DNA of 64,000 nt. Origin: Eutreptiella sp. 'Long Island Sound 2002'. Taxonomy: Eukaryota; Euglenozoa; Euglenophyceae; Eutreptiales; Eutreptiaceae. The stretch spans positions 162,572,576 to 162,636,575 of the forward strand of contig OZ038378.1 in the NCBI GenBank assembly GCA_964036045.1, given 5' to 3'. The notes beneath the pieces were generated by a model that saw only the letters and a program-made list of their open reading frames with translations, did not search any database and had not been told where the DNA came from. The translations under genes and the position numbers were made by a program. Of this stretch, positions 1 to 64,000 are shown piece after piece (position 1 is the first letter of the stretch; each line of letters begins with the position of its first letter).

Positions 1-591
1 AACGGCAAAATTGGCGAAACAACACCCAAAAGTGCCTTGAAAGGCACACAATTATATTATAATAACTTCGGCTTGGATTGAGTAATCGACCAATCCTTCT
101 AAACACAATGACTTGACACCAATGACCTTCGATTCCACATATGTGCTCCACTTGGGGCGCTTTGAAAGGTCACGAGCGCTACTTCCGCAGTGGGCACATG
201 AAAATATGGAAAATTGCAAAACACACACCTTGCTCCCAACGCATCGTTTTGGGATCGCCACACAAGCTTCCCTCCACGAAGGTTAGGCTTGCAATTGCTC
301 GTAGGGAGTACGGAGAAGGGGCTTGCACAATATGAGGTCCATTGGCGGGTTTGGCTTGGAGCGATGGACCCGCCATATGGGCACGCAACACAACACAAGG
401 CACATACTCCATATTGCCCAAAAAGGTAGCTCCCCCCACGATATGTCATGCCCCTCCAAGGGCATAACTTTGTGTCAATCACTCATAGGAACTCAAGGAG
501 AGTTCGTATGCCACACCAACACTCGCGCGCTACACTCGAAAGTTATCTTCACGCACGCAATATCATGGCCAAAGAGTTACAACGCAAACTC
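1..591 (-). repeat. 3' LTR of gypsy element CD, left piece
   Basis: This stretch aligns without gaps to 56468-57058 of the 5' LTR at 54806-57798, with about nine substitutions by eye. It is the middle of the 3' LTR of the oldest element in the stack. About 1.66 kb of the LTR lies before the window start. It breaks at the insertion point of element A, and the LTR resumes at 25178. No gene is supported; the short open frames are LTR sequence. Confidence 0.88.
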
Positions 592-614
592 CCAACTCCC
601 AACTCCCAACTCCA
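587..614. repeat. heptamer repeats at the CD/A deletion junction
   Basis: Three copies of AACTCCC (587-593, 594-600, 601-607) are followed by AACTCCA (608-614). Left of them is CD LTR sequence ending GCAAACTC. Right of them is A LTR sequence that in the complete LTR starts 447 bp in (22678). The complete LTRs have a single such heptamer, so the extra copies were made at the junction. This looks like a microhomology repair scar that removed the outer end of A's 3' LTR. Confidence 0.8.
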
Positions 615-3104
615 CTCTGAGCCAGAGATATGGCCCCGCCATTATCACCCAGGAGTTGGTAGCTGAAAATGGGCTGTTTCAGCCCAAACTGAAGTTAACT
701 CCAAAATTCCCAAAATTGACCCCTCGTCCGGACCCGCCAGAGGTAGGGACGAGGCAACTGACCCTATGCCCTTCGAGTACGAACTCCCTGGAGCCCTCAC
801 CCAACCTGGTTCCCTCTGAGGTCCCGGCATCAGGGCAACACGGATGAGTCAAGTGGGGTCATGATGCCAAAATCACCAAAATTGGCGTCATTCCCACGCG
901 TGGCTCGCTCGGCCAAGGTAAGGCCAATGGCTCACAGGGTAGGAGGCAGGACCTAGGACTTATATCTGAGTGTACAACTTGGGTTTAGGTCCGGGCTCCC
1001 TATGGGCTTAGAGAAATGGGGCCGCCAATTGACCACACGGAAGGGGGAAATTGGGGTCCCAAAATTGGGTCATTTTGGCTGCCTGAAATGAGCCAAAATT
1101 CGGTGTGCTCCCAATAGTATATCTCCACGCCGGCTTGGAGATCGGATCCGCCATTCCATACGTGATCCACCGGGAGTCCAACGGAGACTCCCATGCCCTT
1201 GGCTCTCAAAGATCTCCATGCCACTCGGCGTGGTGACGATCCCAATTGGGTCCACAAATGCAAAAATGGCAAAATTGCCCATACTCAATTTGGCCTAGCG
1301 CCTTGACGAAGGCGGCTCCGCTTCGCCCACGTGGTGTGTGGACCATGGGGACCATTACCCATAACACCCATGTCATATACGGTCCATTGGTCCATGCGTC
1401 CGGCGTGCACGAAGGTTAGAACATGGGGCACGGCGGGCAGCGAAAGTGGAAAAAAAGCTCAAAATGGCCAAAATTGCGCACACTCATGGTTAGGGCAAAT
1501 GAGGCACATGCCCGACTCGGACCGGAGTGTGCCATAGGATTGGTATCAAGTCATATATGTCCAACATATCTTTGGGGCGTCGCCCAACTCCTCCGGTATT
1601 GGGAATGGCAGGGTCGCCAAGTGAGCCCATGATTTGGGATAGTCCCAAATCGCCAACATGGCGGCCACGGTATGCCAAGCCTAAGAGGAGTTGTTCGCCG
1701 GGTCCAAGATATGTTGGCTACCGCAGTATGTACCCTCATAACATACTTGGGTCATGATGTCAATTGAGCGCAACGTTGAGATATACGTTCGCCACTTGAC
1801 ATCGTGACGAGCCAAAAATGGCAAAATTGGCACAAAGACACACAAAAGTGCATTGAAAGGTGCACAATTATATTATAATATCTTTGGCTTGGTTCGTGCA
1901 ATCAACTAATCCTTCTAAACACAATGACTTGACACCAATGACCTTCGATCCCACATATGTGCTCCACTTGGGGCGCCTTGAAAGGTTACGAGCGCTGCTT
2001 CCCAAGTGGGCACATGAAAATATGGAAAAATGTAAAATACACACCTTGCTCCCAACGCATCGCTTCGGGATCACCACACGAGCTTCCCTTCACGAAGGTT
2101 AGGCTTGCAATTGACCGTAGGGAGTACGGAGAAGGGGCTTGCACAATATGAGGTCCATTGGCGGGCTTGGCTTGGAGTAATGGACCCGCCAAATGGGCAC
2201 GCAACACAACACATGGCACATACCATATATTGCCCAAAAAAGTAGCTCCCACCACGATATGTCATGCCCCTCCAAGGGCATAACTTTGTGTCAATCGCTC
2301 ATAGGAACTCAAGGAGAGTTCCTATGCAACACCAACACTTGCGCGCTACACTCGAAAGTTATCTTAACGCACGCAACATCATGGCCAAAGAGTTATAACG
2401 CAAACTCTACCCTCTTGACCATGATCCATTACACTAGCGCGCATGTGTGGAAACGCAAGGCATATAAAGCTTCCTAAATTACGTCGGGAGTATTGTGAAT
2501 ACATCCCACGTTTCCTTATCGTCAATACTCGCAAGCAACACGAGATATGACCTTCACAAGTGGCCTCACGAATCAACTTTGTTTTGCCCATATCTTTAAG
2601 ACAAATGGAGGGCAGGATAAAAGGGAAGTTGATTCGTGTATACGGAAGCACGTAGGTCCACTCGAAAGAGGTCAAATCAAGTGCGGCGATGTCGAAGTCG
2701 AAAATCCGATTTCGACATCCTGAAAAATTCGGATTAAGGTTGCGAGTATTAATTATGAAAATTGCGGAAGCATCCATGCAGTTCCTGGCGACTTTGGAGC
2801 CTTCGTCGCGGATAGCGTTAAAATTTCCATTATAAACAGTTAAACTGGCGGTTACGGTAAAGTCGCGAACCAACCGCCAGCAGTCAAAACAGTGAGTATC
2901 AGAACGGAAGCGTAAAAATTGACGGAAACAATATGAAAATAAAACCCTGTTGATTCCTGATATTCTGATACACAAATCTCCGCTGGCGGTGCATCGGTTG
3001 CCGATGCGGGGCTTCACGGCACGGAACACGCCGTGCATGGGGTTAGTGGACCGGAGACCGGTTGTATGCCGTAACCTGGCCATGGGGTTCTGGGTACCGC
3101 TTCA
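605..3104 (-). repeat. 3' LTR of gypsy element A (outer 447 bp missing)
   Basis: It aligns without gaps to 22678-25177, the 5' LTR of the same element, with six substitutions seen by eye in 2500 bp. It ends on the plus strand in CTTCA, the TG...CA terminus read from the element's strand, and is followed at once by the polypurine tract. The first 447 plus-strand bases of the LTR are deleted. The low divergence marks A as a recent insertion. Confidence 0.92.
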
Positions 3105-3115
3105 CCCCCCTCCTT
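3105..3115 (-). other. polypurine tract of element A
   Basis: The plus strand reads CCCCCCTCCTT directly after the LTR end, so the element strand reads AAGGAGGGGGG and then TGAAGCGG, the LTR start. This is the expected plus-strand DNA priming site and fixes the LTR boundary. Confidence 0.85.
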
Positions 3116-3476
3116 AGAGCAAACCCTGGGGGGGCTCGATAACACCCACGCATGGCAGCGGGTACCCAGGACCACTCCCTGAAAGGGGGGGGGGTGTTAC
3201 ATCCTCACTTCAGTATGTCACAGTAAGATAGGTATCCCACAGCGGGATAGGTATGCTGCTGTAACAGCTCGTAGCACATGTATAGTATCAAGTATCAAGT
3301 CCCGGGTCCTGGCGGCGATTGTTCGGCATCCAAAGGACCCGTTAACCCATACCAGGCGCACCGGGTGCCGGCTGCTACGGTCACCACCACAGTGGCAGTG
3401 GCATACACGGCCAACATAGGCGTCACACGACGGCCGAGGTGGCCCCACAAGTCGAGAGCGACCACAAAGATCCATC
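3116..3476 (-). other. 3' UTR of element A, distal part
   Basis: Non-coding sequence between the polypurine tract and the LINE insertion. It matches 32064-32424 of element B closely. It carries a poly-G run near 3185 and a short tandem GTATCAAGTATCAAGT near 3288. The 3' UTR continues at 11328 beyond the LINE. Confidence 0.75.
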
Positions 3477-3492
3477 AGGCTACCCCAAGCTT
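3477..3492. repeat. LINE target-site duplication, left copy
   Basis: AGGCTACCCCAAGCTT, repeated exactly at 11312-11327. The undisturbed site occurs once in sister element B near 32428-32443, followed by CCCAAGG as it is after the right copy here. The 16-bp length fits target-primed reverse transcription. Confidence 0.95.
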
Positions 3493-3757
3493 TTTTTACA
3501 CTTTCTGAGTGTCTATTTTTTTTCGATTGACCCTCAGCATTTTGTTGATGGATCCACCAGTAGTCCAGGCTATTCGGTGATTGGAGAAAATCCTGGGCTG
3601 TTCAAGTTCTGGAGTACTTCCCGCAGTTTTCAAATCATCATCTCAATTCCCGAGTTCAAATCCACGCTCGCAATCTTTCAATTGACGCCAAGCCACCTTT
3701 TCGTTCATCCCGAAAACACCATGAATTTCACCCTATTTGGAAGCTCCAAAGCCGCCG
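3493..3757 (+). other. LINE 5' UTR
   Basis: About 265 bp from the target-site duplication to the first AUG of ORF1. It starts in a T-run shared with the duplication, so the exact 5' base is ambiguous. An out-of-frame AUG at 3721, with A at -3, opens a 70-codon uORF ending at 3933 that overlaps the ORF1 start. If real, it would lower ORF1 translation or force leaky scanning. No internal promoter motif was recognised. Confidence 0.6.
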
Positions 3758-5791
3758 ATGATGGCCTTTCAACGCTATTCAACTATTCTCCGTCACACCT
3801 CTTTCAAAAACACCAAGCCTCAAATTCGCCGTTGCAAACACGCTTTCCGTCACGCCAACTTGAAGCCATTGAAGGCAAAGCACGCCCATCCAACGGTGCG
3901 AGACCTCCGGTTGCACAAAACACTACGTTTTGAGGTGAGCATAGAATTCCTTGATCACATTGAGCCTTCGCCGCCGGAAGAGAGAGATAAAACTAAACCA
4001 AGGCAACGCAAAATTGGAGACGCCCGTGCTTTCATGAAGTTAATGAACGAAATGTTTGTCCCCGCGCTAGCAAACGTATCGGTGAACACCAAAAATGCCT
4101 ACTACCCGTTTGGCCACATAGTCCCTTCCGAGAGCCCGCATTGGGCCTACTACCGGTTTGATTGGGAACTCCCATCTCGCTTTGCCGACGAGCTCATGTT
4201 TAAGGTCCGAGAGTGCGCCCAATTCCTCACCGGAGAACTCCTTGCAATGGACATGCACGCTTTGCCGACTACCGAAGTGTATCGAGCCGTGATCGCTAGG
4301 GACCGAAAGGAAAGAAACAAAGACCTACAAGCTCCGGAAATGCTCACCATGATGATCGCCAACCTGCCCGGTGGACGGGGCGCCTCACCGCCCCTAGGAG
4401 CGATGTTCCGGTCTAAAGATTCCTTGGTCGTGGCGATTGACACCACTCACGCACCGTGCGACGTCATGAAGACCGGTGTCCAAACGTTAGCTATCCGCTT
4501 CTTCCACTCATGCGGCATTGTTCTCTTTCATGGCATAGATGGGCAATTAGTGCGGTTCTCGTCACGATCCGACGGCAACGCGAGGTCCGCGCCTTCGGGC
4601 GCGCCCGAGCGAGCCCACGCGACGCCGGCCCCGCCCTCATACGACTCATCTAAGGCCCCGAAGACCGCCGTGCTCCTAGTGGCCCCAAGATCGGCGCACG
4701 CTCTCGACTTGCGCGTCCAAGCGGGGTTCCTTGGCCCGTACGTGTCGTTCGAGCCCACGAGGCCTCCCTACGAACACCAACAAGCCTACCTCGTGGTCTA
4801 CGAAAAGGGGGAATCCGCGCTGCTAGCGCATGATTTCAAATATGGAGACGCTGCCTTTGCCCCACTACACCGCAACCTCATCGCCCTCGAGAAGATCCTC
4901 CCCGCTCAAGACCCGGATGTGGCCGAGCACGAGCGACCCATAGTGCAGCGCCTCCAAGCGGGAGCCGCCTTGGGGTCCACGGCCTTCGTGTCCCAACTTG
5001 TCACCGCCCTTCGTGAAAGGCCCGCTACGGGGCTGACTGAGCGCATCAGCGAGTGGAACGCGGCACCGGAGGACGCCGGCGCCGCTACGCCAACGCCGGG
5101 ACCAAGCCGCATCGAAGAGATGTCCGAGACCAGCGTCCCGCTGCTTGCTCCACTAGGAGGCGAGGCGACCACCCTCCTACCCCCCGACCACGGTGCCCCC
5201 ACCCCCGCCTCGGATATTCAAATCGACCCCCGCCTCCCCGCTGGTTTTTATTACGTCCGCGACGTATTCTCCGAAAGCCAAGAGGAAACGGTAAAAAAGA
5301 TTCTCCACGACAACACGTGGGAGAAGTACCACGGGCGCTCAGTCCAACACTTCGGCCACGCGTACCTCGGCCCGAGCAAAGTCGCCGCCACGTCCCCCAT
5401 CCCGGAAGAGTTTTCCTCCATCCTCCAAACCTACAATGCCGCGCTGGAGCGGCTAGGCCTCTCACACCCTCCTCCCAACCAAATCACGGGCACAATGTAT
5501 CTCCCGGGAGAGGGCATCGGCTACCACGGGGACGACCCCTTGCTAGGCGACCCAGTGTCCATTTTTGGTTCCCAATCGGACACCACAATGTTCTTTAAGA
5601 ACCCCTCCAACGGGGACTCCTTTCGCATCCGCCTGTTTGCCCGCTCTCTCCTGGTCCTCACGGGGGCCGCACGCCATGAGTGGCACCACGGTATACCTCG
5701 ACGGAGAGAAGACGAAGTGTTTGGGCTAACCGTCCCTCGTACCGTCCCTCGCCTCGCTCTAATCCTCCGACACATACCACAGGCAAGCTAA
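3758..5791 (+). CDS. LINE ORF1 protein with C-terminal AlkB-type dioxygenase domain
   Basis: ORF1 of the LINE, 677 aa from the AUG at 3758; the next codon (AUG at 3761, A at -3, G at +4) is the better start context. Residues 1 to about 490 are basic at the N-terminus and match no domain I recognise; I see no CCHC knuckle. Residues about 494-676 look like an AlkB Fe(II)/2-oxoglutarate dioxygenase: the iron ligands are H590 and D592 in GYHGDD, then H644 in HHGI, and the AlkB signature R-x5-R is R665/R671 in RLALILR. AlkB enzymes oxidatively remove alkyl groups from DNA or RNA bases. Here the likely substrate is the element's own RNA or cDNA in its RNP; that is inference. It ends in TAA, 217 bp before the ORF2 near-cognate start. 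Confidence 0.88.
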   Translation: MMAFQRYSTILRHTSFKNTKPQIRRCKHAFRHANLKPLKAKHAHPTVRDLRLHKTLRFEVSIEFLDHIEPSPPEERDKTKPRQRKIGDARAFMKLMNEMFVPALANVSVNTKNAYYPFGHIVPSESPHWAYYRFDWELPSRFADELMFKVRECAQFLTGELLAMDMHALPTTEVYRAVIARDRKERNKDLQAPEMLTMMIANLPGGRGASPPLGAMFRSKDSLVVAIDTTHAPCDVMKTGVQTLAIRFFHSCGIVLFHGIDGQLVRFSSRSDGNARSAPSGAPERAHATPAPPSYDSSKAPKTAVLLVAPRSAHALDLRVQAGFLGPYVSFEPTRPPYEHQQAYLVVYEKGESALLAHDFKYGDAAFAPLHRNLIALEKILPAQDPDVAEHERPIVQRLQAGAALGSTAFVSQLVTALRERPATGLTERISEWNAAPEDAGAATPTPGPSRIEEMSETSVPLLAPLGGEATTLLPPDHGAPTPASDIQIDPRLPAGFYYVRDVFSESQEETVKKILHDNTWEKYHGRSVQHFGHAYLGPSKVAATSPIPEEFSSILQTYNAALERLGLSHPPPNQITGTMYLPGEGIGYHGDDPLLGDPVSIFGSQSDTTMFFKNPSNGDSFRIRLFARSLLVLTGAARHEWHHGIPRRREDEVFGLTVPRTVPRLALILRHIPQAS

Positions 5792-6008
5792 CCCACGAAA
5801 GCCGGAGGGCCGGGTACCCGCCTCCTGCACTGTCCAGCCCCCTCTACCTGAACACAAAAGGGCCAAGATTCAGTGAACCACTGGCCCAGTCACGGCTTCC
5901 ACCATCACAGGCAAGGGGCTAGACGACGAGCTCACCTCGGCCGGGATACCGGCCGACCAAATTCAGCACTTTCTTTGCCTTAGCCAGCCCAGCCAGCCCG
6001 GCTCCCCA
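5792..6008 (+). other. LINE inter-ORF spacer
   Basis: Between the ORF1 stop (TAA, 5789-5791) and the GTG at 6009. The ORF2 frame is closed by TGA at 5874-5876 and open from 5877, with no AUG. A frameshift from ORF1 therefore cannot make a simple fusion. ORF2 needs reinitiation, a near-cognate start or another internal entry mechanism. Confidence 0.75.
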
Positions 6009-9000
6009 GTGCCCCCCCAGCCCCCCCCTATCCCGCCCCCCCCGAGATCCAAAACGCGCCTACGGAAGGGTTACCAACGGCCTCACCGCCCCCCCATACC
6101 CCTCCCTTCAGAACTGCGTTTTCTATCCCACAACTTGCAGAAGAAACCCATAGTGAGCAGCCAAATTCTCCGACACCTCAAGAACGACTTCGACATCCTC
6201 TTCCTCCAAGAAATCAATCACGCCCCCATCCTCCCCCACGTATACGCCTACGGTTCGGGCACTAAAGCCACCATCGTTTCGAATATCAGCCAAGACAAAC
6301 ACTCCAGAGGCGAGCATGGTTCCGTCTTGGTCTGTTCCCCCCGGCTCTCCCGCTTCGTTACCCCCCTTCCCCGACTAGATACAGAAGGGATGCTGGCGGC
6401 AGCCGTTCTCACTCTCCCGGGGGCCCCGCCCACCTTGCTGGTCTCGGTATACGCCCCAAGCACGGACGTCCACCGCTCAAAAATTGAAAACATCCTACGG
6501 CCACTCATGCATCAGTATCCTAACCACGTCCTCGGTGGGGACACCAATTGCATAATGTGCCCTGAACTAGACGGATCGAACCTCCAAACGGACAACGAAT
6601 GGCCGTGGCTTCGCAGACAGATCACGAGCGACCCGCCGCGTCTCATCGATACCTTTCGGCACTTTCACCCGACCGAGCGGTCCTTCTCCCGATACCCCAC
6701 CCCGTACAGGGCAAGCAGTAGCCGCCTTGACCATATTTTGCTCTTCCCGGCGGCCTCGGAATTTTTTGCCCCCACCTCTGCAACCATCCAAACCGACGAC
6801 AAAACGTCAGACCACCACCCAGTCACGTACACCTCTCAAGTCCCCCCTCACCCTTTCACCGAAGCTCCCACCACTAAGAGGAAAGTTTTCCGAAAACTGA
6901 CGGAGCGGGAACGCTCCAATCACCACGACTCCCTTGCCCCCCTGGCGCGGTGGTGCGAGTCTACCCTCCCCCGCTTTGAGTCCTTGTCCTCGGCGGACAT
7001 CGAGCTTTTCACAGACGTGGTGCTGGAGGAAGTGGCGACCAGTTACCACAGTATCACCACGCCGTCACGCCCTACCTCCTCGGCTCTGGTAAGGAAAATC
7101 AAAGAGTCCCTGCAAACCCTGCCCCCCCCCAACCATCCCAACTACCCCGCTTCCATGGACACGCTCAACAAACTCGTCAAGGAGTGGGAAACCAAAGTGA
7201 ACAAGGCCGCAACCACCAAAATCCATCGGTGCCTAGTGAGGAAAACTAGGATCAAACGCACCATCAACGAGGCGCTCAACCCCGTGGAACGAGGTGAAAT
7301 AACGCTGAAGCGCCCGGGCACCACACAGCTCGTCTCCACCCCCAAAGAAGTGGGCTCTATTTTCTCTTCTACACTCCTCACCCTGGGGGGCAGCCTCGAA
7401 TATGCACCGCCGAACACTCTAGTGGATCGCCTACTCGCACACTCCCCCGCCTGCCCCGAACCCACAAAACACGGCCTCCTCCCTGACATTACCTGGGAAT
7501 CGTTACGCAACACGCTTAAGAGGTCCAAGCCCAACAAGGCGGGAGGGCGGGACTTCACAAACATCTACACTTTGCACGTCTCTCCCCCCCCTATCCAACA
7601 ATTCATTTGGAAGGTATGCAACTACTACCTCCACCGGCCGTTGCCCGAGAAATGGCTCGAAGCCAACATTATCTTGCTTTTTAAGAAAGGGGACGTGATG
7701 AACCCGGTGAATTACAGGCCTATAGCCTTGCTGAACAGCGTTTACAAAATAATTGCAACACACGCCAACCGAGAACTACTGGCAGCGGCCATTGAACATT
7801 CCATCATACACCCCACCCAGTTCGGCGGGCTTCCGAACCGCAGATGCCAGGACCACATTTTCAACCTCTTATCCACGTTTCGGGAATCGGTCGGTAGCTA
7901 CAGCCTCTACATTGATTTCAATAAGGCTTTTAACTCCGTCCCCCACACCACCCTCTTCACCGTTCTATCCCGCCTGAACTTTCCTACGCCCCTTGTAAAC
8001 CTCATTCAATCCTTGTACCGTGCCCCTCGCGACTTCCCAGTGGTGTCAGGTCAAACCCACTCCTCACACCTGCAAACCAGAGGCGTTCGGCAAGGATGCC
8101 CCATGTCACCAATCCTTTTCTGCCTCTACCTGAATGTGCTCCTCTTCGCCTTGCCGTCCCACGTCACTGCACCCCCCTCCTCACACGAATCGGGCCACGC
8201 CTTTGTTGACGACCTCCTCTATCGATCAGAGAATGGGGACCGCATACAGCAAGTTTTAAACTTCTTCGACACGGTCGCCAGGGAGTGGGGTCTAGACCTT
8301 AACCTCAGCAAAACCGAGATCCACGCTATGGGAACAGCTCCCCCCAGAACCTTCACCTCCCCCTCGGGCACCCCCCTGTCGACAACAAACCAAAAGACGG
8401 GGCAACCACACAATTGCTACAAATACCTAGGGGTATACATCTTCACCGCCAACCATGAGGCACAAACACTGGCATTGGCCAAGTCGGAAATACGCTCATT
8501 TTTCACAACCCTCCAACCCCTCCAGCTCACCCTTTCGGAATACATTCTCTTGGTGAACGTCCAACTCATCCCTATTCTTTCCTACCGCCTCATGGCACAC
8601 CCCCTGGCCCTGAACGAGTTGGGGGCCCTTCAGGCCATGATCTGGCAAAATGTTGCGCATGACCCCTCCCCGGACAGAGCCAACAGGATCTCCCGCCTCG
8701 TCTCCCCTAAGGCCCGCTACACCCCTCGCCACCAGGGAGGCTTAGGACTCCGCCACTTCACTTTTTCAATTTGCATGGCCCTGGTAAACACCGCAATAAG
8801 GTACCTCAACGGAGACGGCCCGGCCTCGACAAACGAATCTTTTTCCGAAGCAATGCTCTCCACCACACGCAACCCAATCCAAGACACCATCATGGACGCA
8901 TGCCACACCATAGGCTTCCGATACCACAGCACCGGCCTCTGGGCCTCCTGCCCCCCCTCCCTTTTCCTCCCAAAAGAAAAAGTCCAGGTCCGGTTCCTAG

Positions 9001-10922
9001 CCACCAAGCCGGCACCACAATACAGCAAGTTCGGCAACAGATTAAAACGGACGCCCCAGGACCTGGGGTTCCACCTAGGTACAGTCACGGAAGTGCACTC
9101 AGAATCGGCCACACTCCAGTTCTCGGACGGCACCACCCACACCATCAAAAACCCCGGTCTCCGCCGCAACGAGAAAGAATACACCTTTCAAAACCCAGCC
9201 ATTTCTGTCCTCCCTCAACTGGCGGGGCGCCACGAACTGCTCACCCCCCCCCTTCTTCACCCTCAAGAATACATCCTCAACCCCCCCCCCGGGCCATACG
9301 GCGGGGTCCTACTCGACTCGTCACTGCATGGCGAGCTGTACCGGCTCCCAGATGAACCTCACTCCCTTGACCCCGACGACCTCGAAGAATGGGGTTGTGA
9401 AGCAGCCCTTGCCCTCCTCCTCGCATCGTCCCCCGGCACGACATGGGTGTACTTGGATGGCTCAGCGGGCGCCTTGGGCTACGGATCGGCGGCCACCCTG
9501 TTTTTTCCAAATGGCTCCAGATGGGTACTGTGCCAAACGTCCCCGTACCAGTCATCAGAGGGATCGGAGTTCTGGGCCGCTATTATGTTCCTACGGTGGG
9601 CCCTTGCATCTCACCCGCACCTCACCTTCGCCGTGCTAGGGGACAACCTCCACGTTATCACTGTTCTCTCTCCGGACACCCCCCCAGGCCTCCCATCACG
9701 CTCGCCAGCCGGCACGTGGGAATCCTCTCTCCAGTCCGTCCAGGCCTCCCTACGCCCAGGGATGATCCAGGGTTGGGGGTGGATCAAGGGGCACGCCGGG
9801 TTCGTGGGGAATGAAATCTCAGATGCTTACTCAAAGTGGGCCGCCCACGTGATGGTCTGGGACCCCTCCCTCCTTCCCCCCCCCCCGATAGGGTGCATAT
9901 CCAGGGGCCCCCTCCCAGTCATACACAAATTGACTACAACCTCAATCAAGCATCTCCTCCCTCGCCACAAACACGAAAACATCCACGCACCGTCCAGCTT
10001 CCATTTTTACAATCACACTTCGTGGTTCAAAGGCCTCCCTTTCAAATGGTCCTCCGGAAATTTCAACATGGCGCCATTTGCTTTCCACGACGACTTGCGC
10101 CCTCGCCATTGCCACGCTTGCCCCGACCCACACCCGATGGATGTTATCTCTTTCGTCTCACACTGCCCAACGTGCGAACACCTGGTCCAAACCTACATTC
10201 AATGCTGGCGCCCCCCCTTCACCACGGTGGTGTCCCAATGGTGGTCCGCGACCACACACGTGGGGGAGAGACGCAATTTCGTCCGGGGGCTTGTTCCCAT
10301 GACGCTGTACACCAAACTCACAACCCCCCCCTCCGGCCGAAGAAAACCAGCACACTGTCACGACTTAAAACTCGCCCTGAAGGATCGTGTTCCCCTGCTC
10401 CTCAGCGCCCTATACCGCACGCTGGAATGGCTAAAAGACCACCCCCCTCCAGCCCCGCTCACCCCCCCTACGGGCCCCAACTCATGGGGACGCCCCTGGT
10501 CGCCCTACAGCACGTCGCACACCGCCCAACAACGCCCCTCCCCCGCCTACCACCCTCCCCCCCCCCTCCCGGACAAAGTTGCACACAAGCCCCCAAAGCG
10601 CCCCCGCCCCCCATCTCCTGCGGCACACACCAAAACTCGAAAACACGGCCGCCAGCCCCCAAGGCCCGTCCGGCCTCTATCACTGAAACGCGGTACCGCA
10701 AGTCAACCCCAGCCAGAGCCTCCGCCCCCCAAACGGCCGCTCACAATCAGGGACATGTTCAACCTCCCCCCCCCCCCTAGACCAGCACCCCCCCTCGCCG
10801 CCTCCGCCCCCATTTCCGCCCCTTCTCCTCGCATAACAAGGTACTTCGCACCAGCCCCCCCCTCCCCCGCGAGCACAAACTCACAATCGTCCTCACACTC
10901 GTCCAACGTGTCATCTCTGTGA
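6009..10922 (+). CDS. LINE ORF2: APE endonuclease, reverse transcriptase, RNase H
   Basis: About 1637 aa counted from GTG at 6009; the frame is open from 5877 and no AUG precedes the endonuclease core, so the true start is unknown. Residues about 35-275 are an APE-type endonuclease (LFLQEIN, GGDTN, SRLDHIL, S267-D268-H269-H270), which nicks target DNA. Residues about 540-860 are the reverse transcriptase (FGGLPNRRCQDHIF, RQGCPMSP, catalytic F732-V-D-D735, YLGV). RNase H follows, with D1150, E1187, D1212 and D1272 as the expected acidic residues. A Cys/His cluster (CHAC...H...C..C) lies near 1375-1395. The last 200 residues are rich in proline and basic residues, with a PIP-box-like PRITRYF near 1607-1613. 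No internal stop or frameshift is seen; it ends in TGA. Confidence 0.95.
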   Translation: MPPQPPPIPPPPRSKTRLRKGYQRPHRPPIPLPSELRFLSHNLQKKPIVSSQILRHLKNDFDILFLQEINHAPILPHVYAYGSGTKATIVSNISQDKHSRGEHGSVLVCSPRLSRFVTPLPRLDTEGMLAAAVLTLPGAPPTLLVSVYAPSTDVHRSKIENILRPLMHQYPNHVLGGDTNCIMCPELDGSNLQTDNEWPWLRRQITSDPPRLIDTFRHFHPTERSFSRYPTPYRASSSRLDHILLFPAASEFFAPTSATIQTDDKTSDHHPVTYTSQVPPHPFTEAPTTKRKVFRKLTERERSNHHDSLAPLARWCESTLPRFESLSSADIELFTDVVLEEVATSYHSITTPSRPTSSALVRKIKESLQTLPPPNHPNYPASMDTLNKLVKEWETKVNKAATTKIHRCLVRKTRIKRTINEALNPVERGEITLKRPGTTQLVSTPKEVGSIFSSTLLTLGGSLEYAPPNTLVDRLLAHSPACPEPTKHGLLPDITWESLRNTLKRSKPNKAGGRDFTNIYTLHVSPPPIQQFIWKVCNYYLHRPLPEKWLEANIILLFKKGDVMNPVNYRPIALLNSVYKIIATHANRELLAAAIEHSIIHPTQFGGLPNRRCQDHIFNLLSTFRESVGSYSLYIDFNKAFNSVPHTTLFTVLSRLNFPTPLVNLIQSLYRAPRDFPVVSGQTHSSHLQTRGVRQGCPMSPILFCLYLNVLLFALPSHVTAPPSSHESGHAFVDDLLYRSENGDRIQQVLNFFDTVAREWGLDLNLSKTEIHAMGTAPPRTFTSPSGTPLSTTNQKTGQPHNCYKYLGVYIFTANHEAQTLALAKSEIRSFFTTLQPLQLTLSEYILLVNVQLIPILSYRLMAHPLALNELGALQAMIWQNVAHDPSPDRANRISRLVSPKARYTPRHQGGLGLRHFTFSICMALVNTAIRYLNGDGPASTNESFSEAMLSTTRNPIQDTIMDACHTIGFRYHSTGLWASCPPSLFLPKEKVQVRFLATKPAPQYSKFGNRLKRTPQDLGFHLGTVTEVHSESATLQFSDGTTHTIKNPGLRRNEKEYTFQNPAISVLPQLAGRHELLTPPLLHPQEYILNPPPGPYGGVLLDSSLHGELYRLPDEPHSLDPDDLEEWGCEAALALLLASSPGTTWVYLDGSAGALGYGSAATLFFPNGSRWVLCQTSPYQSSEGSEFWAAIMFLRWALASHPHLTFAVLGDNLHVITVLSPDTPPGLPSRSPAGTWESSLQSVQASLRPGMIQGWGWIKGHAGFVGNEISDAYSKWAAHVMVWDPSLLPPPPIGCISRGPLPVIHKLTTTSIKHLLPRHKHENIHAPSSFHFYNHTSWFKGLPFKWSSGNFNMAPFAFHDDLRPRHCHACPDPHPMDVISFVSHCPTCEHLVQTYIQCWRPPFTTVVSQWWSATTHVGERRNFVRGLVPMTLYTKLTTPPSGRRKPAHCHDLKLALKDRVPLLLSALYRTLEWLKDHPPPAPLTPPTGPNSWGRPWSPYSTSHTAQQRPSPAYHPPPPLPDKVAHKPPKRPRPPSPAAHTKTRKHGRQPPRPVRPLSLKRGTASQPQPEPPPPKRPLTIRDMFNLPPPPRPAPPLAASAPISAPSPRITRYFAPAPPSPASTNSQSSSHSSNVSSL

Positions 10923-11311
10923 AAAAGCCACACTTACACATTTTCTCACGCCGACCCTCGACAGCCCTAGCGGCGCAATCAATCAGTACTACCACACTGG
11001 CACTCACCAGTCACTTCTGCAAATGAATCCCTCCCCCAAGCCACCCCCCGTGCTCAAGCCGTCATGCTCTAACCCCCAATCCGCAACCACACCGCCTTCG
11101 GGTATCAAGCAGAGACCCCGGCCTGCGGTTGTCTATAACGGGGCTGCCAAGTCTCTTTGAGATGAAGCAGACGAGGACAGCAACGTGCAGCGGTACTCAG
11201 CCCGCGATTGAACTTGATTTCGGGCTCCCGCCCCCCCCCAAAAAAGCTTGGCGCGCAAGAGCCTTTCTCCCCGGCCTGGCCAGCCACAAAAGGCGCCGTT
11301 CAGTGCAAAAA
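10923..11311 (+). other. LINE 3' UTR and short A tail
   Basis: About 390 bp after the ORF2 stop, with C-runs near 11230 and a terminal run of about six A before the right target-site duplication. No AATAAA signal was seen. Nothing else is recognisable. Confidence 0.75.
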
Positions 11312-11327
11312 AGGCTACCCCAAGCTT
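11312..11327. repeat. LINE target-site duplication, right copy
   Basis: Exact second copy of the 16-bp AGGCTACCCCAAGCTT at 3477-3492, preceded by the A tail and followed by the undisturbed gypsy 3' UTR. Confidence 0.95.
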
Positions 11328-12431
11328 CCCAAGGCCCGCCGACTGGGGAGAGTCCCCACGGGTCCTTCCTCGGGCGCACCATGTCCATATCCATACGACG
11401 CGAGTCCAGAGTGCCATAGTCGAACTCCTTACGAACCCCAAATCGTAAGGGAACTCCTCCTGAAGGGATCGGGCATCAAGGCCGTCTTTTCCCTCGCCCT
11501 ACTACCACGAAGCGTGGCCATACATGAGGGAGTCCTCATGCAGTGTGGGCGGAGGCGTCGACTCCTCAAACCACCAGTTTCCCAGGCAGACTGACCGAGG
11601 TCAGGAGCACCGGAGGCCGCCATCCGAATGCAAGTGCGTCTGCAAATCGGTAGGCTCACACTGGGACTGACAGTGGCGGACCGCTGGGAGTGTAGTCAGG
11701 CAACTGGGCTTCCCGCCTGGCGCCATCAGGATCTCCACACACACAGCGAATAGGGCAACACGGTATCGCGGGCACTCAAACAGTAGAATCTGTAATCAAG
11801 TACTGGTCCAGGCTGGACCAGGCTGTGAGGATATGTACACGGCGACTCAAGGCGCTTCTGTATCCCGATTCGTGGTGAAAAACAGTCCATCTCTCAGCGA
11901 TGGGCTGATGACACTCAACATACAGATGCACATATCCTGGAGGGCAGAAAAACAAGCAACAATTCGGGTAAATAGGCGTGTAAACACACTCAGAACAGAG
12001 TGCCAAACCACGCCACGGTCAGGATAAGGCAAATGCAGGAGGATGGACAGGATAACGCCTGAGTTCAGGCATATATAGTCTCGAGACACACGTCGACTGG
12101 CCTGGATTCCGCAAATGCCATGGAACCAGACCACACACCAAAAATTCGCAATGCCGATGACAGCGGCATCCGTTGCGCAACGTCGTATGGGCTTCAAGGC
12201 CCCAAGAGCTCAGAATTATGAAGGTCAGTCGCCCTACCTGGTTTCCCAAGGATTCAGCAGGGGGGGTGAGTGACGAATAAAAGAAGAGAGGGGCCATCCT
12301 CCTCTGGATTCAGCAGGGGGGGGTATATGGCCACTCTGTCACCGAAAGATGGAAGAGAGCAAGCAAGTAAGGGACGATTCGTCGGCCTCACAAGCGCTCA
12401 CAACACATCAGGGGAGAGCCCAGGGCGCTGA
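11328..12431 (-). other. 3' UTR of element A, proximal part
   Basis: Non-coding continuation of the gypsy 3' UTR, aligned with 32444-33549 of B. It contains a direct repeat of GGATTCAGCAGGGGGGG (near 12250 and 12305). Together with 3116-3476 the family's 3' UTR is about 1.5 kb. Short open frames here are not conserved as proteins and are not called. Confidence 0.7.
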
Positions 12432-15400
12432 TCAGGCACCCCTGGCTGCAATCGCCCGGGTGAGTGCTGCCAAGTCCGAAACGTGGATCTTGGTCTTGTT
12501 CTTGCGGATGTACTCCATGAAGGGAGTATTGACCCGCGGCACAAACGAGGAGACGGGTTCCCAGGTGTCGTGGGACGGCCCATAGCCTCGCCAACGAACC
12601 TTGAACTCCAGACCTCCGGGTGCCGAGGCCTTCGGACGCTGAGCCAGGATCTTCTCGACAGTATAGTCGTCCTGCTCAGCATAGTCGTCGTCCGAATCGG
12701 CCTCATGTTTGGCGTAGTCCAGGGACACATGTCGGCCACGGAGGTCGGGTTCCCGCACACGGAGTTGACTCTCGTGGCGCTCCCGGAACTGTCCGTGACC
12801 CACTTTGATGCGGTAAGTGTCCTCACCAATCCTGCGGACCACCTCGCCGGGTGTGAACCAGGTTTTGGTGCGGTGGGTGCCCATGGGGCGGGGTCTGATC
12901 ACCCACACCGGGTCTCCCACCCTGAACTTCTGCGCTGTCGAGCTCGGGGCGGACTTCTGACGCTCAGCATGCTCCTTCTCAAGCTGCTGGCGGATGTCCC
13001 GCGCCGTTTGCTCTTGCCGCGCGAAGAACTCCTTGGCATCCATAGCCATGCCATCACCAGACAAGGGAAGTCCCCTACCCAGGGGGTCCCTGCCAAACAG
13101 AATCTGGTGAGGGGACAAACCGCCCGGAGTGGGGGTGTCATGATGGGCCTTCAGAGCAGGCCACATCTCCTCGAACCAGTTCCGCCGTGGATTGGTGATG
13201 TGGATCTTGCGCAGCTTCTCGAACAGCTGCCGTCCAGCCACTTCAGCACGGCCGTTAGACCGGCTGAGATAGGCCACGCTCTTGGCATGACGTATCCCCA
13301 TGAGGGAACACATAGCCTTGAACCAGCCACCAGTAAACTGGGGCCCTCGGTCACTGCAAATGGTGCGGGGGATGTCAAAGACGGTCAGCCAATGACGAAT
13401 CATCATGACTGCCACTTCCTTGGCAAGCAACCCCTTTTTGCGTGCCGGAACGGCTACAACGTAGCCGCTGTGGCGGTCCACACAGAGAACCACACAGTCA
13501 AAGGTCTCCTTGCCAATGTGCACTTCGGGCATGGAGAAGACGTCCATGGCCACGCTCTCCATGGGCTGGTCAGGAACCGGGGTCCATTGGGGTTCCCCCT
13601 TGACGTTCCGGTTGTCGGGATTGCAGGCCTGACAGACCGAGCAACCCTTCCTGACCTTCTTGATGGCGGTGTAGAGAACGATATGGTCGATCTCGAACCG
13701 ACGCTGCATGTCAAGAGCTTGCTTCTTGACCCCTGGGTGCAGCATGTGGTGGTGCCAAGCTTCACACAGCTCGAGCACCCGGGACTCTGGGACTAGCAGC
13801 TTACCATTCCGGTAGAGCTTGCCATCTTCCTCAGTCAGCCCCTTTGGCCACTTCTGCCCGTCGTCAGGGTCGGTCACAGCCCTATACTCGGCCGCAAAGG
13901 CCTCAGACTTGGCGTAATCGTCGGTCCAGTCGTCCTGGAGGCAAGACTCTGGGAAGAGGTGCTTGTCGGACTCCACTCCCACAGGGGGTGCCGGACCGGG
14001 CCTTCCGCCCGCGGCACCCACAGGGGCGAGTACACTGACCGCTCTGCTCACCCTCGATGCGAGGGGGGCATCGGCAGCCATGACGACGAAGCATTTAACA
14101 TCCTCCTCCTCCATCAGGCGCTCCATTTCAATGATCTTCTTGGCTTCAGCGGTCTCAGCCTCATCGCCATGGGCAGAGATATCCTGCATGCCCTTGCTGG
14201 CGGGATAGGCCCACCTACTGAGACAGTCCGCCACGGTGTTATCCTTTCCAGGAATATAGACAACCGTAAGGTCGAACTTGGCCAAGGTCTCATGCCATCT
14301 TGCCCGTCGGGAGGCGGGACCTGAGGGGGTGTCCACGTGCTCCTTGTGCCACGACTGCAGACTCTGATGGTCGGTGCAGACGGTGACGGGATGGAGGGCT
14401 ATGTACCCAGCCCATTTCCTGAGAGCCATGACGATGGCATACGCCTCCTTTTCACGGGGCGTCCACGTCCGTCTCTGGCCTTCCGCCAGGACTCGGCTCC
14501 AGAAGGCCACGGGCACGTGCCTCCCATCGTCAAGCACTTGCTCCAACACAGCCCCAATGGCGTAGTCGGAAGCGTCGGTGCGCAGGACGAACCCTCGGTC
14601 GGGATCCACGAGGTGCAGACCCACTGCGGATAGCAGCGCCTGCTTCATCCCCTCAAAGGCACGGTCGGACTCTTCAGTCCAGACCAGAGCCTTCTTGGAC
14701 CCCTTCTTGGTCTCCTCTCGGTTGCCCTTGAGCATGGTCGTCATGGGGGCTGCATACTCGGCATACATTTTGATATACCCCGAGTAGTAGTTGCAGAACC
14801 CCAGATACGCCCGTAGCTCAGAGACCGTTTTGGGCTTTTCCCAGTGCTCAATCGCAGCCACCTTGCCAGGTATGGGCTTTCGCTGCCCGTTCCCGACTAC
14901 GTGGCCAGCGAAGACCACCTCGCTTACCGCAATGGTGGCCTTGTCACTGCTGCCCGTGAGTTTGTGCCGAACCAGAAGGTCCAGCACTCGAGTGACGTCC
15001 CTTTCGTGTGCCTCCAGGAGCTCCTCGTAGCTCATGCTGGGGTCCCCGGACGCGATGATCACGTCGTCCACGAAGGGGTCCGCACAGTCGCGCACCGGCT
15101 CAAGCAGGTTTTCCAGCATCCGCTGAAAAGCCGCATTGCCGTTGGTAACGCCCATAGGCATCACCTTCCACTGGAGAGGTCCAAGTGGGGTGCTCATGGC
15201 CGTGCAGGCACGGGACTCTTCGGCGAGAGGCATCTGATGATAACCATGTTTCAGGTCAATCACCGTGAAGATCCTCCGCCGGTGTTGCTTTTGCAGCATG
15301 TCCTCAATGAGGGGCAGCGTATAGCTGTCGTGCTGCGTTTGGGCGTTCAGGCCGCGGTAGTCGACCACGAGCCGCCACTCACCGGCAACCTTCTTGGGGA

Positions 15401-17453
15401 CGACGAAGCAGGGAGAGGCCCATTCGGAGTGGCACGGCTCGAGCCAGCCTCTCTGGATGAAGTCACGGAGGATCTTCTCCATGGCCTCTTTCCTCTCGCC
15501 CCTCAGGGCAAACTCCCGGTGACGATACACACGGGGGTCCTGCTTCAGTCGTATCTTGGCCTCGCCATACGGTCCACGCACGGGTGGGGGAAACACAGGC
15601 TTACCGCTGAAGAAGGTATCACCATACTTCCGCTTCAGCCTGGCCCTCAACGCCTGGATCTTGGGGCAGTCATCGGAATCCGCCTTGGCTTTTCCGGGCA
15701 CTTGAACCACGGAGCTTACTTGAGGGGTAGCGACCCCGCTCGCTTTCGGCTCAGGCGGTCTTCCCAGGTGGCCCAAAGGGCCATCTCTGGTCTTGCCCCG
15801 GAACAGATCGCCGTAGGTGGGTGGGTTACCGCCAGGCGGCTCGTCTTGGCTGGACATGTGATCCAGCACCCTCTGTACGAAGGTGTTCCCGTCATAGGAA
15901 CCAGAGACGATTGAGTCCACTTCCCACCAGGCTTTGTCCTGGCCTTTGCCCTCACGCTGGTTTCCCCAGTCGTGAAAGGGCTGATCCATATACCCCTGAA
16001 CCAGATCCCACTCCTCCTCAGTGAGGGGGTCTTCGGAGTCCGATTCTTCGATGTCAACAGGGGGAACCGCAAAGCATTGCCGCCATGGCTCTGCTATGAT
16101 GCGGTTGACACACACGAAGTCCGTGGTGTCGGCCTGATCAAGGCCCCCATCCACATAGTGGAATTCTGTTGGCCATCTCTGGGGCGGCATGGGCTGTCCC
16201 TTAGCGTCCTGATAGACACTCTCTCCAGCCGGTAGGACGACCTTGTTCAAGGTCATGTTGGTCCATGAGGCTACCCAATGTCGGGTACTTTCCTCCTCGG
16301 TGCATCCCATAGGAACAACCAGCACTGCCTTGGAGCGGTCCTTGCGAATCTTCGCTATCGCTCTTGGAATGTCCCAACGGGGGCAATGGATCCACATCAA
16401 TCCCTGATGCGGACCCCAGTGCTTCTTCCACGCGGAGTCCTGGGCGCTCCAGTACTTCTCACATACCCGCAGATGGGCGGAGGTTCCTGAAGAGAACGCA
16501 TCCAGGGCCAGATCCGACGCTCCCAGGTCCGTGACCACTCGGTACGCCACTTCCGGCCTTACGCCGTACTCCTGGTTCGCTGGCCCAGTAGGCTCAGTGT
16601 CCAGCGCGGCCACTTTGAGCTGATTGCGTTCGGGGTGGATCCATTGGCATTCCACATGGTGCTCAGGTGACGAAAGCCACGAGAGCTGGTCGTCCTGGTA
16701 CAGGGTCATGGAGGCCTGGGCCGGGAGGACGCCGGAGTCCGTCTCCATCATGAAGTCGTACCCGACGATCATGTCCCAGTCCATCTGGGCCTCGTAGAAG
16801 CTACCGTGCAGGAGGATTTCCTTGCCGAGGTCTGGGCGGCTCAGCTCACGATGGTTCACGAACTGCAGCCCAATGGCCGCTTCCTTCGTGCCTCCCACCA
16901 TGTACTGGCCGTTCGCCACCTTCAGCCTGACAGGTTTCCGACTGTCGGTAAGACACTATGGCGGAAGCAGGCCAGCCTTGACCAAGCTGACTTGAGCTCC
17001 CGTGTCGACCAACACGTCGAAAACCTTTTCCACTTCCCCGCATAAGGCACGGACCTTAAGATGCAACTGCCGCTCGCGACCGACACGGCGCACGGCGTGC
17101 AAACTCAGGATCTCCGGCCGTTCCAGAAGCTCCACAAGCGACTGGTGCAGGTCGTGGACAATGGGCTCAGGCTGCCCATCTGCAGCATCCAGCTGCGGTC
17201 CGGGTGATCCTCCGATACTCTCGGATAGATCCTGTAGTACATCAAACACGTTCTTGGTCGCGAAGGACGGACGGGTGCAAGGGTTCGTGCCTTCACTTGC
17301 CCTCACCCCGCCTCCGCGACTGGGCGCCAGACCGGGCCTTCCGCCCGCGGCAGTCCCCTTGTGTTTACCGACTCCCGACAGGGATGGTTCGGCGCTTCCC
17401 ACGTCACCATCCTGCGACCGCCCTAGCTGGGGCCCTTGGCTGCAGGGGCTCCG
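12432..17453 (-). pseudogene. pol: gypsy element A pol, with an in-frame UAG
   Basis: Pol of element A, translated as a readthrough extension of gag (same frame after the UAG at 17454-17456). Order: linker, retropepsin (DTGA), reverse transcriptase (FVDD), RNase H, integrase (zinc-binding H/H/C/C, DDE core), chromodomain near the C-terminus, ending in TGA. It differs from B by a G-to-T change on the coding strand that turns a glutamate codon (GAG) into TAG at 16956-16958, just after the protease motif. If UAG terminates, only about 165 codons of pol follow gag and the RT and integrase are lost; the long downstream frame (12432-16919) has no native start. If UAG is suppressed or recoded in this organism, A could still work. 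Confidence 0.88.
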
Positions 17454-17459
17454 CTAGGG
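17421..17459 (-). promoter_or_regulatory. gag-pol UAG readthrough signal, element A
   Basis: The gag stop is TAG at 17454-17456 followed by CGG, and pol continues in the same frame. CCCUAGC (17453-17459) can pair with GCUAGGG (17421-17427) across 25 nt. The arrangement is identical in B and CD. Confidence 0.7.
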
Positions 17460-20400
17460 GGCGTCGGTTGTGGAAGAGGGGGTGTTCTCCTCGGCCTCAA
17501 CGTCGTTGACGCCCTTCTTTCTTCCCCCTTTACCTCCTCCTTTACCCTTGTTCTTGTCCTTGTTCTGGTCATTCTGGTTGTTCTCCTTGTTCTTGTTATC
17601 CGACCTGGGGACCCAGTTCCGCTTGATCTCCTGGATCTCCTTGGCCAACTCGGTTCCCACCGACGACATCAGCTTGGCCAGCTCGTCCTTGTCCACCTCC
17701 ATCTTGGTTTCCCGGATACCCGCGGGCGCACGCTTCTTCGACCCGTGCGCCTTCTTGTAAGTCTCCGTGTCGGCCTTGTGGACGGGGCATGTTCGGTGGT
17801 CATGGTTGAAGCCTTTCTTCCTCCCATAACACACGAAACAGCCCTGCGGGTGAGCTCGTATGAACTCCCCAAAGGACAGCGGAGGGTCGCCAATACGGCG
17901 AGGGTCCCTCTTCTCCTGCTTCTTCCAACCTGGCTGCAGGGGCTTCCAGTTTGCTGGCTTGGTCCCCGCGCTCAGGTTCTTGGCCACGAAGGCACACACG
18001 GCCATTTCGGCGGGCTCATCGTCGTCGTCATCGTCGACGAGAGTCTCATCGCCGCCGGCTCCCGCTGGGTCCATGGCAGATTCCCCGCCAGGCCCCTCGC
18101 CAACGTAGTTGACGTCGCGGTCGCCGGGCCTCAACCCGCGGGTGTGGTGGAGGTTTCGGTACTCCTTGAGTACTTCCTCGCCAACCCACTCCAGGATCTC
18201 GTCGCAGCTCATCCGCGCCGGGATGGGCTGCAGACGGATGGTCTGGCCGCTCAACTCACAGTCGTCAAGGCGCCAAATCGCGGTCTTCTCGCGATCGCCC
18301 GAGACGGTGATGAGAAGAGCGTTCCGCAGGGAGTGCCGTTTGACATCCCGGGCCACGTTCTTCTTCGCCCAACTCACCACGTTCGTATGATACTCCTTGG
18401 GGAGCATCATCTTGACCGTGTGGTTGGACTTGGCCCTCTTGGATTCCTCCTTGGTGACCCTCTTGATCCATGCTTCCGGTAGCATGGAGAGCAGGCGAGC
18501 CTGCTCGTCACCCTCGTTCCAATCCTCCACGTTGCGGCGGAAGAGGGTGTATTTCCCACGGAAGTCACGCCATTCCCGTAGGCGGATCTCCCGTCCATCA
18601 TGCTCAAGCTTGATGGACTTCCAGCGCTTGGCAGCCACCTGCGGAGCGTCCACCCGCTCCTGCTCGTTGAGCCACTTCTTGGCGTCCTTGAGGGTCTTGA
18701 TTTTCCCCTCCTTGGTCGCCACGAAGTATAGCTCGCCGAGCACTTCCGGCAGGCGGTACCTGAACCGTCTGAAGACATATCTCTCCGCATCCGCGGGAGG
18801 TTGGTCTTCAGTGACGGTCAGCCCCCAATCGTCCAGCTTCTCCAAGAAGCGGTCGAGGTTGAGGGGGTTGCCATCGTACATGGGGGGCTTGATGTCCTTC
18901 AAGTCTTCCCACACGGCGGCGTCTGCGGCCTTAGAGACCATGAACGCCGGCCGCGAGGTCGACCGAGGTTCCCATCGGCCTCGCCCACGGACTCCCACGG
19001 CCGCCACGTCCATCTCCTCCATGGAATCCCTGTGGCTACGCCGCGGTTCCTCCACGTACGCTGAACCGAAATGTTCACGCCGTACTGCATCCATGTACGC
19101 ATCCTCATCACGGCGCCGGCGGCTGCGTTCAGCGGCCTCCCGTCGTACACCCCGCGGCGGGCTGATGTCGAACTCCTCCAGGTCCAGGTCCAGGTCCAGG
19201 TCCTCACCTTCGCCGACATCCCACTCCACGTCTCCTCTGGGGACCTCATCCCTGAGTCCACCATAACGCCCTCCAGCCCTGGGGATTGACACCGGGGCTG
19301 GTGGCGGGCGTCGGGGGCGTACAGGCGTCCGCGGTGGAGCACGGCGGTTGTGGTAGTCCGCGCTGAGCCACTCATCGCGCCATTCCTCACTGCCACTGCC
19401 GGGCGGCACGCGCTCGTTGCGGCGGCCCGCGCTGTGGTGAGAGGGGGCGGAGAGAGAGGGGGCACTGGCGCTGGGGCGACTCCTGGGGGCTCCGCCGGGG
19501 GCGTGGGGTCTGCCTGGACCTGGTCCGGGTCCCCAGCCGTCGTCCGACGAGCCAGACTCCAGGGGTGGGTGGTCGCTGCCGACTCTCCCACGGGCTTCCA
19601 GCGCATCCAGCCTCTCCTGCAGGCCGCTGACGACGTTGGTCAGCGACTTGGTCTCGGCCCTGGCGATGTCCAAGTCCTTCTGCGCGCGCGCGGCGACCGT
19701 GGAGATGCGAGCCATCTCGCTCTTGCCCGTGTCTACCTCCAGCTCGAGCAACTGGACTCTCCTGCGGAGGTAGACAATCCACCGCCAGGTGGCATCCGGG
19801 ACACCGTTCCCTGGTGGGTCGCCGGGGTCCCCAGGGGGTCCTCCAGGAGGGCCTCCGCCGGGTCCGCCCGGTCCAGGGGGTCCTCCCCCGCCCGGTGGTC
19901 CGCCTCCAGGGGGTCCACTTGGTGGGCGTCCTCCAGGGGGTCCTGAAGGTCCTCCGCCAGGGGGTCCCGGTGGGTCTCCGCCGGGTCGCCTCGGTGGGTC
20001 CGAGGATGGGCGCCTCCTCGTGATGCCGAAGTCCATGTCGTCATCCTCGTCCATGTCGCCCCACCTGGGCGTCTCGGTCACGGAGGACTCGGAGCTCCGG
20101 TAGGGAGGAGGGGGATCCTCATCCTCACCTTCCATGGGGACGTCTCCGCCACTTCCGCCCGTCCAAGCCACCACTTGGCGATGTCGACGGCCTCGTTCAT
20201 CCCCGTCACTGGCGGTGAAGAAGGGGTCACTGTCGTGGGGGTGCCCACCCGCTGGCCTCCGCGGCCTCTCGGGGGTCTTCCCCTTGCCCTTCCTCCGTCG
20301 ACGGGCGGTGGTGCTACCGCTCCCACTGCTGCCCGTGTCCGCCTCATCCAGCTTCATCCTGGAGGAGGCGTCCCCTTCGAAAAGCCTTCGAAGGGTCTCC

Positions 20401-21779
20401 ACTCGCGATCCTCCCGGGGGAGTCTCGTGGCGGAGTTTGGCCTCTGCCTCCTCCATTGCGGCGGCGGTGGCTGCGGCAGCTCGCGCTTCGGCCTCTTCCC
20501 GAGCACGAGCCGCCTCGGTCTCCCGGGCCTGCAGCAGCTGCGCCTTCTGCGCCTCCAACGCCGCCAGCTCCGCCTCCGTCTTGGCCTTCTCCTCAGCGAC
20601 CTTCCGTCGCGCGGCCTCGATGGCTTCCTTCTTGGCGGCATCCTCATGGGCCTTAGCCGTCGCTTCGGCGTGGGCCCTTTCCTCCGCCTCCTTCTTTGCC
20701 CTCTCTTGGGCAAGCGCCTCCCCCAGCGCCTTCACCTCGGCCTCCTTGCAGGCAATGGCCTCCTGCGTCAGGCGGGCTTCCTCGTCGGCTGCCGCCAACT
20801 CACCGTTGACCTGGGCAGTCGCTACCCCATGGGCGGCCATGGCCGTGAGTCCAGCCGCAATGGCCGCCACGGTCTGGGTTTGGATGGCCATGCCATGCGC
20901 CCACTGCGCAGCTTCCTCCTGGGCGATGCCGGCGGCGCCCTCCACAGCAGCGCTGTACTGCTTGGCTCGTTGCCGGGCAACCCGACGGTTGCAGGGCACC
21001 CCACAGGCGCGCTCACAGGCGCGCGCCACGTCCCTTTCGGGAGCGACGCTGCTGCTGGAGCTGGCCTGGTCGGCCGGCGTCCTCCCGCGGTGGGCCGACT
21101 CGATGTCGCTGCTGGGGCCTGCTGAGGCCTGCCGGGCCTTCAGGAGCAGCGAACGGGGCTTGGCCTGGGTCTGCTTGGCGACTTGGATGTAGTCGCCAAG
21201 GGTGGTGGAGCCGGGGTGGTGTCCACCATTGGGCCGTTGGGGACTGGGGGCTGGGGTTCCGCCCTTGGCGCCCTGGGCGGCTTCGGCAGCCAGGGACTCC
21301 TGGTACTCCCGCCACCTCCGGTCCCTCTTCTTGTCCCCGGCGGACCGCTTCTCCGTCCCCGGAGACGCGCTGCTGCTGCCCTGCAGCCTGCGCTCGCTTC
21401 CCGGTTCCGGGAACTTCTTCTCGATCACGTCCCACAGGGAGACGTTGATCGAGGCGCCCGACGGGTAGGCGTTGGGGTCCTCGTCCTCCTTGGTCCCGTC
21501 GGGGCGCAGCCCTTCGCCGGGCCTGTCCGGCCGGGTCCACGCCCTCCAGCGCCTCTGCTGGTGGCGGTACTCGTACCCCTCCGCCCGCAGCCAGTCCTCC
21601 ACGGCCTGCAGGCGGTCGGGGGCGATGTCCGTGCGGAGCTCGAAGCTCCTGGGCATGCCCCCTTCGCACTGGGGGTTGCTGTGGCGGTAATGCTGGTCCC
21701 AAACCAACCCACGCAGCAGGCGTGCTGCATGGGGGTGGGGCCGCGGCCACGTCCTGCCCGCTTCCTGCCAATTCACCAT
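17454..21779 (-). CDS. gag: gypsy element A gag
   Basis: Gag of element A, 1441 aa from the AUG at 21779 (context GCCATGG; a GTG 14 codons upstream keeps the frame open but is less likely in a eukaryote). Order from the N-terminus: a region with conserved Trp/His/Arg residues, a long Ala/Glu/Lys-rich coiled coil (about 335-450), an acidic stretch, a Gly/Pro-rich collagen-like tract (about 590-660), an Arg-rich segment, a retrotransposon gag core (about 950-1210) and a Cys/His knuckle near 1310-1330. It would assemble the particle and bind the RNA. No stop or frameshift. Pol follows in frame after the UAG. Confidence 0.92.
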   Translation of the reverse strand: MVNWQEAGRTWPRPHPHAARLLRGLVWDQHYRHSNPQCEGGMPRSFELRTDIAPDRLQAVEDWLRAEGYEYRHQQRRWRAWTRPDRPGEGLRPDGTKEDEDPNAYPSGASINVSLWDVIEKKFPEPGSERRLQGSSSASPGTEKRSAGDKKRDRRWREYQESLAAEAAQGAKGGTPAPSPQRPNGGHHPGSTTLGDYIQVAKQTQAKPRSLLLKARQASAGPSSDIESAHRGRTPADQASSSSSVAPERDVARACERACGVPCNRRVARQRAKQYSAAVEGAAGIAQEEAAQWAHGMAIQTQTVAAIAAGLTAMAAHGVATAQVNGELAAADEEARLTQEAIACKEAEVKALGEALAQERAKKEAEERAHAEATAKAHEDAAKKEAIEAARRKVAEEKAKTEAELAALEAQKAQLLQARETEAARAREEAEARAAAATAAAMEEAEAKLRHETPPGGSRVETLRRLFEGDASSRMKLDEADTGSSGSGSTTARRRRKGKGKTPERPRRPAGGHPHDSDPFFTASDGDERGRRHRQVVAWTGGSGGDVPMEGEDEDPPPPYRSSESSVTETPRWGDMDEDDDMDFGITRRRPSSDPPRRPGGDPPGPPGGGPSGPPGGRPPSGPPGGGPPGGGGPPGPGGPGGGPPGGPPGDPGDPPGNGVPDATWRWIVYLRRRVQLLELEVDTGKSEMARISTVAARAQKDLDIARAETKSLTNVVSGLQERLDALEARGRVGSDHPPLESGSSDDGWGPGPGPGRPHAPGGAPRSRPSASAPSLSAPSHHSAGRRNERVPPGSGSEEWRDEWLSADYHNRRAPPRTPVRPRRPPPAPVSIPRAGGRYGGLRDEVPRGDVEWDVGEGEDLDLDLDLEEFDISPPRGVRREAAERSRRRRDEDAYMDAVRREHFGSAYVEEPRRSHRDSMEEMDVAAVGVRGRGRWEPRSTSRPAFMVSKAADAAVWEDLKDIKPPMYDGNPLNLDRFLEKLDDWGLTVTEDQPPADAERYVFRRFRYRLPEVLGELYFVATKEGKIKTLKDAKKWLNEQERVDAPQVAAKRWKSIKLEHDGREIRLREWRDFRGKYTLFRRNVEDWNEGDEQARLLSMLPEAWIKRVTKEESKRAKSNHTVKMMLPKEYHTNVVSWAKKNVARDVKRHSLRNALLITVSGDREKTAIWRLDDCELSGQTIRLQPIPARMSCDEILEWVGEEVLKEYRNLHHTRGLRPGDRDVNYVGEGPGGESAMDPAGAGGDETLVDDDDDDEPAEMAVCAFVAKNLSAGTKPANWKPLQPGWKKQEKRDPRRIGDPPLSFGEFIRAHPQGCFVCYGRKKGFNHDHRTCPVHKADTETYKKAHGSKKRAPAGIRETKMEVDKDELAKLMSSVGTELAKEIQEIKRNWVPRSDNKNKENNQNDQNKDKNKGKGGGKGGRKKGVNDVEAEENTPSSTTDAP

Positions 21780-22219
21780 GGCAGCGGGGGCGTAGATGGT
21801 CTTGAAGTCCTTGATGTGCACTCGTTCACCTCAACGAACTGGTTGTGGTTGTTGGGGAGGGTGCTGCAGCACTGGATTGGAAGTGCGGCTGGTGCTGGTC
21901 AGCCGGTGGTTGTGGAGGTGGTTGACGCGGCCTTGCTGGTCGGCCGGTGGGACTCCGGGTCGGCCAATGGGGCTGATGAAGGAGTCCTGGTCTGTGCACC
22001 TCTTTCACGGCTGCTGCGCGGTCAGGGCGGTGCTCTTGACGGCGCTGCGGGCTCCGTGACGAACTCGGCGCTGTCGCTGAGTGGCGCTGCGAGCTGCTGC
22101 GCTGCGCTGCGAGACGCTGCGCTGCGCTGCGAGCTACAAGCTGCGCCGCGCTGCTGCGACGCGCTGCTCGGGGTTGGTGGCCCCGAGTGGCACGCGAGGG
22201 TTGGGTAACCCCGCGGCGG
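21780..22219 (-). other. 5' leader of element A
   Basis: About 440 nt between the primer-binding site and the gag AUG. It contains a GCTGCG-rich run at about 22085-22175 that would be highly structured in RNA. No gene. Confidence 0.7.
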
Positions 22220-22230
22220 TGAAACGCTTT
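22220..22230 (-). promoter_or_regulatory. self-complementary primer-binding site, element A
   Basis: Immediately after the LTR end on the element strand: AAAGCGTTTCA. It is perfectly complementary to TGAAACGCTTT inside the LTR (22343-22353). It does not begin with TGG, as a site for a tRNA 3' CCA end would. This is the arrangement of self-primed Tf1-type elements. Confidence 0.7.
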
Positions 22231-25177
22231 TGACGCGTTCCCGTGGGGGGCCAGCCACGGGACGCTGCGGTGACACGCACAAGTGAGCAGGCAGGCAAGG
22301 CACTACGCTCACAAGGGCATCAATACGCCTGTGTCATGTGACAAAGCGTTTCAGAATCCTTGCCACTCTGCAAAGAGGGAACAAATGTATGTACAACAAC
22401 ACATCAGGATATGTACACATGGGGTTAAGACTGGACTGGGGTAAGGGCACCACAGGACAATAGACACTCAGTCCTAACTCGTATCCCAATCCCTGGTCCG
22501 ACCCTCTCAGTGGCTGATGGGGGCGGGGGCTCAAACACAACCCATGCCCTGCTCAGTCCGGACCCTGAAACCCTGCCAATAGGGGGGGTGTCCCGCCCAG
22601 CCACAGGCGAGTTCCTGGGAACCAAGGGGCTCCAAGGCCAACCGACAGTTGCTCCCTATGCTCCCTTAATGGCAGGTCCCAACTCCACTCTGAGCCAGAG
22701 ATATGGCCCCGCCATTATCACCCAGGAGTTGGTAGCTGAAAATGGGCTGTTTCAGCCCAAACTGAAGTTAACTCCAAAATTCCCAAAATTGACCCCTCGT
22801 CTGGACCCGCCAGAGGTAGGGACGAGGCAACTGACCCTATGCCCTTCGAGTACGAACTCCCTGGAGCCCTCACCCAACCTGGTTTCCTCTGAGGTCCCGG
22901 CATCAGGGCAACACGGATGAGTCAAGTGGGGTCATGATGCCAAAATCACCAAAATTGGCGTCATTCCCACGCGTGGCTCGCTCGGCCAAGGTAAGGCCAA
23001 TGGCTCACAGGGTAGGAGGCAGGACCTAGGACTTATATCTGAGTGTACAACTTGGGTTTAGGTCCGGGCTCCCTATGGGCTTAGAGAAATGGGGCCGCCA
23101 ATTGACCACACGGAAGGGGGAAATTGGGGTCCCAAAATTGGGTCATTTTGGCTGCCTGAAATGAGCCAAAATTCGGTGTGCTCCCAATAGTATATCTCCA
23201 CGCCGGCTTGGAGATCGGATTCGCCATTCCATACGTGATCCACCGGGAGTCCAACGGAGACTCCCATGCCCTTGGCTCTCAAAGATCTCCATGCCACTCG
23301 GCGTGGTGACGATCCCAATTGGGTCCACAAATGCAAAAATGGCAAAATTGCCCATACTCAATTTGGCCTAGCGCCTTGACGAAGGCGGCTCCGCTTCGCC
23401 CACGTGGTGTGTGGACCATGGGGACCATTACCCATAACACCCATGTCATATACGGTCCATTGGTCCATGCGTCCGGCGTGCACGAAGGTTAGAACATGGG
23501 GCACGGCGGGCAGCGAAAGTGGAAAAAAAGCTCAAAATGGCCAAAAATGCGCACACTCATGGTTAGGGCAAATGAGGCACATGCCCGACTCGGACCGGAG
23601 TGTGCCATAGGATTGGTATCAAGTCATATATGTCCAACATATCTTTGGGGCGTCGCCCAACTCCTCCGGTATTGGGAATGGCAGGGTCGCCAAGTGAGCC
23701 CATGATTTGGGATAGTCCCAAATCGCCAACATGGCGGCCACGGTATGCCAAGCCTAAGAGGAGTTGTTCGCCGGGTCCAAGATATGTTGGCTACCGCAGT
23801 ACGTACCCTCATAACATACTTGGGTCATGATGTCAATTGAGCGCAACGTTGAGATATACGTTCGCCACTTGACATCGTGACGAGCCAAAAATGGCAAAAT
23901 TGGCACAAAGACACACAAAAGTGCATTGAAAGGTGCACAATTATATTATAATATCTTTGGCTTGGTTCGTGCAATCAACTAATCCTTCTAAACACAATGA
24001 CTTGACACCAATGACCTTCGATCCCACATATGTGCTCCACTTGGGGCGCCTTGAAAGGTTACGAGCGCTGCTTCCCAAGTGGGCACATGAAAATATGGAA
24101 AAATGTAAAATACACACCTTGCTCCCAACGCATCGCTTCGGGATCACCACACGAGCTTCCCTTCACGAAGGTTAGGCTTGCAATTGACCGTAGGGAGTAC
24201 GGAGAAGGGGCTTGCACAATATGAGGTCCATTGGCGGGCTTGGCTTGGAGTAATGGACCCGCCAAATGGGCACGCAACACAACACATGGCACATACCATA
24301 TATTGCCCAAAAAAGTAGCTCCCACCACGATATGTCATGCCCCTCCAAGGGCATAACTTTGTGTCAATCGCTCATAGGAACTCAAGGAGAGTTCCTATGC
24401 AACACCAACACTTGCGCGCTACACTCGAAAGTTATCTTAACGCACGCAACATCATGGCCAAAGAGTTATAACGCAAACTCTACCCTCTTGACCATGATCC
24501 ATTACACTAGCGCGCATGTGTGGAAACGCAAGGCATATAAAGCTTCCTAAATTACGTCGGGAGTATTGTGAATACATCCCACGTTTCCTTATCGTCAATA
24601 CTCGCAAGCAACACGAGATATGACCTTCACAAGTGGCCTCACGAATCAACTTTGTTTTGCCCATATCTTTAAGACAAATGGAGGGCAGGATAAAAGGGAA
24701 GTTGATTCGTGTATACGGAAGCACGTAGGTCCACTCGAAAGAGGGCAAATCAAGTGCGGCGATGTCGAAGTCGAAAATCCGATTTCGACATCCTGAAAAA
24801 TTCGGATTAAGGTTGCGAGTATTAATTATGAAAATTGCGGAAGCATCCATGCAGTTCCTGGCGACTTTGGAGCCTTCGTCGCGGATAGCGTTAAAATTTC
24901 CATTATAAACAGTTAAACTGGCGGTTACGGTAAAGTCGCGAACCAACCGCCAGCAGTCAAAACAGTGAGTATCAGAACGGAAGCGTAAAAATTGACGGAA
25001 ACAATATGAAAATAAAACCCTGTTGATTCCTGATATTCTGATACACAAATCTCCGCTGGCGGTGCATCGGTTGCCGATGCGGGGCTTCACGGCACGGAAC
25101 ACGCCGTGCATGGGGTTAGTGGACCGGAGACCGGTTGTATGCCGTAACCTGGCCATGGGGTTCTGGGTACCGCTTCA
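22231..25177 (-). repeat. 5' LTR of gypsy element A
   Basis: 2947 bp, TGACGCG...CGCTTCA on the plus strand. Full length, and about 0.25% different from the surviving part of the 3' LTR at 605-3104. Sequence beyond the right end is the interrupted CD LTR (CCCTCGTGACC), so the target duplication here would start CCCT; the left copy was lost in the junction deletion. Confidence 0.93.
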
Positions 25178-25915
25178 CCCTCGTGACCATGATCCATTAC
25201 GCTAGCGCGCACGTGTGGAGACGCAAGGCATATAATGCTTCCTAAATTACGTCGGGAGTATTGTGAATACATCCCACGTTTCCTTATTATCATTCCTCGC
25301 AAGCGGCACGAGATATGACCCTCACAAGTGGCCTCACGAATCAACTTTGTTTTGCCCATATCTCTAAGACAAATGGAGGGCAAGATAAAAGGAAAGTTGA
25401 TTCGTGCATAGGGAAGCACGTAGGTCCACTCGAAAGAGGTCAAATCAAGTGCGGGGATGTCGAAGTCGAAAATCCGATTTCCCCATCCTGAAAAATTCGG
25501 ATTAAGGTTGCGAGTGTAGAATGTGCAAATTGCGGATGCATCAATGCAATTCCTGAAGACTTTAGAGTCTTCGTCACGATTTGCGCTAAAATATCTGTAT
25601 ATAACAGTTAGACTGGCGGTTACGCTAAAGTCGCGAGCTAACCGCCAGCTGTCAAAACAGTGAATATCAGAACGGAAGCGTAAAAATTGACGGAAACAAT
25701 ATGATAATAAAACCCTGTTGATTCCTGATGTTCTGATATATAAATCTCCGCTGGCAGTGCATCGGTTGCCGATGCGGGGCTTTACGGCACGGAACACGCT
25801 CCCGCCAGGCTCGCACCGGGCGTCAACGGGCGTCTTCCCTTCCGTACATGGGGTTAGTGGACCGGAGACCGGTTGTATGCCCTACCCTAGCCATGGGGTT
25901 CTGGGTACCGCTTCA
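25178..25915 (-). repeat. 3' LTR of gypsy element CD, right piece
   Basis: 738 bp aligned without gaps to 57061-57798, with about eleven substitutions by eye. With 1-591 it rebuilds the CD LTR across the insertion of A; only two bases at the junction (57059-57060 in the intact copy) are unaccounted for. It ends CTTCA and is followed by the polypurine tract at 25916-25926. Confidence 0.92.
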
Positions 25916-27388
25916 CCCCCCTCCTTAGAGCAAACCCTGGGGGGGGCTCCATAACACCCACGCATGGCCGCGGGTACCCAGGACCATTTTCTGAAGGGGG
26001 TGGGTGTCACATCCTCACTTCAGGCTGACTCGCAGGTTAGGCTGCCCAAATCCAACAGTAAGATAGGTACGGTGCTGTAGCTGTTAGTAACTGCAAGTAT
26101 AGTATCAAGTATCAAGTCCCGGGTCCTGGCGGCGATTGTTCGGCATCCAAAGGACCCGTTAACCCATACCAGGCGCACCGGGTGCCGGCTGCTACGGTCA
26201 CCACCACAGTGGCAGTGGCATACACGGCCAACATAGGCGTCACACGAAGACCGAGGTGGTCCCACAGGTCGAGAGCGACCACAAAGATCCATCAGGCTAC
26301 CCCAAGCTTCCCAAGGCCCGCCGGCTGGGGGAGAGTCCCCACGGGTCCTTCCTCGGGCGCACCATGTCCATATCCATACGACGCGAGTCCAGAGTGGTAC
26401 AGCCGAACGAGCTCCTCCTTAAGGGATCGGGCGTCAAGGCCGTCTTTTCCCTCGCCCTATTACCACGAAGGCCATACATGAAAGAGTCCCCATGCAGTGT
26501 GGGCGGAGGCGTCGACTCCTCAAACCACCAGTTTCCCAGGCAGACTGACCGAGGTCAGGAGCACCGGAGGCCGCCATCCGACTGCAAGTGCGTCTGCAAA
26601 TCGGTAGGCTCACACTGGGACTGACAGTGGCGGACCGCTGGGAGTGTAGTCAGGCAACTGGGCTTCCCGCCTGGCGCCATCAGGATCTCCACATCACAGC
26701 GAATAGGGCACACGGTATCACGGGCACTCAAACAGAAGAATCTGTACTTAGGTACTGGTCCAGGCTGGACCTTAAGCAAAAACATGTAAACGGCGACTCA
26801 GGGTGCCTTCGTAGTTGATTCGCATCCCGTCGGGGGGGAAAAACAGCCGGTGATGGGCTGACAACACATACAGATGCACATATCCTGGGGAACAGAAAAC
26901 CAAGCAATAAGCGGGGTAAAAAGGCGTGTACACACACTCTGGATAGAGCGCCAAACCACGCCACGGTTAGGATAAGGCATATGCAGGAGGGTGGACAGGA
27001 AACCGCCTGAGTTCAGGCCATATATAGTCTGCAGACACACGTCGACTGGTCTGGATTCCGCAAGTGCCATGGAACCAGACCACACACCAAAAATTGCAAT
27101 GCCGATGACAGCGGCATCCGTTACGCAACGTCGTATGGGCTTCAAGGCCCCAAGAGCTCAGAAATATGAAGGTCAGTCGCCGCACCTGGTTTCCCAAGGA
27201 TTCAGCAGGGGGGGAGTGACTAATAGAAGTGAAAAAGAGGGGCCATCCTCCTCTGGATTCAGCAGGGGGGGGTATATGGCCACTCTGATGGCAGGTCACC
27301 GAAAGATGTAAAAGAGCGAGCAAGTGAGGGACGATCCGTCGACCACACAAGCGCTCAAACTGCATCAGGGGAGAGGTCAGGGCGCTGA
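25916..27388 (-). other. 3' UTR and polypurine tract of element CD
   Basis: It starts with CCCCCCTCCTT on the plus strand (AAGGAGGGGGG on the element strand) and runs 1.47 kb to the pol stop. It is diverged from the A and B 3' UTRs by scattered substitutions and small indels, but has the same GGATTCAGCAGGGGGGG direct repeats (near 27200 and 27258). No gene seen. Confidence 0.8.
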
Positions 27389-28740
27389 TCAGGCACCCCT
27401 GGCTGCAATCGCCCGGGTGAGTGCTGCCACGTCCGAGACATGGATCTTGGTCTTGTGCTTGCGGATGTACTCCATGAAGGGAGTATTAACCCGCGGCACG
27501 AACGAGAAGACGGGTTCCCAGGTATCATGGGACGGCCCATAGCCTCGCCAACGAACCTTGAACTCCAGGCCTCCGGGTGCCGAGGCGTTCGGACGCTGAG
27601 CAAGGATCTTCTCGACTGTATAGTCGTCCTGCTCAGCATAGTCGTCGTCCGAATCGGCCTCATGTGCGGCGTAGCTCAGGGACACATGCTGGCCACAGAG
27701 GTCGGGTTTCCGCACACGGAGTTGACTCTCGTGGCGCTCCCGGAATTGTCCGTGACCCACCTTGATGCGGTAGGTGTCCTCACCAATCCTGCCGACCACC
27801 TCGCCGGGTGTGAACCAGGTTTTGGTGCGGTGGGTGCCCATAGGGCGGGGTCTGATCACCCACACCGGGTCTCCCACCCTGAACTTCTGCGCTGTCGAGC
27901 TCGGGGCGGACTTCTGACGCTCAGCATGCTCCTTCTCGAGTAGCTGGCGGATGTCCCGCGCCGTTTGCTCTTGCCGCGCGAAGAATTCTTTGGCGTCCAT
28001 CGCCATACCATCACCAGACAAGGGAAGTCCCCGACCAAGGGGGTCCCTGCCGAACAGAATCTGGTGAGGGGACAAACCACCCGGCGTGGGGGTGTCATGA
28101 TGGGCCTTCAGAGCAGGCCAGATCTCCTCAAACCAGTTCCGCCGTGGATTGGTGATGTGAATCTTGCGCAGCTTCTCGAACAGCTGCCGTCCAGCCACTT
28201 CAGCACGGCCGTTAGACCGGCTGAGATAGGCGACGCTCTTGGCATGACGTATTCCCATGAGGGAACACATAGCCTTGAACCAGCCACCAGTAAACTGGGG
28301 CCCTCGGTCACTGCAAATGGTGCGGGGGATGTCAAAGACGGTCAGCCAATGACGAATCATCATGACTGCCACCTCCTTGGCAAACAACCCCTTTTTGCGT
28401 GCCGGAACAGCTACAACGTAACCGCTGTGGCGGTCCACACAGAGAACCACACAGTCAAAGGTCTCCTTGCCGATGTGCACTTCGGGCATGGAGAAGACGT
28501 CCATGGCCACGCTCTCCATGGGCTGGTCAGGAACCGGGGTCCATTGGGCTTCCCCCTTGACGTTCCGGTTATCGGGATTGCAGGCCTGGCAGACCGAGCA
28601 ACCCTTCCTGACCTTCTTGATGGCGGTGTAGAGAACGATATGGTCGATCTCGAACCGGCGCTGCATGTCGAGGGCTTGCTTCTTGACCCCTGGGTGCAGC
28701 ATGTGGTGGTGCCAAGCTTCACAAAGCTCGAGCACCCGGG
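27389..28740 (-). pseudogene. pol: element CD pol, integrase-chromodomain piece
   Basis: C-terminal 450 residues of CD's pol: zinc-binding region (HHHMLHPG ... CSVCQAC), integrase core with AMD, CSDRG and GRAEVAG residues, linker, and chromodomain (YTVEKIL ... WRGYG ... TWEP), ending in TGA. It is cut at the linker before the integrase, exactly where the other part of the gene starts at 46427; insertion X with element B lies between. No stop or frameshift in this piece, but it has no start of its own. Confidence 0.92.
28727..28740. repeat. 14-bp target duplication of insertion X, left
   Basis: CTCGAGCACCCGGG, repeated exactly at 46427-46440. In A and B this sequence occurs once at the same place in pol, so it was duplicated when the gene was split. 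Confidence 0.88.
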
Positions 28741-29106
28741 GCAGGAGCGGTACTCCAAGGCTGCTGGTCCGAGCCCGGCCGGGCTGCATCGGGGACCATG
28801 GCAAACGTCACCCGGAGCCATGGATGCAACCGGTGACAGGCGAGCCGGTACACAGTCCAGGAGGGGGTCGCCTGCCAAGCGGAGCGGCCCCGCAACTCAA
28901 GCCACAAGGGTGAGGCGTTCGTACCGTAGACAAGCGGGAGCAATACCCCTTGTGGTGAGAGATACTCCACACGGCTGGGCAGCCCCCAGAGCTGCCGCCC
29001 GAAGGAGGGGGCATGTGGCCCTACTCATGGACACATGTGGGGACACCCTCCCACCTGGGACACATGCACCGGGTGGCCGCGACAATGCCTTCCCAAGCAC
29101 ATGCAG
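28741..29106 (+). mobile_element. insertion X, left part (SINE-like or truncated LINE)
   Basis: 366 bp of GC-rich sequence with no convincing coding potential, between the pol break and the 3' LTR of B. With 46301-46426 it forms a unit of about 490 bp bounded by 14-bp duplications and ending in a repeated ACCT tail, which suggests a non-LTR retroposon on the plus strand. I could not identify tRNA-derived A and B boxes. The motif GCAGGAGCGG occurs at its start and again at 46301. Confidence 0.6.
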
Positions 29107-32052
29107 TGACGCGTTCCCGTGGGGGGCCGGCCACGGGACGCTGCGGTGACACGCACAGGTGAGCAGGCAGGCAAGGCACTACGCTCACAAGGGCATCAAT
29201 ACGCCTGTGTCATGTGACAAAGCGTTTCAGAATCCTTGCCACTCTGCAAAGAGGGAACGAAAGTATGTACAGCAACACATCAGGATATGTACACATGGGG
29301 TTAAGACTGGACTGGGGTAAGGGCATCAAGGGACAATAGACACTCAGTCCCGACTCATATCCCAATCCCAGGTCCGACCCTCTCAGTGGCTGATGGGGGC
29401 GGGGGCTCAAACACAACCCATGCCCTGCTCAGTCCGGACCCTGAAACCCTGCCAATGGGAGAGGTGTCCCGCACAGCCACAGGCGAGTTCCTGGGAACCA
29501 ATGGGTTCCAAGGCCAACCGACAGTGGCTCCCTATGCTCCCTTAACGGCAGGTCCCAACTCCACTCTGAGCCAGAGATATGGCCCCGCCATTATCACCCG
29601 GGAGTTGGTAGCTGAAAATGGGCTGTTTCAGCCCAAACTGAAATTGGCTTGAAAAACTCCAAAATTGACCCCTCGTCCGGACCCGCCAGAGGTAGGGACG
29701 AGGCAACTGACCCTATGCCCTTCGAGTACGAACTCCCTGGAGCCCTCACCCAACCTGGTTCCCTCTGAGGTCCCGGCATCAGGGCAACACGGATGAGTCA
29801 AGTGGGGTCATGATGCCAAAATCACCAAAATTGGCGTCATTCCCACGCGCGGCTCGCTCGGCCAAGGTGAGGCCAATGGCTCACAGGGTAGGAGGCAGGA
29901 CCTAGGACTTATATCTGAGTGTACAACTTGGATTTAGGTCCGGGCTCCCTATGGGCTTAGAGAAATGGGGCCGCCAATTGACCACACGGAAGGGGGAAAT
30001 TGGGGTCCCAAAATTGGGTCATTTTGGCTGCTTGAAATGAGCCAAAATTCGGTGTGCTCCCAATAGTATATCTCCACGCCGGCTTGGAGATCGGATCCGC
30101 CATTCCATACGTGATCCACCGGGAGTCCAACGGAGACTCCCATGCCCTTGGCTCTCAAAGATCTCCATGCCACTCGGCGTGGTGACGATCCCAATCGGGT
30201 CCACAAATGCAAAAATGGCAAAATTGCCCATACTCAATTTGGCCTAGCGCCTTGACGAAGGCGGCTCCGCTTCGCCCACGTGGTGTGTGGACCATGGGGA
30301 CCATTACCCATAACACCCATGTCATATATGGTCCATTGGTCCATGCGTCCGGCGTGCATGAAGGTTAGAACATGGGGCACGGCGGGCAGCAAAAGTGGAA
30401 AAATGCTCAAAATGGCCAAAATTGCGCACTCTCATGGTTAGGGCAAATGAGGCACGTGCCCGACTCGGACCGGAGTGTGCCTTAGGATTGATGTCAAGTC
30501 ATATGTGTCCAACATATCTTTGGGGCGTCGCCCAACTCCTCCGGTGTTGGGAATGGCAGGGTCGCCAAGTGAGCCCATGATTTGGGATAGTCCCAAATCG
30601 CCAACATGGCGGCCACGGTATGCCAAGCCTAAGAGGAGCTATTCGCCGGGTCCAAGATATGTTGGGCACCGAAGTATGTACCCTCATATCATACTTGGGT
30701 CATGATGTCAATTGAGCGCAACGTTGAGATATACGTTCGCCACTTGACATCATGACGAGCCAAAAATGGCAAAATTGACACAATGACACACAAAAGTGCC
30801 TTGAAAGGTCTACAATTATATTATAATATCTCCGGCTCGGATCGTGCAATCACTTAATCCTTCTAAACACAATGACTTGACACCATTGACCTTCGATCCC
30901 ACATATGTGCTCCACTTGGGGCGCCTTGAAAGGTTACGAGCGCTGCTTCCCAAGTGGGCACATGAAAATATGGAAAATTGTATAACACACACTTTGCTCC
31001 CAACGCATCGCTTCGGGATCACCACACAAGCTTCCCTTCACGAAGGTTAGGCTTGCAATTGACCGTAGGGAGTGTGGAGAAGGGGCTTGCAGAATATGAG
31101 GTCCATTGGCGGGCTTGTCTTGGAGCAATGGGCCCGCCAAATGGGCACGCAACACAACACATGGCACATACCAAATATTGCCCAAAAATGTAGCTCCCAC
31201 CACGATATGTCATGCCCCTCCAAGGGCATATCTTTGTGTCAATCGCCCATAGGAACTCAAGGAGAGTTCCTATGCAACACCAACACTTGCGCGCTACACT
31301 CGAAAGTTATCTTAACGCACGCAATATCATGGTCATAGAGTTATAACGCAAACTCTACCCTCTTGACCATGATCCATTACACTAGCGCGCATGTGTGGAT
31401 ACGCAAGGCATATAAAGCTTCCTAAATTACGTCGGGAGTATTGTGAATACATCCCACGTTTCCTTATCGTCAATACTCGCAAGCAACACGAGATATGACC
31501 TTCACAAGTGGCCTCACGAATCAACTTTGTTTTGCCCATATCTTTAAGACAAATGGAGGGCAGGATAAAAGGGAAGTTGATTCGTGTATACGGAAGCACG
31601 TAGGTCCACTCGAAAGAGGTCAAATCAAGTGCGGGGATGTCGAAGTCGAAAATCCGATTTCGACATCCTGAAAAATTCGGATTAAGGTTGCGAGTATTAA
31701 TTATGAAAATTGCGGAAGCATCCATGCAGTTCCTGGCGACTTTGGAGCCTTCGTCGCGGATAGCGTTAAAATTTCCATTATAAACAGTTAAACTGGCGGT
31801 TACGGTAAAGTCGCGAACCAACCGCCAGCAGTCAAAACAGTGAGTATCGGAACGGAAGCATAAAAATTGACGGAAACAATATGAAAATAAAACCCTGTTG
31901 ATTCCTGATATTCTGATACACAAATCTCCGCTGGCGGTGCATCGGTTGCCGATGCGGGGCTTCACGGCACGGAACACGCCGTGCATGGGGTTAGTGGACC
32001 GGAGACCGGTTGTATGCCGTAACCCGGCCATGGGGTTCTGGGTACCGCTTCA
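29107..32052 (-). repeat. 3' LTR of gypsy element B
   Basis: 2946 bp, TG...CA, same length as the 5' LTR at 43355-46300 with nine substitutions by eye (about 0.3%). Flanked on the left by GCAG, which also follows the other LTR (46301-46304): a possible 4-bp target duplication. A minus-strand open frame of about 230 codons lies at 31333-32031. Confidence 0.95.
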
Positions 32053-33549
32053 CCCCCCTCCTTAGAGCAAACCCTGGGGGGGGCTCGATAACACCCACGC
32101 ATGGCAGCGGGTACCCAGGACCACTTCCTGATAGGGGGGGGGGGGGGTGTCACATCCTCACTTCAGTAAGTCACAGTAAGATAGGTATCCCACAGTGGGA
32201 TAGGTATGCTGCTGTAACTCGTAGCACATGTATAGTATCAAGTATCAATTCCCGGGTCCTGGCGGCGATTGTTCGGCATCCAAAGAACCCGTTAACCCAT
32301 ACCAGGCGCACCGGGTGCCGGCTGCTACGGTCACCACCACAGTGGCAGTGGCATACACGGCCAACATAGGCGTCACACGACGGCCGAGGTGGCCCCACAA
32401 GTCGAGAGCGACCACAAAGATCCATCAGGCTACCCCAAGCTTCCCAAGGCCCGCCGACTGGGGAGAGTCCCCACGGGTCCTTCCTCGGGCGCACCATGTC
32501 CATATCCATACGACGCGAGTCCAGAGTGCCATAGTCGAACTCCTTACGAACCCCAAATCGTAAGGGAACTCCTCCTGAAGGGATCGGGCATCAAGGCCGT
32601 CTTTTCCCTCGCCCTACTACCACGAAGCGTGGCCATACATGAGGGAGTCCTCATGCAGTGTGGGCGGAGGCGTCGACTCCTCAAACCACCAGTTTCCCAG
32701 GCAGACTGACCGAGGTCAGGAGCACCGGAGGCCGCCATCCGAATGCAAGTGCGTCTGCAAATCGGTAGGCTCACACTGGGACTGACAGTGGCGGACCGCT
32801 GGGAGTGTAGTCAGGCAACTGGGCTTCCCGCCTGGCGCCATCAGGATCCCCACACACACAGCGAATAGGGCAACACGGTATCACGGGCACTCAAACAGTA
32901 GAATCTGTAATCAAGTACTGGTCCAGGCTGGACCAGGCTGTAAGGATATGTACACGGCGACTCAAGGCGCCTCTGTATCCCGATTCGTGGTGAAAAACAG
33001 TCCATCCCTCAGCGATGGGCTGATGACACTTAACATACAGATGCACATATCCTGGAGGGCAGAAAAGCAGGCAACAATTTGGGTAAATAGGCGTGTAAAC
33101 ACACTCAGAACAGAGTGCCAAACCACGCCACGGTCAGGATAAGGCAAATGCAGGAGGATGGACAGGATAACGCCTGAGTTCAGGCATATATAGTCTCGAG
33201 ACACACGTCGACTGGTCTGGATTCCGCAAATGCCATGGAACCAGACCACACACCAAAAAAAAATCGCAATGCCGATGACAGCGGCATCCGTTGCGCAACG
33301 TCGTATGGGCTTCAAGGCCCCAAGAGCTCAGAATTATGAAGGTCAGTCGCCCTACCTGGTTTCCCAAGGATTCAGCAGGGGGGGGAGTGACGAATAGAAG
33401 AAAAGAGGGGCCATCCTCCTCTGGATTCAGCAGGGGGGGGTATATGGCCACTCTGTCACCGAAAGATGGAAGAGAGCAAGCAAGTAAGGGACGGTTCGTC
33501 GGCCTCACAAGCGCCTCAAGGCACATCAGGGGAGAGCTCAGGGCGCTGA
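32053..33549 (-). other. polypurine tract and 3' UTR of element B
   Basis: The polypurine tract is 32053-32063. Then about 1.49 kb to the pol stop: a G-run near 32137-32150, the intact LINE target site (near 32428-32443) and two GGATTCAGCAGGGGGGG repeats (near 33368 and 33423). No protein-coding signal. Confidence 0.8.
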
Positions 33550-36500
33550 TCAGGCACCCCTGGCTGCAATCGCCCGGGTGAGTGCTGCCAAGTCCGAGAC
33601 ATGGATCTTGGTCTTGTGCTTGCGGATGTACTCCATGAAGGGAGTATTGACCCGCGGCACGAATGAGGAGACGGGTTCCCAGGTGTCGTGGGACGGCCCA
33701 TAGCCTCGCCAACGAACCTTGAACTCCAGACCTCCGGGTGCCGAGGCCTTCGGACGCTGAGCCAGGATCTTCTCGACAGTATAGTCGTCCTGCTCAGCAT
33801 AGTCGTCGTCCGAGTCGGCCTCATGTCTGGCATAGTCCAGGGACACATGTCGGCCACGGAGGTCGGGTTCCCGCGCACGGAGTTGACTCTCGTGGCGCTC
33901 CCGGAACTGTCCGTGACCCACCTTGATGCGGTAGGTGTCCTCACCAATCCTGCGGACCACCTCGCCGGGTGTGAACCAGGTCTTGGTGCGGTGGGTGCCC
34001 ATGGGGCGGGGTCTGATCACCCACACCGGGTCTCCCACCCTGAACTTCTGCGCTGTCGAGCTCGGGGCGGACTTCTGACGCTCAGCATGCTCCTTCTCAA
34101 GCTGCTGGCGGATGTCCCGCGCCGTTTGCTCTTGCCGCGCGAAGAACTCCTTGGCATCCATAGCCATGCCATCACCAGACAAGGGAAGTCCCCTACCCAG
34201 GGGGTCCCTGCCAAACAGAATCTGGTGAGGGGACAAACCGCCCGGAGTGGGGGTGTCATGATGGGCCTTCAGAGCAGGCCACATCTCCTCGAACCAGTTC
34301 CGCCGTGGATTGGTGATGTGGATCTTGCGCAGCTTCTCGAACAGCTGCCGTCCAGCCACTTCAGCACGGCCGTTAGACCGGCTGAGATAGGCAACGCTCT
34401 TGGCATGTCGTATTCCCATGAGGGAACACATAGCCTTGAACCAGCCACCAGTAAACTGGGGCCCTCGGTCACTGCAAATGGTGCGGGGGATGTCAAAGAC
34501 GGTCAGCCAATGACGAATCATCATGACTGCCACTTCCTTGGCAAGCAACCCCTTTTTGCGTGCCGGAACGGCTACAACGTAGCCGCTGTGGCGGTCCACA
34601 CAGAGAACCACACAGTCAAAGGTCTCCTTGCCAATGTGCACTTCGGGCATGGAGAAGACGTCCATGGCCACGCTCTCCATGGGCTGGTCAGGAACCGGGG
34701 TCCATTGGGGTTCCCCCTTGACGTTCCGGTTATCGGGATTGCAGGCCTGACAGACCGAGCAACCCTTCCTGACCTTCTTGATGGCGGTGTAGAGAACGAT
34801 ATGGTCGATGTCGAACCGACGCTGCATGTCAAGAGCTTGCTTCTTGACCCCTGGGTGCAGCATGTGGTGGTGCCAAGCTTCACACAGCTCGAGCACCCGG
34901 GACTCTGGGACTAGCAGCTTACCATTCCGGTAGAGCTTGCCATCTTCCTCAGTCAGCCCCTTTGGCCACTTCTGCCCGTCGTCAGGGTCGGTCACAGCCC
35001 TGTACTCGGCCGCAAGGGCCTCAGACTTGGCGTAATCGTCGGTCCAGTCGTCCTGGAGGCAAGACTCTGGGAAGAGGTGCTTGTCGGACTCCACTCCCAC
35101 AGGGGGTGCCGGACCGGGCCTTCCGCCCGCGGCACCCACAGGGGCGAGTACACTGACCGTTCTCCTCACCCTCGAAGCGAGGGGGGCATCTGCGGCCATG
35201 ACGACGAAGCATTTGGCACCCTCCTCCTCCATCAGGCGCTCCATCTCAATGATCCTCTTGGCTTCAGCGGTCTCAGCCTCATCGCCATGGGCAGAGATGT
35301 CCTGCATGCCCTTGCTGGCGGGATAGGCCCACCTACTGAGACAGTCCGCCACGGTGTTATCCTTTCCAGGAATATAAACAACCGTAAGGTCGAACTTGGC
35401 CAAGGTCTCGTGCCATCTTGCCCGTCGGGAGGCGGGACCCGAGGGGGTGTCCACGTGCTCCTTGTGCCACGACTGCAGACTCTGATGGTCGGTGCAGACG
35501 GTGACGGGATGGAGGGCTATGTACCCAGCCCATTTCCTGAGAGCCATGACGATGGCATACGCCTCCTTTTCACGGGGCGTCCACGTCCGTCTCTGGCCTT
35601 CCGCCAGGACTCGGCTCCAGAAGGCCACAGGCACGTGCCTCCCATCGTCAAGCACTTGCTCCAACACAGCGCCAATGGCGTAGTCGGAAGCGTCGGTGCG
35701 CAGGACGAACCCTCGGTCGGGATCCACGAGGTGCAGACCCACTGCGGATAGCAGCGCCTGCTTCATCCCCTCAAAGGCACGGTCAGACTCTTCAGTCCAG
35801 ACCAGAGCCTTCTTGGACCCCTTCTTGGTCTCCTCTCGGTTGCCCTTGAGCATGGTCGTCATGGGGGCTGCATACTCGGCATACATTTTGATATACCCCG
35901 AGTAGTAATTGCAGAACCCCAAGTACGCCCGTAGCTCAGAGACCGTTTTGGGCTTTTCCCAGTGCTCAATCGCAGCCACCTTGCCAGGTATGGGCTTTCG
36001 CTGCCCGTTCCCAACTACGTGGCCAGCGAAGACCACCTCGCTTACCGCAATGGTGGCCTTGTCACTGCTGCCCGTGAGTTTGTGCCGAACCAGAAGGTCC
36101 AGCACTCGAGTGACGTCCCTCTCGTGTGCCTCCAGGAGCTCCTCGTAGCTCATGCTGGGGTCCCCGGACGCGATAATCACGTCGTCCACGAAGGGGTCCG
36201 CACAGTCGCGCACCGGCTCAAGCAGGTTCTCCAGCATCCGCTGAAAAGCCGCATTGCCGTTGGTGACGCCCATGGGCATCACCTTCCACTGGAGAGGTCC
36301 AAGTGGAGTGCTCATGGCTGTGCAGGCACGGGACTCTTCGGCGAGAGGCATCTGATGATAACCATGTTTCAGGTCAATCACCGTGAAGATCCTCCGCCGG
36401 TGTTGCTTTTGCAGCATGTCCTCAATGAGGGGCAGCGTATAGCTGTCGTGCTGCGTTTGGGCGTTCAGGCCGCGGTAGTCGACCACGAGCCGCCACTCAC

Positions 36501-38571
36501 CGGCAACCTTCTTGGGGACGACGAAGCAGGGAGAGGCCCACTCGGAGTGGCACGGCTCAAGCCAGCCTCTCTGGATGAAGTCACGGAGGATCTTCTCCAT
36601 GGCTTCTTTCCTCTCGCCCCTTAGGGCAAACTCCCGGTGGCGATACACACGGGGGTCCTGCTTCAGTCGTATCTTGGCCTCGCCATACGGTCCACGCACC
36701 GGGGGGGGGAACACAGGCTTTCCGCTGAAGAAGGTCTCGCCATACTTCTGCTTCAGCCTGGCCCTCAACGCCTGGATCTTGGGGCAGTCATCGGAATCCG
36801 CCTTGGCTTTTCCGGGCACTTGAACCACGGAGCTTACTTGAGGGGTAGCGACCCCGCTCGCTTTCGGCTCAGGTGGTCTTCCCAGGTGGCCCAAAGGGCC
36901 ATCTCTGGTCTTGCCTCGGAACAGATCGCCGTAGGTGGGTGGGTTACCGCCAGGCGGCTCGTCTTGGCTGGACATGTGATCCAGCACCCTCTGCACGAAG
37001 GTATTCCCGTCATAGGAACCAGAGACGATTGAGTCCACTTCCCACCAGGCTTTGTCCTGGCCTTTGCCCTCACGCTGGTTTCCCCAGTCGTGAAAGGGCT
37101 GATCCATATACCCCTGAACCAGATCCCACTCCTCTTCAGTGAGGGGGTCTTCGGAGTCCGATTCTTCGATGTCAACAGGGGGAACCGCAAAGCATTGCCG
37201 CCAGGGCTCTGCTATGATGCGGTTGACACACACGAAGTCCGTGGTGTCGGCCTGATCAAGGCCCCCATCCACATAGTGGAATTCTGTTGGCCATCTCTGG
37301 GGTGGCATGGGCTGTCCCTTAGCGTCCTGATAGACACTCTCTCCAGCCGGTAGGACGACCTTGTTCAAGGTCATGTTGGTCAATGAGGCTACCCAATGTC
37401 GGGTACTTTCCTCCTCGGTGCATCCCATAGGAACAACCAGCACTGCCTTGGAGCGGTCCTTGCGAATCTTCGCTATCGCTCTGGGAATGTCCCAACGGGG
37501 GCAATGGATCCACATCAATCCCTGATGCGGACCCCAGTGCTTCTTCCACGCGGAGTCCTGGGCGCTCCAGTACTTCTCACAAACCCGAAGATGGGCGGAG
37601 GTTCCTGAAGAGAACGCATCCAGGGCCAGATCCGAAGCTCCCAAGTCCGCGACAACTCGGCTCGCCACTTCCGGCCTTACGCCGTACTCCTGGTTTGCAG
37701 AACCAGTTGGCTCAGTGTCCAGCGCGGCCACTTCGAGCTGATTGCGTTCGGGGTGGATCCATTGGCATTCCACATGGTGCTCAGGTGACGAAAGCCACGA
37801 GAGTTGGTCGTCCTGGTACAGGGTCATGGAAGCCTGGGCCGGGAGGACGCCGGAGTCCGTCTCCATCATGAAGTCGTACCCGACGATCATATCCCAGTCC
37901 ATCTCGGCCTCGTAGAAGCTACCGTGCAGGAGGATTTCCTTGCCGAGGTCTGGGCGGCTCAGCTCACGATGGTTCACGAACTGCAGCCCAATGGCCGCTT
38001 CCTTCGTGCCTCCCACCATGTACTGGCCGTTCGCCACCTTCAGCCTGACCGGTTTCCGACTGTCGGTAAGACACTCTGGCGGAAGCAGGCCAGCCTTGAC
38101 CAAGCTGACTTGAGCTCCCGTGTCGACCAACACGTCGAAAACCTTTTCCACTTCCCCGCATAAGGCACGGACCTTAAGATGCAACTGCCGCTCGCGACCG
38201 ACACGGCGCACGGCGTGCAAACTCAGGATCTCCGGCCGTTCCAGAAGCTCCACAAGCGACTGGTGCAGGTCGTGGACAATGGGCTCAGGCTGCCCATCTG
38301 CAGCATCCAGCTGCGGTCCGGGTGATCCTCCGATACTCTCGGATAGATCCTGTAGTACATCAAACACGTTCTTGGTTGCGAAGGACGGACGGGTGCAAGG
38401 GTTCGTGCCTTCACTTGCCCTCACCCCGCCTCCGCGACTGGGCGCCAGACCGGGCCTTCCGCCCGCGGCAGTCCCCTTGTGCTTACCGACTCCCGACAGG
38501 GATGGTTCGGCGCTTCCCACGTCACCATCCTGCGACCGCCCTAGCTGGGGCCCTTGGCTGCAGGGGCTCCG
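33550..38571 (-). CDS. pol: gypsy element B pol (readthrough product)
   Basis: Intact pol, about 1673 codons after the gag UAG, same frame, ending in TGA. There is no AUG near its start, so it should be made as a Gag-Pol fusion. Order: Gly/Ser-rich linker; retropepsin with DTGA (codons at 38113-38124); a long linker; reverse transcriptase with FVDD (36181-36192); RNase H (RTDASD, TDHQSL); integrase zinc-binding region; DDE core with D (34660-34662), D (34468-34470) and E (34360-34362), the last two 35 residues apart; chromodomain near the C-terminus (KVRWRGYG, TWEP). All expected catalytic residues are present. The chromodomain, which can steer integration by binding histone marks, places it with the chromoviruses. 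Confidence 0.95.
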   Translation of the reverse strand, partial: RSPCSQGPQLGRSQDGDVGSAEPSLSGVGKHKGTAAGGRPGLAPSRGGGVRASEGTNPCTRPSFATKNVFDVLQDLSESIGGSPGPQLDAADGQPEPIVHDLHQSLVELLERPEILSLHAVRRVGRERQLHLKVRALCGEVEKVFDVLVDTGAQVSLVKAGLLPPECLTDSRKPVRLKVANGQYMVGGTKEAAIGLQFVNHRELSRPDLGKEILLHGSFYEAEMDWDMIVGYDFMMETDSGVLPAQASMTLYQDDQLSWLSSPEHHVECQWIHPERNQLEVAALDTEPTGSANQEYGVRPEVASRVVADLGASDLALDAFSSGTSAHLRVCEKYWSAQDSAWKKHWGPHQGLMWIHCPRWDIPRAIAKIRKDRSKAVLVVPMGCTEEESTRHWVASLTNMTLNKVVLPAGESVYQDAKGQPMPPQRWPTEFHYVDGGLDQADTTDFVCVNRIIAEPWRQCFAVPPVDIEESDSEDPLTEEEWDLVQGYMDQPFHDWGNQREGKGQDKAWWEVDSIVSGSYDGNTFVQRVLDHMSSQDEPPGGNPPTYGDLFRGKTRDGPLGHLGRPPEPKASGVATPQVSSVVQVPGKAKADSDDCPKIQALRARLKQKYGETFFSGKPVFPPPVRGPYGEAKIRLKQDPRVYRHREFALRGERKEAMEKILRDFIQRGWLEPCHSEWASPCFVVPKKVAGEWRLVVDYRGLNAQTQHDSYTLPLIEDMLQKQHRRRIFTVIDLKHGYHQMPLAEESRACTAMSTPLGPLQWKVMPMGVTNGNAAFQRMLENLLEPVRDCADPFVDDVIIASGDPSMSYEELLEAHERDVTRVLDLLVRHKLTGSSDKATIAVSEVVFAGHVVGNGQRKPIPGKVAAIEHWEKPKTVSELRAYLGFCNYYSGYIKMYAEYAAPMTTMLKGNREETKKGSKKALVWTEESDRAFEGMKQALLSAVGLHLVDPDRGFVLRTDASDYAIGAVLEQVLDDGRHVPVAFWSRVLAEGQRRTWTPREKEAYAIVMALRKWAGYIALHPVTVCTDHQSLQSWHKEHVDTPSGPASRRARWHETLAKFDLTVVYIPGKDNTVADCLSRWAYPASKGMQDISAHGDEAETAEAKRIIEMERLMEEEGAKCFVVMAADAPLASRVRRTVSVLAPVGAAGGRPGPAPPVGVESDKHLFPESCLQDDWTDDYAKSEALAAEYRAVTDPDDGQKWPKGLTEEDGKLYRNGKLLVPESRVLELCEAWHHHMLHPGVKKQALDMQRRFDIDHIVLYTAIKKVRKGCSVCQACNPDNRNVKGEPQWTPVPDQPMESVAMDVFSMPEVHIGKETFDCVVLCVDRHSGYVVAVPARKKGLLAKEVAVMMIRHWLTVFDIPRTICSDRGPQFTGGWFKAMCSLMGIRHAKSVAYLSRSNGRAEVAGRQLFEKLRKIHITNPRRNWFEEMWPALKAHHDTPTPGGLSPHQILFGRDPLGRGLPLSGDGMAMDAKEFFARQEQTARDIRQQLEKEHAERQKSAPSSTAQKFRVGDPVWVIRPRPMGTHRTKTWFTPGEVVRRIGEDTYRIKVGHGQFRERHESQLRAREPDLRGRHVSLDYARHEADSDDDYAEQDDYTVEKILAQRPKASAPGGLEFKVRWRGYGPSHDTWEPVSSFVPRVNTPFMEYIRKHKTKIHVSDLAALTRAIAARGA

Positions 38572-38577
38572 CTAGGG
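38539..38577 (-). promoter_or_regulatory. gag-pol UAG readthrough signal, element B
   Basis: The stop is TAG at 38572-38574, next codon CGG. CCCUAGC (38571-38577) pairs perfectly with GCUAGGG (38539-38545), enclosing 25 nt that includes a possible inner CCC/GGG stem. A stop followed by CGG, with nearby RNA structure, is a known readthrough context in some RNA viruses. The stop is conserved in the three copies and pol stays open after it. Confidence 0.72.
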
Positions 38578-41500
38578 GGCGTCGGTTGTGGAAGAGGGGG
38601 TGTTCTCTTCGGCCTCAACGTCGTTGACGCCCTTCCTTCTTCCCCCTTTACCTCCTCCTTTACCCTTGTTCTTGTCCTTGTCCTTGTTCTGGTCATTCTG
38701 GTTGTTCTCCTTGTTCTTGTTGTCCGATCTGGGGACCCAGTTCCTCTTGATCTCCTGGATCTCCTTGGCCAACTCGGTCCCCACCGACGACATCAGCTTG
38801 GCCAGCTCTTCCTTGTCCACCTCCATCTTGGCTTCCCGGATACCCGCGGGCGCACGCTTCTTCGACCCGTGCGCCTTCTTGTAAGCCTCCGTGTCGGCCT
38901 TGTGGACGGGGCATGTTCGGTGGTCATGGTTGAAGCCTTTCTTCCTCCCATAACACACGAAACAGCCCTGAGGGTGAGCTCGTACGAACTCCCCAAAGGA
39001 CAGCGGAGGGTCGCCAATACGGCGAGGGTCCCTCTTCTCCTGCTTCTTCCAACCTGGCTGCAGGGGCTTCCAGTTTGCTGGCTTGGTCCCCGCGCTCAGG
39101 TTCTTGGCCACGAAGGCACACACGGCCATTTCGGCGGGCTCATCGTCGTCGTCATCGTCGACGAGAGTCTCATCGCCGCCGGCTCCCGCTGGGTCCATGG
39201 CAGATTCCCCGCCAGGCCCCTCGCCAACGTAGTTGACGTCGCGGTCGCCGGGCCTCAACCCGCGGGTGTGGTGGAGGTTTCGGTACTCCTTGAGTACTTC
39301 CTCGCCAACCCACTCCAGGATCTCGTCGCAGCTCATCCGCGCCGGGATGGGCTGCAGACGGATGGTCTGGCCGCTCAACTCACAGTCGTCAAGGCGCCAA
39401 ATCGCGGTCTTCTCGCGATCGCCCGAGACGGTGATGAGAAGAGCGTTCCGCAGGGAGTGCCGTTTGACATCCCGGGCCACGTTCTTCTTCGCCCAACTCA
39501 CCACGTTCGTATGATACTCCTTGGGGAGCATCATCTTGACCGTGTGGTTGGACTTGGCCCTCTTGGATTCCTCCTTGGTGACCCTCTTGATCCATGCTTC
39601 CGGTAGCATGGAGAGCAGGCGAGCCTGCTCGTCACCCTCGTTCCAATCCTCCACGTTGCGGCGGAAGAGGGTGTATTTCCCTCGGAAGTCACGCCATTCC
39701 CGTAGGCGGATCTCCCGTCCATCATGCTCAAGCTTGATGGACTTCCAGCGCTTGGCAGCCACCTGCGGAGCGTCCACCCGCTCCTGCTCGTTGAGCCACT
39801 TCTTGGCGTCCTTGAGGGTCTTGATTTTCCCCTCCTTGGTCGCCACGAAGTATAGCTCGCCGAGCACTTCCGGCAGGCGGTACCTGAACCGTCTGAAGAC
39901 ATATCTCTCCGCATCCGCGGGAGGTTGGTCTTCAGTGACGGTCAGCCCCCAATCGTCCAGCTTCTCCAAGAAGCGGTCGAGGTTGAGGGGGTTGCCATCG
40001 TACATGGGGGGCTTGATGTCCTTCAAGTCTTCCCACACGGCGGCGTCCGCGGCCTTAGAGACCATGAACGCCGGCCGCGAGGTCGACCGAGGTTCCCATC
40101 GGCCTCGCCCACGGACTCCCACGGCCGCCACGTCCATCTCCTCCATGGAATCCCTGTGGCTACGCCGCGGTTCCTCCACGTACGCTGAACCGAAATGTTC
40201 ACGCCGTACTGCATCCATGTACGCATCCTCATCACGGCGCCGGCGGCTGCGTTCAGCGGCCTCCCGTCGTACACCCCGCGGCGGGCTGATGTCGAACTCC
40301 TCCAGGTCCAGGTCCAGGTCCAGGTCCTCACCTTCGCCGACATCCCACTCCACGTCTCCTCTGGGGACCTCATCCCTGAGTCCACCATAACGCCCTCCAG
40401 CCCTGGGGATTGACACCGGGGCTGGTGGCGGGCGTCGGGGGCGTACAGGCGTCCGCGGTGGAGCACGGCGGTTGTGGTAGTCCGCGCTGAGCCACTCATC
40501 GCGCCATTCCTCACTGCCACTGCCGGGCGGCACGCGCTCGTTGCGGCGGCCCGCGCTGTGGTGAGAGGGGGCGGTGAGAGAGGGGGCACTGGCGCTGGGG
40601 CGACTCCTGGGGGCTCCGCCGGGGGCGTGGGGTCTGCCTGGACCTGGTCCGGGTCCCCAGCCGTCGTCCGACGAGCCTGACTCCAGGGGTGGGTGGTCGC
40701 TGCCGACTCTCCCACGGGCTTCCAGCGCATCCAGCCTGTCCTGCAGGCCGCTGACGACGTTGGTCAGCGACTTGGTCTCGGCCCTGGCGATGTCCAGGTT
40801 CTTCTGCGCGCGCGCGGCGACCGTGGAGATGCGAGCCATCTCGCTCTTGCCCGTGTCTACCTCCAGCTCGAGCAACTGGACTCTCCTGCGGAGGTAGACA
40901 ATCCACCGCCAGGTGGCATCCGGGACACCGTTCCCTGGTGGGTCGCCGGGGTCCCCAGGGGGTCCTCCAGGAGGGCCTCCGCCGGGTCCGCCCGGTCCAG
41001 GGGGTCCTCCTCCGCCCGGTGGTCCGCCTCCAGGGGGTCCACTTGGTGGGCGTCCTCCAGGGGGTCCTGAAGGTCCTCCGCCAGGGGGTCCCGGTGGGTC
41101 TCCGCCGGGTCGCCTCGGTGGGTCCGAGGATGGGCGCCTCCTCGTGATGCCGAAGTCCATGTCGTCATCCTCGTCCATGTCGCCCCACCTGGGCGTCTCG
41201 GTCACGGAGGACTCGGAGCTCCGGTAGGGAGGAGGGGGATCCTCATCCTCACCTTCCATGGGGACGTCTCCGCCACCTCCGCCCGTCCAAGCCACCACTT
41301 GGCGATGCCGACGGCCTCGTTCATCCCCGTCACTGGCGGTGAAGAAGGGGTCACTGTCGTGGGGGTGCCCACCCGCTGGCCTCCGCGCCCTCTCGGGGGT
41401 CTTCCCCTTGCCCTTCCTCCGTCGACGGGCGGTGGTGCTACCGCTCCCACTGCTGCCCGTGTCCGCCTCATCCAGCTTCATCCTGGAGGAGGCGTCCCCT

Positions 41501-42903
41501 TCGAAAAGCCTTCGAAGGGTCTCCACTCGCGATCCTCCCGGGGGAGTCTCGTGGCGGAGTTTGGCCTCTGCCTCCTCCATTGCGGCGGCGGTGGCTGCGG
41601 CAGCTCGCGCTTCGGCCTCTTCCCGAGCACGAGCCGCCTCGGTCTCCCGGGCCTGCAGCAGCTGCGCCTTCTGCGCCTCCAACGCCGCCAGCTCCGCCTC
41701 CGTCTTGGCCTTCTCCTCAGCGACCTTCCGTCGCGCGGCCTCGATGGCTTCCTTCTTGGCGGCATCCTCATGGGCCTTAGCCGTCGCTTCGGCGTGGGCC
41801 CTTTCCTCCGCCTCCTTCTTTGCCCTCTCTTGGGCGAGCGCCTCCCCCAGCGCCTTCACCTCGGCCTCCTTGCGGGCAATGGCCTCCTGCGTCAGGCGGG
41901 CTTCCTCGTCGACAGCCGCCAACTCACCGTTGACCTGGGCAGTTGCTGCACTATGGGCGGCCACGGCCGTGAGTCCAGCCGCGATGGCCGCCACGGTCTG
42001 GGTGTGGATGGCCATGCCATGCGCCCACTGCGCAGCTTCCTCCTGGGCGATGCCGGCGGCGCCCTCCACAGCAGCGCGGTACTGCTTGGCCCGTTGCCGA
42101 GCAACCCGACGGTTGCAGGGCACCCCACAGGCGCGCTCACAGGCGAGCGCCACGTCCCTTTCGGGAGCGACGCTGCTGCTGGAGCTGGCCTGGTCGGCCG
42201 GCGTCCTCCCGCGGTGGGCCGACTCGATGTCGCTGCTGGGGCCTGCTGAGGCCTGCCGGGCCCTCAGGAGCAGCGGACGGGGTTTGGCCTGGGTCTGCTT
42301 GGCGACTTGGATGTAGTCGCCAAGGGTGGTGGAGCCGGGGTGGTGTCCACCATTGGGCCGTTGGGGACTGGGGGCTGGGGTTCCGCCCTTGGCGCCTTGG
42401 GCGGCTTCGGCAGCCAGGGACTCCTGGTACTCCCGCCACCTCCGGTCCCTCTTCTTGTCCCCGGCGGACCTCTTCTCCGTCGCCGGAGACGCGCTGCTGC
42501 TGCCCTGCAGCCTGCGCTCGTTCCCCGGTTCCGGGAACTTCTTCTCGATCACGTCCCACAGGGAGACGTTGATCGAGGCGCCCGACGGGTAGGCGTTGGG
42601 CTCCTCGTCCTCCTCGATCCCGTCGGGGCGCAGCCCTTCGCCGGGCCTGTCCGGCCGGGTCCACGCCCTCCAGCGCCTCTGCTGGTGGCGGTACTCGTAC
42701 CCCTCCGCCCGCAGCCAGTCCTCCACGGCCTGCAGGCGGTCGGGGGCGATGTCCGTGCGGAGCTCGAAGCTCCTGGGCATGCCCCCTTCGCACTGGGGGT
42801 TGCTGTGGCGGTAATGCTGGTCCCAAACCAACCCACGCAGCAGGCGTGCTGCATGGGGGTGGGGCCGCGGCCACGTCCTGCCCGCTTCCTGCCAATTCAC
42901 CAT
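38572..42903 (-). CDS. gag: gypsy element B gag
   Basis: 1443 aa from the AUG at 42903 (GCCATGG context). Coiled coil about 335-450, Gly/Pro-rich tract about 590-660, Arg-rich region, gag core about 950-1210 (WEDLKDIKPPMYDGN onward), an acidic Asp run, then a knuckle-like motif from C1314: C-x2-C-x8-H-x4-C, with a longer spacer than the usual C-x2-C-x4-H-x4-C. The C-terminus is rich in Lys, Asn and Asp. This is very long for a gypsy gag; the N-terminal 900 residues are the extra part. It builds the virus-like particle and binds genomic RNA. Intact, and in frame with pol through the UAG. Confidence 0.93.
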   Translation of the reverse strand: MVNWQEAGRTWPRPHPHAARLLRGLVWDQHYRHSNPQCEGGMPRSFELRTDIAPDRLQAVEDWLRAEGYEYRHQQRRWRAWTRPDRPGEGLRPDGIEEDEEPNAYPSGASINVSLWDVIEKKFPEPGNERRLQGSSSASPATEKRSAGDKKRDRRWREYQESLAAEAAQGAKGGTPAPSPQRPNGGHHPGSTTLGDYIQVAKQTQAKPRPLLLRARQASAGPSSDIESAHRGRTPADQASSSSSVAPERDVALACERACGVPCNRRVARQRAKQYRAAVEGAAGIAQEEAAQWAHGMAIHTQTVAAIAAGLTAVAAHSAATAQVNGELAAVDEEARLTQEAIARKEAEVKALGEALAQERAKKEAEERAHAEATAKAHEDAAKKEAIEAARRKVAEEKAKTEAELAALEAQKAQLLQARETEAARAREEAEARAAAATAAAMEEAEAKLRHETPPGGSRVETLRRLFEGDASSRMKLDEADTGSSGSGSTTARRRRKGKGKTPERARRPAGGHPHDSDPFFTASDGDERGRRHRQVVAWTGGGGGDVPMEGEDEDPPPPYRSSESSVTETPRWGDMDEDDDMDFGITRRRPSSDPPRRPGGDPPGPPGGGPSGPPGGRPPSGPPGGGPPGGGGPPGPGGPGGGPPGGPPGDPGDPPGNGVPDATWRWIVYLRRRVQLLELEVDTGKSEMARISTVAARAQKNLDIARAETKSLTNVVSGLQDRLDALEARGRVGSDHPPLESGSSDDGWGPGPGPGRPHAPGGAPRSRPSASAPSLTAPSHHSAGRRNERVPPGSGSEEWRDEWLSADYHNRRAPPRTPVRPRRPPPAPVSIPRAGGRYGGLRDEVPRGDVEWDVGEGEDLDLDLDLEEFDISPPRGVRREAAERSRRRRDEDAYMDAVRREHFGSAYVEEPRRSHRDSMEEMDVAAVGVRGRGRWEPRSTSRPAFMVSKAADAAVWEDLKDIKPPMYDGNPLNLDRFLEKLDDWGLTVTEDQPPADAERYVFRRFRYRLPEVLGELYFVATKEGKIKTLKDAKKWLNEQERVDAPQVAAKRWKSIKLEHDGREIRLREWRDFRGKYTLFRRNVEDWNEGDEQARLLSMLPEAWIKRVTKEESKRAKSNHTVKMMLPKEYHTNVVSWAKKNVARDVKRHSLRNALLITVSGDREKTAIWRLDDCELSGQTIRLQPIPARMSCDEILEWVGEEVLKEYRNLHHTRGLRPGDRDVNYVGEGPGGESAMDPAGAGGDETLVDDDDDDEPAEMAVCAFVAKNLSAGTKPANWKPLQPGWKKQEKRDPRRIGDPPLSFGEFVRAHPQGCFVCYGRKKGFNHDHRTCPVHKADTEAYKKAHGSKKRAPAGIREAKMEVDKEELAKLMSSVGTELAKEIQEIKRNWVPRSDNKNKENNQNDQNKDKDKNKGKGGGKGGRRKGVNDVEAEENTPSSTTDAP

Positions 42904-43343
42904 GGCAGCGGGGGCGTAGATGGTCTTGAAGTCCTTGATGTGCACTCGTTCACCTCAACGAACTGGTTGTGGTTGTTGGGGAGGGTGCTGCAGCACTGGA
43001 TTGGAAGTGCGGCTGGTGCTGGTCAGCCGGTGGTTGTGGAGGTGGTTGACGCGGCCTTACTGGTCGGCCGTTGGGACTCCGGGTCGGCCGATGGGGCTGA
43101 TGCAGGAGTCCTGGTCTGTGCACCTCTTCCACGGGCGCTGCGCGGTCAGGACGATGTTCTGGACGGCGCTGCGGGCTCCGTGACGAACTCGGCGCTGTCG
43201 CTGAGTGGCGCTGCGAGCTGCTGCGCTGCGCTGCAAGACGCTGCGCTGCGCTGCGAGCTGCGAGCTGCGCCGCGCTGCTGCGACGCGCTGCTCGGGGTCT
43301 GTGGCCCCGAGTGGCACGCGAGGGTTGGGTAACCCCGCGGCGG
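42904..43343 (-). other. 5' leader of element B
   Basis: 440 nt between the primer-binding site and the gag AUG. It includes a GCTGCG-rich, self-complementary region at about 43195-43295, shared with A and, rearranged, with CD. It could serve packaging or dimerisation, but that is only a guess. Confidence 0.7.
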
Positions 43344-43354
43344 TGAAACGCTTT
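43344..43354 (-). promoter_or_regulatory. self-complementary primer-binding site, element B
   Basis: AAAGCGTTTCA directly follows the LTR on the element strand. The LTR holds its perfect complement at 43467-43477, 113 bp in from the LTR edge. Same layout as in A and CD. Confidence 0.72.
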
Positions 43355-46300
43355 TGACGCGTTCCCGTGGGGGGCCGGCCACGGGACGCTGCGGTGACAC
43401 GCACAGGTGAGCAGGCAGGCAAGGCACTACGCTCACAAGGGCATCAATACGCCTGTGTCATGTGACAAAGCGTTTCAGAATCCTTGCCACTCTGCAAAGA
43501 GGGAACGAAAGTATGTACAGCAACACATCAGGATATGTACACATGGGGTTAAGACTGGACTGGGGTAAGGGCATCAAGGGACAATAGACACTCAGTCCCG
43601 ACTCATATCCCAATCCCAGGTCCGACCCTCTCAGTGGCTGATGGGGGCGGGGGCTCAAACACAACCCATGCCCTGCTCAGTCCGGACCCTGAAACCCTGC
43701 CAATGGGAGAGGTGTCCCGCACAGCCACAGGCGGGTTCCTGGGAACCAATGGGTTCCGAGGCCAACCGACAGTGGCTCCCTATGCTCCCTTAACGGCAGG
43801 TCCCAACTCCACTCTGAGCCAGAGATATGGCCCCGCCATTATCACCCGGGAGTTGGTAGCTGAAAATGGGCTGTTTCAGCCCAAACTGAAATTGGCTTGA
43901 AAAACTCCAAAATTGACCCCTCGTCTGGACCCGCCAGAGGTAGGGACGAGGCAACTGACCCTATGCCCTTCGAGTACGAACTCCCTGGAGCCCTCACCCA
44001 ACCTGGTTCCCTCTGAGGTCCCGGCATCAGGGCAACACGGATGAGTCAAGTGGGGTCATGATGCCAAAATCACCAAAATTGGCGTCATTCCCACGCGCGG
44101 CTCGCTCGGCCAAGGTGAGGCCAATGGCTCACAGGGTAGGAGGCAGGACCTAGGACTTATATCTGAGTGTACAACTTGGATTTAGGTCCGGGCTCCCTAT
44201 GGGCTTAGAGAAATGGGGCCGCCAATTGACCACACGGAAGGGGGAAATTGGGGTCCCAAAATTGGGTCATTTTGGCTGCTTGAAATGAGCCAAAATTCGG
44301 TGTGCTCCCAATAGTATATCTCCACGCCGGCTTGGAGATCGGATCCGCCATTCCATACGTGATCCACCGGGAGTCCAACGGAGACTCCCATGCCCTTGGC
44401 TCTCAAAGATCTCCATGCCACTCGGCGTGGTGACGATCCCAATTGGGTCCACAAATGCAAAAATGGCAAAATTGCCCATACTCAATTTGGCCTAGCGCCT
44501 TGACGAAGGCGGCTCCGCTTCGCCCACGTGGTGTGTGGACCATGGGGACCATTACCCATAACACCCATGTCATATATGGTCCATTGGTCCATGCGTCCGG
44601 CGTGCATGAAGGTTAGAACATGGGGCACGGCGGGCAGCAAAAGTGGAAAAATGCTCAAAATGGCCAAAATTGCGCACGCTCATGGTTGGGGCAAATGAGG
44701 CACGTGCCCGACTCGGACCGGAGTGTGCCTTAGGATTGATGTCAAGTCATATGTGTCCAACATATCTTTGGGGCGTCGCCCAACTCCTCCGGTGTTGGGA
44801 ATGGCAGGGTCGCCAAGTGAGCCCATGATTTGGGATAGTCCCAAATCGCCAACATGGCGGCCACGGTATGCCAAGCCTAAGAGGAGCTATTCGCCGGGTC
44901 CAAGATATGTTGGGCACCAAAGTATGTACCCTCATATCATACTTGGGTCATGATGTCAATTGAGCGCAACGTTGAGATATACGTTCGCCACTTGACATCA
45001 TGACGAGCCAAAAATGGCAAAATTGACACAATGACACACAAAAGTGCCTTGAAAGGTCTACAATTATATTATAATATCTCCGGCTCGGATCGTGCAATCA
45101 CTTAATCCTTCTAAACACAATGACTTGACACCATTGACCTTCGATCCCACATATGTGCTCCACTTGGGGCGCCTTGAAAGGTTACGAGCGCTGCTTCCCA
45201 AGTGGGCACATGAAAATATGGAAAATTGTATAACACACACTTTGCTCCCAACGCATCGCTTCGGGATCACCACACAAGCTTCCCTTCACGAAGGTTAGGC
45301 TTGCAATTGACCGTAGGGAGTGTGGAGAAGGGGCTTGCACAATATGAGGTCCATTGGCGGGCTTGTCTTGGAGCAATGGGCCCGCCAAATGGGCACGCAA
45401 CACAACACATGGCACATACCAAATATTGCCCAAAAATGTAGCTCCCACCACGATATGTCATGCCCCTCCAAGGGCATATCTTTGTGTCAATCGCCCATAG
45501 GAACTCAAGGAGAGTTCCTATGCAACACCAACACTTGCGCGCTACACTCGAAAGTTATCTTAACGCACGCAATATCATGGTCATAGAGTTATAACGCAAA
45601 CTCTACCCTCTTGACCATGATCCATTACACTAGCGCGCATGTGTGGATACGCAAGGCATATAAAGCTTCCTAAATTACGTCGGGAGTATTGTGAATACAT
45701 CCCACGTTTCCTTATCGTCAATACTCGCAAGCAACACGAGATATGACCTTCACAAGTGGCCTCACGAATCAACTTTGTTTTGCCCATATCTTTAAGACAA
45801 ATGGAGGGCAGGATAAAAGGGAAGTTGATTCGTGCATACGGAAGCACGTAGGTCCACTCGAAAGAGGTCAAATCAAGTGCGGGGATGTCGAAGTCGAAAA
45901 TCCGATTTCGACATCCTGAAAAATTCGGATTAAGGTTGCGAGTATTAATTATGAAAATTGCGGAAGCATCCATGCAGTTCCTGGCGACTTTGGAGCCTTC
46001 GTCGCGGATAGCGTTAAAATTTCCATTATAAACAGTTAAACTGGCGGTTACGGTAAAGTCGCGAACCAACCGCCAGCAGTCAAAACAGTGAGTATCGGAA
46101 CGGAAGCATAAAAATTGACGGAAACAATATGAAAATAAAACCCTGTTGATTCCTGATATTCTGATACACAAATCTCCGCTGGCGGTGCATCGGTTGCCGA
46201 TGCGGGGCTTCACGGCACGGAACACGCCGTGCATGGGGTTAGTGGACCGGAGACCGGTTGTATGCCGTAACCCGGCCATGGGGTTCTGGGTACCGCTTCA
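43355..46300 (-). repeat. 5' LTR of gypsy element B
   Basis: 2946 bp, starting TGACGCG and ending CGCTTCA on the plus strand. Near-identical to 29107-32052. It would carry the promoter; if the self-priming model holds, transcription should begin at about 43477 and run leftward. No clear TATA box at the usual spacing was seen. Followed by GCAGGAGCGG. Confidence 0.95.
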
Positions 46301-46426
46301 GCAGGAGCGGCTCAAGAGGCACCTAACATAGGGCAGTGGGAGGGACAGGACGTCCCCTTGGTAAGACCTTCTTCCTGCACCGTCAAAGGAGGCATCCCGA
46401 GCTCCCGAAGATACCTACCTACCTAC
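46301..46426 (+). mobile_element. insertion X, right part with ACCT tail
   Basis: 126 bp from the B LTR to the right 14-bp duplication, ending in ATACCTACCTACCTAC. A short tandem tail directly before a target duplication is typical of the 3' end of a LINE or SINE. It has no coding potential. Confidence 0.6.
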
Positions 46427-46440
46427 CTCGAGCACCCGGG
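46427..46440. repeat. 14-bp target duplication of insertion X, right
   Basis: CTCGAGCACCCGGG, exact copy of 28727-28740; the pol frame of CD resumes here. Confidence 0.88.
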
Positions 46441-49400
46441 ACTCCGGTACTAGCAGCTTACCATTCCGGTAGAGCTTGCCATCTTCCTCGGTCAGCCCCT
46501 TTGGCCACTTCTGCCCGTCGTCAGGGTCGGTCACAGCCCTATACTCGGCCGCAAAGGCCTCAGACTTGGCGTAATCGTCGGTCCAGTCGTCCTGGAGGCA
46601 AGACTCCGGGAAGAGGTGCTTGTCGGACTCAGCTCCCTCAGGGGCGAGTACTCTGACCGCTCTGCTCACCCTCGTTGCGAGGGGGGCATCCGCAGCCATG
46701 ACGACGAAGCATTTCACACCCTCCTCCTCCATCAGGCGCTCCATCTCAATGATCCTCTTGGCTTCAGCGGTCTCAGCCTCATCGCCATGGGCAGACACGT
46801 CTGTCATGCCCTTGCTGGCGGGATAGGCCCACCTGCTGAGACAGTCCGCCACGGTGTTGTCCTTTCCAGGAATATAAACAACCGTAAGGTCGAACTTGGC
46901 CAAGGTCTTGTGCCATCTTGCCCGTCGGGAGGCGGGACCTGAGGGGGTGTCCACGTGCTCCTTGTGCCACGACTGCAGACTCTGATGGTCGGTGCAGACG
47001 GTGACGGGATGGAGGGCTATGTACCCAGCCCATTTCCTGAGAGCCATGACGATGGCATACGCCTCCTTTTCACGGGGCGTCCACGTCCGTCTCTGGCCTT
47101 CCGCCAGGACTCGGCTCCAGAAGGCCACAGGCACGTGCCTCCCATCGTCAAGCACTTGCTCCAAGACAGCGCCAACGGCGTAGTCGGAAGCGTCGGTGCG
47201 CAGGACGAACCCTCGGTCGGGATCCACGAGGTGCAGGCCCACTGCGGATAGCAGCGCCTGCTTCATCCCCTCAAAGGCACGGTCGGACTCAGCTGCCCAG
47301 ACCAGAGCCTTCTTGGACCCCTTCTTGGTCTCCTCTCGGTTGCCCTTGAGCATAGTCGTCATGGGGGCTGCATACTCGGCATACATTTTGATATACCCCG
47401 AGTAGTAGTTGCAGAACCCCAGATACGCCCGTAGCTCAGAGACCGTTTTGGGCTTTTCCCAGTGCTCGATCGCAGCCACCTTGCCAGGTATGGGCTTTCG
47501 CTGCCCGTTCCCGACTACGTGGCCAGCGAAGACCACCTCGCTTACCGCAATGGTGGCCTTGTCACTGCTGCCCGTGAGTTTGTGCCGAACCAGAAGGTCC
47601 AGCACTCGAGTGACGTCCCTCTCATGTGCCTCCAGGAGCTCCTCGTAGCTCATACTGGGGTCCCCGGACGCGATGATCACGTCGTCCACGAAGGGGTCCG
47701 CACAGTCACGCACCGGCTCAAGCAGGTTCTCCAGCATCCGCTGAAAAGCCGCATTGCCGTTGGTAACGCCCATGGGCATCACCTTCCGCTGGAGAGGTCC
47801 AAGTGGGGTGCTCATGGCTGTGCAGGCACGGGACTCCTCGGCGAGAGGCATCTGATGATAACCATGTTTCAGGTCAATCACCGTGAAGATCCTCCGCCGG
47901 TGTTGTTTTTGCAGCATATCCTCAATGAGGAACAGCGTATAGCTGTCGTGCTGCGTTTGGGCGTTTAGGCCTCGGTAGTCGACCACGAGCCGCCACTCAC
48001 CGGCCACCTTCTTGGGGACGACGAAGCACGGAGAGGCCCACTCGGAGTGGCACGGCTCAAGCCAGCCTCTCTGGATGAAGTCACGGAGGATCTTCTCCAT
48101 GGCATCCTTCCTCTCGCCCCTCAGGGCAAACTCCCGGTGCCGATACACACGGGGGTCCTGCTTCAGTCGTATCTTGGCCTCGCCATACGGTCCACGCACC
48201 GGTGGGGGAAACACAGGCTTTCCGCTGAAGAAGGTGTCACCATACTTCTGCTTCAGCCTGGCCCTCAACGCCTTGATCTTGGGGCAATCATCGGACTCCG
48301 CCTTGGCTTTTCCGGGCACTTGAACCACGGAGCTTACTTGAGGGGTAGCGACCCCGCTCGGTTTCGGCTCAGGCGGTCTTCCCAGGTGGCCCAAAGGGCC
48401 ATCTCTGGTCTTGCCTCGGAATAGATCGCCGTAGGTGGGTGGGTTACCTCCGATTGGCTCATCCTGGCTGGACAAGTGGTCCAGCACCCTCTGCACGAAG
48501 GTGTTCCCATCATAGGAACCAGAGACGATCGAGTCAACTTCCGGCCAGGCTTTGTCCTGGCCTTTGCCCTCACGCTGGTTTCCCCAGTCGTGAAAGGGCT
48601 GATCCATATACCCCTGAACCAGATCCAGCTCCTCTTCTGTGAGGGGGTCTTCCGATTCTCCGATGTCAACAGGGGGAACCGCAAAGCATTGCCTCCAAGG
48701 CTCCGCTACGATGCGGTTGACACACACGAAATCCGTGGCGTCGGCCTGATCAAGGCCCCCATCCACATGGTGGAATTCTGTTGGCCATCTCTGGGGTGGC
48801 ATGGGCTGTCCCTTAGCGTCCTGATAGACACTCTCTCCAGCCGGTAGGACGACCTTGTTTAAGGTCATGTTGGTCAATGAGGCTACCCAATGTCGGGTAC
48901 TTTCCTCCTCGGTGCATCCCATAGGAACAACCAGCACTGCCTTGGAGCGGTCCTTGCAAATCTTCGCTATCGCTCTTGGAATGTCCCAACGGCAGCAATG
49001 GATCCACATTAATCCCTGATGCGGACCCCAGTGCTTCTTCCACGCGGAGTCCTGTGCGCTCCAGTACTTCTCACAAACCCGAAGATGGGCGGAGGTTCCT
49101 GAAGAGAACGCATCCAGGGCCAGATCAGAAGCCCCCAAGTCCGCAACAACTCGGCTCGCCACTTCCGGCATTACGCCGTACTCCTGGTTTGCAGGACCAG
49201 TTGGCTCAGTGTCCAGCGCGGCCACTTCGAGCTGATTGCGTTCGGGGTGGATCCATTGGCATTCCACATGGTGCTCAGGTGACGAAAGCCACGAGAGCTG
49301 GTCGTCCTGGTACAGGGTCATGGAGGCCTGCGCCGGGAGGACGCCGGAGTCCGTCTCCATCATGAAGTCGTACCCAACGATCATGTCCCAGTCCATCTCG

Positions 49401-50065
49401 GCCTCGTAGAAGCGACCATGCAGGAGGATTTCCTTGCCGAGGTCTGGGCGGCTCAGCTCACGATGGTTCACGAACTGCAGCCCAATGGCCGCTTCCTTCG
49501 TGCCTCCCACCATGTACTGGCCGTTCGCCACCTTCAGCCTGACAGCTTTCCGACTGTCGGTCAAACACTCTGGTGGAAGTAGGCCAGCCTTGACCAAGCT
49601 GACCTGTGCCCCCGTGTCGACCAACACGTCGAAGACCTTTTCCACTTCCCCGCATAAGGCACGGACCTTAAGGTGCAACTGCCGCTCGCGCCCAACTCGG
49701 CGCACGGCGTGCAAGCTCAGGATCTCCGGCCGTTCCAAAAGCTCAACAAGCGACTGGTGCAGGTCGTGGACAATGGGCTCAGGCTTCCCATCTGCAGCGT
49801 CCAGCTGCGGTCCGGGTGATCCTCCGATACTCTCGGATAGATCTTGAAGTACATCAAACACATTCTTGGTCGCGAAGGAAGGACGGGTGCAAGGGCTCGT
49901 GCCTTCACTTGCCCTCACCCCGCCTCCGCAACTGGGTGCCAGACCGGGCCTTCCGCCCGCGGCAGTCCCTTTGTGCTTATCGACTCCCGACTGGGATGGT
50001 TCGGCGCTTCCCACGTCACCATCCTGCGACCGCCCTAGCTGGGGCCCTTGGCTGCAGGGGCTCCG
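46441..50065 (-). pseudogene. pol: element CD pol, protease-RT-RNase H piece
   Basis: The first 1200 or so codons of CD's pol after the gag UAG: linker, retropepsin (DTGA), reverse transcriptase (FVDD), RNase H and the following linker. It is cut at RVLE before the integrase by insertion X. The remaining 1.35 kb is at 27389-28740. Compared with A and B it lacks a short segment before SDKHLFPE that in them encodes GGRPGPAPPVG. No premature stop before the break. Confidence 0.92.
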
Positions 50066-50071
50066 CTAGGG
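50033..50071 (-). promoter_or_regulatory. gag-pol UAG readthrough signal, element CD
   Basis: TAG at 50066-50068 then CGG; arms at 50065-50071 and 50033-50039 pair over 7 bp. Identical to A and B although the surrounding gag and pol differ at many sites. Confidence 0.7.
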
Positions 50072-53000
50072 GGCGTCGGTTGTGGAAGTAGGGGTATTCT
50101 CCTCCGCATCAACCTCGTTGACACCCTTCTTCCTCCTAATCCCAGGCTTCTTGTCCTTGTCCTTGTTCTGGTCGTTCTGGTTGTTCTCCTTGTTCTTGTT
50201 GTCCGACCTCGGGACCCAGTTCCTCTTGATCTCCTGGATCTCCTTAGCCAACTCGGTCCCCACCGACATCAGCTTGGAGAACTCGTGCTTGTCCACCTCC
50301 ACTTTGGCTTCCCGGATACCCGCGGGCGCACGCATCTTCGACCCGTGCGCCTTCTTGTAAGCCTCCGTGTCGGCCTGGTGGGTGGGGCATGTTCGGGGGT
50401 CATGGTTGAAGCCTTTCTTCCTCCCATAACACACGAAACAGCCCTGAGGGTGAGCTCGTATGAACTCCCCAAAGGACAACGGAGGGTCGCCAATGCGGCG
50501 AGGGTCCCTCTTCTCCTTCTTCTTCCAACCCGGCTGCAGGGGCTTCCAGCTTCCCCGGTTGCTCCCCGCGCCGTTGTGGGCCACGAAGGCACAAACGGCC
50601 ATCTCGGCGGGCTCATCGTCGTCGTCATCATCGACGAGAGCTTCATCGCCATCGGCTCCCGCTGGGTCCATGGCAGCTTCCCCGCCAGGCCCCTTGCAAA
50701 CGTAGTTGACGTCGCGGTCGCCGGGCCTCAACCCGCGGGTGTGGTGGAGGTTCCGGTACTCCTTGAGTACTTCCTCTCCAACCCACTCCAGGATCTCGTC
50801 GCAGCTCATCCGCGCCGGGATGGCCTGCAGACGGATGGTCTGGCCACTCACGTCACACTCGTCAAGGCGCCACATCGCGGTCTTCTCGCGATCGCCCGAG
50901 ACGGTGATGAGGAGAGCGTTCCGCAGGGAGTGCCGTTTGACATCCCGAGCCACGTTCTTCCTCGTCCAAGCCACCACGTTCGTATGATACTCTTTGGGGA
51001 GCATCATCTTGACCGTGTGGTTGGACTTGGCCCTCTTGGCTTCCTCCTTGGTGACCCTCTTGATCCATGCTTCCGGCAGCATGGAGAGCAGGCGAGCCTG
51101 CTCGTCACCCTCGTTCCAGTCCTCCACGTTGCGGCGGAAGAGGGTGTAATGCCCTCGGAAGTCTCGCCAGTCCCGTAGGCGAGTCTCCCGTCCATCATGC
51201 TGAAGCTTGATGGACTTCCACCGCTTGGCAGCCACCTGCGGAGCGTCCACCCGCTCCTGCTCGTTGAGCCACTTCTTGGCTTCCTTGAGGGTCTTGATTT
51301 TCCCCTCCTTGGTCGCCACGAAGTATAGCTCTCCGAGCACTTCCGGCAGGCGGTACCTGAACCGTCTGAAGACATACTTCTCCGCATCAGCGGGACGCAT
51401 GTCCTCAGTAACGGTTACCCCCCAATCGTCCAGCTTCTCCAAGAAGCGGTCGAGGTTGAGGGGGTTGCCGTCGTACATGGGGGGCTTGATGTCCTTCAAG
51501 TCTTCCCACAAGGCGGCATCCGCGGCCTTAGAGACCATGAACGCCGGCCGCGAGGTCGACCGAGGTTCCCATCGGCCTCTCCCACGGACTCCCACGGCCG
51601 CCACGTCCATCTCCTCCATGGAATCCCTGTGGCTACGCCGCGGTTCCTCCATGTACGCCGAACCCAGATGTTCACGCCGTACTCCTTCCATGTATGCCTC
51701 CTCATCACGGCGCCGGCGGCTGCGTTCAGCGGCCTCCCGTCGTACACCACGCGGCGGGGAGATGTCCAACTCCTCCAGGCCCAGATCCAGGTCCTCACCT
51801 CCGCCGACGTCCCACTCCACATCTCCTCTGGGGACCTCATCCCTGAGTCCACCATAACGTCCTCCAGCCATTGGGATTGGCTCCGGGGCTGGTGCCGGGC
51901 GTCGGGGGCGTACAGGCGTCCGCGGTGGAGCACGGCGGTTGTGGTAGTCCAAACTGAGCCACTCATCACGCCAATCCTCACTGCCACTGCCGGGCGGCAC
52001 GCGCTCGTTGCGGCGGCCCGCGCTGTGGTGAGAGGGGGCGGTGAGAGAGGGGGCACTGGCGCTGGGGCGACTCCTGGGGGCTCCGCCGGGGGCGTGGGGT
52101 CTGCCTGGACCTGGTCCGGGTCCCCAGCCGTCGTTCGACGAGCCAGACTCCAGGGGTGGGTGGTCGCTGCCGACGCTCCCACGGGCTTCCAGCGCGTCCA
52201 GCCTCTGCTGCAGGCGGCTGATGACCTTGTTCAGCGACTTGGTCTCGCCCCTGGCGATGTCCAGCTCTCTCTGCGCGCGCGCGGCGACCCTGGTGATGCG
52301 AGTCATCTCGCCCTTGCCCGTGTCTACCTCGCGCTCGAGGAACTGGACCCTCCTGCGGAGGTAGACAATCCACCGCCAGGTGGTATCCGGGTCGCCGTTC
52401 CCTGGTGGGTTGTCGGGATCCCCAGGGGGTCCTCCAGGAGGGCCTCCGCCGGGTCCGCCCGGTCCAGGGGGTCCTCCCCCGCCCGGTGGTCCGCCTCCAG
52501 GGGGTCCACTTGGTGGGCGTCCTCCAGGGGGTCCTGATGGTCCTCCGCCAGGGGGTCCCAGTGGGTCTCCGCCGGGGCGCCTCGGTGGGTCCGAGGATGG
52601 GCGCTTCTTCGTGATGCCGAAGTCCATGTCGTCATCCTCGTCCATGTCGCCCCACCTGGGCGTCTCGGTCTCGGAAGACTCCGAGCTCCGGTAGGGAGGA
52701 GGGAGATCCTCATCCTCACCTTCCGGTTCCATGGGGACGTCTCCGCCTCCTCCGCCCGTCCAAGCCACCACTTGGCGATGTCGGCGGCCTCGTTCATCCC
52801 CGTCGCTGGCGGTGAAGAAGGGGTCACTGTCGTGGGGGTGTCCGCCCGCTGGCCTCCGTGGCCTCTCGGGGGTCTTCCCCTGACCCTTCCTCCGTCGGTG
52901 GGCTGTGGGCCCACTGCTCCCACTGCTGCCCGTGTCGGCCTCGTCCAGCGTCATCTTGGAGGAGGCGTCCCCTTCGAAAAGCTTTCGAAGGGTCTCCACT

Positions 53001-54366
53001 CGTGATCCCCCCGGGGGAGTCTCGCGGGGGAGTTTGGCCTCTGCCTCCTCCATTGCGGCGGCTGTGGCTGCGGCAGCTCGCGCTTCGGCTTCCTCCCGGG
53101 CACGAGCCGCTTCGGCTTCCCGGGCCTGCTGCAGCCGAGCCTTGTCCGCTTCCACCGCCGCCAGCTCCGCCTCCGTCTTGGCCCTCTCCTCAGCGACCTT
53201 CCGTCGCGCGGCCTCGATGGCGTCTTCTTGGCGGCCTCCGCCTGGGCCTTAGCCGTCGCTTCGGCGTGGGCCCTTTCCTCCGCCTCCTTCTTTGCCCTCT
53301 CTTGGGCAAGCACCTCTTCCAGCGCCTTCACCTCGGCCTCCTTGTAGGCAATGGCCTCCTGCGTCAGGCGGGCTTCCTCGTCGGCTGCCGCCAGCTCACC
53401 GTTGAGCGGGGCAGTCGCTGCCCCATGGGCGGCTACGGCCGTGAGTCCGGCAGCAATGGCCGCCACGGTCTGGACGTTGCTGGCCATCCCATGCGCCCAC
53501 TCTGCAGCCTCCTCATGGGCGATGCCGGAGGCGCCGTCCATGGCAGCGTCCTGCTGCATGGCCCGTTGCGGGGCAACCCGAAGGTTGCAGGGCACCCCAC
53601 AGGCGCGCTCACAGGCGCGCGCCACGTCCCTTTGGACGGGAGCGACGCGGCTGCTGGAGCTGGCCTGGTCGGTCGGCATCCTCCCGCGGTGGGCCGACTC
53701 CACGTCGCTGCTGGGGCCTGACTTCTTCAGGATCAGCGGACGGGGCTTGGCCTTGGTCTGCTTGGCGACTTGGAAGTAGTCGCCAAGGGTGGTGTGGCCG
53801 GGGTGGTGACCGCCACCGGTCCGATGGGGGCTTGGGGCTGGGGTTCCGCCCCTGTCGCCTTGGGCGGCTTCGGCGGCCAGGGACTCCTGGTACTCCCGCC
53901 ACTTCCGGTCCCGCTTCCTGTCCCCGGCGGACCGCTTCTCCTTCCCCGGAGACGCGCTGCTGCTGCCCTGCAGCCTGCGCTCGCTCCCCGGTTCCGGGAA
54001 GTTCTTCTCGATCATGTCCCACATGGAGACGTTGATCGAGGCGCCCGACGGGTACTCGTTGGGCTTCTCGTCCTCCTCAATCCCGTCGGGGCGCAGCCCT
54101 TCGCCGGGCCTGTCCGGCCGGGTCCAGGTCCTCCAGCGCCTCTGCTGGAAGCGGAAGGCAAACCCTTCCGCCCGCAGCCAGTCCTCCACGGCCTGCAGGC
54201 GGTCGGGGGCCATGTCCGTGCGGAGCTCGAAGCTCCCGGGCATGCCGCCTTCGCACTGGGGGTGGCTGTGGCGGTAGTGCTGGTCCCAAACCAACCCACG
54301 CAGCAGGTGTGCCGCATGGGGGTGGGGCCGCGGCCACGTCTTGCCCGCTTCTTGCCAGTTTACCAT
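50066..54366 (-). pseudogene. gag: element CD gag, one frameshift
   Basis: It starts at the AUG at 54366 (MVNWQEAG) and has the same layout as A and B: coiled coil, Gly/Pro tract, gag core, Cys/His motif. At about 53221-53230 one base is missing relative to A and B (GGCGTCTTCTTGG against GGCTTCCTTCTTGG). The N-terminal part is therefore read in one frame down to about 53225 and the rest in another (50066 to about 53220). The break lies in the coiled coil. This gag is not expected to be made whole. Confidence 0.92.
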
Positions 54367-54794
54367 GGCAGCGGGGGGCGTAGTTGGTCTTGAGGTCCTT
54401 GGTGGTCACTCGTTCCGCTCAACGAACTGGTCCTGGCGGTGTTTGCTGAGGCGGGTGATGCAGCACTGGACTGGGTGTGCGGCTGGTGCTGGTCAGCCGG
54501 TGGTTGTGGAGGTGGTTGACACGGCCTTGCTGGTCGGCCGATGGGACTCGCTGATGCAGGAGTCCTGGTCTGTGCACCTCCTTCACGGTCGCGGCGCGGT
54601 CAGGGCGATGCTCTGGATGGCGCTGCGGGCTCCGTGACGAACTCGGCGCTGTCGCTGGGCGGCGCTACGAGCCGCTGCGCTGCGCTGCGAGTTGCTGCGC
54701 TGCGCTGCGAGCTGCGAGCTGCGAGCGGCTGCGCCGCGCTGCTCGGGGTTGGTGGCCCCGAGTGGCACGCGAGGGATGGGTAACCCCGCGGCGG
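54367..54794 (-). other. 5' leader of element CD
   Basis: About 430 nt with a GCTGCG-rich region at about 54660-54745 that differs from A and B by small indels. No gene. Confidence 0.7.
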
Positions 54795-54805
54795 TGAAAC
54801 GCTTT
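54795..54805 (-). promoter_or_regulatory. self-complementary primer-binding site, element CD
   Basis: AAAGCGTTTCA beside the LTR; its complement is at 54920-54930 inside the LTR. Kept although the LTR around it has diverged from A and B. Confidence 0.7.
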
Positions 54806-57798
54806 TGACGCGTTCCCGTGGGGGGCCTGGCCACGGGACGCTGTGGTGTCACGCACAAGCAAGCAGGCAGGCAAAGCACTGCGCTCACAGGGGCATCAAT
54901 TACGCTCGTGTCATGAGACAAAGCGTTTCAGGATCCTTGCCACTCTGAAACAAAGGAACAAAAGTATGTACAGCAACACATCAGGATACGTACACATGGG
55001 GTTAAGACTGGACTGGGGTAAGGGTATCACAGGACAATAGACACCCAGTCCCAACTCATATCCCAATCCCAGGTCCGACCCTCTTAGTGGCCGGTGGGGG
55101 CGGGGGCTCAAACACAACCCATGCCATGCTCAGTCCGGACCCTGAAACCCTGCCAATAGGGGGGGTGTCCCGCCCAGCCACAGGCGAGTTCCTGGGTACC
55201 CAACAAGGTCCAAGGCCAACCGACAGTGGCTCCCTATGCTCCCTTAACGGCAGGTTCCAACTCCTCTCTGAGCCAGAGATATGGCTCCGCCATTATCCCC
55301 TAGGAGTTGGTAGCTGAAAATGGGCTGTTTCAGCCCAAACTGAAATTAGCTCAAAAATCTCCAAAATTGACCTCTCGTTTGGACCCGCCAGAGGTAGGGA
55401 CGAGGCAACTGACCCTATGCCCTTCGAGCACGAACTCCCTGGAGCCCTCACCCAACCTGGTTCCCTCTGAGGTCCCGGCATCAGGGCACCACGGGTTCGT
55501 CAAGTGGGGTCATGATGCCAAAATCACCAAAATTGGCGTCATTCCCACGCGTGGCTCGCCCGGCCAGGGCAAGGCCAATGGCTCACAGGTTAGGAGGCAG
55601 GACCTAGGACTCATATCTGAGTGTACAACTTGGAGTTAGGTCCGGGCTCCCTGTGGGCATGGAGATATGGGGCCGCCAATTGACCACACGGGGGGTTGAA
55701 ATTGGGGTCCCAAAAAGGGGTCATTTTGGCTGCTCAAAATGAGCCAAAATTTGGGGTGCTCCCAATAGTATATCTCCACGCCGGCATGGAGATCTGTTCC
55801 GCCATTCCATACGCAATCCATCGGGAGTCCAACAGAGACTCCCATGCCCTTGGCTCTCAAAGATCTCCATGCCACTCGGCGTGGTGACAATCCCAATTGG
55901 GTCCACAAATGCCAAAATGGCAAAATTGCCCACACTCACTTTGGGCTAGCACCTTCACGAAGGTTGCTCCGCTTCGCCCACGTGGTGTGTGAACCATGGG
56001 GACCAATATACATAACACCCATGTCATATATGGTCCATTGGTCCATGCGTCCGGCGTGCACGGGTGGGCTGAACATAGTGCACGGCGGGCAGAAAATGTG
56101 GAAAATTGCTAAAAATGGCCAAAAATGCGCACACTCATGGTTGGGGCAAATGAGGCACATGCCCGACTTGGACCGGAGTGTGCCATAGGATTGGTATCAA
56201 GTCATATGCGTCCAACATATCTTTTGGGCGTCGCCCAACTCCTCCGGCTTTGGGAATGGCAGGGTCGCCAAGTGAGCCCATGATTTGGGATAGTCCCAAA
56301 TCGCCAAAATGGCGGCCACGGTATGCCCAGCCCAAGAGGAGTTATTCGCCGGGTCCAAGATTTGTTGGGCACCGAAGTATGTACCCTCATAACATACCTG
56401 GGTCATGATGTCAATTGAGCGCAACGTTGGGATACACGGTCGCCACTTGACATCATGACGGGCCAAAAACGGCAAAATTGGCGAAAAAACACCCAAAAGT
56501 GCCTTGAAAGGCACACAATTATATTATAATAACTTCGGCTTGGATTGAGTAATCGACCAATCCTTCTAAACACAATGACTTGACACCAATGACCTTCGAT
56601 TCCACATATGTGCTCCACTTGGGGCGCTTTGAAAGGTCACAAGCGCTACTTCCCAAGTGGGCACATGAAAATATGGAAAATTGCAAAACACACACCTTGC
56701 TCCCAACGCATCGCTTTGGGATCGCCACACAAGCTTCCCTCCACGAAGGTTAGGCTTGCAATTGCTCGTAGGGAGTACGGAGAAGGGGCTTGCACAATAT
56801 GAGGTCCATTGGCGGGTTTGGCTTGGAGCGATGGACCCGCCAAATGGGCACGCAACACAACACAAGGCACATACTCCATATTGCCCAAAAAGGTAGCTCC
56901 CCCCACGATATGTCATGCCCCTCCAAGGGCATAACTTTGTGTCAATCGCTCATAGGAACTCAAGGAGAGTTCCTATGCCACACCAACACTCGCGCGCTAC
57001 ACTCGAAAGTTATCTTAACGCACGCAATATCATGGCCAAAGAGTTACAACGCAAACTCTACCCTCGTGACCATGATCCATTACGCTAGGGCGCACGTGTG
57101 GAGACGCAAGGCGTATAATGCTTCCTAAATTACGTCGGGAGTATTGTGAATACATCCCACGTTTCCTTATTATCATTCCTCGCAAGCGGCACGAGATATG
57201 ACCCTCACAAGTGGCCTCACGAATCAACTTTGTTTTGCCCATATCTCTAAGACAAATGGAGGGCAAGATAAAAGGAAAGTTGATTCGTGCATAGGGAAGC
57301 ACGTAGGTCCACTCGAAAGAGGTCAAATCAAGTGCGGGGATGTCGAAGTCGAAAATCCGATTTCGACATCCTGAAAAATTCGGATTAAGGTTGCGAGTGT
57401 AGAATGTGAAAATTGCGGATGCATCAATGCAATTCCTGAAGACTTTAGAGTCTTCGTCACGATTTGCGCTAAAATATCTGTATATAACAGTTAAACTGGC
57501 GGTTACGCTAAAGTTGCGAGCTAACCGCCAGCTGTCAAAACAGTGAATATCAGAACGGAAGCGTAAAAATTGACGGAAACTACTTGAAAATAAAACCCTG
57601 TTGATTCCTGATGTTCTGATATATAAATCTCCGCTGGCAGTGCATCGGTTGCCGATGCGGGGCTTTACGGCACGGAACACGCTCCCGCCGGGCTCGCACC
57701 GGGCGTCAACGGGCGTCTTCCCTTCCGTACATGGGGTTAGTGGACCGGAGACCGGTTGTATGCCCTACCCTAGCCATGGGGTTCTGGGTACCGCTTCA
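54806..57798 (-). repeat. 5' LTR of gypsy element CD
   Basis: 2993 bp, TG...CA. The best reference for the CD LTR subfamily. It differs from the A and B type by many substitutions and by extra bases near its right end (about 57684-57730, including a second GGGCGTC copy). It is followed by ATGGGAGC; the partner flank lies outside the window. Confidence 0.93.
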
Positions 57799-58940
57799 AT
57801 GGGAGCATGCCAAGACATGTGCATATGCATCCCTCCCTCCAAGACGCAGCGTCGACACAAACCCAACGCAAGACACAATATACACACTCGCATGGGTTCT
57901 CATAAACCTGCTGGCGACCTGTGACCTGTCTTAGGGCGAAGGGAGTCTCGAAAAAATTAAATTGCCCCTTGGTGGGGTCTTGGGTTCTGCTCAGTCTCTC
58001 CAGGCTGCTGCGTTTCGGCCAGAACACGGCCTACTCAGCGAGGCTGCGCGTGGGTATCTGCAGAGGCAGGAATGGGAGATTTATGGACGAATCCACGCAA
58101 AAACGAAGCGACGACACCAAAATCCGTCAAATGGCGCCCTAGAATTTTTCTGAAACGACACACCTGAGCAGAATCCAATTGTGCATCAGAAGCACATTTT
58201 TATAAAAATTATAGTCATCTCTGGATTTTTTAAATCCAGAAGTTCATACGCATAAAATGGCGGCGCGCAGGAGCGGCTCCTAGCGAAGCGCCGGAAAATG
58301 GAGAAATAATGGAATTATAAACGTATGTATCACGTAGTCTTGAAAATGACGAGACACACATTAATAAATAAACATACAGATTCCACCTACACTAATAGAA
58401 GTATCAAAAATTCAAGAATTCGAGAATCAACGAAAAAGACTTCAATGAATCAGGTATAAACTACAGGTATGCTCGTCTCGTATGCCGCATACACATTGCT
58501 CGTCTCGTGTCTCTGTGAACGAGTCTTGTAGCAGCGCTAACAACGATAGGACGCGATAGAGGGATTGATTAGAAAGATTGCAGATGATTAGACGTCAGAT
58601 CAGGGTGATTAGACATACACACAAGTGCATAGCAACGTTCTTCGCGTGCGCCCCTCACTTGCTGTCTCTCTCCAGCGGTAGGTAAGGTGAGTAAGCCCAG
58701 GCGGGGCCACCCCCTGGTGGAGTCGTGATTGGTGATGAGATGGGCAGGTTTGCCCAAAACGCTCGTGCATACTCGCGCATGCACACACGCATTAAAGGGT
58801 AGGCCACGCGAAGTGCGCACGGTAAACCTTGTTTAGGCTACCCAGGGGCTCCTTGGTACGTTCTTTAAGAGAACCTGAGGAGTCCCTTAACGCTTGCTTG
58901 CTTGACAGAGGTAGCTGAATCTTCAGCGTGTTTGCGGACA
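57799..58940. other. non-coding region right of the nested stack
   Basis: No supported gene. It is more AT-rich than its neighbours between 58140 and 58480. A perfect inverted repeat of 9-bp arms (TCTGGATTT / AAATCCAGA, 58220-58240) and a short palindrome AGGAGCGGCTCCT near 58270 are present. Part of it probably belongs to the 3' LTR of element E, but its outer edge cannot be fixed without the other LTR. Confidence 0.5.
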
Positions 58941-58942
58941 GT

Positions 58943-58975
58943 GTATTATAGGTCACACTGAGAACCTTATAATAC
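58943..58975 (-). promoter_or_regulatory. inverted repeat with TATA-like core, possible LTR promoter
   Basis: GTATTATAGGT (58943-58953) and ACCTTATAATAC (58964-58975) form near-perfect arms with one bulged base and a 10-nt loop. On the minus strand it reads GTATTATAAGG, a TATA-like element in the orientation of element E and about 590 bp from its presumed LTR start. Function is inferred only. Confidence 0.35.
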
Positions 58976-59561
58976 GGGGAGTGTGGCTTGGTTCCTCCGC
59001 CGCAAACGCCTCTTCATTTGCCTTTGCTTTACAGGTGGGCAGGTAGGGTGATTGGTGCAGCAGCATACCATTTTTTTCATGCCCTGCTAAACAAGAGCGC
59101 AGATCACACAAACAAGTAACTCCCCTCAGCCTGTGGCAGAGCAGGGAGTCCGACTCCATCGACATCTGCGCCTTGCACGCAAGAGCACCTCTTCCCTCCA
59201 AGCCCTAGCAGGGGAAACGCGTTGTGGCGTCCCCTGTTAGGCCACAGTCGCTTAGCAGCGCTGTGTTCTCTTGTCATCTTCACAGGAGGGTCGCTAGGAC
59301 CCACGACACCTTTGCCTTCGCAACGTCCAGTAGAGTGTGCGTGTAGGAGTGGTAGTCCTGAGTGGGGGCTTGAGCCAGTTGCCCCAGTGCTCGCCCACCA
59401 GGATGGTGCCACTGTAGGGTGTGTAGGACCTGTAGTGCGTGTGTCACTGTCCCACCCGTTTCCTGCAATTTTAGCAGGGTTGGTGGGCTGTGGCAGTGGT
59501 TAGGTCAGTGTTTTGGCCACATAGCAAAACGGCGTTTTCATGCCTTCATAGCTTTTGGCCA
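58976..59561 (-). repeat. probable part of the 3' LTR of element E
   Basis: Non-coding. It ends in GGCCA just before a pyrimidine run on the plus strand, so the element strand reads AGGGAGGGG then TGGCC, a plausible polypurine tract plus LTR start. No second LTR is in the window to confirm it. Confidence 0.45.
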
Positions 59562-59827
59562 CCCCTCCCTGTAGTAGACAGATAGGTAGGGAAAACAATA
59601 CCTGGATTAGTACGCTGGGTATTCCCCAAAGGTTTTGCGCCAGCACAGAAATTGGGCGCTTAGGGGAGGGGAGACCCGGGGCGTACCCCGTGGCATCAAT
59701 AAGCCAACCCTCCAGGTTTAGCAAGCGTGCAGACTTGGGTATAATTAGGACACCACTTCTGCCGCTTGCTCTCAGGACTTTAGGAATAGCACACTCACAC
59801 ATACGCTTTGGCAGGTAAGGGTAAGGT
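59562..59827 (-). other. possible polypurine tract and 3' UTR of element E
   Basis: The candidate tract is 59562-59570 (CCCCTCCCT on the plus strand). About 255 bp then separate it from the stop codon of the polyprotein. No gene seen. Confidence 0.45.
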
Positions 59828-62800
59828 TCAGTCCCTAGCTTTAGTCTTGGAGGCAAGCGTCTCAGCGAGCCTCAGCAACTCACCAAGGTTGTTCTGGGAC
59901 AAGTAGTCAACCAGAACTGAGTTTAGGCGTCCCTCAGGTAGAACAAATGCAGAGAAGGGCTCCCAGGTGGCCTCTTCGACTCCAAACCCTTCCCAGAGGG
60001 TGAGGAAGCGCCAACCCTGGCGATAGCGGTGGCGTAGGACAGAATTCACCAGGTAGAAGCCCTCCTTAGCCATCTCCTCGGCGTTCATGTCGGGGAGTTC
60101 ACCCTCAACTTCCATAGGGCTGGCAGCCCCTTGTAGGTCCAGAGCGGCGATTTCCTCGTCGTTCAGCTCCCACTCCTCCCCACAGAGGTCTTCAGGATCA
60201 TAGTAGCGCTTCAGGTGTTGAGCAGCGCACACCAGGGTCCCCCCTAGACGGGGAGAACACCGCACGGTGATACGGTGTCCATCCACTGATAGAATCTTGT
60301 ACCGCTCGAAGTAGGGGTCATCGCTGGTAGAGCGTGGCCAGGCGGGTAGTCGACTGTGGTGCACCAGCACCCAGTCCCCCTCTTGGTAGGTGGCCGGTAC
60401 TCGGTGCTTGTTCTTCTTGTTCCACTGACGCTCCCTCACTCTCTGGAGCATAGCCTTGGCCTTGTCCACCTTCGCTTGTTGTTCTTGGACCCATTCACCC
60501 ACAGAAGAATGGGTGTCCTCTGGATAGGGGGCATGTAGGAACCATGCCGGGCGCCCTAGGAATAGCTCATGGGGCGAGTAGCCAGTAGCCGAACTTTCTT
60601 GGGAGTTCATCATCAAGGATATGACGGGGAGTAGTCTCACCCAGTCTCTGGTGCGTTCAGTTTTGCACCATATCCGTACATTCTCCTTCAGGACACGGAT
60701 CTGTCGCTCACATAGGGGGTTGCTCGTGTGAGAGTAGGGAATCCCCGTAGACACCTGGACATTGAGGGATCTCAGGACCCTCTTGTACCAGCCAGTATCT
60801 GAGCGTACTCGCACGTCCTCATCGGAGTTGATCTCCTTGGGCGCCCCATAGACACAAAACCACTCCTCCAGGAGTATCTTGATAGTCTCCTCCCCGGTAA
60901 TGTGCTTGGTACATAGGAACACCCTGGTAAACCTGGTCAACCCACAGATTACCACGAGGGCGAAGTCATAGCCCCCGAACTTCGGCATCTCCGTGTAGTC
61001 CACGTATAGAACACTGTTAGCACAGTGAGGGATGGGCAGGGTCGAGTAGAGACCTCTGTCCCTGATATCCCCTGGTTTACAGGACCTGCACAGGCACTTG
61101 TCCACGATAGGCTGGAGGGTTTTCCGCAGTTGGTCGTCAGTCCACGTAGTGTGGAACCACTGCTTGAACAGCCTCAGGGTGCGGTCAGCACCCACATGAC
61201 CACTGGACTCATGGGTCCACTTCAGCAGCGCTGGGACTCGGTCACTAGGCACCACGATACGGTCCTCGTGCCATAGGTAGCTCTTGTCCCTCTTCCACTG
61301 GTCTTGGTTGACCAGGAGGGGTTCAAGGCGTTTCTCCAGGCGCTTGTAGATATCCCCGAACTCCTTCAGGTACTCCGATTGTTGGAGTCCATCCAGGGGG
61401 CGTATCATCGTCATGTTGAGGTCCAAGTGGACGTCCATACGGCTGAACGCCTCCTTAGCCAGCGCTTCAGACCGGGCACCAATCAGGGCGTCGAAGTTGT
61501 TGCGGCTGATGTAGTCGGCACACTCGTTCTTCACTCCTTGGATATGGTGTACCGTCAGCCGTAGTTGACTGAGGTAGGTCCACCAGCGCCGTAGCTTGGC
61601 CTTCTCAGGTGGGGGACCCTTCTGGAAACTGCGGACCGGTTCTTGGTCGCACAGCCAGACCACAGGGTTACTCCCCAACAGTCGTGCTTGTGAGGATAGC
61701 ACCAGCATACCCGCGAGCAATTCCTGCTCATAGGTGGAGTAGTTCCCCCTGGCCTGGTTCCACTTCCAGTTCCAGTGGCCCAGAGGTACTAGGACCCACT
61801 TGTCGTCAGGGTAGCTGTGCTTGAGGGTTCCATCTCGGTTGAGACCTTCCGTCCCCCATTGGGAAATGGCCGAGTCGAACTCCTCCTTCTCTAGTGCTTG
61901 CCATTGGAACAACGTTCCACCACCGCCCACATTGCTGGCGTCGGTCACCAGGATAATCTCCCCTTGTGCTCTAGGCACGCCCAAGCATTTAGCGTTGGCC
62001 ACCTTGTCTTTGAGCTCGTCAAACTCTTGTTGCTCTTGTGGGCCCCAGCGCCAAGTAGTACTCTTCTTGATCAAGTCCGTCAGTACGGCGCTGGTATAGG
62101 TGAAGTTTTTGATGTGGCGGCGATAGAAGTTGCACGCCCCAATGAAACTGCGTACATCATGAAGTCCTTTCTTGGGGTCTTCGTGTCGTACCTTGGCATC
62201 CATCAGGGGTTCGGCCTTAGAGGCCGCTGGGGTCCACCACCCATAGCCAACGTCAAACCCCAGGTACTGCATGGTCTCCTGCATGAACTCACACTTCTCC
62301 AGCTTGAGTCGTGTGTGGTTCTCCTGGCAGACCGCAAAGAACTCACCCAAGAGGATTAGGTGATCCTCCTGGGTATTGGTCCCGAGGCATACATCGTCGA
62401 TGTGAGCCTCCATCTGGGCACCACGGGATATGAGCTCCTGCACCTTAGGTCTCCTTCGTAGGATGGACAAGATCTTGTTCATCAGCTCTTGGAATAGAGC
62501 GGGTGCGTTAGCCACGCCAAACGGCATAACCTTCCACTTGAACACCCTCCCCTGAGGGGTGATGAAGGCCAGTAGTTCCTGTGCGTTGGGCGTCAGGTCC
62601 ACTTGCCAGAATCCGCTTCGCTTGTCCATCTTGGTCTTGTAGCGGCAGGAGGCTATCTTCTCCAGGGTAGAGTCCATGTTGGGAATGGACCCTGAGTGGT
62701 TCAGCGTCTTCTTGTTCAGCTCTCCGTAGTCCACTACCAGCCGTTTGGCTGTAGACCCAGGTTTAGCCACCAGGAAACAGGGGCTGCAGTGTAGGGGGTA

Positions 62801-64000
62801 GTCCCCGTCCTTGTACTCCAAGACTAGGCCAGCGTCGATACATTCTTGTATCTGTCGCTCAATCTCGTCGGCCTGCTCTTTAGGAGCCGGATAGGGTCTC
62901 CTCCGGATCTTGTGACCCACGAACTCGGGTTTCAGCTTGAGGTCCATCTGTACCAGCTTGTCACATGAGGCTGGAGGGGGTAGTTCTCCGAACACCTCCA
63001 GATAGGTCCTTATAAGCTTCTGTACGCGCGGGTCCAATATCTTGATCTTGTCCTCCATGTCCTCGTCAGAGTGTAAGTTGCTTGCCCCCTGAGTAATAGA
63101 CGTCGGGAGGTGGTCCTCCACCGACTCTTCGCCCGTGGTAGTGTCCTTCAGCCCTTGGTAGGCATATAGAAGGTCTTGTTCAACCATCTCCGGTGGACGA
63201 TGGCAACATGGGCACGCTCGAGGGGGTTCACATACACATTCCTCCGAGAGGTCGTCCTCCTCTGGGGTCCTCACATGGGCGCCCCACACGCTCTTCATGA
63301 GCTTGAGATCTACCACCCTTTGCCAGGTGGTGATCTTCTGTTCGAGGTCCTCCTTCAATTGGGATAGGTCTCCCATACGTCCTTGCTTCAGTGGCCATGA
63401 GCTGCGGGTAGGCTTCGCGTAGCATAGCTTTTTCGCCACCAACTTCCTCTTGGAATCCACATACTCCCTGAGCCTGGATCGAGGGTCCAGCTCCTCATCC
63501 ACGGGGTCTTCCACCCTCATGGAGAGTAGGGGTTTCAGTGGGGCGACATGCTCGGCGTTCTCCACTTCCTCCACACAGGTCTGCACGAAGAAGGCGTCGT
63601 GCTCAGTTTCGTCATCTGAGTGGATAGAGCTAGGTAGCTCAGATAGTCCACACTCAGAGACTCCATCAGGAACAGGTACATGACAGGGAGAGTTGGGGGC
63701 GTTGGTGTCAGTCACGACGTACTCATGTCCTCCGGGTGTAGTCTCAACAGCATCTTGAGGTCGTAGGCGATCCTTCAAGTCACCCAAGGCGAGTCCATCG
63801 CTTTCTCGTTGTATAGCCTGGACCAGAGTCGGGTCCAGGTCCTCCCAGGGGATGGTGGTAAGACTTCCGTCCACCACGCTGAGCATACTCCCCCATCCGG
63901 GCTTCCCAATAGGCGTCTTGCGTCCCAGAGGCACGTAGATGGCCTCATCAGGCAAACGAACAGAGCTGATAGTCAGCCTGTCCAGGAGGTTTCGCCAGTA
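59828..64000 (-). CDS. pol: gypsy-like element E polyprotein (5' end outside window)
   Basis: At least 1390 codons on the minus strand, open to the window edge and ending in TGA. The first 330 residues are an acidic linker with no recognised domain. Then reverse transcriptase (RLVVDYGELN, catalytic IDD in HIDDV at 62393-62404, YLGFDVGYGWW), RNase H (VTDASN, WLCDQEP), an integrase zinc-binding region (HESSGHVGADRT ... CLCRSC), and a DDE core with D at 60998-61000, D at 60821-60823 and E at 60707-60709. The last two are 37 residues apart, two more than in element B. A chromodomain-like end follows (LTLWEGFGVEEATWEP). It is a different family from A, B and CD. No internal stop; gag and protease would lie beyond the window. 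Confidence 0.92.
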   Translation of the reverse strand, partial: YWRNLLDRLTISSVRLPDEAIYVPLGRKTPIGKPGWGSMLSVVDGSLTTIPWEDLDPTLVQAIQRESDGLALGDLKDRLRPQDAVETTPGGHEYVVTDTNAPNSPCHVPVPDGVSECGLSELPSSIHSDDETEHDAFFVQTCVEEVENAEHVAPLKPLLSMRVEDPVDEELDPRSRLREYVDSKRKLVAKKLCYAKPTRSSWPLKQGRMGDLSQLKEDLEQKITTWQRVVDLKLMKSVWGAHVRTPEEDDLSEECVCEPPRACPCCHRPPEMVEQDLLYAYQGLKDTTTGEESVEDHLPTSITQGASNLHSDEDMEDKIKILDPRVQKLIRTYLEVFGELPPPASCDKLVQMDLKLKPEFVGHKIRRRPYPAPKEQADEIERQIQECIDAGLVLEYKDGDYPLHCSPCFLVAKPGSTAKRLVVDYGELNKKTLNHSGSIPNMDSTLEKIASCRYKTKMDKRSGFWQVDLTPNAQELLAFITPQGRVFKWKVMPFGVANAPALFQELMNKILSILRRRPKVQELISRGAQMEAHIDDVCLGTNTQEDHLILLGEFFAVCQENHTRLKLEKCEFMQETMQYLGFDVGYGWWTPAASKAEPLMDAKVRHEDPKKGLHDVRSFIGACNFYRRHIKNFTYTSAVLTDLIKKSTTWRWGPQEQQEFDELKDKVANAKCLGVPRAQGEIILVTDASNVGGGGTLFQWQALEKEEFDSAISQWGTEGLNRDGTLKHSYPDDKWVLVPLGHWNWKWNQARGNYSTYEQELLAGMLVLSSQARLLGSNPVVWLCDQEPVRSFQKGPPPEKAKLRRWWTYLSQLRLTVHHIQGVKNECADYISRNNFDALIGARSEALAKEAFSRMDVHLDLNMTMIRPLDGLQQSEYLKEFGDIYKRLEKRLEPLLVNQDQWKRDKSYLWHEDRIVVPSDRVPALLKWTHESSGHVGADRTLRLFKQWFHTTWTDDQLRKTLQPIVDKCLCRSCKPGDIRDRGLYSTLPIPHCANSVLYVDYTEMPKFGGYDFALVVICGLTRFTRVFLCTKHITGEETIKILLEEWFCVYGAPKEINSDEDVRVRSDTGWYKRVLRSLNVQVSTGIPYSHTSNPLCERQIRVLKENVRIWCKTERTRDWVRLLPVISLMMNSQESSATGYSPHELFLGRPAWFLHAPYPEDTHSSVGEWVQEQQAKVDKAKAMLQRVRERQWNKKNKHRVPATYQEGDWVLVHHSRLPAWPRSTSDDPYFERYKILSVDGHRITVRCSPRLGGTLVCAAQHLKRYYDPEDLCGEEWELNDEEIAALDLQGAASPMEVEGELPDMNAEEMAKEGFYLVNSVLRHRYRQGWRFLTLWEGFGVEEATWEPFSAFVLPEGRLNSVLVDYLSQNNLGELLRLAETLASKTKARD

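Follow-up and report, generated by a model that had tools for sequence, protein, structure and literature searches.

In the orchid Phalaenopsis, a Ty3/gypsy retrotransposon has captured an AlkB open reading frame in which the cofactor residues are kept, and the encoded protein binds RNA and demethylates m6A RNA in vitro (PMC9289625). Plant RNA viruses (Alphaflexi-, Betaflexi- and Closteroviridae, cited in PMC9289625) are AlkB-bearing RNA replicons as well, and RNA repair has been proposed as the function of the viral domain. A further transposon-borne 2OG-Fe(II) dioxygenase is the TET/JBP enzyme of fungal DNA transposons (PMC12730594, 2025). The ORF1 of LINEs is likewise a site of accessory domains (e.g., esterase, PHD; PMC3905857, PMC4120745); neither of these two papers contains the word AlkB. 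For Diplonema, a dozen AlkB homologs are mentioned, with no link to LINEs in the passages concerned (PMC10161547). In a search of the PMC literature for transposable elements with AlkB or dioxygenase domains, no title or abstract opening reported an AlkB domain in a LINE. The reviews of Iyer and Aravind cover the diversity of AlkB proteins and may mention retroelements.

Judged from its sequence, the LINE analysed here has an ORF1 whose C-terminus is a true AlkB domain in which no catalytic residue is missing, and this is a property of the whole family. The domain looks capable of removing methyl groups from RNA or DNA. The element was found in a window of 64,000 nucleotides of Eutreptiella DNA (the whole stretch that was analysed), and all features given below lie on the forward strand. 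It occupies positions 3493..11311 (7819 bp) inside a gypsy-type repeat, as determined from the breakpoints of a self-BLAST of the window and from the junctions. In this comparison, positions 604-3492 pair with 29553-32442 and positions 11312-25177 with 32427-46300; the repeat match thus stops at 3492 and restarts at 11312, and in the uninterrupted, near-identical copy the two parts overlap by the 16 bp of the empty target site (32427..32442). The same 16 bp are found, identical, at both junctions as 5' (3477..3492) and 3' (11312..11327) target-site duplications. The 3' end of the insert is a short A run, and LTRs are absent, the direct repeats between 2500 and 12400 being at most 39 nt long (20 largest of 40 families). 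Because of the perfect 16-bp duplication, the empty site and the domains of ORF2 (see below), the element is a full-length LINE insertion with target-site duplications. Such LINE insertions arise via target-primed reverse transcription.

The interrupted element is a gypsy element according to a Pfam search with the frame 12435-16919. The gypsy-type repeats of the window (11312-25177, 32427-46300, 46632-57682) are mutually 93-98% identical, share nested segments of ~2.9 kb and a long Pro/Gly-rich frame, and encode a chromodomain polyprotein (Pfam was run on 12435-16919 only). Another, different gypsy-like polyprotein frame is located at 59828-63955. The N-terminus of one ORF1 relative (P0039) resembles this frame by eye, a hint that a gypsy-like element of this type has received a LINE elsewhere too. 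Rfam at gathering thresholds gave no match across the window.

ORF2 is open from 5877 to 10922. It encodes an endonuclease domain (Exo_endo_phos, 6126..6815, coordinates by arithmetic; Pfam E 2.4e-7) and a reverse transcriptase domain (RVT_1, 7686..8438; E 7.8e-32), both exceeding the Pfam cut-offs, followed by an RNase H domain (9441..9839), which scored 22.7 bits in the whole frame and 27.1 bits in an excerpt and so exceeds the cut-off of 25.8 in the excerpt only. The best PDB match of the reverse transcriptase is LINE-1 ORF2p (E 4.8e-19), and the R2 protein was matched too. The frame starts 85 nt beyond the ORF1 stop, and its first in-frame ATG appears only at 6390, inside the endonuclease domain; ORF2 may be translated from a non-AUG start codon or by another route. 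The relatives of ORF2 include one cluster of 372 members that is 99% identical and another family of 30 members at 47%. The nearest proteins outside its own family are P0045 (47%) and P0046 (32%); for the 47% sister family of P0045, no ORF1 was found in protein searches with ORF1, ORF2 and the AlkB region. The longest contigs of P0045 and of the AlkB-bearing P0003 are equally long (526387), so the two LINE families may share one genome.

The sequence-only reading had placed ORF1 in a frame of 677 aa starting from the ATG at 3758 (3758..5791). This frame agrees with the relatives only from ~3875 on, and the start proved to be wrong. The relatives' ORF1 begins with MNFTLFGSS, corresponding to position 3721 of the window and, in the 984-aa P0001, to residue 82, and is thus ~903 aa long; the residues ahead of this motif are a read-through of the 5' leader and, in some relatives, of the flank as well. 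The ATG at 3758 lies in another frame than the relatives' ORF1, and the first 39 residues of the 677-aa frame are non-native. In the window, the N-terminal piece of ORF1 (frame 1, 3721..3933) matches P0001 and others, is native up to 3879 (residue 134 of P0001) and then continues out of frame to a stop, whereas the match resumes in frame 2 at 3875 with residue 347. The internal deletion at 3875..3879 removed ~640 nt that are retained in the relatives (a size derived from protein alignments, not from DNA). As this frame-shifting deletion splits ORF1, the window copy is, by its reading frames, a damaged member of its family, broken upstream of AlkB. A different internal piece of ORF1 is missing in the relative P0002.

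The part of ORF1 upstream of AlkB matched no Pfam family and no PDB sequence, both at E up to 10. A resemblance to an RRM noticed there by eye is unsupported. The sequence-only reading also had the AlkB domain stand in place of the usual zinc knuckles. Neither P0001 nor P0003 (5 and 7 Cys) contains a CCHC-like pattern; a Cys/His cluster is present near the C-terminus of ORF2 (10110..10181, from a pattern scan of P0043 and placed by offset).

The AlkB-type 2OG-Fe(II) dioxygenase domain itself extends over 5240..5788, within a few residues of the 5243..5788 proposed before, and is supported by matches to Pfam and to PDB sequences as well as by profile and fold comparisons. The putative iron ligands are H590-G-D592 (codons 5525..5533) and H644, the second H of HHGI (5687..5689), followed by the signature R665-x5-R671 (5750..5770; this codon position and that of H644 by arithmetic). 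Counted from the ATG at 3758, the signature was exactly as first described, and its residues align with those of AlkB relatives. The domain alone matched PF13532 (2OG-FeII_Oxy_2) with 34.4 bits (E 3.2e-8), above the cut-off of 31.2, so the absence of an AlkB match, which had been named as a possible refutation, did not materialize; the whole 684-aa frame (3737-5788) scored 31.1 bits, slightly under this cut-off. The PDB sequences matched included Schizosaccharomyces pombe P8A3.02c (Ofd2, 3.3e-13), human ALKBH8 (3.8e-12) and human ALKBH6 (2.8e-9). As the bare spaced motif was present in 20 of 2000 shuffled sequences, it would not suffice as the sole evidence. A profile built from six other AlkBs (one bacterial, five from viral contigs) gave the domain 79.3 bits, compared with 4.8 for the best of 2000 shuffles, and these profile scores together with the fold match rule out a chance motif. 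Structure prediction recovered the AlkB fold: the predicted model matched ALKBH8 (3thp/3tht), ALKBH6 (7vjs/7vjv) and Ofd2 (5yl6/5ylb) with 26-32% identity in the structural alignments, and also ALKBH5 and the AlkB regions of leafroll-virus polyproteins. To obtain this good model, AlkB rows from outside LINEs had to be included; prediction from a single sequence gave a poor one (pLDDT 33.9). There was no match in NCBIfam, searched with the domain, or in PHROGs, searched with the domain and with P0001.

What could an AlkB enzyme do in such a position? The sequence-only reading had it protect or de-modify the RNA or cDNA of the element, or counter a methylation defence. LINE ORF1 proteins typically bind or coat their own RNA, and for this reason an AlkB fused to ORF1p would sit on the template and would act in cis on the RNA of the element. 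There it would remove base methylations, the most useful targets being marks on the Watson-Crick face, e.g., m1A and m3C. Since m1A and m3C hinder reverse transcriptases, the element would profit if its template were freed of them ahead of target-primed reverse transcription or while it proceeds. A cloning study that used the LINE-type R2 reverse transcriptase reports that m1A hinders reverse transcription and that AlkB removes both m1A and m3C; AlkB treatment improved the capture of 3' tRNA halves and changed the capture of intact tRNA only modestly (PMC12140624). The R2 study and the orchid gypsy precedent are the reasons for favouring RNA demethylation in cis. We estimate the probability at roughly one in two that this element is an endonuclease/reverse transcriptase/RNase H LINE in which a captured AlkB ends ORF1 and demethylates the element's own RNA in cis, chiefly at m1A and m3C. 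Within this proposal, the main alternative would be the removal of regulatory m6A. More tentatively, ORF1p may erase in cis those m1A and m3C marks that hinder reverse transcription and thereby let the reverse transcriptase of ORF2 finish its copy in a host with heavily methylated RNA, which would amount to an epitranscriptomic counter-defence borne by the LINE RNP. It speaks for the proposal that ALKBH8, one of the nearest solved relatives, is a tRNA-modifying enzyme by the title of its PDB entry, and against it that ALKBH8 acts on a substrate other than a methylated base. The substrates of ALKBH6 and Ofd2 are unsettled, which counts against it as well.

Instead of clearing the template, an active demethylase could be directed against epitranscriptomic or epigenetic silencing by the host, its target being m6A on the element RNA or methylation of the DNA at the locus. 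This reading is possible, though we consider it rather doubtful. The orchid gypsy enzyme removes m6A in vitro (PMC9289625), and the predicted fold of our domain matches ALKBH5 as well; however, the nearest sequences are Ofd2, ALKBH8 and ALKBH6, and ALKBH5 is absent from the 15 PDB sequences listed in the sequence search (E up to 10 and up to 1). Similarly, the dioxygenases of the fungal DNA transposons have been proposed to serve the escape from silencing, but that study notes that no retrotransposon with a TET/JBP enzyme was found (PMC12730594).

With the whole ORF1 as query, 42 proteins were retrieved; their identity to it ranges from 98-100% (P0001, P0002) to 65%, the latter across a short piece only (P0042). 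P0001, P0003 and P0031 represent clusters of 163, 121 and 38 members, and AlkB is present in the first two, which are the largest. In the ORF1 and ORF2 searches, the ~8000 candidates sharing most words with the query were scored, at 0.55-1.75 times its length. With the AlkB region of P0001 as query (proteins of ~541-1722 aa), 10 proteins were found, all of the same LINE family and one of them new (P0071). Among these 43 ORF1 relatives (P0001-P0042, P0071), 28 extend beyond 5240 in one frame or another, and 13 of the 28 continue as far as 5788; the remaining 15 predictions, including P0031, end at or before 4970 and are uninformative on AlkB. No full-length copy without AlkB, which had been named as what would make the domain a one-off fusion, was seen among the 43 relatives examined, 28 of them informative. 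The one-off fusion is ruled out, as AlkB is common to a multi-copy family. In nine of the relatives (P0014-P0016, P0018, P0019, P0026-P0029), the frame is left inside or just before AlkB; as the stretch matches in another frame of the DNA, they carry a broken AlkB. P0017 departs from the match at 5545, inside the domain, into 37 unmatched residues. The codon use of AlkB resembles that of upstream ORF1 (correlation 0.82) and of ORF2 (0.84) more than that of the gypsy frame (0.63), which speaks for the proposal.

Outside the family, viral contigs yielded no relative of the AlkB domain, of the reverse transcriptase or of alignment A1, and genome contigs yielded no relative of the reverse transcriptase. 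Alignment A1 matched one bacterial AlkB in the genome contigs, and alignment A2 matched five AlkBs in the viral contigs, none of them in a LINE setting in the stretch around the match. ORF1 had no match in phage records. The compact AlkBs of IMG/VR contigs (L002-L006, about 2998-3570) are 41-51% identical to the Rickettsiales AlkB L001.

The 13 relatives running to the domain end were aligned with the window, giving 14 rows, of which four are near-identical and two (P0005, P0020) have a frameshift in the domain's first part. In this alignment, H590, H644, R665 and R671 are present in 14/14 and D592 in 13/14. With frameshifted stretches masked, the first His is kept in 16/16 rows, the Asp in 14/16 and the other three residues in 14/14, whereas without masking the first His is replaced by P in one row and the Asp by G in one. 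The two replacements of D592 (N in P0006, E in P0012), those in the unmasked rows and the broken ORF1 of the window count against the proposed demethylation in cis. Selection was assessed by comparing proteins only, as the ratio of young-vs-older consensus differences to the private changes of single copies, with five young rows (two being the window's own pieces) and 40 old ones. After masking, this ratio was 0.67 for AlkB (6/182 sites; 110/2241 cells), 0.43 and 0.56 for two upstream parts of ORF1, 1.77 for the linker and 1.59 for the translated 5' leader. For AlkB it ranged from 0.51 to 0.84 over eight settings, and was 0.46 in unmasked rows with P0001 alone as the young reference. The difference between AlkB and the leader, a control of only 33-48 sites, had p 0.040 after masking, and the eight settings gave 0.015-0.065; when leader and linker together served as the control, p was 0.065-0.159. 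AlkB has six subfamily changes, and these are less drastic than the private ones (p 0.038). This suggests purifying selection on AlkB, as a weak signal rather than proof.

The modest size of these statistics would also fit a passenger, i.e., an AlkB gene that was captured recently and brings no benefit to the element; the capture may be recent, since the single domain-directed search found AlkB in no other family. Nevertheless, the domain is present in the two largest clusters (163 and 121) and in every relative that reaches that far (28 of 43), and its catalytic residues are mostly spared, which makes a passenger improbable. Least probable, and in our view quite unlikely, is that AlkB serves mainly as an RNA-binding module replacing the zinc knuckles in ORF1, with no catalysis: AlkB proteins do bind nucleic acid and the CCHC-like pattern is missing from P0001 and P0003, but the catalytic residues, which binding alone would not require, are kept in nearly all covering rows.

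The ORF1-borne AlkB adds a LINE to the AlkB-carrying mobile elements, i.e., to plant RNA viruses and orchid gypsy elements, with the enzyme placed on ORF1p, the presumed coat of the template RNA. It raises the testable question of whether RNA base methylations limit reverse transcription or mark retrotransposons for silencing, and the further one of whether elements evolve erasers of such methylations; other LINE ORF1 proteins are worth scanning for dioxygenase domains. Among the known systems, the Phalaenopsis enzyme is closest in being captured by a retrotransposon. However, it is encoded by a separate extra ORF of an LTR element and resembles ALKBH5-type m6A demethylases (PMC9289625), whereas here the domain forms the C-terminus of ORF1 in a LINE, and its nearest PDB sequences are those of Ofd2, ALKBH8 and ALKBH6. 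These three probably share its fold, as far as the predicted model shows, and its catalytic residues, but are not fused to a LINE protein. The AlkB of plant RNA viruses is part of a viral polyprotein in replicons that, unlike the LINE, do not use reverse transcription, and the fungal TET/JBP enzymes belong to another dioxygenase family and to DNA transposons. Gypsy elements and RNA viruses already being known carriers of AlkB-type enzymes, a LINE would be a new place for one.
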